Source: Lamellibrachia columna
Taxonomy: Eukaryota > Annelida > Polychaeta > Sabellida > Siboglinidae
NCBI GenBank assembly: GCA_963662155.1
Contig: OY759266.1
Coordinates: 2,399,139 to 2,463,138 of the forward strand
Length of the DNA stretch: 64,000 nt
Direction: 5' to 3'
Positions 1 through 64,000 of the stretch are shown here, piece by piece (positions within the stretch are counted from its first letter, which is position 1; every line of letters starts with the position of its first letter). The translations under genes were made by a program, and so were the position numbers. The notes under the pieces are model-generated. The model did not search any database. It had not been told where the DNA came from and saw nothing but the letters and a program-made list of their open reading frames with translations.

Positions 1-1
1 C

Positions 2-178
2 GCTATGAAGGACATTAATATTCTAGACCACGAGGAGAACTGGCACAGGAGGAAAATAAAGGAGACGATTAACATCCACAGAAAGAAACCTATACTGAAC
101 CGAGACGTTTGCCAAGAGCTCCCACCAGTCCTACTCCAGCTTGTGTCACATGACATTGGTCATGTGACACATCCGTAA
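2..178 (+). mobile_element. Penelope-like element, C-terminal coding remnant
   Basis: An open frame enters from the left edge and stops at TAA 176-178 after 58 residues. It reads [19 protein letters not shown] and then KKPILNRD. This matches the conserved C-terminal tail of the GIY-YIG endonuclease domain found in Penelope-like retroelements, where a D-x-E-x-N-W-x-x-R-x-x-K-E-x-I-x-I block is followed by a PxLNxD block. Only the end of the element is in the window. The family call rests on motif memory; a GIY-YIG protein of another element class is the alternative. Confidence 0.6.
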
Positions 179-249
179 CTTCAGTCTGCTGAAGAAGACT
201 GTGAGATGCAGTTGAAATATACAGAACGAACACTAAGTTTCTTGAGAGG

Positions 250-575
250 TAATTATGCTTAATATTGATAGAATTATTTTGTTCTCACTTAAGAAAGCTA
301 GCAGAACTAGAGGACGCGAGTAACATTAGTGAAGGAGCAGTATAGATTGGATATCAGGAACTACTCATTCTCACAGAGGACAATCAACGAATGGAGCAAA
401 GTATCTACACATTGTGTAACTGCTAGCAGCGTGAATATGTTTAAAAACAAAATTGACAAATATCTCAGAAGGGAGGGTTAAACAGATGAAACATTGTTGG
501 TCTCTCGATAAGCCAATGGCTTCCTTGTCCATTTGCCATCTGGGGTTTTTGTCTTGGATGGCAATCTTTTAAATC
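250..575 (+). mobile_element. LINE 3' end (copy 1 of a four-copy family)
   Basis: The frame 329-481 ends the reverse-transcriptase polypeptide with LDIRNYSFSQRTINEWSK, then SVNMFKNKIDKYLR, then TAA at 479-481. This is the usual LINE C-terminus (R-x-x-S-FSQR-x-x-NEW ... FKN-x-(I/L)DK). The stretch 485-575, with TCTCGATAAGCCAATGGCTT, is its 3' UTR. The same coding tail and UTR recur at 13120-13460 (-), 39330-39790 (-) and 62130-62335 (+). Upstream part 250-328 is frameshifted. This is a truncated, inactive copy. Confidence 0.75.
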
Positions 576-611
576 TTGTTATACCCTAAATGCTGTTTTT
601 TTTTATTTCAG

Positions 612-787
612 GAATGAACTCGATCGTGATATATGTAGGCCATGAGTTACTCATACATTGCTTTCCCGTGCAGTTCTGGGTGCCAGAGACCCACCCTGCC
701 CGCTTTGCTATGGAGCTCTGGGGTGCCATCTTGTGGGCAGTTGTGGCATTCTGTTTGCATCGCAGTGGCATCTACCTTGCTATCTGA
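612..787 (+). CDS. HGSNAT: Heparan-alpha-glucosaminide N-acetyltransferase, last coding exon
   Basis: HGSNAT is a multi-pass lysosomal membrane enzyme that passes the acetyl group of cytosolic acetyl-CoA to terminal glucosamine of heparan sulfate during its breakdown. After a T-rich tract and acceptor AG (610-611) the exon gives the last two bases of a Gly codon and then MNSIVIYVGHELLIHCFPVQ, ending in a hydrophobic helix (LWGAILWAVVAFCL) and TGA 785-787. Vertebrate HGSNAT ends with the same GMNSI-x-x-YVGHE block and a last transmembrane segment, at the same length to the stop. All upstream exons lie outside the window, and the 5' part of the window is filled by transposon remnants that must sit in the last intron. 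A paralogue of the same acyltransferase family cannot be excluded. Confidence 0.82.
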
Positions 788-1090
788 GTTGGTCAAGCAA
801 CAACAACAGCGTGCAGTCGCCATGCTTCCAGAGTTAACTGTGCCAATATAGCATGTGAAAATAATTATATCAACTGGCTTTACAAAGTTGAATGCTTCTG
901 AACTACCATTGGCTAAATAGGCCAGTATTCAGCCGTTTTCTCCGTGCATGCTGGTAGAAATATCTATTCCCTTGTGTATGATGTCAGTGTAACAGGGAGG
1001 GTAATTGGCTTCAGTGTCAAACAGGTGGGTGAACTGGCTTTGTGAACCCCAGTAAAGGCACCCAGTCTTTTGATTAAAGTCAGCAAGCGA

Positions 1091-1640
1091 GGGTTTCTTA
1101 TTGGTCACAGGCTCTAAAGGTGAGTATTACAGCAGCTAAACTACTGTAAGCTCTAACACAACATTACAGTTTAGTGTTCGTAATGCCTGTTGTAATCATA
1201 GGGTTTCTTATTGGTCACAGGCTCTAAAGGTGAGTATTACAGCAGCTAAACTACTGTAAGCTCTAACACAACATTACAGTTTAGTGTTCGTAATGCCTGT
1301 TGTAATCATAGGGTTTCTTATTGGTCACAGGCTCTAAAGGTGAGTATTACAGCAGCTAAACTACTGTAAGCTCTAACACAACATTACAGTTTAGTGTTCG
1401 TAATGCCTGTTGTAATCATAGGGTTTCTTATTGGTCACAGGCTCTAAAGGTGAGTATTACAGCAGCTAAACTACTGTAAGCTCTAACACAACATTACAGT
1501 TTAGTGTTCGTAATGCCTGTTGTAATCATAGGGTTTCTTATTGGTCACAGGCTCTAAAGGTGAGTATTACAGCAGCTAAACTACTGTAAGCTCTAACACA
1601 ACATTACAGTTTAGTGTTCGTAATGCCTGTTGTAATCATA
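1091..1640. repeat. 110-bp tandem array, 5 identical copies
   Basis: Copies begin at 1091, 1201, 1311, 1421 and 1531, and I see no differences between them. Each contains CACAG, then nine bases GCTCTAAAG, then GTGAGT, i.e. an acceptor-like and a consensus donor-like sequence around a possible 9-nt micro-exon. The perfect identity points to very recent amplification or to an assembly effect. Confidence 0.95.
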
Positions 1641-2505
1641 GGCGTCATAAACCCACCAGTCAGCCCCTCGGGCCATCTGGCATTCAACATTTGTTGGGCT
1701 GCTATAATGTCAGCTGGATGCTGGATAATCGGGTATAAGCTGCAGGCTGTCTGGCATATGTCGAGTCTGGGTCGATTCTATGCCTATTGTTGTATGGAGA
1801 GAGAGCACCAAGTATTCTTGCACTTCAGGATATGAACACTAATGGAGACTGGAAACATGTCTAAAGGTCACTATTTAAATAGGTGTTAACATTTATAATC
1901 TGTCTTCTTGATCCTGCTTTGTATTGTTCTTGTTTTGATGCTAAATGTTAGACGAACACCTTCTAGTTGAATGAGTGGGCAATAGACCGTGTAGAAAACT
2001 CTCCATTGAGGATGTTTATGTGTGTATTAAAATGCATCTAATATCATTCCGCTGCTATTGCTATACGTGTGTTTGTGCATGCATGCGTGCATGTGTGCAT
2101 GCACACAAATATGTATGTTTGTAAAATGCACAGGAATAGACAATGCAATTTAGCAGTGTTGCACTCTTCTGCAAGGCATAGATAAGATGAAGTGAAGTAA
2201 TTCGAGTGAGCAAGGTTGAATGCCCTGTGTTTACTGGTACACATTTTGTACTACAAGAACCTTAAATTTGTTTAAATACGAAATCATTTATAAATTGTTT
2301 CTACATTCAATATAGTGCTCTGCTCTGATCTTTATGGATTATAATGTGCTAAAGGTAAACAAACTGTGCAATCAACACAGGACTAAATGTGACGTGTCTA
2401 ATGTGTCCATTCATAATATGTATATTACAGTATTACAATGACTAATTTTGTCGAATTTGAGAAATGTAAACTTAGAATTTCGTGCAATAAGTCCTTCGAT
2501 AAAAC

Positions 2506-2511
2506 AATAAA
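2506..2511 (+). terminator. Candidate poly(A) signal downstream of HGSNAT
   Basis: AATAAA 1.7 kb after the HGSNAT stop. A second AATAAA lies at 2567-2572. Neither is followed by an obvious long GU-rich element, so which one is used is unclear. Confidence 0.35.
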
Positions 2512-2620
2512 CTGACATATTATGTATTGTTCATGACTGGTCATGTTGACTGTATTTAACAAGTTAAATAAAAGAACGAATCAGAGGGATGTTCTTTACA
2601 CAAAAATACATTTTGTTGTA

Positions 2621-2890
2621 GTGTATGGTGTGACACCATATTACAATGTATGGTGTGACACCATATTACAATGTATGGTGTGACCATATTACAATGTATG
2701 GTGTCACACCATATTACAGTGTATGGTGTCACACCATATTACCATGTATGGTGTCACACCATATTACAATGTATGGTATCACACCGTATTACAATGTATG
2801 GTGTCACATCGTATTACAGTGTATGATGTTACACCATATTACAGTGTATGGTGTCACACCACATTACAGTGTATGGTGTCACACCATATC
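2621..2890. repeat. 25-bp minisatellite with palindromic core, about 11 copies
   Basis: The unit contains TATGGTGTCACACCATA, a 17-base odd palindrome (8-bp arms, one central base), followed by TTACAATG. Every unit can form a hairpin. Short open frames at 2646-2971 are by-products of the repeat. Confidence 0.92.
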
Positions 2891-3187
2891 GTGTGGTCAT
2901 TTTGCATGATTTTGTGGATGTATAAATGTGTATTATCTAGCAGTAAGATGGTCAATTGCTGTTTTTATTAAAGATAAATAATTACATTTACAGCTGTACA
3001 ACTATGTTGTTTTATTTAATTCACATGATTTACAGTTTTAGTGAAAGTAATGTAACAGCTTACAATCTGTTAGATAACATCTACACTGTTGGTGTAGCTA
3101 TACATTCGGTGTAAGATGATAAACTGTTACATTAATTTCTTTTAAAACTAGCTATGATAATGTAAAATACATTGTGAAATGTTGCCG

Positions 3188-4740
3188 TCTAATGGCCACT
3201 ACAATCATTACTGTTTAGTTCTCAGTGTTGATGGTGGATGTCTGATGGCCAATACAATCATCACTGTTCTCAGCGTACAGTAGTGCAGTGTAGTGAATGT
3301 CTGATGGCCAGTACAATCATCACTGTTTTCAGCGTACAGTAGTATTGATAGTGAATGTCTGATGGCCAGTACAATCATCACTGTTCTCAGTGTACAGTAG
3401 TATTGATAGTGGATGTCTGATGGCCAGTACAATCATCACTGTTCTCAGCGTACAGTAGTATTGATGGTGGATGTCTGATGGCCAGTACAATCATCACTGT
3501 TCTCAGCATACAGTAGTGCTGATGGTGAATGTCTGATGGCCAGTACAATCATCTCAGTGTACAGTAGTGTTGATGGTGGATGTCTGATGGCCAGTACAAT
3601 CATCACTGTTCTCAGCGTACAGTAGTGTTGATGGTGGATGTCTGATGGCCAATACAATCATCACTGTTCTCAGCATACAGTAGTGCTGATGGTGAATGTC
3701 TGATGGCCAGTACAATCATCACTGTTCTCAGCGTACAGTAGTGTTGATGGTGGATGTCTGATGGCCAATACAATCATCACTGTTCTCAGCGTACAGTAGT
3801 GCTGATGGTGAATGTCTGGTGGCCAGTACAATCATCACTGTTCTCAGTGTACAGTAGTACTGATGGTGGATGTCTGATGGCCAGTACAATCATCAGTGTT
3901 CTCAGCATACATAGTGCTGATGGTGAATGTCTGGTGGCCAGTACAATCATCACTGTTCTCAGCGTACAGTAGTGTTGATGGTGGATGTCTGATGGCCAAT
4001 ACAATCATCACTGTTCTCAGCGTACAGTAGTATTGATGGTGGATGTCTGATGGCCAATACAATCATCACTGTTCTCAGTGTACAGTAGTATTGATGGTGG
4101 ATGTCTGATGGCCAATACAATCATCACTGTTCTCAGCGTACAGTAGTATTGATGGTGGATGTCTGATGGCCAATACAATCATCACTGTTCTCAGTGTACA
4201 GTAGTATTGATGGTGGATGTCTGATGGCCAGTACAATCATCACTGTTCTCAGCGTACAGTAGTATTGATGGTGGATGTCTGATGGCCAGTACAATCATCA
4301 CTGTTCTCAGTGTACAGTAGTATTGATGGTGGATGTCTGATGGCCAGTACAATCATCACTGTTCTCAGCGTACTGTAGTATTGATGGTGGATGTCTGATG
4401 GCCAGTACAATCATCACTGTTCTCAGCGTACAGTAGTATTGATGGTGGATGTCTGATGGCCAATACAATCATCACTGTTCTCAGTGTACAGTAGTATTGA
4501 TGGTGGATGTCTGATGGCCAGTACAATCATCACTGTTCTCAGCGTACTGTAGTATTGATGGTGGATGTCTGATGGCCAGTACAATCATCACTGTTCTCAG
4601 CGTACAGTAGTATTGATGGTGGATGTCTGATGGCCAGTACAATCATCACTGTTCTCAGCGTACTGTAGTATTGATGGTGGATGTCTGATGGCCAGTACAA
4701 TCATCACTGTTCTCAGCGTACAGTAGTATTGATGGTGAAT
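3188..4740. repeat. 58-bp minisatellite, about 27 copies
   Basis: The unit runs GATGTCTGATGGCCAGTACA, then ATCATCACTGTTCTCAGCGT, then ACAGTAGTATTGATGGTG. Variants alternate CAGTACAA/CAATACAA and CAGCGT/CAGTGT; a few units carry short deletions (3546-3555, near 3908). It lies in the HGSNAT-OGDH intergenic gap. Confidence 0.93.
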
Positions 4741-5640
4741 GTAGCTTTAATAAATACATTTGTAAGACTACTAAACTCTTACACTACCAAGATGAGTATT
4801 CATTTAATGTCATTTTAAATGGTTTCCAATAATTAAGTAGCCATGAAAAAGAGCAGAAGAAAACGTCACGTTCCTTGCAGGGATAACAAATTGTGATGCT
4901 TAAAAAAAATCTAATGAACTGGATTTTCATTTACTTTGTAAAAGCTTACATTGATTTAAACATGTGAGTATAGTTTTGATTATAACAAAACATGCAGTGT
5001 TGCAACTGTTCATGTTTTATTGCTGTATGCAGCAAACATTGTTTTATATAAAATAAAATAAACTATTTGAAAAATCAAGATAATAAAAATACTTAAAACT
5101 ACTTCCTCAACTGATTTAGCCTATCGCAATTCCGGTTCATTGGTGTCCAAATATGCAGTGTGTGAATAGTTTATGTAACATCCGCAGTCGATTTAATAAA
5201 AAAATGCCTATTTTTTTTCAAATCACTGAAAGAATTGATTTTAGTCATTAGATCTGGTAAGGATCAAAATAATGGATATCCAAAATGGTAAACACTGTGT
5301 GGGTCAATGCTGACCATGGGCGTGACCTTCATCCTCTCACCGATCAAATGACAAAGTTAAAAATATTCACAAAGGAAGAACATGATTTTTCAGCATTTCG
5401 ATTTTCACTTCAGTTAATGCATGAACAAGCATTAACTAATTTAATAGTTAATCTGATGATTTCACAAAAAAAACTACATATAAAAGTTGCACAAACGAAC
5501 TAGCATGTTGCAGTAGACACTATGTAGGTTTGTTTTTTTTGCAAAATAAATTTGAAATGAGACTAAACATTTTTTTTATTGATTAAGCGTCTTTTAATAT
5601 ATCCACAAATATAAGCAAGCTAAGTTTGTGGATAGAAAGT
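4741..5640. other. Intergenic, no gene seen; includes a dispersed repeat copy
   Basis: A+T-rich sequence with no coding match. Positions 5118-5290 belong to the small dispersed repeat described separately. The 72-codon frame at 5285-5503 has no recognisable protein features and is probably chance. Confidence 0.5.
5118..5290 (+). repeat. Dispersed repeat R1, copy 1
   Basis: Marked by GTGTGAATAGTTTATGTAAC, then a GCAGTCGATTTAATAAA-like stretch, then a TGATTTTAGTCATTAGATCT-like stretch. The same order of blocks recurs at 24232-24500 (-), 26575-26800 (+), 31430-31680 (+) and 35150-35285 (-). No coding capacity; class unknown (short non-autonomous element). Confidence 0.6.
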
Positions 5641-6257
5641 TTCGATTGATTCCGGTAGGCGTCTCTGCAAGTAATGCATGGGGTATCCCGGTTGGTGCGC
5701 GTCATAGAAATGTCGTCACTACTGCGCGCGTAACTAAGAATAACAGGAATCGGTACTAACCATTAGGAAATCAGCCAATCATACACGACATAACGAATGT
5801 ACTTCAGTCTCAAGGTCGTTGAGGAAATCTATGACGTAATTGGCAAAACGGCCAGAGGTTGCATCTCGCTCGTCGGACTTTCCCGGCGTGAGGTTACAAC
5901 GTATCCGCGTACGATCTAATTGGGACAAGACAACAAAACCAGTAAATCTGAACGAAGCGAACATACCGTCAGATTGCCAACGACTGTGCTGAAGCGATTA
6001 GACCAATTGTTACTGAAAGATTCTGCGGTCTGGTTTAGGGGCACCGTGACCTGGCTGCTTATGAAATCCAACCGACCGACGTCAGATTGACTGACCTGAC
6101 CGGCACTAGCTTTATTTCTAGCGTCATTGACTTTGTGGGTGGCGCAGTTTGATCACAGGAGGTGCGTAAATCACTAGACTGGCTCGCCAAACAAGCCTGA
6201 TTCACATTTAAGAAGAACCACTTTCATTTTTCGCCGAGAGAAAATTATAATCTAACG
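5641..6257 (+). promoter_or_regulatory. OGDH promoter region and 5' UTR, CpG-rich
   Basis: CpG dinucleotides are frequent here, unlike the A+T-rich flanks (for example the GCGCGCGTAAC block near 5722). A CCAAT box sits at 5775-5779. A CRE-like TGACGTAA lies at 5832-5839 and overlaps an inverted CCAAT (ATTGGC, 5838-5843). No clear TATA box is visible, as expected for a housekeeping TCA-cycle gene. The start site of transcription is not determined. Confidence 0.5.
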
Positions 6258-6482
6258 ATGTACCGGCTAACGACATTCGCTGGTCGGATGAGGACAGTCG
6301 TAGCCGCGACCCGGCGAGGATGGGCTCTGGCGCCGTCGGAACGTATGGCGAGGCATTGCTGCCAGGGCAGACGACACTACGGGTCGCCGGCAGCGGCCGA
6401 GCCCTTTCTCAGCGGCAGTTCCGGCATCTATGTGGAGGAGATGTACAACGCCTGGCTCCAAAACCCGGCTTCCGTACACAAG
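6258..6482 (+). CDS. OGDH: OGDH exon 1 (residues 1-75)
   Basis: The ATG at 6258 opens the only frame that runs into AEPFLSGSS and [18 protein letters not shown]; it gives an Arg-rich mitochondrial leader. Donor GTCAGT at 6483. Phase 0 exit. Confidence 0.93.
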
Positions 6483-9400
6483 GTCAGTATAGCGTACATG
6501 ACGTCGCCTGCAGTTGCGTTGCCAGGTAACGCAATTATTACTGCCGTTCTCCGCGGACGCCGTGGCTCCATCACAAGACGTGGTCTCTGCATCAACTGCG
6601 GCAGCCATGGCTCTGCCGGTAGACAGGACGCACCAGTCTGGTACTTGCTGTGTAATCCAAATGCACCCCGTGCAATTACCCCCGAGTATGAAGGTACTTT
6701 GTACTTACTGGTATCCAGGAATTTGTGTTAATTTCAGGTTTGCATGGTTTATGCCTCAAGGTGATAAATACTGGTATAAACCGCAGTATATGCACTCTCG
6801 GCAAAACAGGTTTAATATGACATCAAAACCAACAGAAACTACCCTGTAGCAATAACTAGCCGAGTTGCCCGGTGTGGTATAGAAAAGTGACCCCAAGTAA
6901 CTTTTCTGTATAGAATTGTGACTCCGGGGTCACTTTTCTATAGCAATATGCCCACTGAATTGTGACCCCACTAGTTACAGAATTGTGACCCCATCCTAAA
7001 AGTAGCATGTTAAAATATAATAAGTGGTTAGGAGTTTCCACTGGTAGAAACTGGCAAAATCAGATTTATAATAGTTCCCATCATTGTCTCTGCAAAGACA
7101 AAAACAGGTTTCCACCAGTGGAAAGGCAATCCTTGTTAATTTGGTAAAATGTCCATTACATTTACTATTGTAAATAGTTATACCTTTACAACTACAATGG
7201 CTACACATTATAGCGATGCTAACTGTAAAGCCTTTACAGCACCACATAGGGTGTGTTGCTATGGATATATCTGGGCCCCTGTAGGGCTTGTCCTGGGCAG
7301 CTGTTAGTCCACTGGGCAGAAGGGTTCAGCCCACAGTTACATTTCCCATTGGTAGCCAATGTTAACGTTTTGTATGAATGTAAGAAAATGTGACCGTCAA
7401 CAATTCTAAAACTACCCGCTGTTGTCATCATCCCACTGACATGCTGGTCGAATTTTGTCAAAATTAGACATTTCTAACTCTTGTAATATATCTGTATATT
7501 TGATACCCATCAGTGTTTACCAATATTGGCATGAATTATGGCGCACACATGTCTAGTGGCCCCCAAAAAAACAAATATCCTTCCGATATTATTCCACCTA
7601 TTAAAATCATCTAAAAATGCACTATTTCACTCTCAGCAGCTTCTACCAGCAAACCTGGCAATGTCCCTGCTCAAATGCACTTATGTCAGATCATATGAAT
7701 TTAAAAAAAACTTCTTATATCCAAACTTACCATGCCCTACATTTGTCTGTAACACACCAGGAAGTGTAACTGAAGCATGTCCTGTAGGTTATTTTCTAGG
7801 AGAGTGCAGCATTACCTAGTGGTACACATGTAGCAATAGTCCTTGTCTGTAATAATGATAGATAACATTTGTAAAAAAGTATTAGTAATAGACCCTAAAG
7901 CAATAGATAATGACTTATATATTGCTGCAAACTTACACACAAAATCAGGTTTTACTGCATCCTATTCCAGTTGTTAGCATGTTAGCGTACATCTGGTGGT
8001 AGCCAGGGAGTTGTAAACAATGCACCAGTCAAGCAACCTGAAAAGGCCAGTAGACCAATCAATATATGAGCAGAAACTTCAGAAAATACCTGCCCAATGA
8101 AACAGTACAGGATTAGCAAGCAAATGATACCCATGTTTTGTGTATGGGGAGGCTCGGGGAGGCTATGGATTTCACACTTTCCTAGAACACAGAGAGCACC
8201 TTATCATTAATTTACATCAGACAATAATAGTAATCGCCCAGTAATAGTAATATATCATGGATATCCCTATAATAATAACAAATCAGGATTATTGTAATAC
8301 TAATATGAATACCTTTACCTCAGGTTAAGAAAAACATACATACAAACATGCTGTAAAATATAAATAAGTTAAAATATAATAAATAATGAAATATAAATAA
8401 TCACCAATTGTCAAAATAAAATGCTTTCATCCCTCTAGATCCATTAACAGTATTTATATATCTAGTTAAAGTTACAGAACATCAATGGTTAACATAACCC
8501 ATGTGGGGTACAGTAGTACAATGGTTAGGGCTCAGGACTTATTTGAGCGGACCAGAGTTTGAATCCACCTGCAGCTGTTTCAAAGCTTGGGAACTCGTTC
8601 ACCCGTCTTTGTCTGGGTCTTTCGGATGAGACACTAAAAGCTATTGGTCCCTTCTACCCAATGTCTGTGCCAGGGGAAGTAAAACATCCCACACAGGGAG
8701 TTAATATTTAGTAATATGAAACCTGTTGAGGACCCACAAACACCCTGCACTAGTTGTATGTAGCATAGGCACTGAATGAGCTGCTGCCAAAACTGCAGCT
8801 CTGATATTAGAACAATTCCCAAGCAAAGCGCCACGAGCACCTTGTCTAGTTTCACCAGGATCCAGTGACATCCACCAGCCGTGCAGTTGAATTCTGCATT
8901 GATTATATTCACATATTTTATGAGAGAACACCTGTCTCTGTGAGGCCATTAGTGGTGCCGGATGGAGTGATCATAAAGTTGTCTGGAGCTGTCACTGATT
9001 AGGTTCAGGATGGCTGGTTGCCCAGTAGTTTTAATAAAATTCTGGTAAATTATATTTTACGAATCTGATATATAATATATATACATTTGAGGTGTTGGTT
9101 AGTACCATTTGTTTCTTTATGATTTATAAAATATGTGAGAATCACAATTTTAGTCTAATGTTCATATGAAATTGTTAAATATTGTTTCATGTATTTTGCT
9201 CTAATAGTACTTAATTTTAATATCAGTTGGACATATTTCTACCAACCAAGGGCATGATCATCTAGGATGTGTGATGCATTGAATTTCTCTTATTTTAATA
9301 TTCCCCACGAACATGGTTGCGGTGTGCAGAGAGAAAGGAAAAGACAGAAACATAGCTGGCAAATGTTGCATTCAATAAAAAAAATGTTGCCACAAAACCG

Positions 9401-12400
9401 TTGGCTGTCCAGACACACGTCCACTGCATAAAGGAAAGTTGTGGAAATACGTGAACTTTGACCTACTCCTGGCATCAGTGGTCACCTTGGAAGGCCTGCT
9501 AGTCCAGACCTCATTATGCAATCAATCAGCCTGGTCAGTTAGTAAGCTGTGCATGTATATTGGCTTGGCTTTGTCAATAACACATCATATGGACAGACTA
9601 CTTGTAAACATTACCTTACTGTTGATTGCTAGTCCTACATGCATACCGCGTAATGTCTGTGGCAATACTGCATCAGATATGCCATGCCAGGGTTGTGGAA
9701 AAATAAATTGTTACACACCAATGTTTAAGAAAATCATATATATTGAGAATGCTAGACTTGTTAATGAATTTAATACTATATAACATTACAATTTGTGATA
9801 AATGTGCCGACTTGTTAATTCGAAGTTGGTAGGACCAGGGAAAGCCTTATTATCTGAGTGTTCGAGTTAAATCATGTGTTTACATAACATGTGCATCCTG
9901 CCAGGGCTGGACTCACGGTGATGGATATTCAGGTTATAAAAATTGTACTGTCTAATGTCTGCATTTATTAAATGTAGTTTCACATCTAAAACTAGGCAAC
10001 AATATCGTGCTGCAAATTTGTACAGTCAGCTGATTAACTAATAAGGTTACAATATAATTATACTACAGTTCACTGTATGTACAGGTATGACTCAGATGCC
10101 ACGCCAATATTATGCTGATCCTACAGCCCAATGTTACAAGGTGCTAATTGTGGCTGTAAACTGTACATAATTACTCACAATCTTACAAGTTGTGCACTGA
10201 TGAACCATTGCCTGTTTCACTGGTGGTGTAGTTCCAGTAGGCACAGTTAATTCATTGGCAGAATAATGTGTCTATAAATCTGTGAGTATTAGTGCTGTGC
10301 GTCGTACGCCTGTGTATCAGTATTTTTATGTGGTTTTGTAACTGTGTTAATTTTTTTTATTAAGTCGAACCGGTATGCCATACAATAACAGTGTGTTACA
10401 TCTTCAACTGACTATACTTGAAGCTTCCGAAAGTACATAGAAGTCACCAAAGTTGAACGAAAAGACAAAGAATTCGACACACCATGGTGCACTCAAAGGT
10501 GAACGAAAAGACAAGGAATTCAACACACCATGGTGTGCACAAAGGTGAACGAAAAGACAGGGAATTCGACACACCATGGTGCACACAAAGGTGAATGAAA
10601 AGACAAGGAATTCGACACACCATGGTGTGCACAAAGTTGAACGAAAAGACAAGGAATTCAACACACCATGGTGTGCACAAAGTTGAACGAAAAGACAAGG
10701 AATTCAACACACCATGGTACGCACAATATGTGGTATATCCTTCCACGTGGTGTACGTGTGTCCAGAAGGACAAATCGTATAAGTCGATCAATGGCCTAAT
10801 GCCCAGGCCACAGTGTGGCGCGACTGTTTTATATACATATATATATATATAAAATTTTCGATTGGTCTAGTCTATTTATTACGGCAACATCATCTGCCAG
10901 CCTCTTTGCGTATCAACATGCCACTTAAAAATTGAAGCAAAGCATCAGAAAAAACGTATACCTTACCATATATAAAAAATAAGGTATGTACCACTGTATA
11001 GAGCCATATCGTACACAACACTAGTGAATATACAATGATTGATAAATCAACATCAACCAAATAAACTTGTCATTAATATATAATTATTATATATTGTAGA
11101 TATACTCTGTAGATCGGCTTGTTTCTTTGATCTAAGTAATCTGTTTGACTATGATGAATGTATGTGATACTAAGCTTTGTGCTGAATGTGTAATTTACTA
11201 GGTTATGTTCATGTATGCAGGAGAGTGCAGGCTATGGTAGGACGCAGTAATTGCTAAGTTCCAGTATGTAGGCCTCAGAAATGTGTGCTTGTAATCTTAT
11301 TGGTTAATACAGCAACTGCAAAATTAACTTTTTAACAGGTCTGTCTGCCAGGGGTACAGATGTACCCAGCAGAGTGAAATACTGGGGAGAAACAAGTCTT
11401 CCACCAGGGATGGACTGTTAATGGAAGAAGACATGGGTTGCTAGTGGGAGGTTGTCTCTCCGGGTCTACTGATATTCTCTCTTGATTTCACTTTTGGCAC
11501 TCAATCTGTCTGTATTGATTGACCTATTGCATGGCAATGTAGACAGATTGTCTTGCATTCGTTAGGTACAGACTATTTTTTATATGGTATATACACAGTT
11601 ATTTATGTGATGTGATGATGTGTACTTGGTCAATATAGAAAGGTTGTCGATATGGCAGAAAGGATGTCGATGTGGCAGAAAGGGTGTGTGTGTTTGATAA
11701 GCTGCATTCACACCTACACAACTTAACATGACATTCACACTTGCAAATTAAACTGTTTTGGCTAAAACAGTTTAGTGATAAATCGCGTTCATGTGTGTGT
11801 TTTCCAACAGGATTAGTTAAAACGTTTGAACTAAACCGTTTTAGAGTGTAAGTGTGAATTTTTTAATGTGTGAACTTTTTAATACACGCCCTTCTCCGTT
11901 CATTCTACATGTCCAGTGAATGGGACCTGGCCGTGTTTAGCTGTTTTCATGTGTTAAATCAGACAAACAAGACATGTCATTTACTACCACCAGTGGATCA
12001 GTAGTGATATGTCTACGTTGAATAATCAAGACGTGATTATAAGGAGTGGCCAAGTTATGGCTGATTAGATGAAGGATCAATAGTTAAGAGGAACAGTGGA
12101 GGTGTCTGTGATTGGCCTTTTGTAACCTCAATAAGTGTAGTCAGTGGAGGTGTCAGTGATTGGCCTTACATGATCTCCAAAACTGTAGACAGTGGAGGTG
12201 TCTGTGATTGGCCTTACATGATCTCTAAAAGTGTAGACAATGGAAGTGTCTGTGATTGGTCTTACATGATCTCTAAAAGTGTAGACAATGGAAGTGTCTG
12301 TGATTGGCCTTACATGATCTCTAAAAGTGTAGACAATGGAAGTGTCTGTGATTGGTCTTACTTAACCTATATACATGTAATTTCAATATTACAAATAAAA

Positions 12401-12403
12401 TAC

Positions 12404-12461
<58 letters not shown>

Positions 12462-15400
12462 TAAATTGTTTCAAATTAGGTGATTGGGTAGGCATATTAG
12501 GAGTTTACTTGGTGCCATAATTATGAAACTTAGCTAAAAAATTATTCCCGAAAAGCTAGTAAATTTAGGATATAATTTTTATAAAACTCCAGTTGATTCA
12601 TAACGAATATATTTTGTATAATAGTAGGATAGAATCCACTGCACTGATGAGAGATCCAGAAAGAGTTAAATGAGAATTAATTTTAATTCCAAGACCACTT
12701 AATTTATACTTCCAAGCCCTCTAAAACTTATTTTTGATTTGTCTATGCTCGTCAGAAAATATTGCTAAATGTGTGTGAGGAAATGGTATCTTTCATCTGT
12801 TATAAATATGCCATAATTTTGTGATAGCGATAGAAATAGTCCTCTACATGTGTGTTACTTTGGAATACCAGTGACATGCATTAGTACCATATTGCTGTGG
12901 AAAGGTCACATTGACCCAATCCTTGGCCTAATTGGGTGACCATGGCAGTGAGGTTATGCTATAGTTTATATTATGTTTGACATCTACCACTCAAAGGCAT
13001 CAAGGGCATGGCCAATGCAGTGCACATTTCTGGATGGCTGGATGCGTTTGTTGTGGCTGACCATTGATAAATCCTTTGTGAATTAATTCTGGTCTTTTCA
13101 CCTCAGCCACTCAATCTGATTGTAGGTAAATTAATTGATTCTTTAACATGCAATGGTTTAGATAGGATGTGGACAAAGTAGCCATTGGTTTATCAAGAGT
13201 CAAACAAAGTGTTACCTTTGTGTGCCCCCCCCATCAGATATCTACCTTTGTGTGCCCCCCATCAGATATCTACCTTTGTGTGCCCCCATCAGATATCTCA
13301 CTTTTGTTATTAGACATTTCCATACTTTTATAAACATTTACATAATCAATAGATACTGTGTTCCGTTCCAGTATATCCTCTGGGAGAATGAGTTGTTTTT
13401 TTATTCAATCTACACTGTTATTTTACTAACACTAGTCCATGCCCTCTTGTTCTCCTAACTTATATTGACTTAATATAAACTTAATATAAACTGTTATTTT
13501 ACTAACACTAGTTCATGCCCTCTTGTTCTCCTAACTTATATTCACTTAATATAAACTTAAATGTGTTAAAATTAGACATTGTAAAAAATATTGTAGCATA
13601 GGTGAAAGCATAGATGTTATGTAAATCAAAACATGATTGTTACACTTTCATTTTGTAGTCATGGGACGTGTTCTTTCGCAACACCGACAGAGGTGCTGCT
13701 CCTGGTGCCGCCTACCAGCCGCCACCGGGTATCCGCACGGAAGTGTCCACGATGTCGGTGCCAATCGTTGCCGCGGCACAGTTCGACACAGAGAAGATGC
13801 TCAGCACAAAAGTGATTGACGACCATCTTGCTGTGCAGGCAATCATCCGGTCATACCAGGTATGCAGTATGTTTGAATATTTGCCAAACTCTTACTGTCT
13901 GAACTGTATAATTAGACCATTCTTTTCCCTTGGTTAACAAATCATGAAATATGATCCCATTATTTCCTGCCTCCCATTATTTCCTGCCTCCCATTATTTC
14001 CTGCCTCCCATTAATTCGTACCTCCCGTTATTTCCCACCTCCCACTATTTCCCACCTCCCATTATTTCTCACCTCCCATTATTTCTCGCCTCCCATTATT
14101 TCCCGCCTCCCACTATTTCCTGCCTTTGACAGAATAGGGTGGAAGGCCATATTTTCTAATGTTACAAATTAAAAATAGGTTGGTTCTTGTAATAGACTAT
14201 AGTGATGGGGAGTAATATGTAATTTAGATTCTGTTAATCATGGTTGGTAAATGTTATAATTTGCATTTCTACAAACCTCATGTTAATTGGAGGTCACGTG
14301 CTATAATAATTGCTATGTTTAAATGTAGGTATATATATTTTTTTCACTGCAAATCATGAAAACATCCATTGGTCCACTTAGTTTTGTTCTGGCTCTAATA
14401 AAGTTTATCATATTTATATTTAAAAAGAACTGTTGTTAGGGCTTTTCATAACTGAAGAGTATGTCGTCTTTGTTTGACCTTATGATTTTTTTTACTGGTT
14501 TATATGCAACATAAAGTGTGATTGCAGACTACGCTGTGTTATGTTACTGTTACATTATGTTACTGTTACATTATGTATGCACTGGCATTTAATATATACA
14601 GACATTGAGATCTGTCAACAATCATCTTACCCCGGCATATCATGCCATTGATGTTTTGTATAATCACTATGATGTGTTATGTAGGTTTGTTCTGCATACT
14701 CTCTCTAAATGTTTTGTACACTTTTGCAGACAGAATACGCCACCCATTGCACATGTTTCTTCACTCAGCTTACACTGTCGTGTTCAGTTCCTTCCACCCT
14801 GGCTTCATCCACTCCTTTATGTCATCCCTCCATCTTCTTTGTGGTCTCCTCTCCTTCACTTACCTTCAGCCTTTGAAGACGGCTTTGCTCTTTCATATTT
14901 GGTGTTAAACCAGTGATTCAACACAGTTCTCTGGTGTGTTATACACATTGAAGGCATTATGCAGACACACTTATGTAGTGATATCCAGTGATGTCCAGCA
15001 AGTTGTCATGACATCTATGATTGACTGTGTGTTTGGGGACAGGTGGTGGGTCATCGGTTTGCCAGTCTTGACCCACTGGATATATGTCACCACGTCATTG
15101 ACCCCGACTATGATACCATCAAACCTTATCACCTAGGTATTGTGGTTAGTGAGGACTAGTGTGATGTAAGGGTAAGGGGTGCCACCAGAGCTTGTAGTAG
15201 GGGTAAGGAGTGCCACCAGAGCTTGTAGTAGGTGTAAGGGGTGCCACCAGAGCTTGTAGTAGGGGTAAGGGGTGCCACCAGAGCTTGTAGTAGGGGTAAG
15301 GAGTGCCACCAGAGCTTGTAGTAGGTGTAAGGAGTGCCACCAGAGCTTGTAGTAGGGGTAAGGAGTGCCACCAGAGCTTGTAGTAGGTGTAAGGGGTGCC

Positions 15401-18400
15401 ACCAGAGCTTGTAGTAGGGGTAAGGAGTGCCACCAGAGCTTGTAGTAGGGGTAAGGAGTGCCACCAGAGCTTGTAGTAGGTGTAAGGAGTGCCACCAGAG
15501 CTTGTAGTAGGGGTAAGGAGTGCCACCAGAGCTTGTAGTAGGTGCAAGGGGTGCCACCAGAGCTTGTAGTAGGGGTAAGGAGTGCCACCAGAGCTTGTAG
15601 TAGGGGTAAGGAGTGCCATCAGCGCTTGTAGTAGGTGTAAGGGGTGCCACCAGAGCTTGTAGTAGGTGCAAGGGGTGCCACCAGAGCTTGTAGTAGGGGT
15701 AAGGAGTGCCACCAGAGCTTGTAGAAAGGGTAAGGAGTGCCACCAGAGCTTGTAGTAGGTGTAAGGGGTGCCATCAGCGCTTGTAGTAGGTGTAAGGGGT
15801 GCCACCAGAGCTTGTAATGGGTGTAAGGGGTGCCACCAGAGTTTGTAGTAGGTGTAAGGGGTGCCACCAGATCTTGTAGTGAGTGTAAGGGGTGCCACCC
15901 GAGCTAGTACTGGGTGTAAGGGGGGCCACCAGATCTTGTAGTGAGTGTAAGGGGTGCCACCAGATCTTGTAGTAGTGGTAAGGGGTGCTACGAGAGCTTG
16001 TAGTAGGGGTAAGGGGTGCTACCAGAGCTTGTAGTGGGTGTAAGGGGTGCCACCAGAGTTTGTAGTGGGTGTAAGGGGTGCCACCAGATCTTGTAGTGAG
16101 TGTAAGGGGTGCCACCCGAGCTTGTAGTGGGTGTAAGGGGTGCCACCAGATCTTGTAGTGAGTGTAAGGGGTGCCACCAAATCTTGTAGTAGTGGTAAGG
16201 GGTGCTACGAGAGCTTGTAGTAGGGGTAAGGGGTGCTACCAGAGCTTGTAGTAGGGGTAAGGGGTGCTACCAGATCTTGTAGTAGGTGTAAGGGGTGCCA
16301 CCTGACCTTGTAGTAGGGGTAAGTGTGCCACCAGAGCTTGTAGATCATGGACCCATTTCTCACGTGCCACCATTTTGAATCAATAAACAATGGCACCACC
16401 AGGACGTGACACAACATCAAAAGTATTTTTAAAGGCACTGCTTATAAGGTATTTGTTACTGACTCTTTTATGTTGAATTTGAGTGCAACTTTTATGAGTT
16501 TAATAATATTTTGTTGTACAATTGTGAAAAAAATCAAAGTAATCATGTTTATGTTAATTTTGAAACAACAATCGATTGCAATTAATGATTTATTAAATTC
16601 TAACTACATGATTAATAATTAATAATTAATAATAATTAATAATCCAATTCAAATGTGAATCCTACAATGAGGGCCATTTTTGTGATGACACTGTTCCTAA
16701 AGCCATCCAGAGCAATCTGTCTCCCCTGAACAATAAAATGAATTTCTGGAGCAAAAAGCACCATGCTGTGACATAGCATCAGATCTGTTTGCCATCCTGA
16801 ATGTGTCCAAGGTCATGTGATGTCACATGGTTTGTTACCAGCTATCAACAAATATCATGTGATGCACTTTATGGTTTACATGCTCTGGTGGTACCATAAT
16901 AAAACAAAGTCTTATATAACCAGTACAAAGCTGTTCCTCAGGCTAAGCCTGCTGGTGACTTGTGGTCAACTTTTCTGGACATTGTGGTATGATAATACAG
17001 GTAATAAGTACATTTTATAGCGCCATAACTCTGGACATTTCATTCAGAAGCGTTTAAAATACACAGGTGCTAAATTAATTAGTTAAATAAATGATAATAA
17101 ATTAGTTAAAACATGGTGCATATGTATATATATGCATATATTCATACATATATTAAATTAATTAGTTAAGTATATAATAATCAATTAGATAGGTTTGTTG
17201 GCCTTGTTTCAACGCATGTATCTGGCGTGCCCATCATCACTGCATGGCAGGTCCTTAAAAAAATTATATATTTATCATAATAGACCCATTGAAAGGATTG
17301 TGATCAGGTCGAATTCTTAAAATAATGTGGAACTCCAACAAGTAAGTTTTGTTCCAGTGGCGACACTAGCGAGACATCTTTGTTTACCTTATGTTATCAT
17401 AAACATTGTGTTGTGTTATTCAGCCATGGTCAGTGACGTCAACATCCGGCGTCTGTGTCTACTCTGACAAGCATGACTCGGCAGTATTCGTGTGATATGT
17501 CATGGCTCCTTCCACAGTTTTAAATCAGTTGGGGAGGGAGTTGTAACATTTCTATGCTTGTATAACAACACCAAGACACATTGACAGATCAGGCCACGAG
17601 TGAGACAAACGCGTGTCAACATACGACAGTTTCTACGTTGGTGATCGTTTTGTAGGTGCGAGGACACTTCAAGGCACAATTGGACCCCCTCAACATCTCC
17701 CGCACTAGTATCATTACAGACCATGTTGATGCCCTGCTGGCCACATATAAATACCACACAATTGGCCGGTATTATGAGTTGGGTAAGCCCGTCCACACAG
17801 TGGGCCTCGCATGTGCCTGCTGCTCCTGCACGTTGCTCTGATGGTTCAGCACTATTGTACCATAGTTGCATATTTCTGCTCTTTACCACAACTGCATGTC
17901 TCTGCACTTTACCACAGCTGCAAGTTTCTGCACTTTACCACAGCTGCATGTTTCTGCACTTTACCACAGCTGTATGTTTCTGCACTTTACCACAGCTGCA
18001 TGTTTCTGCACTTTACCACAGCTGCATGTTTCTGCACTTTACCACAGCTGCATATTTCTGCTCTTTACCACAGCTGCATGTCTCTGCACTTTACCACAGC
18101 TGCAAGTTTCTGCACTTTACCACAGCTGCATGTTTCTGCACTTTACCACAGCTGCATGTTTCTGCACTTTACCACAGCTGCATATTTCTGCTCTTTACCA
18201 CAGCTGCATGTCTCTGCACTTTACCACAGCTGCAAGTTTCTGCACTTTACCACAGCTGCATGTTTCTGCACTTTACCACAGCTGCATGTTTCTGCACTTT
18301 ACCACAGCTGTATGTTTCTGCACTTTACCACAGCTGCATGTTTCTGCACTTTACCACAGCTGTATATTTCTGCACTTTACCACAGCTGCAAGTTTCTGCA

Positions 18401-21400
18401 CTTTACCACAGCTGCATGTTTCTGCACTTTACCACAGCTGCATGTTTCTGCACTTTACCACAGCTGTATATTTCTGCACTTTACCACGGCTACATGTTTT
18501 TGTACGTTTCCATAGCTGCATGTTTCTGCACTTTACCACAGCAGCTGCATGTTTCTGTACTTTACCACAGCTACATGTTTCTGCACTTTACCACAGCTGC
18601 ATGTTTCTGTACTTCACCACAGCTACACGTTTCTGCACTTTACCACAGCTGCATGTTTCTGTACTTTACCACAGCTACATGTTTCTACACTTTACCACAG
18701 CTGCATGTTTCTGTACTTTACCATAGCTGCGTGCTTCTGCATTTCGCCAGTACACTGGTCTCTGTTTTCAATGGACATGTCTGCATCCAAGAAATAGTGT
18801 CCCTAGACTTCCTATACATGAGCTGCATATCTGCACGCCTGAGAGAGGTTACGTTGCAATAATGTAGTTTGTTCACCATAAACTGTCCACGTAAGAGAGG
18901 CAACCATTGATCAGAGTGTCCATTGAAAACAGGGCAAACAGTATACCTGCAGCATAGAAGTAAATAAACAGGTACTGTCTGCACTGTTTCTCTTGCACAG
19001 TTGTATTGTTTCTGTGTATACTGACATCACAACAATGTATACTGACATCACAACAATGTATACTGACATCGCAACAATGTATACTGACATCGCAACAATG
19101 TATACTGACATCGCAACAATGTATACTGACATCACAACAATGTATACTGACATCACAACAATGTATACTGACATCACAACAATGTATACTGACATCACAA
19201 CAATGTATACTGACATCACAACAATGTATACTGACATCACAACAATGTATACTGACATCACAACAATGTATACTGACATCGCAACAATGAGCAATGTTTA
19301 GCTAAGTCAGATGACATGCAGTAGATGATGCAAATTGAATGACATTTTAATGGCAGTTTTGATATGCACGACCATGGTTATTATTATTATTACATAATAT
19401 TTATGTGCATTTTTATTGGGTGTTTTGTGTGAGTCCACACCTGTTTTGTAGGAATTGTAAAATATTGTTGATAGTACTAGTGATATGGAATGGTGCCAGT
19501 GATATCCTCTGTTAGATCAACCAATCCATCAATATTTTATTTTCAACAAAAAGTTCCCATGTTTCCCAGGAAACTTCAGCAGCAACAGTTACATGGAACC
19601 ACCCCGTGATTGAACATGTTATTAGAACACGATTGACGTATAATAGGTTGCATTTCAAAGTATGTTTTTTGATGCTTTTCGAAACTTTCGGTAATTGTGA
19701 TTAATGTCTGCTGGTGCGTAAACTATCAATGCACATGACCAGACTTTATTGTTTGTGCACTTACAAATGTTGTTTGTGCACTTGCAAATGTTGTTTGTGC
19801 ACTTACAAATGTTGTTTGTGCACTTACAAATGTTGTTTGTGCACTTACAAATGTTGTTTGTGCACTTACAAATGTTGTTTGTGCACTTACAAATGTTGTT
19901 TGTGCACTTACAAATGGTTTAACTGTGCACAGAGAAGAAGATTATTTTCACACTTCATGCATTAATGAGAAGTTAATAAAAAACAGTTTAATTGTTGAAA
20001 CGGCTAGTTGAGCTGCCCAATGGAGGTTTAGTTGAGCAGCAGCTCAAGAATGAAGACGAGTTCTTTACCCCAAATTACATCAAAGAATTCATTTTTCTTA
20101 GCAAATTGGGACATCAGACAGCTACAAGGCAACATATTAACAGTTAGGTACACTGGTTGCGATTGGCCTATAAGTCTATATTAATTAAGTGTGTCGACTA
20201 ATTAATTAAGCGAGTAGACTTGTTAGAGACGTATTGTACCTATTGGGTAAATGTGCTGGCTGAGTTAATATGAATTTTGTGTACAAGGCGTACATAAGTT
20301 ATACAAATAAAGCATTTACGCAACTTTTGCTACACTGTGGCTTAACTTACCCCACACCAAGTGTTAGTTGAGCCAGCTTACCAACCCTATTTGAATCAGT
20401 TATATGTAATTATCTATGCATGCTAGCTATATTATCTTGGTATAAAATGATCTACTAATAATTATAGTTTATGTAAATTTTTTTTACTTATGACTATGAT
20501 TGCGCCCGAGACATCAAAAAGAATAAAAAATAGCTCAACTAACACTGCCTGCCCTATAATTAGCAGTAGTGTGTTGGGAAGGGGGTGGACAGAAGTGTGA
20601 TACTTATCCATAGTTCACCCCCGACCAGTATAGTTATAATACTTATCTGTAGTTCACCCCCGACCAGTATAGTTATAATACTTATCTGTAGTTCACCCCC
20701 GTTCAGTATAGTTATAATACTTATCTGTAGTTCACCCCCGACCAGTATAGTTATAATACTTATCTGTAGTTCACCCCCGACCAGTATAGTTATAATACTT
20801 ATCTGTAGTTCACCCCCGACCAGTATAGTTATAATACTTATCTGTAGTTCACCCCCGACCAGTATAGTTATAATACTTATCTGTAGTTCACCCCCGTCCA
20901 GTATAGTTATAATACTTATCTGTAGTTCACCCCCGACCAGTATAGTTATAATACTTATCTGTAGTTCACCCCCGACCAGTATAGTTATAATACTTATCTA
21001 TAGTTCACCCCCGACCAGTATAGTTATAATACTTATCCACAGTTCACCCCCGACCAGTATAGTTATAATACTTATCTATAGTTCACCCCCGACCAGTATA
21101 GTTATAATACTTATCTATAGTTCACCCCCGACCAGTATAGTTATAATACTTATCCACAGTTCACCCCCGACCAGTATAGTTATAATACTTATCTATAGTT
21201 CACCCCCGACCAGTATAGTTATAATACTTATCCACAGTTCACCCCCGACCAGTATAGTTATAATACTTATCTATAGTTCACCCCCGACCAGTATAGTTAT
21301 AATACTTATCCACAGTTCACCCCCGACCAGTATAGTTATAATACTTATCTGTAGTTCACCCCCGTCCAGTATAGTTATAATACTTATCTGTAGTTCCCTC

Positions 21401-24400
21401 CCAACTAGTATGCTTGTAATAATACTAATGCAATATCATACTTACGAAAAATTCTAAATTACAAATCTGTATCTAATATGTACACTGCCTACAACATATA
21501 ATGTGTTATGAATGTACTATTTTTTGGTTAGACATAATACATACATAAGAGATCTAATTTGTAGCGTTTTTTTTTTTTAAATCCTTGTGTGCTTCTGCCA
21601 CCAGTGATATTTTTATGTAAAGACTTAATTGATGATAATTTCACACAAAAAACGAAATGCAAAATTGGTACGAACATGATTTCTACTGACAGTATTTTTG
21701 TGTTGAGTACAAGGTGTTGAGTACAAGGTGTTGATACTGTTATGTTGAGTACAAAGTGTTGATACTGTTATGTTGAGTACAAGGTGTTGATACTGTTATG
21801 TTGAGTACAAAGTGTTGATACTGTTATGTTGAGTACAAGGTGTTGATACTGTTATGTTGAGTACAAAGTGTTGATACTGTTATGTTGAGTACAAGGTGTT
21901 GATACTATTATGAACCATGTTCATTACAGAGGAGCCCGACCTGGACCGGGTCTTCCAACTCCCCCCAACTACGTACATCGGAGGGAAGGAGACATCCTTG
22001 ACTCTGAAAGAAATCATCAACAGACTCGAGGTACAATGTCTTCCTTGGTGTAGTCTGTTTTAATAGTGAAGTGTCTTCTTTCATATTCTGTGTTATGATG
22101 TGGGCGGGAAGTGGCGTTTTAAGGGGGCATTGGGCCACGCCCCCTTTAGGCTTATATTTTTTATTGTGCTAATACAGCTGTGATGCATGGTTGACTAAGC
22201 TTAGCCCTTGGTCTCCCCCTTGGCCTCCCCTTGGCCCCCCCTTGGCCCCCCTTGCCCTCCCCCCTGGCCCCCCCGGTCTCCCCTTGGCCCCCTTGCCCTC
22301 CCCTTGGCCCCCCTTGGCCCCCTTGCCCTCCCCCTTGGCCCCCCCCTTGGCCTCCCCTTGGCCCCCCTTGGCCTTCTCCAGCGAGATCCTGGATATGCCA
22401 TTGTGGGCAGGTCACATGGTGCAGATGCCAGCGGCCAACTGCCAGAGAGGGCAGAGACAGGGAAACAGTGAAGCCGCAGGAAAAGGGGAAGACAACAGTT
22501 AAAAGAGGAAGACTGCGTTAAGAGGGGTGTAAGAAAGGTCCCTTCTGCCTGCGGTGGACTGGCAGTCAGGAGGCTGTAGGTCCCTTCTACCTGTGGTGGA
22601 CTGGCAGTCAGGAGGCTGTAGGTCCCTTCTACCTGCGGTGGGTGGGCAGTCAGGAGGCTGTAGGTCCCTTCTACCTGTGGTGGGTGGACAGTCAGGAGGC
22701 TGTAGGTCCCTTCTACCTGTGGTGGACTGGCAGTCAGGAGGCTGTAGGTCCCTTCTACCTGCGGTGGGTGGGCAGTCAGGAGGCTGTAGGTCCCTTCTAC
22801 CTGTGGTGGGTGGGCAGTCAGGAGGATGTAGGTCTCTTCTGCCTGTGTTGGACAGGCAGTCAGGAGGATGTAGGTCTCTTCTGCCTGTGTTGGACAGGCA
22901 GTCAGGAGGATGTAGGTCTCTTCTGCCTGCGGTGGACAGGCAGTCAGGAGGCTGTAGGTCTCTTCTGCCTGTGTTGGACGGGCAGTCAGTAGGCTGTAGG
23001 TCTCTTCTGCCTGTGTTGGACGGGCAGTCAGGAGGATGTAGGTCTCTTCTGCCTGTGTTGGACGGGCAGTCAGGAGGATGTAGGTCTCTTCTGCCTGTGT
23101 TGGACAGGCAGTCAGGAGGATGTAGGTCTCTTCTGCCTGCGGTGGACTGGCAGTCAGGAGGATGTAGGTCTCTTCTGCCTGCGGTGGACTGGCCGTCAGG
23201 AGGATGTAGGTCTCTTCTGCCTGCGGTGGACAGGCAGTCAGGAGGATGTAGGTCTCTTCTGCCTGCGGTGGACTGGCCGTCAGGAGGATGTAGGTCTCTT
23301 CTGCCTGCGGTGGACAGGCAGTCAGGAGGCTGTAGGTCTCTTCTGCCTGCGGTGGACTGGCAGTCAGGAGGATGTAGGTCTCTTCTGCCTTGCGGTGGAC
23401 TGGCCGTCAGGAGGATGTAGGTCTCTTCTGCCTGCGGTGGACAGGCAGTCAGGAGGCTGTAGGTCTCTTCTGCCTGCGGTGGACTGGCAGTCAGGAGGAT
23501 GTAGGTCTCTTCTGCCTGCGGTGGACAGGCAGTCAGGAGGCTGTAGGTCTCTTCTGCCTGCGGTGGACTGGCAGTCAGGAGGATGTAGGTCTCTTCTGCC
23601 TGCGGTGGACTGGCCGTCAGGAGGATGTAGGTCTCTTCTGCCTGCGGTGGACTGGCAGTCAGGAGGATGTAGGTCTCTTCTGCCTGCGGTGGACAGGCAG
23701 TCAGGAGGATGTAGGTCTCTTCTGCCTGTTGTGGACAGGCAGTCAGGAGGATGTAGGTCTCTTCTGCCTGCGGTGGACTGGCCGTCAGGAGGATGTAGGT
23801 CTCTTCTGCCTTGCGGTGGACTGGCCGTCAGGAGGATGTAGACCCGTTCTACCATAAATACTGGAATTCTTTAAAAATACATTTTTATTTCCCTGTTGTT
23901 GAACATGCTGTGCGTTTTGTAGAACATCTACTGCCAACACATCGGAGTTGAATACATGTTCATCAACAACCTGGAGCAGTGCGATTGGATAAAGAAGCGA
24001 TTTGAGACGCCGGGAGTGATGACTCTGACGAAGGAAGAGAAACGGCGGCTACTGACTCGAGTCCTTAGATCCACCAGGTACACTGTCTTTAGTCAAAACA
24101 CGGCCTCAACACTGACTCTAGTTGACACGCGGCCACACTCTGTAATGACTGTCAGCATGTTTCAGAGGCTAGCTCATTTGTGCAGTTGTGGTGTAGTGTG
24201 TTGTATCGTTTTGACAGAATCATCTGACAAACTATTAAATTATTTTTTTACTGGATCCCGTAAAAACCGGATCCCAAAAAAACAAAAGTAGTCCGGCTCT
24301 TTATACGATGATATAGATCTATTCACACTTTTGCAAGCTACACACTTTTATTAACCTGACTGCGCATATTACCTAAACTATTCATGCGCATATTACTTAA

Positions 24401-27400
24401 ACTATTCATGTGCATATTACTGAATGAAACTTATGAATTACTTAACTATTCTTGCACTACAGATTTGAACATGAATGGACTTAATAAATTGAGGAGGAGG
24501 TGGTTCAAAACTGATTCAAATATTGGTCTTCTTATGGAAGAATCTGATGTTCTACCATGTTCCCTTGTTAAGGAATGTTTGTTATCCTTGGCATATTTTC
24601 CCATGTTTGTTTGCCTTGGCATATATTCCCATGTTCTTTTTACTTGTAAATATTTTCCTTGTATTTGCTGAAGTGTATGTTTCAGTAGTATAACATGTGG
24701 TCATTATACACAATAAAACAGTCTTGTTAAGTCTCTCTTACATTGTATGAATTTTATGCTTTTTGCAGACATTACAGATTTGAACTATTCTGCTTGTTTC
24801 TTATTGCTGCAGGTTTGAAGAATTCCTTGCCAAGAAATGGTCTTCAGAGAAGCGTTTTGGACTGGAAGGTTGTGAAGTGTTGGTACCTGCCATGAAGGTC
24901 GTCATTGACTTGTCTAGCGCATTTGGTGTCGAGAGTTTCATCTTTGGAATGCCTCACAGGTTTGTTATCATTTACTACACAGACGTGTAAACATATTTAT
25001 GCCATTTTAAAGAAAAATATAAATACCAGAATTAAATTCTGAAGAATAGTTGTTAAAATGTTTAAAATGAATTAGCTTGTTGTGTCAAAAAGAAAATTTA
25101 TATTCATTTATTCAAATTTATGTTAATTATTTTAGTCCTAAAATTATGTTTGTTTTATTGTGTTTGTTTTATTATGTTTGTTTTATTGTGTTTGTTTTAT
25201 TATGTTTGTTTTATTATGTTTGTTTTATTATGTTTGTTTTATTGTGTTTGTTTTATTGTACATAAAGAAACTTTTCAATACATTGAGTTATTAATTATTC
25301 ACTAGAGATTCCCTGTGAGTCAGAGTTACCCCGCCTGGCGTATGCTATACCTCTACTGAACGATACTGGGATTTATGCACGAGTTGCTTCAGAATGTTGT
25401 ATTTAATGAGCTTTTAATCCCAGTACAACATTCTGGAGCAAAGGACGCACGACGATACAAGTTTTTACTGCATTGGATGTCACACTGTGCAGGGAAAGCA
25501 TATACTGATATCAGAAACTCTGACAACTGCGCCAGTTTTTAATGGCAGTTGAAGATCTTTTCTGGCAAGTGTATAACTGAGAAATCATTATGTTTACTGG
25601 CATTAATTTCATTTAATTAATCTATTACTATTATACAATCTGTGTACTTTAATTAAATTAATTGTTTTAATTACTCAACTCCATGTATACTTTTAGTTGT
25701 ATTGCCCTTAATTTAATTTATTTTAATTATTTAATTCCATGTGCATTTTTTTTTGTATTGCCCTTAAGTTAATTTAATTGTATTTATTATTTTAACTATT
25801 TATTCAATGTATACTTTTTGTTGCATTGCCTTTAATTTAATTAATTATTTTAGCTATTTAATTCTTAATACTTTTAGTTGTGTTATAGTGTATTAATGTA
25901 TTTTTATATATCTATTAATTTTTAGACTTCTACAGCACTGTAGAGCACCAGATGATTATGGTGCTATATAAATGTCGTATTTTATTATATTATTTATTAT
26001 CGCCATAGACAGCGCGTTATCAGTAGCAGTTACCCATGTCATAAATAGGATTGTTGCCTACTGACAGAGGTCGACTTGATGTGCTGGCGAACGTCTGTCG
26101 TAAGCCTCTTGAGCAGATCTTCTGCCAGTTTGACTCTAAGCTGGAGGCGGCGGACGAGGGTTCCGGGGACGTCAAGTACCACCTGGGGATGTCTCATGAG
26201 CGCATCAATCGTGTCACCAAGAAGAACATCAAACTTGCGGTCGTTGCCAACCCCTCTCACCTTGAGGCCGTTGACCCCGTGGTGCAGGGCAAGACAAAGG
26301 CTGAGCAGTATTACCGCGGGGACACGGAGGGCAAGAAGGTTAGTGTTTAACCACATAACAACATATTGTGTAATAACATTGTTTAACACTCCCTCTTGTT
26401 CATGTTGCCCATCACTCGATGGGTTTGTCCTTGTTCATGTCGCCCATCACTTGATGGATTTGTTCATGTCGCCCATCATTCGATAGGTTTGTCCTTGTTC
26501 ATGTCGCCCATCACTCAATGGGTTTGTCCTTGTTCATGTCGCCCATCACTCGATGGGTTTTTCCTTGTTCAGATATTTAGCGTGTGAATAGTTTAAGTAC
26601 TGTACACAGTCATTTTAATAAATGAGTGCATACGTTTGTTAAGATCATCAAAAGAATTAACTTTAATAATTCGATCGGGCAACTTGTGAACCTATGAATA
26701 GCCGGACCGCCTTTGCTCTATTTTTCCTGGATTTTTACAGGATCCAGACAAAAATCATTTAGTAGTTTGTCCAAAGATTAAAAAAAAATTAAATAACAAA
26801 CGAGCTAGCGGGTCTAGTGGATACTAGATAGGCTTGATCTTTTACATAATACATATAACTATATTAACATTTTTATTACATATTATTTAGGTAGGACTTT
26901 TTCATGGACTACATTGAGATTTGAAAATACTTATTGTTGGTATGGTTTTTAATAGAATTTTAAGTCATAATTACATGTTATGTAAAACACCTCAGAGTGA
27001 TCTCAATTGATCAGGCGCCATAGAAATACTTTTATCATTATTACGTCTGGCAGGTAATGAGCATGCTGATTCATGGTGACGCCGCCTTTGCTGGTCAAGG
27101 CATCGTCTATGAGACATTCCACTTGAGTGACCTGCCCGCCTACACAACGCACGGCACCATCCACATTGTGGTCAACAATCAGGTCAGTGATAACTCTCTG
27201 GTCAGTGATACCTCTCTGGTCAGTGATAACTCTCTGGTCAGTGATAACTCTCTGGTCAGTGATAGCTCTGGTCAGTGATAGCTCTCTGGTCAGTGATAGC
27301 TCTCTGGTCAGTGATAGCTCTCTGGTCAGTGATAGCTCTCTGGTCAGTGATAACTCTCTGGTCAGTGATCTCTCTGGTCAATGATAGCTCTCTGGTCAGT

Positions 27401-30400
27401 GATAGCTCTCTGGTCAGTGGCCATACTCTGGCCTAATTAAAGATAATATATAATACAGTCAAACATGTCTTATGTGACCGCTCAGTGGATGGTTGAAATA
27501 GGGTCTCTTCATGCGGGTGGTCTCTTGATACAGGTTGTATCTTAATACAGGCGGTTTCTTTTGGTGGAGTTGACTGGTCATTAATGACAGGTGGTCGTTA
27601 ATGGCAGGTGGTCGTTAATGGCAGGTGGTCGTTAATGGCAGGTGGTCGTTAATGGCAGGTGGTCGTTAATGACAGGTGGTTGTTAATGGCAGGTGGTCAT
27701 TAATGACAGGTGGTCGTTAATGACAGGTGGTCGTTAATGGCAGGTGGTCGTTAATGGCAGGTAGTCGTTAATGGTGGTCTTTTGTACAAAAAAGCAAAAT
27801 AAAAGTCATGGTTTGCAACTACAATCTAAGATATCACCCTTGTGTTTTTCTCAGAATTGGTTCTAAAAGTGGGACATTTTGGTCAAATCTCAATTTTCCT
27901 GGTGGCTGACATGTTGACCAGGGCAACCAATAAGCACCTAATAGTTCTAGGAAATCGATGCTGCTAGACTTCTGCTGTGATGCATTAAATGTTTTCGACT
28001 AGAATGTAGGGCCGATGAGTATACACCAAAGCAATACAAACTCAATCAAATAAGCTGCTAAGTCAGAATGTTGTGTAAGTTGAGTAATAAGATAATGAAT
28101 GAATGTTGTGATAAGATTGTGAATGTATGTTGTGATAAGATAATGAATGCATGTTGTGATAAGATAATGAATGTATGTTGTGATAAGATAATGAATGTAT
28201 GTTGTGATAAGATAATGAATGTATGTTGTGATAAGATAATGAATGTATGTTGTGATAAGATAATGAATGCATGTTGTGATAAGATAGTGAAAGTATGTTG
28301 TGATAAGATTGTGAATGTATGTTGTGATAAGATAATGAATGCATGTTGTGATAAGATAATGAATGCATGTTGTGATAAGATAATGAATGCATGTTGTGAT
28401 AAGATAATGAATGCATGTTGCGATAAGATAATGAATGCATGTTGTGATAAGATAATGAATGCATGTTGTGATAAGATAATGAATGCATGTTGTGATAAGA
28501 TAATGAATGTATGTTGTGATAAGATAATGAATGTATGTTGTGATAAGATAATGAATGCATGTTGTGATAAGATAATGAAAGTATGTTGTGATAAGATTGT
28601 GAATGTATGTTGTGATAAGATAGTGAATGCATGTTGTGATAAGATAATGAATGCATGTTGTGATAAGATAATGAATGCATGTTGTGATAAGATAATGAAT
28701 GCATGTTGTGATAAGATAATGAATGCATGTTGTGATAAGATAATGAATGCATGTTGTGATAAGATAATGAATGTATGTTGTGATAAGATAATGAATGCAT
28801 GTTGTGATAAGATAATGAATACATGTTGTGATAAGATAATGAATGCATGTTGTGATAAGATAATGAATGCATGTTGTGATAAGATTGTGAATGCATGTTG
28901 TGATAAGATAATGAATGTATGTTGTGATAAGATAATGAATGCATGTTGTGATAAGATAATGAATGCATGTTGTGATAAGATAATGAATGCATGTTGTGAT
29001 AAGATAATGAATGCATGTTGTGATAAGATAATGAATGCATGATGTGATAAGATAATGAATGCATGTTGTGATAAGATAATGAATGCATGTTGTGATAAGA
29101 TAATGAATGCATGTTGTGATAAGATTGTGAATGTATGTTGTAGATCGGCTTCACGACAGATCCTCGATCCTCCCGATCATCTGCATACTGCACGGACGTG
29201 GCACGTGTTGTAAATGCACCAATCTTCCACGTGAATGCGGACGACCCTGAGGCAGTGATGCATGTGTGCAAGGTCGCGGCCGAGTGGCGGGCAGAATGGG
29301 GCAAGGACGTCGTCATTGACTTGGTGGGTCGGTCATAGTCGTCTTATGCTGTCATCATTATAAATCAGTGCATCCAGGTTGAGTTCAGTTATGATTTTGT
29401 AATCATAATTTACTGTAAATAATACTAAAAAAATACCCATCCTCCGGACAGGATAACTTGGTAGTTCTTAATCATTGTCGTGATAATGATATTTACACAA
29501 TTTCAGGATACGCAACATTTTCACAGAAATATCCATCTATGTCTTTTTATTTTATTTATAATATTTTGATGGCTTCTAGGAATACAACTCTCGGAATTGC
29601 GACATATTACTGGCAGTTATAGCAGCCTCTATTGATGTGGAAGAAAGGACGGTTTACATAACTTACATAGGAACAATCTTTGAAAACATGCATAGTGTTG
29701 CGAACAGTCGTTTGTAATAACCGTGAAAGGTAATTCGATAGAAATGGTAATAACGTGGTATTTCTAAAAGCAAAACACCTTCCTAAGGTTGTAGGTGAAC
29801 CCTGGTATGTTTGGTGCCCGAGATTCAAATCATCATGGAGGAATAACACACATATATACTCTAGTTTGATTATAGGAAGATGTAATTATAATGACATTTT
29901 GATTTACCAAGACTTAACAAGGTCTCCACCAGAAGCAACATGTCCCAGATAAGCCAGTGGACAAGAAACGCATCAGTTGCGTGTTGCCGTCCTTTAAAGT
30001 CGTGTAAATCACTGATGAGATTCATCCATGTTTTGGGGTCCATGGTTATTGTGATGCCTGTGAACAATGCATAGCTAATGGATTGCTTGGAAATAATCTT
30101 TGGTTTTTTTAAACAAACATCTGTGATGCCAGAATTTTTTCCCAGAAAAATTATAATGGCAACCAAAATAGATCCTCTCTAGGGACACTGAATTTGGTTA
30201 TTTGAACAACAGTGAAATGATGATGACAGTGAATAAATAACAAGTTCATATGAGTTTGCAGAATAATTGTTTTTGTCTAGGTGTCTTATCGACGTAATGG
30301 CCACAACGAGATTGATGAGCCAATGTTTACTCAACCGCTCATGTACAAGAAGATCAAAGAAATGCCAACCGTTTTCAAGAAATACTCTGAGAAACTGATA

Positions 30401-33400
30401 GAGGAGGGAGTCATCACGCAGCAGGAGTACGAGGTATCACAAAATGACAACTGACCTACAATTTATACTGGCTTAAAAAATTTTATTATGTAAATATGTG
30501 ATATCAAAACGTTTCAGATATGAAAAGGATATATTACATATGCGTCGCCTGTTTTACTGACTCAATGCAAAAAATGTGGACGAGAAGATAAAGTTGTGTT
30601 TAAGTAAATACTTGCAAATAACAAGGACTATTGTCAAGTTTTATATCCACTACAAGTGACCTAATCATATGACATGCTTGGTAGGCTTCGTTGACATACA
30701 CAGCTGCTATATCTTTAGTTTATATTTGTATAAAAAAGTACTTAACAAGGCTGGGGCAGCTATTATGTGCTTGTTTTGAATTGAATAGTTTCAATAGAAA
30801 TGTTTAATATAATCTAGCCATTTCTTCGCAACTTATAGTGGAAATGCCAAATAATATATTCCAGATTAATAACAGTTTTTAATTTATTTAGTGATGTTTC
30901 ATAATTTTAAAACCAATTTTTAAATATGAAAAAAAATGTCAGCTTATATAATTTTGAGAAACTCCCCAAAGAAATAAATGACAGACATATAAGTGTTAAA
31001 AAGGTTTTAGGTCTGATCAACCTGAAGCTGCATGCTGCATGTTAACTGATTATTTAACTTCTGTGAATGCAGGACAGCTGGATTTATTCGATACTAAATG
31101 TTAATAGTGGTTTGTCCTTACACATCCGGGTGTTGGTGTATTGCAGCAGGAGGTGGCGAAGTACGACAAGATCTGTGAGGAGGCGTATGCGGACGCCAAG
31201 AAGGAGACAGCCATTCACAACCGCCAGTGGCTTGACTCGCCGTGGACGGGGTTCTTCGAGGGGCGTGACGCCATGAAGCTTCTGCCGACAGGAATCGATG
31301 AGGAAACTCTCATGCACATTGGGGGCGTGTTCTCCACAGAACCCTCGAAGGAGTTCATCCTGCATGGAGGTCAGTAGGTCGTGGTACGGAGGTTGGGTGG
31401 CTGTGTATGGGAGTCATTTAAAACTCAGTTCATTTAGCCCATCGCAAATCAAGTTCGTTGTTGTTCCTATCTGTAGTGTGTGGACAGCTTAAGTAATATG
31501 TAGTGTGTGGACAGCTTAAGTAATATGTAGTGTGTGGACAGCTTAAGTAATATGTAGTGTGTGGATAGCTTAAGTAATATGTGCAGTCAGTTTAATAAAT
31601 TAATTTTTGCTGAAATCATTGAAACAGTTGATTTTGATTGTTTGATCTGGTCACTTGTCAAAGTGTGAATAGCCTTCTGTCATAGTATATACAGTGAATA
31701 GTCTTCTGTCACAGTATATACAGTGAATAGTCTTCTGTCACAGTATGTACAGTGAATAGCCTTGTGTCACAGTATGTACAGTGAATAGCCTTCTGTCACA
31801 GTATACACAGTGAATAGCTTTCTGTCACAATATGTACAGTGAATAGACTTCTGTCACAGTATGTACAGTGAATAGCCTTTTGTCACAGTATGTACAGTGA
31901 ATAGCCTTCTGTCATGGTATGTATAGTGAATAGCCTTCTGTCACGGTATGTACAGTGAATAGCCTTCTGTCACGGTATCTATAGTAAGTAGCCTTCTGTC
32001 ACAGTATACACAGTGAATAGCCTTCTGTCACAGTATACACAGTGAATAGCCTTCTGTCATAGTATGTGCAGTGAATAGCCTCCTGTTACAGTATACACAA
32101 TGAATAGCCTTCTGTCACAGTATGTACAGGGAATAGCCTCCTGTCATTTATTGTCCTCTGTGAGAACAAGTACTTTATGAGTGCTGTAGATGTGATGACT
32201 CTGTGAGAACAAGTACTTTATGAGTGCTGTAGACGTGATGACTCTGTGAGAACAAGTACTTTATGAGTGCTGTAGATGTGATGACTCTGTGAGAACAAGT
32301 ACTTTATGAGAGCCGTAGATGTGATGACTCTGTGAGAACAAGTACTTTATGAGAGCCGTAGATGTGATGACTCTGTGAGAACAAGTACTTTATGAGTGCT
32401 GTAGATGTGATGACTCTGTGAGAACAAGTACTTTATGAGAGCCGTAGATGTGATGACTCTGTGAGAACAAGTACTTTATGAGAGCTGTAGATGTGATGAC
32501 TCTGCGAGAACAAGTACTTTATGAGAGACGTAGATGTGATAACTCTATGAGAACAAGTACTTTATGAGTGCTGTAGGCGTGATGACTCTGTGAGAACAAG
32601 TACTTTATGAGAGCCGTAAATGTGATAACTCTATGAGAACAAGTACTTTATGAGAGCTATAGATGTGATGACTCTGTGAGAACAAGTACTTTATGAGAGC
32701 TATAGATGTGATGACTCTGTGAGAACAAGTACTTTATGAGAGCCGTAAATGTGATAACTCTATGAGAACAAGTACTTTATGAGAGCTATAGATGTGATGA
32801 CTCTGTGAGAACAAGTACTTTATGAGTGCTATAGATGTGATGACTCTGTGAGAACAAGTACTTTATGAGTGCTGTAGATGTGATGACTCTGCGAGAACAA
32901 GTACTTTATGAGAGACGTAGATGTGATAACTCTATGAGAACAAGTACTTTATGAGTGCTGTAGATGTGATGACTCTGTGAGAACAAGTACTTTATGAGAG
33001 CCGTAAATGTGATAACTCTATGAGAACAAGTACTTTATGAGAGCTATAGATGTGATGACTCTGTGAGAACAAGTACTTTATGAGTGCTGTAGATGTGATG
33101 ACTCTGCGAGAACAAGTACTTTATGAGAGCTGTAGGCGTGATGACTCTGTGAGAACAAGTACTTTATGAGTGCCGTAAATGTGATAACTCTATGAGAACA
33201 AGTACTTTATGAGAGCTATAGATGTGATGACTCTGTGAGAACAAGTACTTTATGAGTGCTGTAGATGTGATGACTCTGCGAGAACAAGTACTTTATGAGA
33301 GCTGTAGGCGTGATGACTCTGTGAGAACAAGTACTTTATGAGAGCCATAAATGTGATAACTCTATGAGAACAAGTACTTTATGAGAGCTATAGATGTGAT

Positions 33401-36400
33401 GACTCTGTGAGAACAAGTACTTTATGAGAGCTGTAGGCGTGATGACTCTGTGAGAACAAGTACTTTATGAGAGCCATAAATGTGATAACTCTATGAGAAC
33501 AAGTACTTTATGAGAGCTATAGATGTGATGACTCTGTGAGAACAAGTACTTTATGAGAGCTGTAGGCGTGATGACTCTGTGAGAACAAGTACTTTATGAG
33601 AGCCGTAAATGTGATAACTCTATGAGAACAAGTACTTTATGAGAGCTATAGATGTGATGACTCTGTGAGAACAAGTACTTTATGAGTGCTGTAGACATGA
33701 TAACTCTATGAGAACAAGTACTTTATGAGTGCCGTAAATGTGATAACTCTATGAGAACAAGTACTTTGTGAGAGCTATAGATGTGATGACTCTGTGAGAA
33801 CAAGTACTTTATGAAAGCTGTAGACATGATGACTCTGTGAGAACAAGTACTTCATGAGTGCTGTAGACATGATAACTCTATGAGAACAAGTACTTTATGA
33901 GTGCCGTAAATGTGATAACTCTATGAGAACAAGTACTTTATGAGAGCTATAGATGTGATGACTCTGTGAGAACAAGTACTTTATGAGTGCTGTAGACATG
34001 ATAACTCTATGAGAACAAGTACTTTATGAGTGCCGTAAATGTGATAACTCTATGAGAACAAGTACTTTGTGAGAGCTATAGATGTGATGACTCTGTGAGA
34101 ACAAGTACTTTATGAAAGCTGTAGACATGATGACTCTGTGAGAACAAGTACTTTATGAGAGCCGTAGACATGATGACTCTGTGAGAACAAGTACTTCATG
34201 AGAGCCGTAGATGTGATGACTCTGTGAGAACAAGTACTTTATGAGAGACGTAGATGTGATGACTCTGCTCATCTGTTGCAGGTCAGAAGAGGATTCTGAA
34301 GGCGCGCAAGGAAATGATAGAGAAGAGGGAGGCAGACTGGGCGCTAGGGGAGGCCTTCACCTTTGGCTCTCTCCTCAAGGCAGGCACGCACGTCCGTCTG
34401 TCGGGCCAGGACGTCGAGAGGGGCACGTTCAGGTGGGACAGGGCATGGGGCAGGGAACAGGGCAGGGAGTAGGGCAGGGGGTAGTAGGGCAGGGGGTAAT
34501 AGGGTGGGGGTAGTAGGACACAGTGGACTCTGCTTAACAAAATTACAGATACCATAATCAGCCGTTTAGTAGAATCAAAATGGCTGTGATGGAATCATCC
34601 CCTATTCCCACTGAGTTAAATGTACCGTTTGGTTGAAGCACGTCTCCCAGTTAGTTAAATCACGTCTCCCAGTTAGTTGAATCATGTCTCCCAGTTAGTT
34701 GAATCAAATACACAAAAATTATACATTGTAGTGTGAAATTACATGTTTTTTCTGGAAAAACCAGGGCTTTTTGATTTTGATGCAAAAAAACGACACATTG
34801 TAAAGGTACAGTAAATATTTACAATATTTTTATTATTATATATTTTGCTTGTCTCATTTCAGACTAATTTTGCCAAAAATTTAACCTATTTAGTGTGACA
34901 TACTATCTCATTTGTACACATATTTAACCTATCTTGTGTGACATACTATCTTATTTGTACACATATTTAACCTATCTAGTGTGACATACTATCTCATTTG
35001 TACACATGTTTAAAATATCTAGTATTACATACTATCTCATTTGTACACATATTTAACATATCTAGTATTACCGGTACATATTATCTCATTTGTACACATA
35101 TTTATCTAGTATGACATGCTATCTCATTTGTACACTTGTTTTATTTAGTTTTGGTGAAATAATTAGACAAACTATTAAAAGTTTGCTGTCTTTTATTAAG
35201 CTGACTGCATATTACTTAAACAGTTCACACAATACAGATTAGAATATCAACAAACCTGATTCACGATGGGCTCAATGAATTTAGCAGGGAGTTTTTTGGG
35301 GTGTGGTGGCTCTGGTAAGAACATCAGACTCCGGTAAGAACATCAGACTCCTAATTGAGAGAATCCAATTTTGAATCATCTTGCTGCCATTTTGAAACAA
35401 AACTTGGGCAATTTTGTTCTCATCGTTCACCCCACATTGCCACAGTTCACCCCACATTGCCACAGTTCCCCCCACATTACCACAGTTCACCCCATATTGC
35501 CACAGTTCACCCCACATTGCCACAGTTCACCCCACATTGCCACAGTTCACCCCACATTGCCACAGTTCACCCCACATTGCCACAGTTCACCCCACATTGC
35601 CACAGTTCAATCAGCTGTATCAATGAGTACCTGGCTACAGACAGATGTGGATATGTGAACAAATAGTAATTGTAGCGAGGCTGAATGCTTCCCAGAGAAG
35701 TGGAGATGGCGTTGGAATGAACAGGTCTGCGGGGGGGGGTGAAGTGTAAAGCGTTTTGAGCAGTCGTACAGATTGGATACCGTACTGTATAAGAACGTGC
35801 CTTTACTTTAATGTTTACTGGATGCACTACGTAAGAACGTGTCTTTACTTTAATGTTTACTGGATACACTACGTAAGAACGTGTCTTTCTTTAATGTTTA
35901 CTGGATACACTACGTAAGAACGTGTCTTTACTTTAATGTTTACTGGATGCACTACGTAAGAACGTGCCTTTACTTTAATGTTTACTGGATGCACTACGTA
36001 AGAACGTGTCTTTACTTTAATGTTTACTGGATACACTACGTAAGAACGTGTCTACTTTAATGTTTACTGGATGCACTACGTAAGAACGTGTCTTTACTTT
36101 AATGTTTACTGGATACACTACATAAGAACGTGTCTTTACTTTAATGTCTATTGGATACACTACGTAAGAACGTGTCTTTACTTTAATGTTTACTGGATAC
36201 ACTACGTAAGAACGTGTCTTTACTTTAATGTTTACTGGATACACTACGTAAGAACGTGTCTTTACTTTAATGTTTACTGGATGCACTACATAAGAACGTG
36301 TCTTTACTTTAATGTTTACTGGATGCACTATGTAAGAACGTGTCTTTACTTTAATGTCTACTGGATACACTACGTAAGAACGTGTCTTTCTTTAATGTTT

Positions 36401-38788
36401 ACTGGATACACTACGTAAGAATGTGTCTTTACTTTAATGTTTACTGGATGCACTACGTAAGAACGTGTCTTTACTTTAATGTTTACTGGATGCACTACGT
36501 AAGAACGTGTCTTTACTTTAATGTCTACTGGATACACTACGTAAGAACGTGTCTTTACTTTAATGTCTACTGGATACACTACGTAAGAACGTGTCTTTAC
36601 TTTAATGTTTACTGGATGCACTACGTAAGAACGTGTCTTTACTTTAATGTCTACTGGATACACTACGTAAGAACGTGTCTACTTTAATGTCTACTGGATA
36701 CACTACGTAAGAACGTGTCTTTACTTTAATGTTTACTGGATGCACTACGTAAGAACGTGTCTTTACTTTAATGTTTACTGGATACACTACGTAAGAACGT
36801 GTCTTTACTTTAATGTCTACTGGATACACTACGTAAGAACGTGTCTTTACTTTAATGTCTACTGGATACACTACGTAAGAACGTGTCTTTACTTTAATGT
36901 CTACTGGATACACTACGTAAGAACGTGTCTTTACTTTAATGTTTACTGGATACACTATGTAAGAACGTACATTTTCTTTAATGTTGTAAAACACTTGTGC
37001 GAGTCCTGGCTGAGAACGACGTTGTCAATGTGTTTGCAGTCATCGCCACCATGTCCTCCATGACCAGAACCGAGACCAAGTGGTCTACGTGCCTCTGAAC
37101 CACCTCTACGAGGACCAGGCGGAGTATGTGGTCTGCAACAGCTCCCTGTCAGAGTACGGAGTCCTCGGTGAGTGCCAGTGTCAAATAAAGTATAGACTCC
37201 CTGATAACATATCATATGAAATTTGGACCCGCGGATACAATTGTCATTATGAAATGTGGATGATATGATTAAAATACCCGCCCTCCTCAACATCCAAGTA
37301 ACGTTTACATAGTCAAGGATTTAAAGCAACACACACACCTACAAGAGCATGAATGCAAGCCAGCACACTCAAATTGTGTGATATCTGAATATTCACCTTC
37401 TCGCCTTGACGCCTTGACCGGGACAGTTCATGTGCCAGCGTTGTCTGTCCTCTGCTGTGCACAGCAGGGTCGGTAGGTCTTATGTCGTATAATAGTAATA
37501 ATACAAGTACTTATATAGCGCCCGATCAATCGAGATTGCTCTCAGGCGCTTTACATACATAGTAGTATTTTTTACAGGCCATAAAATTGCTTAGAGATTA
37601 ATTATATTGAGAATAGTCTACACAAATGCTGAACATTAAAAAGAAATGCTACCAAAATAACCATGTCAAAATATTCTATGACACTACTTTAAATACAGTT
37701 TGTATTACAAGTAAAGGTAAGAAAACGATCATGAAACTGACAACAAATTAAATATACTAAAAATATTCTAAAAACTACTTTAAATATATTCATTTATACA
37801 AGTAAGAATCAGAATATAACCATAAAACAACGTTTGTCTTGCGTTCGGTGCGAAATGTGGAGGAGTCTTCTGAAGCATTTTGTTTCAAATGCTTGTACAC
37901 GTCTCTCTGTTTCTGAGTCCAGTTCTCGCATCCATAGAGGAGGATTGATACAACGAGTGCTCTGTAGAGTTTAAGCTTTGTTTGGAAGCTGATGTCTCTG
38001 CTCTTCCAGGTGGTGTTGTGTCTTGACATTGCAGACGTGGCCACTGCAGTCCTTATTTTGATTTCCTTTGTTGAGGTGCCATCTTTGCTTAAGGTGGACC
38101 CAAAATATTTGAAAGAGTCTACTTCCTCAAGGTTCTGCCCGTTCATCATGATGTTAATGGGGGTGTTCTGGTTGGTACTGTTGACAAGTATTTTGCTTTT
38201 CTCTGAACTGACTACCATCCCATAAGCTGTTGGATATTATACTTGACAATAAAATTAGATGACTTGAGATTTATGAAGGATTTACTCTAATGAACCATGC
38301 TATGCAACGGCAACTTTCTTGTTATGAAACAAAAACATGCACAGCCTACAGACATCAATGGCTCGTCCTTCTTCCTGAACCTGTTGTATTCCTGTAGGCT
38401 TTGAGTTGGGCTACTCCATCACAAACCCGAACGCTCTCGTGATCTGGGAGGCCCAGTTTGGTGACTTCGCGAACACGGCCCAGTGCATCATCGACCAGTT
38501 CATTAGCAGTGGACAGACGAAGTGGGTGCGGCAGAGTAACCTTGTCATGCTGCTGCCCCACGGCTACGAGGGCATGGTAGGTGTCTCGCACTCTGTGTCC
38601 GTCCGTCCTTCCGTCTGTCTGTGATGTTTTTGGATGAATTAAAAAACCAGTGGCTGTTCAGTTGCAGACACATCACTATTTTGTTTGCTACTGGTTATTA
38701 ATGTTGACCTCTAAGAGATTATATAAAACTTTTTGGTTAACAAATATACTCTACAGTCCTCTATAATCTGCTTACTGCATATTTGGGA

Positions 38789-38821
<33 letters not shown>

Positions 38822-41609
38822 TTATTTACTTTATATGATATGTTATCACATTTGCCTTTTGATCAGAATTTATTATAATGTGAATATGTACTGTGAAATT
38901 AATAAACACCAACATTCCAATTCAATGTTTCAACCTTTTTAATTTTCATCAAACTTGGCCAGTCTTATATCCGGATAACCACCATTAAAGACACAGTGCC
39001 AGTCAGTGTGTGATGTGCGTGCATGTTGTGCATGTTTCAGGGTCCAGAACATTCGAGTGCCCGACTGGAGCGATACCTCCAGATGAGCAGTGATGACCCT
39101 GATTACTTCCCGGTGAGCCTCTGGACCCAAAATCCGGGTCTAACTGAGTTTGTAGAATAAGCCCAGAAAACCCTGTGAGACAAGTCTGAGACTATGAGAC
39201 AGCCTCAAATGCAAAACATGTAATTAAGAAATGTTAGATATTCTGTGCTTGAGGCTGTCCAGTCACGCAGAAATATGGTCATTTGCTAGATTATCTAGTG
39301 GTGATGAAATCTGTAAGTTATCTACCTTGATTGAGTAACCAGGATAAATCAAGATTTAGCAAGATTGCCATCCAAGGCAAACACCCAGATGGCAAGTGGA
39401 CAAGGAAGCCATTAGCTTATTGAGAGTCAATTTTTCATCTATGTGTAACCCACCCTCCTGAGATATTTGTCAGTTTTGTTCTTAAATATATTCACTCTGC
39501 TAACAGTTACACAGTCTGTTGATCATTTGTTCCATTCATTGCTCTCTGTGAAAATGAATACTTTCTGATAACCAACCTACACACACTGATCCTTCACTAA
39601 TGTTACCTCATGTCCTCCAGTTCTACTATCTTTCTTAAGTGAGAAAAAAAATATTTCTATCAATATTTTCATACCCATTCAATATCTTAAAAACTTCAAT
39701 TTGATCTCCTCTTAACTGCCTTGTATCAAATTTAACATCCAGCTTTATCTCTCACAACCAGAACTTTTAAATGTTTTATAGGTAAATGGGTTTACAGATC
39801 CACGAGGATGTGTGAAATATTGGTTATTATCAAGCAGAGCCTTTGAGACATGAGCACATTATTAATGTTCTACATTGTTCCTGTCAGCCGTTGGATGAGA
39901 ACTTTGAGATCCAGCAGTTGTACGACATCAACTGGTTCGTGTGCAACACCACCACCCCAGCCAACTTCTTCCATGTGATGAGACGACAGATCACTCTCCC
40001 CTTCAGGAAACCAGTAAGTGTTACACTGCTCCGTAGCACATTAGTGGTAGTCCATCTTCCAAAAACCAGTGAATTTGTCCCATCTGGATTTCTTGAAGTG
40101 ACAGCCTGTAATGTGAGTATGAAAATGGTAGATTCTATAGCTTGCTTATATTGTGCTTTGTTCAGAAAGTGTTATATCAGTTCACTAAGATGTAGGAGAA
40201 TCTTTTGAATGTCTCGGTGATAGATATTTCACGACTAATTTCATGTGCAAATCCTGTAAATGCCATCTTTGTGGTCAAAGTAAGGCCTGCACCTACACTG
40301 ACAGACAATATTTCTGTTTTACAAACAGAGGTTATGGAATTGCACATAATTATTGTTATCAAGGCCTGTATTATCAAAAGACTTAAGAATTCGTAATTTA
40401 AGTTTTTATAAATGTAGCAGCAAGACTGTCCCACTGGGGTTAATTATGAAATATCTTAGTAAATAATACCTGATGTGCTAAATAATCTTTAATTCGCCAT
40501 GTTATTTGTGTGTTAAATAGTCTGTGAAAGACCCCGGGGGCAGCTTTGTCGCTTTATTTATGGAAAGCTTGAGTTACGAATTTGTAAATCTTTCAATAAT
40601 ACAAATTGTGAAGTAATAGCACACCATGCAGCAGTAAGAGAAACAGACTTGTGATGTACAATATTGCTTGTCTTTCAGCTGATCATGATGACCCCAAAAA
40701 GTCTTCTCAGACACCCGGATGCAAAGTCCAGCTTCGATGACATGATCGAAGGAACAAGCTTCCAACGCATCATTCCAGAAACTGGCGAGGCTGCAGATAA
40801 TGCTGAGAAAGTGAAGAGAGTCCTCTTTTGCACTGGCAAAATCTACTACGATCTGGTAAAAGAACGAGCAAAGAAGGAACTTGATGCAAAGGTTGCCATC
40901 ACAAGAGTTGAACAGGTGAAACTAAGAAAAAACTGCTAATGGCAAAATATATAAAATATTCATTCTTTTATTGACTTATATACTTCATTCAAGTTACTCA
41001 GACAAATAGTGTTTTTATGACTGTTCACCACCAATGTCAGTTTGAAGACAAAACAAGCAATGTGGTTTATATGACTTTAAAAAAAAATGGTGGCATTTTT
41101 AATGTTACTTCAACGTTTTATTAATTAATACAGTTTTTTTTACCATGTACTTCTGTTTTCAGTTGACGCCATTCCCGTTTGACCTCATCCACACGGAGCT
41201 GGAGAAGTATCCAGGAGCGCAGGTGTCATGGGTGCAAGAGGAACACAAGAACAGTGGGGCATGGCCCTACGTGCAACCCCGCTTCAACACTGTCATCAAG
41301 AAAGAGGGATCCCAGCGCTTCGTCAAGTATGTAATTCATACCCATATACATAATGTTGAAAGTGTTAAACAATTGTCCAAACTTGTAAAACTATAACATT
41401 GTTGTTTTCTTTTCTATAAATATGGCTTTTCATAATTCCCAACTACAATTTCTATAAGCATATTACTGTGTGGAAAACAATTCACTTGTGACACTATGTA
41501 TTGCAGGTACATTGGGCGCCATACTTCAGCGTCGACTGCTACCGGAAACAAACAGGCCCACATCATGGAACATGCTCAACTACTAAAGAAGGCAGTGACT
41601 CTCAAGTGA
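6258..41609 (+). CDS. OGDH: 2-oxoglutarate dehydrogenase, mitochondrial (E1 component), complete gene
   Basis: E1 of the 2-oxoglutarate dehydrogenase complex: a thiamine-diphosphate enzyme of the mitochondrial matrix that decarboxylates 2-oxoglutarate and passes the succinyl group to the E2 lipoyl domain (TCA cycle). Nineteen exons with GT-AG introns join in phase to 3072 nt, 1023 residues plus TGA, the same length as human OGDH. The first 40 residues are rich in Arg and lack acid residues except Glu28, as in a matrix targeting peptide. AEPFLSGSS and EEMYNAW follow (E1 N-terminal motif). [14 protein letters not shown] is at 315-328, the thiamine-diphosphate block [10 protein letters not shown] at 416-425 with NN at 450-451, and [16 protein letters not shown] at 516-531. 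Exon 3 exists in two versions (3a, 3b), giving 1012 or 1023 residues. Introns total over 30 kb and are mostly minisatellites. OGDH versus OGDHL is a vertebrate split and does not apply. Flank gene C10orf53 lies next door as in vertebrate OGDHL. Confidence 0.96.
6878..6942. repeat. 17-bp perfect inverted repeat (hairpin)
   Basis: TATAGAAAAGTGACCCC at 6878-6894 pairs exactly with 6926-6942 across a 31-base spacer. Further GAATTGTGACCCCA copies follow at 6955-7000. It may be a fragment of a small foldback element. Confidence 0.8.
8508..8720 (+). mobile_element. tRNA-derived SINE
   Basis: A polymerase III A-box fit, TAGTACAATGG (8514-8524), is followed 33 bases later by a B-box-like GTTTGAATCC (8557-8566). 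Downstream, GGGTCTTTCGGATGAGACAC (8611-8635 region) resembles the conserved body seen in many invertebrate SINEs. The 3' end is not clear, and the repeat may extend to about 8950. It is not a functional tRNA gene: no cloverleaf closes. Confidence 0.6.
10446..10725. repeat. 46-bp minisatellite with palindrome, about 6 copies
   Basis: Each unit holds GAACGAAAAGACAAGGAATT followed by the perfect 14-bp palindrome CACACCATGGTGTG. Three overlapping open frames here (10404-10852, both strands) arise from the repeat. Confidence 0.9.
11703..11872. mobile_element. Putative small foldback element (MITE-like)
   Basis: ATTCACACTTGCA near the left end and an AAGTGTGAAT-containing right end are inverted copies. 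Inside, AAACTGTTTT (11750-11759) and AAAACAGTTT (11764-11773) form a perfect 10-bp hairpin with a GGCT loop, and an AAACCGTTTTAG echo follows. The layout resembles non-autonomous DNA transposons; no coding part is seen. Confidence 0.4.
12094..12365. repeat. 48-bp minisatellite, about 6 copies
   Basis: The unit runs GTAGACAATGGAAGTGTCTG, then TGATTGGCCTTACATGATCT, then CTAAAA. It is a multiple of 3, which explains the 116-codon frame at 12170-12520. Confidence 0.88.
12404..12460. repeat. CAG/CTG trinucleotide tract, about 19 uninterrupted repeats
   Basis: Pure GCA repeats lie inside OGDH intron 1, 1.2 kb before exon 2. In the surrounding frame this would read poly-Ala, but it is intronic. Confidence 0.95.
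13120..13460 (-). mobile_element. LINE 3' end (copy 2), antisense, rearranged
   Basis: The reverse complement carries CTCTTGATAAACCAATGGCT and an ACTCATTCTCCCAGAGGATA stretch, matching copy 1 at 250-575. It is interrupted by a threefold repeat of a CCCCCATCAGATATCTACCT-like unit at about 13215-13297. Part of it is duplicated again at 13484-13545 (TTTTACTAACACTAGTTCAT). Confidence 0.6.
13659..13859 (+). CDS. OGDH: OGDH exon 2 (residues 76-142)
   Basis: Begins [20 protein letters not shown], the conserved block after the E1 N-terminal motif, and ends in [14 protein letters not shown]. Acceptor TTTTGTAG, donor GTATGC, phase 0 on both sides. Confidence 0.95.
13860..15042 (+). other. OGDH intron upstream of exon 3a
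   Basis: Holds the 17-bp C-rich minisatellite at 13966-14125. Frames at 14605-14916 have no protein features. The rest is A+T-rich with nothing recognisable. Confidence 0.6.
13966..14125. repeat. 17-bp minisatellite, about 9 copies
   Basis: Unit CTCCCATTATTTCCTGC with CCC/CTC variants. Short frames SHYFPPP on the plus strand come from it. Confidence 0.85.
15043..15136 (+). CDS. OGDH: OGDH alternative exon 3a (mutually exclusive with 3b)
   Basis: After acceptor GGGGACAG the exon reads [14 protein letters not shown], then [16 protein letters not shown], and ends on one base before donor GTATTG. It aligns with [14 protein letters not shown] of exon 3b and with the vertebrate RGHHVAQLDPLGI segment. 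It enters in phase 0 and exits in phase 1 exactly like 3b, and its last base joins exon 4 to make Glu. It encodes 31 residues against 42 in 3b, so the isoform has 1012 residues. The 3' splice site has a poor pyrimidine tract (TGTGTGTTTGGGGACAG), suggesting regulated use. It is more acidic after LDPL than 3b, as in the Ca2+-sensitive vertebrate isoform. Confidence 0.88.
15150..16345. repeat. 31-bp minisatellite, about 38 copies, starts 14 nt after exon 3a
   Basis: The unit is GGGGTAAGGAGTGCCACCAG followed by AGCTTGTAGTA. Each plus-strand copy contains a donor-like GG/GTAAGG and a CCACCAG acceptor-like end. Variants AGATCTTGTAGTGAGTG cluster at the 3' end. The antisense strand is open in all frames (15133-16438), giving spurious proteins of up to 250 codons. 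Confidence 0.94.
16346..17655 (+). other. Intron between exons 3a and 3b, unique part
   Basis: A+T-rich sequence with an (AATAATT) tract at 16610-16645 and alternating AT near 17115-17150. No exon or element is recognised. Confidence 0.6.
17656..17782 (+). CDS. OGDH: OGDH alternative exon 3b (residues 143-184)
   Basis: Reads [20 protein letters not shown] and ends TIGRYYEL plus one base, then donor GTAAGC. Acceptor CGTTTTGTAG is better than that of 3a. Joining 3a to 3b shifts the frame and meets TAG inside 3b (from CGCACTAGT); skipping both meets TGA in exon 4. Hence only one of the two can be used. Confidence 0.93.
17862..18760. repeat. 26-bp minisatellite of acceptor-like units, about 34 copies
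   Basis: The unit CTGCATGTTTCTGCACTTTA plus CCACAG is a pyrimidine-containing tract ending in CACAG on the transcribed strand, 80 bases after exon 3b. Variant units (CATATTTCTGCTCTTT, CATGTCTCTG, CAAGTTTCTG) recur in the same order at 17868, 18050 and 18180, a higher-order pattern of about 130-180 bp. All three plus frames are open (up to 379 codons); these are not genes. Confidence 0.94.
19012..19290. repeat. 21-bp minisatellite, 13 copies
   Basis: Unit ATGTATACTGACATCACAAC plus A, with a CATCGCAAC variant near both ends. Being a multiple of three it gives VYIVVMS and TDITTMY style open frames on both strands. Confidence 0.95.
19548..19680 (-). repeat. Dispersed repeat R2, copy 1 (antisense)
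   Basis: Contains CCCATGTTTCCCAGGAAACT and ATTAGAACACGATTGACGTA, which are the reverse complement of 55010-55110. Two copies in the window show it is a dispersed element; its class is unknown. A nearby pair of 12-bp inverted ends (GCTAGTTGAGCT at 20003, AGCTCAACTAAC at 20532) may mark a DNA transposon between them. Confidence 0.5.
19751..19915. repeat. 21-bp minisatellite, 8 copies
   Basis: Unit TTTGTGCACTTACAAATGTT plus G. GTGCAC is palindromic in each unit. The plus strand reads CLCTYKC repeats, a by-product. Confidence 0.92.
20598..21415. repeat. 39-bp minisatellite, about 21 copies
   Basis: The unit is TACTTATCTGTAGTTCACCC plus CCGACCAGTATAGTTATAA. Early units have TCTGTAG; from 21000 units alternate TCTATAG and TCCACAG, a two-unit (78-bp) higher-order period. 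The 290-codon plus frame with a 13-residue hydrophobic repeat is a by-product of the 39-bp length. Confidence 0.94.
21705..21912. repeat. 28-bp minisatellite abutting exon 4, about 7 copies
   Basis: Unit GTTGAGTACAAGGTGTTGAT plus ACTGTTAT, with AAGGTG and AAAGTG strictly alternating (56-bp period). It ends 17 bases before the exon 4 acceptor AG-bearing tract. Confidence 0.88.
21930..22030 (+). CDS. OGDH: OGDH exon 4 (residues 185-218)
   Basis: Reads [20 protein letters not shown] and ends EIINRLE. The first Glu codon is split with exon 3a or 3b. Donor GTACAA. Confidence 0.95.
22155..22415. repeat. Dispersed repeat R3 with C-rich core, copy 1
   Basis: A tract of CCCCTTGGCC-type units (22205-22378) is flanked by GACTAAGCTTAGCCC and GCGAGATCCTGGATATGCCA. 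The same flanks and a shorter core occur at 45965-46083. The strong C/G strand bias produces open frames of Pro-rich and Gly-rich peptides on both strands. The end GATATGCCACTGT resembles a DNA-transposon terminus (CAGTGGC inverted). Confidence 0.65.
22528..23848. repeat. 42-bp minisatellite in intron 4, about 31 copies
   Basis: The unit is CTGCGGTGGACTGGCAGTCA, GGAGGATGTAGGTCTCTTCT, GC. The first third uses CTGTAGGTCCCTTCTAC, the rest GATGTAGGTCTCTTCTGC. One extra base at 23391 and again near 23812 shifts the frame. The 14-residue periodic frames (288 and 163 codons) are not supported as genes because the array sits between exons 4 and 5. Confidence 0.94.
23923..24077 (+). CDS. OGDH: OGDH exon 5 (residues 219-269)
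   Basis: Reads [20 protein letters not shown], then FETPGVM and [14 protein letters not shown]. Acceptor TTTTGTAG, donor GTACAC, exits after two bases of an Arg codon. Confidence 0.95.
24232..24500 (-). repeat. Dispersed repeat R1, copy 2 (antisense)
   Basis: The reverse complement carries GTGTGAATAG, GCAGTCAGGTTAATAAA and the GGATCC-containing tail. A GCGCATATTAC(C/T)TAAACTATTCAT unit is repeated three times at 24363-24425, an internal expansion like that in copy 4. Confidence 0.55.
24813..24959 (+). CDS. OGDH: OGDH exon 6 (residues 270-318)
   Basis: Reads [20 protein letters not shown] and ends FIFGMPH with two bases of the Arg of the GMPHRGRL motif. Acceptor TGCTGCAG, donor GTTTGT (the third base departs from GTRAGT). 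Confidence 0.95.
24960..26067 (+). other. OGDH intron 6
   Basis: Contains a 14-bp minisatellite (25142-25262, TTTGTTTTATTATG), about four imperfect repeats of a TTTAGTTGTATTGCCCTTAA-containing A+T-rich unit (25625-25890), and a LINE-like 3' tail (GTGCTATATAAATGTCGTAT then ATT repeats, 25930-25995) resembling the tails at 60110 and 37500. Confidence 0.6.
25142..25262. repeat. 14-bp minisatellite, about 8-9 copies
   Basis: Unit TTTGTTTTATTATG with TTGTG variants. Open frames of CLFYYVC type at 25077-25305 derive from it. Confidence 0.88.
26068..26338 (+). CDS. OGDH: OGDH exon 7 (residues 319-409)
   Basis: Begins [12 protein letters not shown], contains [24 protein letters not shown] and [20 protein letters not shown], and ends GDTEGKK. 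These are near-invariant E1 segments. Acceptor CTGACAG, donor GTTAGT. Confidence 0.96.
26388..26575. repeat. 35-bp minisatellite after exon 7, about 5 copies
   Basis: Unit CATGTCGCCCATCACTCGAT plus GGGTTTGTCCTTGTT; one copy lacks TCCTTG-type bases. Confidence 0.85.
26575..26800 (+). repeat. Dispersed repeat R1, copy 3
   Basis: GTGTGAATAGTTTAAGTACT, then CAGTCATTTTAATAAA, then TGAATAGCCGGACCGCCTTT, then GGATTTTTACAGGATCC, matching the antisense copy at 24232-24500 block by block. Confidence 0.55.
26975..27046 (+). mobile_element. LINE 3' tail ending 7 nt before exon 8
   Basis: TATGTAAAACACCTCAGAGT, GATCTCAATTGATCAGGCGC, CATAGAAATACTTTTATCAT is homologous to the reverse complement of 37500-37570 (the tail of the antisense LINE there). 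It runs into the pyrimidine tract of the exon 8 acceptor. Confidence 0.6.
27054..27182 (+). CDS. OGDH: OGDH exon 8 (residues 410-452), thiamine-diphosphate site
   Basis: Reads [20 protein letters not shown], then [14 protein letters not shown] at 417-418 and NN at 450-451 are the two ends of the thiamine-diphosphate/Mg2+ motif. Donor GTCAGTGATA is copied tandemly just downstream. Confidence 0.96.
27183..27418. repeat. 18-bp minisatellite made of the exon 8 donor, about 13 copies
   Basis: The first unit, GTCAGTGATAACTCTCTG, begins at the splice junction itself. Later units read GTCAGTGATAGCTCTCTG. Each CTCTG/GTCAGTGATA boundary mimics the real CAATCAG/GTCAGTGATA donor. Confidence 0.93.
27545..27775. 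repeat. 17-bp minisatellite, about 13 copies
   Basis: Unit GGTGGTCGTTAATGGCA with GACA variants. Confidence 0.9.
28080..29140. repeat. 24-bp minisatellite with GATA boxes, about 44 copies, abuts exon 9
   Basis: Unit GATAAGATAATGAATGCATG plus TTGT. TGATAAGATAA in every unit holds two overlapping WGATAR motifs. The final unit's ATGTTGT runs straight into the exon 9 acceptor (ATGTTGTAG). Eight-residue periodic frames of 324 (+) and 417 (-) codons are by-products; the minus one also reads antisense through exon 9. Confidence 0.95.
29144..29323 (+). CDS. OGDH: OGDH exon 9 (residues 453-512)
   Basis: Begins [20 protein letters not shown], contains [18 protein letters not shown] and ends WGKDVVIDL. 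Acceptor GTTGTAG lacks a long pyrimidine tract. Donor GTGGGT. Confidence 0.96.
29324..30280 (+). other. OGDH intron 9, no feature recognised
   Basis: Unique-looking A+T-rich sequence. Frames at 29607-30166 on both strands have no recognisable domains. Confidence 0.6.
30281..30433 (+). CDS. OGDH: OGDH exon 10 (residues 513-563)
   Basis: [20 protein letters not shown] is the conserved active-centre block. Ends ITQQEYE. Acceptor TTTTGTCTAG, donor GTATCA. Confidence 0.96.
30434..31146 (+). other. OGDH intron 10, no feature recognised
   Basis: A+T-rich. Nothing repeated or coding is seen. Confidence 0.6.
31147..31369 (+). CDS. OGDH: OGDH exon 11 (residues 564-637), NAGNAG acceptor
   Basis: Reads [30 protein letters not shown], then [13 protein letters not shown] and KEFILHG. 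The acceptor is TTGCAGCAG, so exon start can be 31147 or 31150, with or without Gln564. The longer form matches the vertebrate EYEEEISKYD length. Donor GTCAGT. Confidence 0.95.
31430..31680 (+). repeat. Dispersed repeat R1, copy 4, internally expanded
   Basis: AGCCCATCGCAAATCAAGTT begins the copy, CAGTCAGTTTAATAAA lies in the middle and TTGATCTGGTCACTTGTCAA near its end. A 27-bp piece (GTGTGTGGACAGCTTAAGTA plus ATATGTA) is repeated four times at 31480-31580. Its last block GTGTGAATAGCC becomes the first unit of the next minisatellite. Confidence 0.6.
31665..32147. repeat. 29-bp minisatellite, about 16 copies
   Basis: Unit GTGAATAGCCTTCTGTCACA plus GTATGTACA, with GTATACACA variants. It grows out of the end of R1 copy 4. 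Confidence 0.9.
32156..34268. repeat. 43-bp minisatellite filling intron 11, about 49 copies
   Basis: The unit is TCTGTGAGAACAAGTACTTT, ATGAGTGCTGTAGATGTGAT, GAC. Variant types (GTGCTGTAGATG, GAGCTGTAGGCG, GAGCCGTAAATG with TAACTCTATGAG, GAGCTATAGATG) recur in a fixed order, a 3-4-unit higher-order repeat. The array ends 14 bases before exon 12, so the branch point of intron 11 must lie in or at the last unit. Confidence 0.95.
34282..34432 (+). CDS. OGDH: OGDH exon 12 (residues 638-687)
   Basis: Reads [42 protein letters not shown]. Acceptor CATCTGTTGCAG, donor GTGGGA. A G-rich GGGCAGGG tract follows the donor (34440-34515). Confidence 0.96.
34875..35135. repeat. About 43-bp tandem repeat, 5-6 imperfect copies
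   Basis: Unit TATTTAACCTATCTAGTGTG, ACATACTATCTCATTTGTAC, ACA; later copies diverge (CTAGTATTACCGG). Confidence 0.8.
35150..35285 (-). repeat. Dispersed repeat R1, copy 5 (antisense)
   Basis: The reverse complement reads AGCCCATCGTGAATCAGGTT and then GTTTAAGTAATATGCAGTCA and TTAATAAAAG, matching copies 1-4. Confidence 0.55.
35426..35610. repeat. 20-bp minisatellite, 9 copies
   Basis: Unit CCCCACATTGCCACAGTTCA. CACAG recurs in each copy. Frames HPTLPQF and WGELWQ repeats are by-products. Confidence 0.94.
35787..36975. repeat. 42-bp minisatellite, about 28 copies
   Basis: Unit ACGTAAGAACGTGTCTTTAC, TTTAATGTTTACTGGATACA, CT. TACGTA is palindromic and ACGTAAG is donor-like. Variants GTTTACTGGATGC and GTCTACTGGATAC are interspersed; three copies lack three or four bases (TTTCTTTAA, GTGTCTACTTT), which splits the periodic open frames on both strands. 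Confidence 0.95.
37040..37167 (+). CDS. OGDH: OGDH exon 13 (residues 688-730)
   Basis: Reads [20 protein letters not shown], then [24 protein letters not shown] is the conserved second-domain block. Acceptor TTTGCAG, donor GTGAGT. Confidence 0.96.
37490..38230 (-). mobile_element. Antisense truncated LINE (reverse-transcriptase C-terminal part)
   Basis: The minus strand from 38218 reads [14 protein letters not shown], then [20 protein letters not shown], then [21 protein letters not shown]-(L/F)-GS, KLKLYRA and LLYGCE-x-W are hallmarks of LINE ORF2 after the catalytic centre. A frameshift after GCENW moves the rest ([20 protein letters not shown]) to another frame. The tail (GGCGCTATATAAGTACTTGT then ATT-rich) lies at 37490-37570. 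5'-truncated and inactive. Confidence 0.8.
38398..38576 (+). CDS. OGDH: OGDH exon 14 (residues 731-790)
   Basis: [36 protein letters not shown], and LLPHGYEGM are invariant E1 segments. Acceptor TTCCTGTAG, donor GTAGGT. Confidence 0.96.
38577..39040 (+). other. OGDH intron 14
   Basis: A+T-rich with an (AT)n-T run at 38790-38825. Nothing else recognised. Confidence 0.6.
39041..39112 (+). CDS. OGDH: OGDH exon 15 (residues 791-814)
   Basis: [20 protein letters not shown] followed by [12 protein letters not shown] is conserved. Acceptor TGTTTCAG, donor GTGAGC. Confidence 0.95.
39330..39790 (-). mobile_element. LINE 3' end (copy 3), antisense in OGDH intron 15
   Basis: The reverse complement encodes broken pieces [20 protein letters not shown] and [13 protein letters not shown], then the TTGACTCTCAATAAGCTAAT 3' UTR of the same family as copy 1. 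Frameshifts and stops show decay. It is the longest of the four copies. Confidence 0.72.
39888..40013 (+). CDS. OGDH: OGDH exon 16 (residues 815-856)
   Basis: [43 protein letters not shown]-x-x-RRQ is conserved. Acceptor CCTGTCAG, donor GTAAGT. Confidence 0.96.
40014..40678 (+). other. OGDH intron 16, no feature recognised
   Basis: No repeat or exon seen; the frame at 39843-40208 is the exon 16 frame reading on into the intron. Confidence 0.55.
40679..40915 (+). CDS. OGDH: OGDH exon 17 (residues 857-935)
   Basis: [51 protein letters not shown]. Acceptor TGTCTTTCAG, donor GTGAAA. Confidence 0.96.
41163..41326 (+). CDS. OGDH: OGDH exon 18 (residues 936-989)
   Basis: [20 protein letters not shown] and [20 protein letters not shown], the conserved C-terminal E1 block. 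Exits after two bases of Lys990; donor GTATGT. Confidence 0.96.
41507..41609 (+). CDS. OGDH: OGDH exon 19 (residues 990-1023 and stop)
   Basis: [20 protein letters not shown], then [12 protein letters not shown] and TGA 41607-41609. YxGR and A-T-GNK are the family's C-terminal motif. Confidence 0.95.
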
Positions 41610-43110
41610 ATGACGCTGACTTGAGGCATCACTAAGCTTATCTTTCTCACTTCATTGTGTATGCGCTGTACGTTTGTTTGTATGTTTGTGTGTTTATTTA
41701 ATATGTGTACATGTGTGGATATAATTTACAAATGTTGTTGGTGTTACACTCTCTTCCTGTGACTGACTACTTGCTTCGTTCATATGTCTGTCAGGATGTA
41801 TTTAAACTTGATTTTTCCGGATCACTGCTTTGGATGATTACTATGACAACCAGGTTGTAAAGCTTTCACTTAGAATCCATCAAATATGAAACAGCTGGAC
41901 TTGTGCTGTCTAAAGTGACAGGGATTCAGTCAATTTAACTGCAAGTGAGTCATTTTAGAATGTCACTCCCAAGAACAATTTCATACAAATTAATTTACCT
42001 GTTGCAAATGCTTCACAAAAGTTGGGTTTGGGTGTATCCGTCAAAATAGTATTAAGTTATTGGTCTAGTAAAGGCAAAATGCTCATTTGGCATGTATAAT
42101 TTAAGAACATTTCAGGTTTGTTCTACGCATGTTTTTTTCTTTAATTGTGTGATGAAATTATGTACTTAATGTGAACAGTATTACTGTAGTTTAATGTGTT
42201 TGTATTTATTTGCAATTGTTATTTCGGCTTGAGAAACAGACAGCGATAACATCACTACACCCATCGGCATATTCAGAAACAAAATAATTAATACACTGAG
42301 CTGAAAAACAGACTATGCCAGAAATTGTTCTATTGCTGCATTTCCAGTTACAATATATGCAGAAATTCCAAAGCAGCTGCACTACTTGACATTTGCACGG
42401 GAAATAAGAGGTCCACTTGCCAAGAAAGAAAGAGTACAGTGACAACATTAACAAGGACTCATCTTCATACAAAGGGGACATATCCACTTGAATGTCGTAC
42501 ATTTTGAATGTCCTGACAATTATATTAAAAATACAAATGTTGTTTTCCCAGCCAAAACTCAAACATTAGACCAAGGAAATGCTTTAACACCAGCAATCAA
42601 ATGTGTTCTATCATTTGTACAGGCACTCAAGGACAATGTTCATATTTTAAAAATTACAATTCTGTAGATGAACATGAACTATTATTGACAAGCTGGCCAC
42701 AGAAGGTAGCTACATTGAATGGTCCAGTGACTAATTCCAGGAGTGTTTGATGAGGGGATATGACAACCTGCAGATTAGCTGAATGCAGATGAATGTTTTG
42801 TTGAACATGTAAAACTTGTTATCATGCAGTGCATCGACTTCACTAGTAAAGCTGAATAATAATACCTTGCTTTCCACAACAATGCTTTCGATATTGGTAG
42901 ATATTACCACATTGTGTTGACTGACATTAAAACTTGATGTTAATACAGTTTTAGGGGTTTTCTTTGGATTTTTAATGTCATCTTTGTTTGTATATTTTTC
43001 TTTTTTGTATTGAAATGTCTTGATCTCATCACTTTTTAATTAGTTTGGAATTATTTGACTTGTTGCTGATTTGTTTGGTTCTAATATATTGTAGTTGTTA
43101 TGGACTATTA

Positions 43111-43116
43111 AATAAA
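43111..43116 (+). terminator. Candidate proximal OGDH poly(A) signal
   Basis: AATAAA 1.5 kb after the stop codon; no strong GU-rich element follows. Confidence 0.35.
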
Positions 43117-43856
43117 CCCTACCCGAACTTATTATGGGTATACAATGCGTGGAACACTCCAAATCAAACCAAAGCTTAGAAAATTATGTGCATATTCATC
43201 ACTGCGTGTGACTAGTAATTTCAGGATGTAAATTGTGTAATCATGCTACCGTCTTGCAAAAATGTGTAATCATGTAATATCTGCTGCCTTGAGTATTGTG
43301 TTCAGCAACAGCAGTGATGGTATAGCAAATACATATCTGCTGGAATTTTTGTTTTGCTTATTGGCTGTTACTACAGGATCTACCAAGTTGACGTAGAAAA
43401 TATTTGTCGTGTTTCCAGCTCTGAGGATTTAGCACGATAGTGAAATTTATGTTAATTTTGTACAGCTTTTGTGGAAATGACAGTCATGCACTTGATATTT
43501 TGGCCATTCAACTTGTGGAAGTGATGATTGTGAAATGGTTGTGACGCTTTGACCGTTCAACTAATGGCTTCACTCATTTAGTATGGTAATAGTTACCATA
43601 ACTTGCTGAGCAACCAACTGTTAACTTTACCATATGACCAAGGTCATTCCACGAATGGCAAAAATGTTCTCATTTTCCCACAATATATGTTCTAAAGCAA
43701 ATGTAAGTTTCAGGTCATATAACCCATAATGTGTGTGTCAAATTGAGAGAATCTGAATGAATACAGATTGATGTATTACGTTGTGCAGTGTGCGAGATGA
43801 AATTAAAAATGATAGCAATGCCAGGATGAAACTATTTTGGTGTTTATGTTAACTGC

Positions 43857-43862
43857 AATAAA
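43857..43862 (+). terminator. Likely distal OGDH poly(A) signal
   Basis: AATAAA is followed 25-40 bases later by AATGTGTGTGGTGTGTTGA, a good GU-rich downstream element. Confidence 0.55.
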
Positions 43863-43973
43863 GGGAACAAACCATTGTGGACTCAATGTGTGTGGTGTGT
43901 TGAAGATCAAGGGTCAATTGTATTTGCATCAACCCAAAAACACAACTTCTTAAGTGGATTAATCGTTCATTGC

Positions 43974-44693
43974 TTTATTGTTCACTGCATACATTCAGTT
44001 CTTGTGCCTGTATCAACGTCTTAGACTTTATTGTTCACTGCATACATTCAGTTCTTGTGCATGTATCAACATCTTAGACTTTATTGTTCACTGCATACAT
44101 TCAGTTCTTGTGCCAGTATCAACGTCTTAGACTTTATTGTTCACTGCATACATTCAGTTCTTGTGCCAGTATCAACGTCTTAGACTTTATAGTTCACTGC
44201 ATACATTCAGTTCTTGTGCATGTATCAACGTCTTAGATTTTATAGTTCACTGCATACATTCAGTTCTTGTGCCAGTATCAACGTCTTAGACTTTATTGTT
44301 CACTGCATACATTCAGTTCTTGTGCCAGTATCAACGTCTTAGACTTTATTGTTCACTGCATACATTCAGTTCTTGTGCCAGTATCAACGTCTTAGACTTT
44401 ATTGTTCACTGCATACATTCAGTTCTTGTGCCAGTATCAACGTCTTAGACTTTATTGTTCACTGCATACATTCAGTTCTTGTGCCAGTATCAACGTCTTA
44501 GACTTTATTGTTCACTGCATACATTCAGTTCTTGTGCATGTATCAACGTCTTAGATTTTATAGTTCACTGCATACATTCAGTTCTTGTGCCAGTATCAAC
44601 GTCTTAGACTTTATAGTTCACTGCATACATTCAGCTCTTGTGCCTGTATCAACGTCTTAGACTTTATAGTTCACTGCATACATTCAGTTCTTA
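43974..44693. repeat. 53-bp minisatellite with antisense poly(A) signals, about 13.6 copies
   Basis: Unit TTTATTGTTCACTGCATACA, TTCAGTTCTTGTGCCAGTAT, CAACGTCTTAGAC. On the minus strand each unit gives AATAAA (9 copies) or TATAAA (5 copies). It lies between the convergent 3' ends of OGDH and UPF0728. Confidence 0.93.
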
Positions 44694-44698
44694 TGCCA

Positions 44699-45062
44699 CA
44701 TGGAGCAACATGTCATACTAATATTACACACTCACTAGATTGATGGTAGAAAGTAGGGTAAGCATGGAGCAACATGTCATACTAATATTACACACTCACT
44801 AGATTGATGGTAGAAAGTAGGGTAAGCATGGAGCAACATGTCATACTAATATTACACACTCACTAGATTGATGGTAGAAAGTAGGGTAAGCATGGAGCAA
44901 CATGTCATACTAATATTACACACTCACTAGATTGATGGTAGAAAGTAGAGTAAGCATGGAGCAACATGTCATACTAATATTACACACTCACTAGATTGAT
45001 GGTAGAAAGTAGGGTAAGCATGGAGCAACATGTCATACTAATATTGCACACTCACTAGATTG
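44699..45062. repeat. 64-bp minisatellite, about 5.7 near-identical copies
   Basis: Unit CATGGAGCAACATGTCATAC, TAATATTACACACTCACTAG, ATTGATGGTAGAAAGTAGGG, TAAG. It directly follows the 53-bp array. Confidence 0.94.
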
Positions 45063-45489
45063 GTATCACAGTAGGTCATTTTAGCCCATGGGGGCGTTCA
45101 TTTGAGAAATAGCAAATCGATTATGAAATTGACTTCGCTTGATTACCATGGCCTACAGTTTGGTATTTTCCTGCACACCAAAGGTGAAAATTCCCCTAGA
45201 TATTAACTTTCTGAAAACAATCAATTGATAAATGTCTGAAGTGATAATAGTTTCTGTTTCTTCAGTCACAGCAAACAATCACATGGAAATAAAACATGAT
45301 CAGTTGAAAATTCATATTCAAATTTGTATGATTATGGTGAGCAATTTGTTACAGAACATTTGCCAAATGTTTCATTTTACCAGATTTCTTGACAAAGAGA
45401 AAGTGTTATTCTGAGGCATGGATTATTGTTTCTAGTCAACAGGATTCATAGCACTGTCGATGTTTCTGTCTTGGAGACAAGTGCCATCC

Positions 45490-46988
<1,499 letters not shown>

Positions 46989-47393
46989 ACTTCGCTATTC
47001 AGTCAGACGTGTTGTCGTCCGCAAAGCTGGCAACGTTCGTAATCTGCAACGTAAGACGTAGTTCCGAATATGTACTTATTATCGCTCACCTACCTTTCGG
47101 CATTTATTCGCAACTACGTATGAAACTCGGAAGCGTCTTTACCCTTCTACGAATGCGGTTTCTAGCAGACATTTAATTCAGTAACTGTCTCTAGTTTCAG
47201 TGGTCATGCTGGCGAACGAAACAAAACAAAATTAATAAATAGAATAAAACAAAAAGATTAATTTGTTTAAGTAGTAACTATGGAGACAAACTCGTGCTCA
47301 TACTCACCAGATGGCGGGAGTAATGGACTGACATTGTCCGCGAGAGGGCGTCACTCCTAACAGCATCCTCCAGCTGAGTGCCTTTTGGAAACG
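46989..47393. promoter_or_regulatory. Bidirectional promoter between UPF0728 and CRYM
   Basis: The 405-bp gap must carry both 5' UTRs and promoters. Visible motif fits: an RFX X-box-like GTAACTATGGAGAC (47274-47287, one mismatch to RYYNYYWWRRNRAC), a YY1-like CCAGATGGCGGGAG (47307-47320) and a CTCF-core-like CCGCGAGAGGGCG (47338-47350). No TATA box is evident near either start. Motif fits alone do not prove binding. Confidence 0.55.
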
Positions 47394-47560
47394 ATGTCGG
47401 GTGTTCCGCGTATCATAGCAGCGCCGGACGTTTACAAACTCCTCAGTCCGAAAGACCTACTGCCGGTGATTGAAAAGGCACTTGGGAATTATTCTATGGG
47501 CCACGATGGAGGCGTCATTCAGCCTGTTAGGACTGTTGTGCCGATTGACAAATATCACGG
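47394..47560 (+). CDS. CRYM: CRYM exon 1 (residues 1-55)
   Basis: ATG at 47394 gives the family N-terminus; exits after GG of Gly56; donor GTAACT. Confidence 0.92.
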
Positions 47561-49872
47561 GTAACTATTACTACTAGTACTACGCTCTTCGGCTTCGCCG
47601 CTTCGGTCTTGACGCGCCCCGGTTGCCTGCATAGACATATTATAGGCGGCAAAGGTGACTAGCTGTCAGACTGGAACTGACTGCACTGTCAGACTGGAAC
47701 TGACTGCACTGTCAGACTGAAACTGACTGCACTGTCAAGACTGAAACTGACTGCACTGTCACACTGCTGGAATTGACTGTACTGTCAGGAACTGAATGCA
47801 CCATCACACTGTGGAACTGACTGCACTGTCAGATTGTGGAACTGACTGCGCCGTCAGACTGTGGAACTGACAGCACCATCAGATTGTGGAACTGACTGCG
47901 CTGTCAAACTGTGGAACTGACTGCACTGTCAGACTGTGGAACTGACTGCACTGTCAGACTGTGGAACTGACTGCACTGTCAGACTGTGGAACTGACTGCA
48001 CCATCAAACTCTGGAACTGGCTGCACTCTCAGACTGGAACTGTCAGACTGTGCAGTTAACTGCACCAACAAACTTTGGAACTTACTGCACTGTCAGACTG
48101 TGGAACTGACTGCACTGTCAGACTGTGGAACTGGCTGCACTGTCAGACTGTGGAACTGGCTGCACTGTCAGACTGTGGAACTGGCTGCACTGTCAGACTG
48201 TGGAACTGGCTGCACTGTCAGACTGTGGAACTGGCTGCACTGTCAGACTGTGGAACTGGCTGCACTGGCAGACTGTGGAACTGGCTGCACTGTCAGACTG
48301 TGGAACTGGCTGCACTGTCAGACTCTGGAAGGAAAGTAGACACCATGGAATAATGTCTACTTCTTGCATGTGTCACTACAGGTTCCTTGGAGTGATGTCA
48401 GCCTACAGTGGGAGAGATGAAGCCTTGGCAGTCAAACTGGTGTCGGTGTACCCTGAAGCAAAGACCGGGGCGACCCACCAAGCCTGGGTGATGATGTTTA
48501 ACCCTCTTAATGGAAACCTCACAGCTGTAAGTGAAGTACCACTGATGCACTGTCAGACTGTTGAACTGATGGACTTTTGTTTATACAGAGCAGGGTTGTC
48601 TTCAATTGTAATTTGTAATTAAGTACATTTTCAGTGTAGTCGATTTTTAGAACACAGTTGTAATTGAGTTTTATGAGGCTTTGTAGTAGACCATTGTATT
48701 TGAACCCTCCCTGACAGCCACGTTCCTAAATGTACAGTTAAGAAATAAGCACCTCGTCTTGTGAGGATCTTTGAAACAGATGCCAGCACATCAGAAAGTG
48801 ACACATCAATCTTCTATTGCCTTCATAAGATTATCTTGCCTGAGAATGTTCCTGCAGCTTCAGGAAAGTGAATTTAGTTACAGCTGACTATGATGTAACT
48901 AGGCCACTGATGCAGGGTAGAGTACAAACAACCACATATATTATATTGTTCTGACTTATTTCTTGGACAGACCATCTGACACACCACACCACACCACGCC
49001 ATTGTTCTGGACCAAGACCACATCATCAAATATGACAGCATTAGTTTATAGATGGCTGCATTTGTACCAGTTAGTTTTACCTATAATTATGCAGTAAAGA
49101 TTTGATTGATGAATATGTTATGTGTACTTTGCATTGTTGTCCTGTCATTGTTGAGGAATTTTACTTGACTAAGTGTTAACAAGTCAGACCAAAAACACTT
49201 GTTATAAAAAAGGTGGACTTTTGTATTTCTGGTTGCAGCATACAAATATGCGTACGTAGCAACCCTCTACAATATTAACAATCTAAGACCAAATTTCACG
49301 TTTTTCAAGCACTATTATTTTCACTGCTAATTACCAAATCCTCTAAAAAGCTAGTCCGTTGTAAATTGTTAGGAAATAATGTAAATAGGTCCATCATCAA
49401 GTATAAATTCAGTGTCCCACCTTTTCTTCATATAAATGATCCAGGAAATGATCCAGCCATTCAGGTTCAGTCTGTCACTTGGTTTCAGTATTACCATTTA
49501 AATCAGTAAAACATCTGATTCAGTAAAGAAATTAAATTCAGGAATTTTAGTAGTCCACTATAATTATTAAACTATGTAGATTCCGTAAATTAATTGGATC
49601 AAGAATAAAGTAGATTCATTAAATTATTTAGACTCAGACAATTAATCAGACCAGCACTCTTCCTTTCAGTCAAGGCACCATCTAAACCCACAGTTGCCCT
49701 GGGTAACCCCGTACAATTGTCTCTATTAACTTCTTCCCAGCACTGCCTTGACTCCACGGTAAGTCATTTAAATCAAGTAAGTGTCACATTATTAAAGGTA
49801 GGTAGGACATATGGCAGGGCGTAAAAATATAAAATATTCTTCCAGTATATTGAAAACCAAGAAGGAAGAGGA

Positions 49873-49936
<64 letters not shown>

Positions 49937-52900
49937 AAAACTCCTTACCAGCAGAAAAAGAAAATCTGGTTACATCATTCAAGGAATGTCTATTTGTAGA
50001 AATAAAACGTATTAATAAAAGAAAGCTTCTATTTGGTAAAAAAAAAAATTATAATAATATTTTTTGGCAATCATGAAATTGAATAAAAGTACAGGAACAA
50101 AGTATGCATTTGCTAAAACTGTTTTAGCAAATGCATACTGTAACCAGATTTACTTTTTCTGCTGGTATGGAGTTTTTGATATATATATTATAATTCCTCT
50201 CCCTTCTTGGTTTTCAATATACTGGAAGAATATTTTTATGCCCTGCCTTATGCCCTACCTACCTTTAATAATGTGAAACTTACTTGATTTAAAGTTTACC
50301 TACTGTGGAGCCAAGGCAGTGCCGGGAAGAAGTTAAGTAGAGACAAGTATAGTATTATCTATTAAAAAAATGTCACACATTATAAAATAAATATAATAAT
50401 TATATATGCTATTGGCTATAAAGGTACCAGTTAATAAAACAGTTTTTCGTCATGTTAAGGGGTAGCATGTACAACATTGGGTAAGGGGTAGTGTGTACAA
50501 CATTGGGTAAAGGGTAGCATGTACAACATTGGGTAAAGGGTAACATGTACAACATTGGGTAAGGGGTAGCATGTACAACATTGGGTAAGGGGTAGCGTGT
50601 ACAATATTGGGTAAGGGGTAGTGTGTACAATATTGGGTAAAGGGTAGCATGTACAACATTGGGTAAAGGGTAACATGTACAACATTGGGTAAGGGGTAGC
50701 ATGTACAACATTGGGTAAGGGGTAGCGTGTACAATATTGGGTAAGGGGTAGTGTGTACAACATTGGGTAAAGGGTAGCATGTACAACATTGGGTAAAGGG
50801 TAACATGTACAACATTGGGTAAGGGGTAGCATGTACAACATTGGGTAAGGGGTAGTGTGTACAACATTGGGTAAGGGGTAGTGTGTACAACATTGGGTAA
50901 GGGGTAGCGTGTACAACATTGGGTAAGGGGTAGCATGTACAACATTGGGTAAGGGGTAGTATGTACAACATTGGGTAAGGGGTAGTGTGTACAACATTGC
51001 ATAAGGGGTAGTATGTACAACATTGCATAAGGGGTAGTATGTACAACATTGGGTAAGGGGTAGTGTGTACAACATTGGGTAAGGGGTAGCATGTACAACA
51101 TTGGGTAAGGGGTAGTGTGTACAACATTGGGTAAGGGGTAGTGTGTACAACATTGGGTAAGGGGTAGCATGTACAACATTGGGTAAGGGGTAGTGTGTAC
51201 AACATTGGGTAAGGGGTAGTATGTACAACATTGCATAAGGGGTAGCATGTACAACATTGGGTAAGGGGTAGTGTGTACAACATTGGGTAAGGGGTAGTGT
51301 GTACAACATTGGGTAAGGGGTAGCATGTACAACATTGGGTAAGGGGTAGCATGTACAACATTGGGTAAGGGGTAGCATGTACAACATTGGGTAAGGGGTA
51401 GCATGTACAACATTGGGTAAGGGGTAGCATGTACAACATTGGGTAAGGGGTAGTGTGTACAACATTGGGTAAGGGGTAGCGTGTACAACATTGGGTAAGG
51501 GGTAGCGTGTACAACATTGGGTAAAGGGTAGCGTGTACAACATTGGGTAAGGGGTAGTATGTACAACATTGGGTAAGGGGTAGTATGTACAACATTGGGT
51601 AAGGGGTAGCATGTACAACATTGGGTAAGGGGTAGCATGTACAACATTGGGTAAGGGGTAGTGTGTACAACATTGGGTAAGGGGTAGTGTGTACAACATT
51701 GGGTAAGGGGTAGTGTGTACAATATTGGGTAAGGGGTAGCATGTACAACATTGGGTAAGGGGTAGCATGTACAACATTGGGTAAGGGGTAGCATGTACAA
51801 CATTGGGTAAGGGGTAGTGTGTACAACATTGGGTAAGGGGTAGCATGTACAACATTGGGTAAGGGGTAGTGTGTACAACATTGGGTAAGGGGTAGTGTGT
51901 ACAACATTGGGTAAGGGGTAGTGTGTACAACATTGGGTAAGGGGTAGCATGTACAACATTGGGTAAGGGGTAGCATGTACAACATTGGGTAAGGGGTAGT
52001 GTGTACAACATTGGGTAAGGGGTAGCGTGTACAACATTGGGTAAGGGGTAGCATGTACAACATTGGGTAAGGGGTAGTGTGTACAACATTGGGTAAGGGG
52101 TAGCATGTACAACATTGGGTAAGGGGTAGCGTGTACAACATTGGGTAAGGGGTAGTGTGTACAACATTGGGTAAGGGGTAGTGTGTACAACATTGGGTAA
52201 GGGGTAGCATGTACAACATTGGGTAAGGGGTAGCATGTACAACATTGGGTAAGGGGTAGTGTGTACAACATTGGGTAAGGGGTAGCGTGTACAACATTGG
52301 GTAAGGGGTAGCATGTACAACATTGGGTAAGGGGTAGCATGTACAACATTGGGTAAGGGGTAGTGTGTACAACATTGGGTAAGGGGTAGTGTGTACAACA
52401 TTGGGTAAGGGGTAGCGTGTACAACATTGGGTAAGGGGTAGCGTGTACAACATTGGGTAAGGGGTAGTATGTACAACATTGGGTAAGGGGTAGCATGTAC
52501 AACATTGGGTAAGGGGTAGCATGTACAACATTGGGTAAGGGGTAGCATGTACAACATTGGGTAAGGGGTAGCATGTACAACATTGGGTAAGGGGTAGCAT
52601 GTACAACATTGGGTAAGGGGTAGCGTGTACAACATTGGGTAAGGGGTAGCATGTACAACATTGGGTAAGGGGTAGCGTGTACAACATTGGGTAAGGGGTA
52701 GTGTGTACAACATTGGGTAAGGGGTAGGGTGTACAACATTGGGTAAGGGGTAGCGTGTACAACATTGGGTAAGGGGTAGCGTGTACAACATTGGGTAAGG
52801 GGTAGTGTGTACAACATTGGGTAAGGGGTAGTGTGTACAACATTGGGTAAGGGGTAGCATGTACAACATTGGGTAAGGGGTAGTGTGTACAACATTGGGT

Positions 52901-55900
52901 AAGGGGTAGTGTGTACAACATTGGGTAAGGGGTAGTGTGTACAACATTGGGTAAGGGGTAGCATGTACAACATTGGGTAAGGGGTAGTGTGTACAACATT
53001 GGGTAAGGGGTAGTGTGTACAACATTGGGTAAGGGGTAGTATGTACAACATTGGGTAAGGGGTAGCATGTCTCAACAATGAGGCTGAGGTTCAAATAATC
53101 CAAATGTTTTAGATTTAGTTCTATTAAATGATGATGACATCATAGGAGATGTAGAATACATTTGGAAGAAGCAACCACTGTATACTAACATTTACAATTA
53201 TATGTACAATCAAACAAAATAATTACACTAAAAGAAGAAAGTTTTACAAAAAAGCAGATTTTGATAGTATGCGGATTGAATTTTCAAATATAGATTGGAA
53301 AACCAAATTTAAGGATTCTGACAATAATGTAAACATTATTTTAACATTTAAATTTTCAAATATAGATTGAAAAACCAAATTTAAGGATTCTGACAATAAT
53401 GTAAACAAACAATTAGAAATCCTGAAGACTGAATTTTTTAAAAGAAAAATACCACAAAAAGAAATGTCTAACCACTGGAAGGGTAATTTCCCCCTGAATG
53501 CAAACACTAGAAAACTTAGTAGATGTAAAAAAAAAGATTATGGACGAAATATATGGAAACAAGAGATGTGAATAAATAACTAGAGTATTGCAAAATTAGA
53601 AACAAAGTCAGAGCCTTAACATGAAAACTACAAAAGGAGTTTGAAAGAAACTTAGCAAGTCAAACAAAAAAAGAACCCAAAAGCCTTCTCGCAACATTAT
53701 TAATCCAATCAAACCAGGAATTCAAAAATTTAACGTAGATCCAATAAATCTCAAATCCCAACCAACAACAGATGGTAGGAAAAAAACAAATATTCTTGCA
53801 ACCGACTTCGCTAGCATATTTACAACCAAAGAACCAGGGTAAATACCAACTACACCTAGAGTGAAGACTAAACCATTGATGGAAGAGTCAACAATAGCTG
53901 AAAGTAAATACCTGGTCCAGATGAGATAGGTGCCAGGCTATTGGTAGAACTATCGAAATCGATCTGTCACCCATTACAGATAATATTTGAAATGTCGATA
54001 AAAACAGCTAGTATTCCAAATGATTGGAAAGAAGAGAAAATATCAGCAATTTATAAAAAAGGAAATAAGGCATTAGCAAGCAATTATCATCCAGTAAGCC
54101 TTACAAGACTTGGAATAGTATACTATATAAATGCATAGAAAGGATCATTAGAAACTATGTTATAGAATATATGGAGGAAAATGGTCTATTTAGCCCAAAA
54201 CAATATAGTTTGTATCAGGGCATTCAACAGTCCTCCAACTTATCAAAGTTTTAGATAATTGGATCTTCGGACTCAATAACAATAATTTTATGGATTTCCA
54301 AAAAAGCTTTTGACACTGTACCACATAAGAGGTTAATAAGTAAATTGGATATATTCAACATTAGGAAGGAAACAATAAATAGGATAGAATCATTTATCTC
54401 AGATAGAAAACAAAAGATGGCTGTGAATGGAAAAGAATCCAAATGTCACAAAGTGACTTCTGGGATACCTCAGGGTTCGCATTTAGGACCACTACTATTT
54501 GTGTTATATATAAATGACTTACAAGAACTAACAAAGTCTGGTACATTTTTATTTGCAGACGACATCAAGATATTTAGAACTATTACAGAGAAAAATTACC
54601 AGGGCATCTTACAACATGACCTAAATATCTTAGAGCAGTGGAATAAAAAGTGGTTATTAAAATGTTATTCTGACAAATGCAAACACATGACTATTGGTAA
54701 AAATAATGTTGGGGCAGTCGACTATTCTATGATTGAACATTTAAAAAAATTTAAGAATCTGCAAAATGTCAAATGATCATAACTCAGAAACTATTTGAGC
54801 TACAGTCCTATGGTTTGCATGTGTGGTTACGTTGACTGGTAACATTTTGTTTGATTAAAAAATATGAGTGCAACAATATTTTCTTATTTTGATTTGAGAT
54901 AGAATGCCCCAGTTTGCACACGAGTAGATATTAATCACAAACACAAAAGTTATGGAAAACGACAAAGAACATACTTTTAGTTTTAGCTGACATTTTCTGA
55001 TGGTTGTGACAAATGGCATTTATTGTACGTCAATCGTGTTCTAATAACATGTTCAATCACTGGGAGGTACCGTGTAACTGTCGCTGCTGTAGTTTCCCGG
55101 GAAACATGGGTGACTTAACTAGCCCAGTAGCTCAACTAGCACTACCTTCCCCTACAACTTATGATATTATTGAACACACTAACAAGCTTCCATAAAAATA
55201 CTTTCTTGTTTCAGATAGTTGATGGGGAGTCAATTACAGCCATCAGGACAGGTATTGCCTCAGCCGTAGCTACAAAGGTGAATGCAGGTTCACAGTGATG
55301 CGCCTCTGAGCTTATGTTGCTATACTGCGTACATGTGGTGTGTGGCTGCTACTATCTTCTAATAATATAGGTGTACACATTTAGCCATTTATAACCATGT
55401 GTAAATGTCAGTGTGCATGTAAGCCAAGTACATCAGTGCCAAAGAATGTGCACGCATGCACGCAGAGTCGTAGACATAGGGATGTATACAAGGAGACTGA
55501 GAGGCAGGGTGTGGACGTGCTCCAGGGATGTATACAGAGAGACTGAGAGGCAGTGTGTGGATGTGCTCCAGGGATGTATACAAGGAGACTGAGAGGCAGT
55601 GTGTGGATGTGCTCCAGGGATGTATACAAGGAGACTGAGAGGCAGTGTGTGGATGTGCTCCAGGGATGTATACAAGGAGACTGAGAGGCAGTGTGTGGAT
55701 GTGCTCCAGGGATGTATACAAGGAGACTGAGAGGCAGTGTGTGGATGTGCTCCAGGGATGTATACAAAGAGACTGATGAGAGGCAGTGCGTGGATGTGCT
55801 CCAGGGATGTATACAAGGAGACTGAGAGGCAGTGTGTGGACGTGCTCCAGGGATGTATACAAGGAGACTGAGAGGCAGTGTGTGGATGTGCTCCAGGGAT

Positions 55901-58900
55901 GTATACAAGGAGACTGAGAGGCAGTGTGTGGATGTGCTCCAGGGATGTATACAAAGAGACTGATGAGAGGCAGTGCGTGGATGTGCTCCAGGGATGTATA
56001 CAAGGAGACTGAGAGGCAGTGTGTGGACGTGCTCCAGGGATGTATACAAGGAGACTGCGAGGCAGTGTCTGGACGTGCTCCAGGGATGTATACAAAGAGA
56101 CTGAGAGGCTGGGTGTGGACATGCTCCAGGGATGTATACAAGGAGACTGAGAGGCAGTGTGTGGATGTGCTCCAGGGATATATAGAATGAGACTGAGAGG
56201 CAGGGTGTGGACCTGCTCCAGGGATGTATACAAGGAGACTGAGAGGCAGTGTGTGGATGTGCTCCAGGGATGTATACAAGGAGACTGAGAGGCAGTGTGT
56301 GGATGTGCTCCAGGGATGTATACAAAGAGACTGATGAGAGGCAGTGCGTGGATGTGCTCCAGGGATGTATACAAGGAGACTGAGAGGCAGGGTGTGGACG
56401 TGCTCCAGGGATGTATACAAGGAGACTGCGAGGCAGTGTGTGGACGTGCTCCAGGGATGTATACAAAGAGACTGAGAGGCTGGGTGTGGACATGCTCCAG
56501 GGATGTATACAAGGAGACTGAGAGACAGTGTGTGGATGTGCTCCAGGGATGTATAGAATGAGACTGAGAGGCAGGGTGTGGACCTGCTCCAGGGATGTAC
56601 TGTATTCGTGCGCGCTTGGGCTGCCACACGGGGTAATTGTCTGACCCTATTATTGATATTACCGTACGTTTATACGTTGTTCGCTACTTTAATTTTACAT
56701 TGTGTGTGACAGTGAAGGTATGTGGATTATGATGTTACAACTTGGAGGTGTCTGGTTGCCTGGATTTTAGTATTTTATGTGACACCAGTTTTATATTTGC
56801 CGCCCTATCGTCAATGAACTAGAATCGTCGCCATGGTGATCGTGTACACAAGCCACCGACTACGTCAACTGTGTCAGCGTTCCACGAAATCGCTCATGCG
56901 TGTCTCCAGCGCAGTCTACTATGACCTGAAGCAACTGGGCATTTGTTACGCAATACCAACACACAGAGGGACCACTGGCAGTCAGTGTCGTCTGCTAGCG
57001 CCAGAACCAATTCCACCTATTGTGACAACGACGAGAAACTCTGTTATTAAACAAACTGGTGTAAACAATGCTAACTTGATTATTCTGACTTCGATGGAAT
57101 CGCGTAATGGGTCTACCACTGCGCGAAGCTGCTCTGATCGATCTCTTACCAGTGCTGTGACGTGTGTGCTCCTCAACACCCGATCTGTCTGTAATAAACC
57201 AGTAACAGTTAAAGAACACATGATTGATCAAAAAGCCGATTTAATGTTTCTGACCGAAACATGGTGCAAGCCAAACAAGAGTGCTGTTCTCAACGAGTTA
57301 ACCCCGCCAGGTTACAGCTTCATTGGCGAGTGCCGTTCGTCGAAGCGTGGAGGCGGTGTCGGATTGTTATATAAGTCGGCATATAAATTCCGCAAGACTA
57401 CAACCAAACGATATGACACATTTGAACATTTAGACGTTAAATCAACACAAACGTCGAGACCTGTGCGTGTTGTCATTATTTACCGACCACCTACCACCTC
57501 CGTACAGTCGTTCCTTGACGAATTCGCAAAGTACGTAAACGAAATAGTTGTTACACGGCAAGACATCCTCATTGTCGGTGACTTCAATCTTCACTGTGAA
57601 CTTAATAGTGTGCCTGGTGTAAAGTTATTGAATGACATTTTAGCAGAAAACAACTTAAAACAACATGTCACAGAACCCACACATATGAAGGGACACATGC
57701 TAGACTTGGTGATAACACGCTCATCCAGTTCAATCGTGTCGTCAACTACAGCGTACCCCAGCAGCATATCAGATCACTACAGTGTCGTTTTCCGTCTGTC
57801 GTCTGCTAGCCCAGTGTCTGCTCGTGCCGTGAAACAGCTGCGTGATTTTCGCGGACTTGATCTGGTTCGCCTCGAAACTGACCTTTCTTCGCGTCTTGCA
57901 TCAATAGATACTACTCTAGATGTGAATACCATGGCCGGCCAGTACGAGCATGCGGTCTTATCCACTATTGACTTGCATGCCCCAGTTACTCTGAGAATGA
58001 AAGCTTGCCGATGCAAGGAACCTTGGTACAATGACGACATCCATCAAGCCAGGGTATTAAGACGTGCAAACGAGAAGAGATGGAGAACAACGAAACTCGA
58101 GGTGCATCGCCAGATTTTTGTTGAGCATCAAACAGCGGTCAACAACATGATCAAGCGAGCGAAGCGTGCTCACTACGAGTCAGTGTTGTCATCACTTGAC
58201 CAGCGAACATGCTTTCGTGTGGTTAACACTCTGCTAAAGCCACCGGGAATAATTCTTCCACAATCCAGTAACACTGAAACACTGTGCAATGACTTCGCAA
58301 CCTACTTTGCAGAGAAAACACAAGGAATTAGAATGCAGATACACACAAAGCTGACCAATGATGAAGAGTATTCTTGTTGTGCTATCGACTCTGGCAGCCA
58401 AAGCCAACGTTTGTCGAACGAACTCAATCGACTGCTACCTACTAGTGAAGAGGAAATGAAAAACATCATCAGCCTATGCCCATCAAAGACATGCAGCCTG
58501 GACTCTTGCCCCACTGATCTGTTGAAGAAAACAGTTGGTGTGCACATTCCTTATCTGGTGGCAATAGTGAATAACAGCTTTAAGCAAGGACTCTTTCCGA
58601 TCACGTTGAGAACAGCAATAGTAAAACCACTTCTGAAATCCGACACTCGACAAAGACATGTTAAAGAACTACAGACCAGTGTCAAATATAGCATTCGTCG
58701 GCAAAGTCTTGGAGAAAGTTGCAGTTCGTCGTTTACTTGACCATCTCACCTTGAATGGGCTGCATGAAGAATACCAATCGGCATATAAGATGCTTCACAG
58801 TAGAGAAACAGCTCTACTGCGTGTTCAGCATGACATTGCTAGTGTACTCGACAAGAATCGTGCAATGCTGTTTGTCATGCTGGACTTATCAAGTGCATTT

Positions 58901-61900
58901 GACACGACTGACCAGGAACATTTGCTGACACTATTGCATGACGAATACGGTGTGTGTGGAATAGCGTTATCATGGTTCCGGACGTACTTGGAAGACCGCA
59001 CCCACTGTGTCAAGATAGACTCAAAAACATCCGCGACTATTCCGCTACAGAGTGGTGTGCCACAGGGCTCGGTCCTTGGGCCAGTTATGTTCACTCTATA
59101 CACCACCCCATTGCAGCGGATATTCAAAAGACATGGCATAAAATACCATAAGTATGCCGACAACATTCAACTATATGCGTCATACAATCCCGCTACATCA
59201 GGCGACCAAGTGAAAACTGCGAGGCGACTCGAAAACTGTATTGGGGAAGCCAGACGATGGATGGCGCTGCGCATGCTGAAACTAAACGACGAAAAAACAA
59301 AGATGATGATCTTTACATCAAAACATCATCTCAGGATGTACGGAGGCTGCTCCTTGAGAATCGGAGACGATACGGTTTCACCATCAGATCGCATAAGGAA
59401 TTTGGGAGTTCACATGGATCAACATCTGACGATGACAGATCATGTGACTGCTGTGTGTGCCGCATGTAACTACCATCTGTACAGACTGTCATCAATACGG
59501 CACTATTTAACAACTGAAGCCGCGAAAAGTGCTGTCAATGCACTCGTCACCTCTCGCCTGGACTACTGTAACTCCCTCTTGCATAACATACCGTTATCAC
59601 AGACAGCCCGGTTGCAGCGTGTCCAGAACAATGCAGCCAGGCTAATAACACGCACCAGTAAACACGACCACATCACACCAGTGTTGAAGGAGCTGCATTG
59701 GCTGCCGGTTGAGAGCCGAATCGCCTTCAAGATGTTGGTAATGACTTATAAATGCATCAATGGTTTGGCGCCGTCTTATCTTGCAGAACTTGTTCAACCA
59801 CGAAAACGTGACGGACGCCTACGCCAGAACTATGCGCCAATACTGCACCAAGGCGTAACAAAGAAGTGTATTGGCGGTTCGGCATTTGGCGCAGCAGCAC
59901 CACGATTATGGAATGAATTACCTGTGAACATTCGTGCATCGGGGACACTTTCTGTGTTTAGAAAGTGTTTAAAGACATATCTTTTTATTAGACATTTTAA
60001 TTAATTTAAATTGTTTTGAAATGATGGACATTGCTTTATAATTTCTTTTTAGTGTTATATACATTTTAATTAGTGTTTAGTTTTTATATTAATTTATATA
60101 GTTTACATAAAAAATTGCGCTATAGAAAAATAGTATTATTATATTATTATGTATACAAGGAGACTGAGAGGCAGGGTGTGGACATGCTCCAGGGATGTAT
60201 ACAAAGAGACTGAGAGGCAGTGTGTGGATGTGCTCCAGGGATGTATACAAGGAGACTGAGAGGCAGTGTCTGGACGTGCTCCAGGGATGTATACAAAGAG
60301 ACTGAGAGGCAGGGTGTGGACCTGCTCCAGGGATGTATACAAGGAGACTGAGAGGCAGTGTGTGGATGTGCTCCAGGGATGTATAGAATGAGACTGAGAG
60401 GCAGGGTGTGGACCTGCTCCAGGGATGTATACAAGGAGACTGAGAGGCAGTGTGTGGATGTGCTCCAGGGATGTATAGAATGAGACTGAGAGGCAGGGTG
60501 TGGACCTGCTCCAGGGATGTATACAAGGAGACTGAGAGGCAGGGTGTGGACGTGCTCCAGGGATGTATACAAAGAGACTGAGAGGCAGTGTGTGGACGTG
60601 CTCCAGGGATGTTTACAAGGAGACTGAGAGGCAGTGTGTGGACGTGCTCCAGGGATGTATACAAAGAGACTGAGAGGCAGTGTGTGGATGTGCTCCAGGG
60701 ATGTATACAAGGAGACTGAGAGGCAGGGTGTGGACGTGCTCCAGGGATGTATACAAGGAGACTGAGAGGCAATATGTGGACGTGCTCCAGGGATGTATGC
60801 AAGGAGACTGAGAGGCAGTGTGTGGAAGTGCTCCTCTCTTATTCTACATAATATGCTAAATAGTAAAAGATGATTAAGTTTATTTAAAATTCAAATTAAA
60901 GTCATTTACACATTCATTATTAACTTGCTCAATTTCTATCTTCCTTCTTCTGCAGACCTATTTTCTTTTCTTTTTTCTGTGAGGGCTTTCTGCTGGGGGG
61001 GGGTTGTAGCCTGGTTGTCCAGAAAGAATAAAAGCACATTGCCATCACTGGTTCTGCAGCGCTGCACAAATTGCTTTCTACCATTAAGTCTGTGGCTGAC
61101 AGCGTAAGACCCAAGTGGTGAGCATGGAGATAGATACATATCATGAACATTAGTGCATCAACATTGATACTAAACAAGATCAATTTCTTTGGGGGGGACA
61201 GCGCTTGTTTAACATTCTACACCAGTGTATTTAAAAAAAACTATTTTCTGACCCCATTTTACCAGGTACTGATGAAAGAGGAAAACCTAAATAACATCTG
61301 TTACAGTCTCATTATTATGTGTCCCCGTGTGGTATGTGTGTACATGTGTCGTATGTGTATCCCCGTGTGGTATGTGTGTGCCCATGTGGTATGTGTGCAC
61401 CTGTGTGGTATGTGAAACCTCGTGTGGTATGTGTGTACCTGTGTGGTATGTGTATGCCCATGTGGTATGTGTGTACCCATGTGGTATGTGTGTGCCCATG
61501 TGGTATGTGTGTACCTGTGTGGTATGTGTGTGTCCATGTGGTATGTGTGTGCCCATGTGGTATGTGTGTGCCCATGTGGTATGTGTGTGCCCATGTGGTA
61601 TGTGTGTACCCATGTGGTATGTGTGTGTCCGTGTGGTATGTGTGCACCCATGTGGTATGTGTGTGCCTGTGTGGTATGTGTGCCCGTGTGGTATGTGTGT
61701 GCCCATGTGGTATGTGTGTGCCCATGTGGTATGTGTGTGTCCGTGTGGTATGTGTGTGCCCATGTGGTATTTCATGGTTATAGCATGAAGGATGAGGGCG
61801 TATTTACAGGTTCCCACAGATCAAAGTAATTCAAAGTTTCATGGTGATCTGAGGTCAGATGACATTAGTGTTGTGTGACATCACATCATATTTTGAGATG

Positions 61901-62106
61901 GCCCCTTAAAATATTATATAAAAGAATGAATGACAATGTTAATGAATCGCTGACTGATTAATCGCTGATGGTGGGTTGAATGACAAACATTTTTATGATT
62001 TTAGCACTTGGCAAGTCCCAACTCGAGAGTATTGGCAATTCTTGGGTCTGGGATTCAGGCTCAGAGTCACTATAATGCTCTGTCTTTACTGCACAACTTT
62101 GATGAG
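47394..62106 (+). CDS. CRYM: Mu-crystallin / ketimine reductase, exons 1-4 (3' end outside window)
   Basis: CRYM is a cytosolic NAD(P)H-dependent reductase of cyclic ketimines (ornithine cyclodeaminase / mu-crystallin family) that in vertebrates also binds thyroid hormone. Exons 47394-47560, 48382-48526, 55215-55277 and 62005-62106 join in phase to 159 residues. They read MSGVPRIIAAPDVYKLL, GGVIQPVRTVVPIDKYHG, FLGVMSAYSGRDEALAVKLV, ATHQAWVMMFNPLNGNLTA, VDGESITAIRTGIASAVATK, then VLAILGSGIQAQSHYNAL. Human CRYM has GGVMQPVRTVVPV, LGVMPAYS, TAKRTAAVSAIATK and LGAGVQA at the same places. GSGIQAQ is the nucleotide-binding GxGxxA/G-type turn opening the Rossmann fold. About half of the usual ~314-residue protein is present; the rest lies to the right. 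Introns 2 and 3 hold an inverted repeat, LINEs and large minisatellites. Confidence 0.93.
47663..48330. repeat. 25-bp minisatellite in CRYM intron 1, about 27 copies
   Basis: Unit TGTGGAACTGACTGCACTGT plus CAGAC; later half GGCTGCACTG. One stray copy (ACTGATGCACTGTCAGACTG) lies beyond exon 2 at 48540-48570, so the array sequence now flanks the exon on both sides. Confidence 0.93.
48382..48526 (+). CDS. CRYM: CRYM exon 2 (residues 56-104)
   Basis: GFLGVMSAYSGRDEALAVKL to NPLNGNLTA. Acceptor TCACTACAG, donor GTAAGT. Confidence 0.93.
48527..49714 (+). other. CRYM intron 2, left unique part
   Basis: A+T-rich sequence; nothing recognised apart from the stray 25-bp unit noted above. Confidence 0.6.
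49715..50350. repeat. Large inverted repeat with palindromic centre
   Basis: Arms 49715-49974 and 50139-50350 are reverse complements, for example CTTCTTCCCAGCACTGCCTT against AAGGCAGTGCCGGGAAGAAG, and CTTCCAGTATATTGAAAACC against its complement. The left arm is longer only because of an expanded (AT)n at 49877-49934. In the spacer, 50101-50139 is a perfect 39-base palindrome (19-bp arms AGTATGCATTTGCTAAAAC). It may be a foldback element or an inverted duplication. Confidence 0.88.
50455..53070. repeat. 26-bp minisatellite, about 100 copies
   Basis: Unit GGGTAAGGGGTAGCATGTAC plus AACATT. Main variants are AGCATG, AGTGTG and AGCGTG. At the left end a five-unit block with GGGTAAAGGGTAACATG recurs three times (about 50510, 50640, 50770), a 130-bp higher-order repeat. 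All three minus frames are open for about 870-890 codons because the unit has no antisense stop in any frame; none is a gene. The plus (CRYM sense) strand has donor-like GG/GTAAGG in each unit. Confidence 0.96.
53090..54775 (+). mobile_element. Decayed LINE (endonuclease end and reverse transcriptase)
   Basis: NVLDLVLLNDDDIIGDVEYI (53095-53160) is the end of an AP-type endonuclease domain. After broken sequence, 53941-54138 reads IPNDWKEEKISAIYKKGNKA and 54345-54776 reads SGIPQGSHLGPLLFVLYIND with FADDIKIF, the RT catalytic motif intact. Frames change at least four times, and a 100-bp stretch is tandemly duplicated at 53281-53405. Not functional. The family is Jockey/CR1-like by motif, without closer placement. 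Confidence 0.82.
54776..55214 (+). other. CRYM intron 2, right part with dispersed repeat R2 copy 2
   Basis: Positions 55010-55110 (TACGTCAATCGTGTTCTAAT, TTTCCCGGGAAACATGGGTG) are the reverse complement of 19548-19680. TTTCCCGGGAAA is itself a 12-bp palindrome. Nothing else is recognised. Confidence 0.55.
55215..55277 (+). CDS. CRYM: CRYM exon 3 (residues 105-125)
   Basis: IVDGESITAIRTGIASAVAT plus K. Acceptor TTGTTTCAG, donor GTGAAT. A 63-nt in-phase exon. Confidence 0.92.
55485..56597. repeat. 46-bp minisatellite, left part of a split array, about 24 copies
   Basis: Unit GGGATGTATACAAGGAGACT, GAGAGGCAGTGTGTGGATGT, GCTCCA. A GACTGATGAGAGGCAGTGCG variant marks repeats of a longer block (55770, 55950, 56325). 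All minus frames are open (361-412 codons) as by-products. The array resumes at 60151 after the LINE. Confidence 0.95.
56833..58740 (+). pseudogene. LINE ORF2 5' part: AP endonuclease and start of RT
   Basis: Of 635 codons, the endonuclease motifs are LLNTRSVCNK, LTETWCK, RGGGVGLLYK, IVGDFNLH, HMLDLVITR and SDHYSVVF in order (residues about 115-320). The RT N-terminal region (SCPTDLLKK ... LFPITLRTAIVKPLLK) begins near residue 555. Frame is lost in CAAAG at 58651-58655, where one extra base separates it from the downstream frame. Confidence 0.85.
58658..60004 (+). pseudogene. LINE ORF2 3' part: reverse transcriptase with altered catalytic motif
   Basis: Continues with LKNYRPVSNIAFVGKVLEK, LDLSSAFDT, SGVPQGSVLGPVMF and KYADNIQLYA, then the C-terminal SRLDYCNSLL, RLQRVQNNAARL, HWLPVESRIAFK and TAA 60002-60004. 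The universal RT motif is (F/Y)ADD; here the second Asp is Asn (codon AAC, 59162-59164), so the copy is predicted to be catalytically dead as well as frameshifted. Confidence 0.88.
60151..60830. repeat. 46-bp minisatellite, right part of the split array, about 15 copies
   Basis: Same unit as 55485-56597, with the TATAGAATGAGACTGAGAGG variant shared by both parts. Confidence 0.95.
60831..61315 (+). other. CRYM intron 3, unique part
   Basis: A+T-rich with a G8 run at 60997-61005. No element or exon recognised. Confidence 0.55.
61316..61772. repeat. 19-bp minisatellite, about 24 copies
   Basis: Unit CATGTGGTATGTGTGTGCC with CCGTG and CCTGTG variants. Cys-rich (+) and His/Thr-rich (-) open frames in several registers are by-products. 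Confidence 0.94.
62005..62106 (+). CDS. CRYM: CRYM exon 4 (residues 126-159), start of Rossmann fold
   Basis: HLASPNSRVLAILGSGIQAQ, SHYNALSLLHNFDE. Acceptor TGATTTTAG, donor GTGAGT, in phase on both sides. Confidence 0.93.
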
Positions 62107-62129
62107 GTGAGTATGTGTGTCAGTGTAGA

Positions 62130-62335
62130 TTAGAGATCAGAAAGCACTCGTTCTCACAGAGGACAATAAATGAGTGGAACAAATTATCTACAGATTGTGT
62201 AAATGCTAGTGTGAATATGTTTAAAACAACATGGTTATGCATAGATGAAGAATCGTTGGACTCTCAATAAGCCAATGGCTCCCTTGTCCACTTGACATCT
62301 CTTTTATTTGCAGTGGATAGCAATCTTTTAAAATG
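62130..62335 (+). mobile_element. LINE 3' end (copy 4)
   Basis: CACTCGTTCTCACAGAGGAC, AATAAATGAGTGGAACAAAT and CTCTCAATAAGCCAATGGCT match copy 1 at 355-530 base by base with small deletions. It lies 24 bases after the CRYM exon 4 donor. Confidence 0.7.
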
Positions 62336-62520
62336 TTAAAGTCATCATCCTACCTACTTCATACAAAAAGTATACAAGCAGTTGATCACTTACTGAATTG
62401 TTAAGAAACATTTGTGCATAGATACTGTATATTTAAATATGTGTCACATGATTTGGGCTAAATATGTTGCAGGGTTGCATTTTGCTGTAATAATATATAA
62501 TTTGTCCTCACAATCAAAAA

Positions 62521-62630
62521 GATTGAATAAAAATACAATAAATACAATATTTTATTCAATCTAAATTATAGAATACCATATAATTTTTATAATATTATTA
62601 TAAAAAATATATGCTATTCTATAATTTAGA
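62521..62630. repeat. Two adjoining A+T-rich inverted repeats
   Basis: GATTGAATAAAA (62521-62532) pairs with 62550-62561, and TCTAAATTATAGAATA (62560-62575) pairs with 62615-62630, the latter enclosing a further ATATAATTTTTATAATA / TTATTATAAAAAATATAT near-palindrome. It could form a double hairpin; a decayed MITE is one explanation. Confidence 0.75.
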
Positions 62631-63002
62631 CACACATCACTTGGAAGTCTTTGTTGGGTTCATAAATGTGAATGAGCAATGTTTGCTTTCCCAACAGATA
62701 GCAGGATGTAGTCATACTCTTGTCAGTGCTATCAGTTAATGTAGGCACTATTATTGTTATCATAAGTTTTTATTTATAAATGAGTAATAAGATTATATCA
62801 AGTTATCCATTATCCAGGATAACACATGAACTGTTGTATTCTCAATTTCAGATATGTTCATATATTATTTACTCTTCATTCAGTTGCTCAGTTATAAAAA
62901 CTCTGCTAAGTTATACAGATTCAAGTTGTTTTATTATGAGAATACAGGATTTACAGTGTAAATTCTGGTAAATGATAAGATTGTCATATGACCAGTGAAA
63001 GG
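62631..63002 (+). other. CRYM intron 4, unique part
   Basis: A+T-rich; nothing recognised. Confidence 0.55.
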
Positions 63003-64000
63003 TATGATGTATATCATCATGATGTCAATATGATGTATATCATCATGATGTCAATATGACGTATATCATCATGATGTCAATATGACATATATCATCATGA
63101 TGTCAATATGATGTATATCATCATGATGTCAATATGATGTATATCATCATGATGTCAGTATGACGTATATCATCATGATGTCAATATGATGTATATCATC
63201 ATGATGTCAATATGATGTATATCATCATGATGTCAGTATGACGTATATAATCATGATGTCAATATGACGTATATCATCATGATGTCAATATGACATATAT
63301 CATCATGATGTCAATATGATGTATATCATCATGATGTCAATATGACGTATATCATCATGATGTCAATATGACGTATATCATCATGATGTCAATATGACAT
63401 ATATCATCATGATGTCAATATGATGTATATCATCATGATGTCAATATGATGTATATCATCATGATGTCAGTATGACGTATATCATCATGATGTCAATATG
63501 ATGTATATCATCATGATGTCAATATGATGTATATCATCATGATGTCAGTATGACGTATATCATCATGATGTCAATATGACGTATATCATCATGATGTCAA
63601 TATGACATATATCATCATGATGTCAATATGACGTATATCATCATGATGTCAATATGACGTATATCATCATGATGTCAATATGACATATATCATCATGATG
63701 TCAATATGATGTATATCATCATGATGTCAATATGATGTATATCATCATGATGTCAGTATGACGTATATCATCATGATGTCAATATGATGTATATCATCAT
63801 GATGTCAATATGATGTATATCATCATGATGTCAGTATGACGTATATCATCATGATGTCAATATGACGTATATCATCATGATGTCAATATGACATATATCA
63901 TCATGATGTCAATATGATGTATATCATCATGATGTCAATATGACGTATATCATCATGATGTCAATATGACGTATATCATCATGATGTCAATATGACATAT
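63003..64000. repeat. 26-bp minisatellite with higher-order structure, at least 38 copies
   Basis: Unit GATGTCAATATGATGTATAT plus CATCAT. CATCATGATG is a 10-bp palindrome. Three unit types (TGATGT, TGACGT, TGACAT) are ordered into an eight-unit block that occurs three times (starting about 63107, 63419 and 63705). The array runs off the right edge. Confidence 0.95.

Follow-up and report, generated by a model that had tools for sequence, protein, structure and literature searches.

The closest described system is the pair of exons 4a and 4b (LS1/S1) of vertebrate OGDH, a mutually exclusive pair of which each mRNA includes one, according to the parts of the published account covered here (PMC7969005). 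The same parts state that double use is out of frame, the combined length of the two exons being no multiple of three, and describe a size-restricted intron with distant branch points; the pair is presented as a switch by which Ca2+ turns the citric acid cycle on and off. Exon 4b encodes DADLD, which in human OGDH is essential for Ca2+ activation, and a D>A change at its first position, where Capitella carries A, removes the sensitivity (PMC7969005, in the portion covered). Substitutions of the aspartates of DADLD likewise abolish Ca2+ sensitivity in the sections covered of a second paper (PMC9177970).

Outside the vertebrates, a swap of the same segment can be recognized in protein records. 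Ruditapes, Ischnura, Gryllus, Tribolium, Orussus, Apis and the bat Pipistrellus, seven species in all, are each represented by two records with different versions of this exon and no difference in the 800-812 residues after it. The Octopus X2 record has a 98% identical counterpart that differs in the exon, so that a swap in octopus is probable, whereas a Bradybaena pair was left out of the count (91.6% identity, different contigs, by appearance two genes). In the insects (Apis, Tribolium, Gryllus, Ischnura, Orussus), a short peptide with SADLD is exchanged for a longer one; the mollusc pairs (Ruditapes X4/X5 and Octopus X2 with its counterpart) come from lophotrochozoans, like the DNA analyzed here. 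One member carries xADLD in all 8 of the 8 compared pairs, one in each mollusc pair included. In the part covered of PMC7969005, Lottia is named as a mollusc that has DADLD but lacks the duplication; other molluscs do have the swap, as indicated by the clam and octopus records. Among the matches listed in the literature search (titles and abstract openings, with subscription papers mostly outside its scope), none concerned an OGDH exon pair of an annelid or another invertebrate, and the parts covered of two papers on Drosophila OGDH (PMC10323237, PMC11089389) mention no exon pair.

The OGDH gene of Lamellibrachia columna

The window, that is, the whole stretch of 64,000 nucleotides analyzed, contains an OGDH gene on the + strand. 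The exons were located by tblastn with the human OGDH sequence as the query, and splice sites and phases were assigned by hand. The gene consists of 18 constant exons and two alternative ones, denoted 3a and 3b, and all introns are GT-AG. The features are as follows (all on the + strand).

6258-41609, OGDH gene (tblastn and exon joining)
6258..6482, exon 1 with the start codon and a presumed mitochondrial leader (tblastn with the human N-terminus; GT donor after 6482)
13659..13859, exon 2, 201 nt, phase 0 at its end (exon joining)
15043..15136, alternative exon 3a, 94 nt, predicted to encode VVGHRFASLDPLDICHHVIDPDYDTIKPYHL plus one base (AG/GT, phases, open frame, profile score 23.1 bits)
15137..15144, possible 8-nt extension of 3a, up to the donor GTG/GTTAGT (donor score)
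15137..17655, intron between 3a and 3b, 2519 nt (exon ends)
15172-16343, tandem array within this intron, 31 bp x 37.8
17656..17782, alternative exon 3b, 127 nt, predicted to encode VRGHFKAQLDPLNISRTSIITDHVDALLATYKYHTIGRYYEL plus one base (AG/GT, phases, open frame, profile score 31.6 bits)
17706..17708, TAG that falls in frame when 3a (94 nt) is joined to 3b (sequence, exon joining)
21930..22030, exon 4, 101 nt (exon joining, open frame)
23923..41609, exons 5 to 19, 15 exons (tblastn, exon joining, Pfam)
41607-41609, stop codon

Joining exons 1, 2 and 4-19 with one alternative exon yields open predicted isoforms of 1012 residues with 3a and 1023 residues with 3b, the lengths given in the initial annotation. 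The predicted product has the domain composition of the E1 component of 2-oxoglutarate dehydrogenase: the 3b form matches four Pfam families above the cut-off, including E1_dh, Transket_pyr, OxoGdeHyase_C and the N-terminal OGDH domain, and the best PDB sequence matches are 8i0k and 7wgr. In a tree of the protein part that follows the alternative exon (55 rows, with P0123 from Sinanodonta and P0149 left out because the anchor is absent), the protein joins an 18-row set with the annelids Capitella and Helobdella (support 99/99), apart from molluscs and nemerteans, a placement that by itself points to a probable annelid; the highest identity is 79%, to P0003.

Two homologous exons in the same phase

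Exons 3a and 3b both have AG before and GT after them, are entered in phase 0 and left in phase 1, and share the core V-x-GH-x4-LDPL-x-I, so the coordinates, lengths, core and phases initially annotated hold. A profile HMM was built from 94 distinct exon peptides, cut from the proteins of 175 of the 201 relatives, the other 26 falling outside the motif rule. In the six frames of the window, this profile scores 3b at 31.6 bits and 3a at 23.1 bits, compared with at most 9.0 bits elsewhere in the window, 5.9 bits in the reversed window and 13.9 bits in the best of 100 dinucleotide shuffles; the same search of the window detects neither a third copy of the exon nor any intact ADLD exon. The locus thus appears to have the structure of a mutually exclusive pair, namely two homologous exons of the same phase between shared neighbours, and the pair is probably real, varying on a kind already known. 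As the initial annotation noted, it resembles the vertebrate exons 4a and 4b: the gene, the protein segment and the presence of two homologous exons are all the same.

Because both exons enter in phase 0 and leave in phase 1, either one restores the frame, and both or neither lead to an early stop. When 3a and 3b are joined at these ends, a stop follows after 190 codons, at the TAG within 3b; the double form is out of frame as in vertebrates. When exon 2 is joined to exon 4, the stop comes after 165 codons, at a TGA at 21999-22001 in exon 4. Both stops had been correctly read at the outset.

Relatives and possible origin of the two exons

Relatives have two kinds of peptides in this position, short ones with xADLD (DADLD in vertebrates, SADLD in insects, and AADLD, EADLD or SADLD in the annelid clade) and others without it. 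The alignment with mollusc, insect and vertebrate isoforms, proposed as a check in the initial annotation, points to the same homologous segment swap, but the xADLD found in one member of each compared pair is present in neither 3a nor 3b. Exon 3b has clear relatives: against a profile of three annelid-clade long exons (P0001, P0002 and P0004), it scores 47.4 bits, a value reached by 0 of 300 shuffles of its tail, versus at most 25.0 bits against six other group profiles. The peptides of these presumed long exons, taken from protein sequences, have a tail in common with 3b (LLATYKYHT ... LEEP in P0004/P0001).

The affinity of 3a is less distinct. Its scores against the group profiles are nearly tied (mollusc non-ADLD, 23.9; annelid ADLD, 21.2; mollusc ADLD, 18.7; annelid long, 17.2 bits). 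In a tree of 34 exon peptides, 3a is joined to the Sinanodonta exon (97/89), a placement that is unsafe given the long branches and few columns (37). In a topology test, a single clade of all long exons is left open (p-AU 0.23), and one of the ADLD exons with 3a is disfavoured (p-AU 0.023). Exon order is hinted at by gene models that run through both exons: 4a precedes 4b in Pelobates (P0017), Synaphobranchus (P0050) and Suricata (P0071), the long exon precedes the ADLD exon in the insect P0192, whose peptides equal those of Tribolium, and the ADLD exon precedes the other one in Paragonimus (P0121). In the window, the long exon, 3b, is the second, unlike in the insect model, and an ADLD exon is missing. 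If 3a derives from an ADLD exon, which is one of several possible origins, the order would match that of the fluke rather than that of insects or vertebrates and would speak for duplications that arose separately.

Introns and donor sites

The initial annotation held that steric exclusion cannot explain the choice at a distance of about 2.5 kb, and the 2519-nt intron indeed makes the simple form of this mechanism unlikely. Nor is the distant-branch-point arrangement of vertebrates seen, since an AG already occurs 26 nt before the 3b acceptor; the combination of a short intron, a distant branch point and a long AG exclusion zone is accordingly absent. No U12 donor or branch motif was found in the three introns around 3a and 3b. 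In a crude test of pairing among these introns, the best hydrogen-bond score of every pair is 26, which does not rise above the range that 12 shuffles of each pair produce. Two arrays, with repeats of 31 bp after 3a and of 26 bp after 3b, were considered as decoy splice-site arrays; this idea was dropped because the former contains a single donor-like site of at least 5 bits and the latter no acceptor-like site of at least 6 bits, although 92 sites of the former match or exceed the low score of the 3a donor.

By a donor matrix built from the 17 constant introns of the gene itself, the 3a donor after 15136 scores -0.82 bits, the weakest of 19 (the next weakest scores 1.95), and 138 GT sites in the 3a-3b intron score at least as high. 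Judged by this score, the weak donor suggests that 3b is the default and 3a the regulated choice. A stronger donor, GTG/GTTAGT after 15144 (6.16 bits), lies 8 nt downstream of the end of 3a. When it is used, the chain 2-3a-3b-4 is open and encodes 1057 residues, and 2-3a-4 is out of frame. The frame therefore enforces exclusion only with 3a ending at 15136: double skipping and double inclusion are both unproductive with the stated exon ends, and double inclusion is open with the downstream donor. The claim that every transcript must carry exactly one exon stands for the first donor and fails for the second, which weakens strict frame enforcement and, through the possible in-frame double form, reduces confidence in an exclusive pair.

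Competing readings of the exon pair

We consider it fairly likely that 3a and 3b are genuine mutually exclusive exons of an annelid OGDH, at the place of the vertebrate exons 4a and 4b. A rather unlikely alternative is that 3a survives as a relic of a former alternative exon, now out of use in a gene that makes the 3b enzyme alone. Apart from the weakest donor in the gene, this would fit with the absence from 3a of the glycine after LDPL and of the arginine of RGH, which 173 of 175 relatives retain, and with a protein search with the 3a region that yielded no close relative, P0001 (E 0.031) being the one protein retrieved from 4 candidates. However, the Sinanodonta clam record P0123 also lacks this arginine (VIGHRFA), and the frame, splice dinucleotides, phases and GH....LDPL of 3a are intact. 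In a neutral-decay simulation with two model ancestors and 1500 runs each, frame, splice dinucleotides and GH....LDPL were all retained in 0 of 1500 runs for either ancestor at decay to 42% identity, the divergence observed, in 4 and 2 runs at 60%, and in 38 and 44 runs at 75%. From this simulation and the intact features we infer that the candidate exon 3a has been under long constraint; a recent loss of function may nevertheless have occurred, as some neutral runs at 75% identity pass. The downstream donor brings in a different and improbable reading, in which 3a is a cassette of 102 nt (34 codons) that precedes 3b in frame and is not exclusive. Its far better donor score and the open 1057-residue form speak for it, but the protein would carry two GH....LDPL cores in tandem, and the doubled cores noticed among the 201 proteins were confined to isolated gene models (P0017, P0050, P0071, P0121 and P0192). 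Moreover, 3a up to 15136 ends with YHL before the shared EEP, as in P0001 and P0002 and parallel to 3b, so that 15136, and not 15144, is the homologous exon boundary. How an exclusive pattern would arise is a separate matter, in which splicing could be uncoordinated, with decay of the wrong products alone giving the exclusive look. This is quite possible, if somewhat short of an even chance, and overlaps with the exclusive-pair reading; the frame incongruity is the sole enforcing feature found, with no intron pairing, U12 motif or long AG-free zone, but the pairing test is crude and protein regulators leave little sequence trace.

The initial annotation took the more acidic 3a for the Ca2+-responsive form and 3b for the insensitive one, an assignment that the alignment does not support and that has little probability. 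Exon 3a does contain a D-x-D-x-D run (IDPDYD), which could be a putative metal binder, and in vertebrates it is the DADLD exon that confers Ca2+ sensitivity (PMC7969005, in the part covered). However, the residues aligned with human DADLD are HHVID in 3a (gap-free), with two of the three aspartates replaced, and RTSII in 3b, so that, unlike in vertebrates, neither exon encodes DADLD; the D-x-D-x-D run starts four residues further on. Aspartate is found at the first ligand position in 0 of 17 annelid-clade relatives. Acidity is no marker of the exon type, because the annelid-clade long exons P0002 and P0004 have acidic runs at the same place. In addition, Ca2+ sensitivity is said to have been dated by Denton in 2016 to the origin of chordates. 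Exon 4, common to both isoforms, encodes EPDLD, aligned with ESDLD, the human site 2 (PMC7969005, in the part covered).

Implications for OGDH evolution

Under the preferred reading, that of a mutually exclusive pair, each productive mRNA would take either 3a or 3b, with 3b as the default and 3a dependent on an activator, and wrong products would be cleared by nonsense-mediated decay or yield no enzyme. The swap would alter the segment after LDPL, which contains the Ca2+ site in vertebrates, and would more likely tune E1 by a non-Ca2+ route, given that neither exon has the Ca2+ motif. More broadly, and tentatively, the segment swap might be a Bilaterian habit independent of the Ca2+ site, such that protostomes, and this annelid especially, would use another control, and vertebrates would have added the Ca2+ switch to one of the exons. 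An annelid pair without the Ca2+ motif, along with the insect, clam and probable octopus swaps, suggests a different use for the segment, present or past. Its non-Ca2+ role thereby becomes testable, as does the question of whether the duplication was one old event or several.

Repeats and open regions around OGDH

Minisatellite arrays, among them the four listed below, crowd the OGDH introns, and the array with the 31-bp unit starts 36 nt past the end of the alternative exon 3a. Intron 1 contains a perfect (GCA)19 run.

12404-12460, perfect (GCA)19 run, OGDH intron 1
15172-16343, minisatellite array, 31 bp x 37.8, OGDH intron
17858-18741, minisatellite array, 26 bp x 33.9, OGDH intron
20600-21411, minisatellite array, 39 bp x 20.8, OGDH intron
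22536-23841, minisatellite array, 42 bp x 31.0, OGDH intron
50409-53139, minus strand, region open in three frames
55389-56683, minus strand, region open in three frames
56818-60004, plus strand, two overlapping ORFs that encode an endonuclease domain and a reverse transcriptase domain

The two minus-strand regions, in which three frames are open over approximately 410-890 codons, are perhaps tandem arrays rather than genes. The overlapping ORF pair downstream of OGDH is probably a non-LTR retrotransposon.

OGDH proteins of mollusks

The OGDH record of the clam Sinanodonta woodiana (P0123) contains VIGHRFADLDPL and resembles exon 3a in that the Arg of the RGH motif is missing and GHRFA is present in both. 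The snail Bradybaena similaris has two OGDH proteins, P0130 and P0133, each encoded on its own contig, that share 91.6% identity downstream of the exon; one of them carries the exon with the ADLD motif and the other is without it. In this snail, the exon types may be divided between OGDH gene copies.
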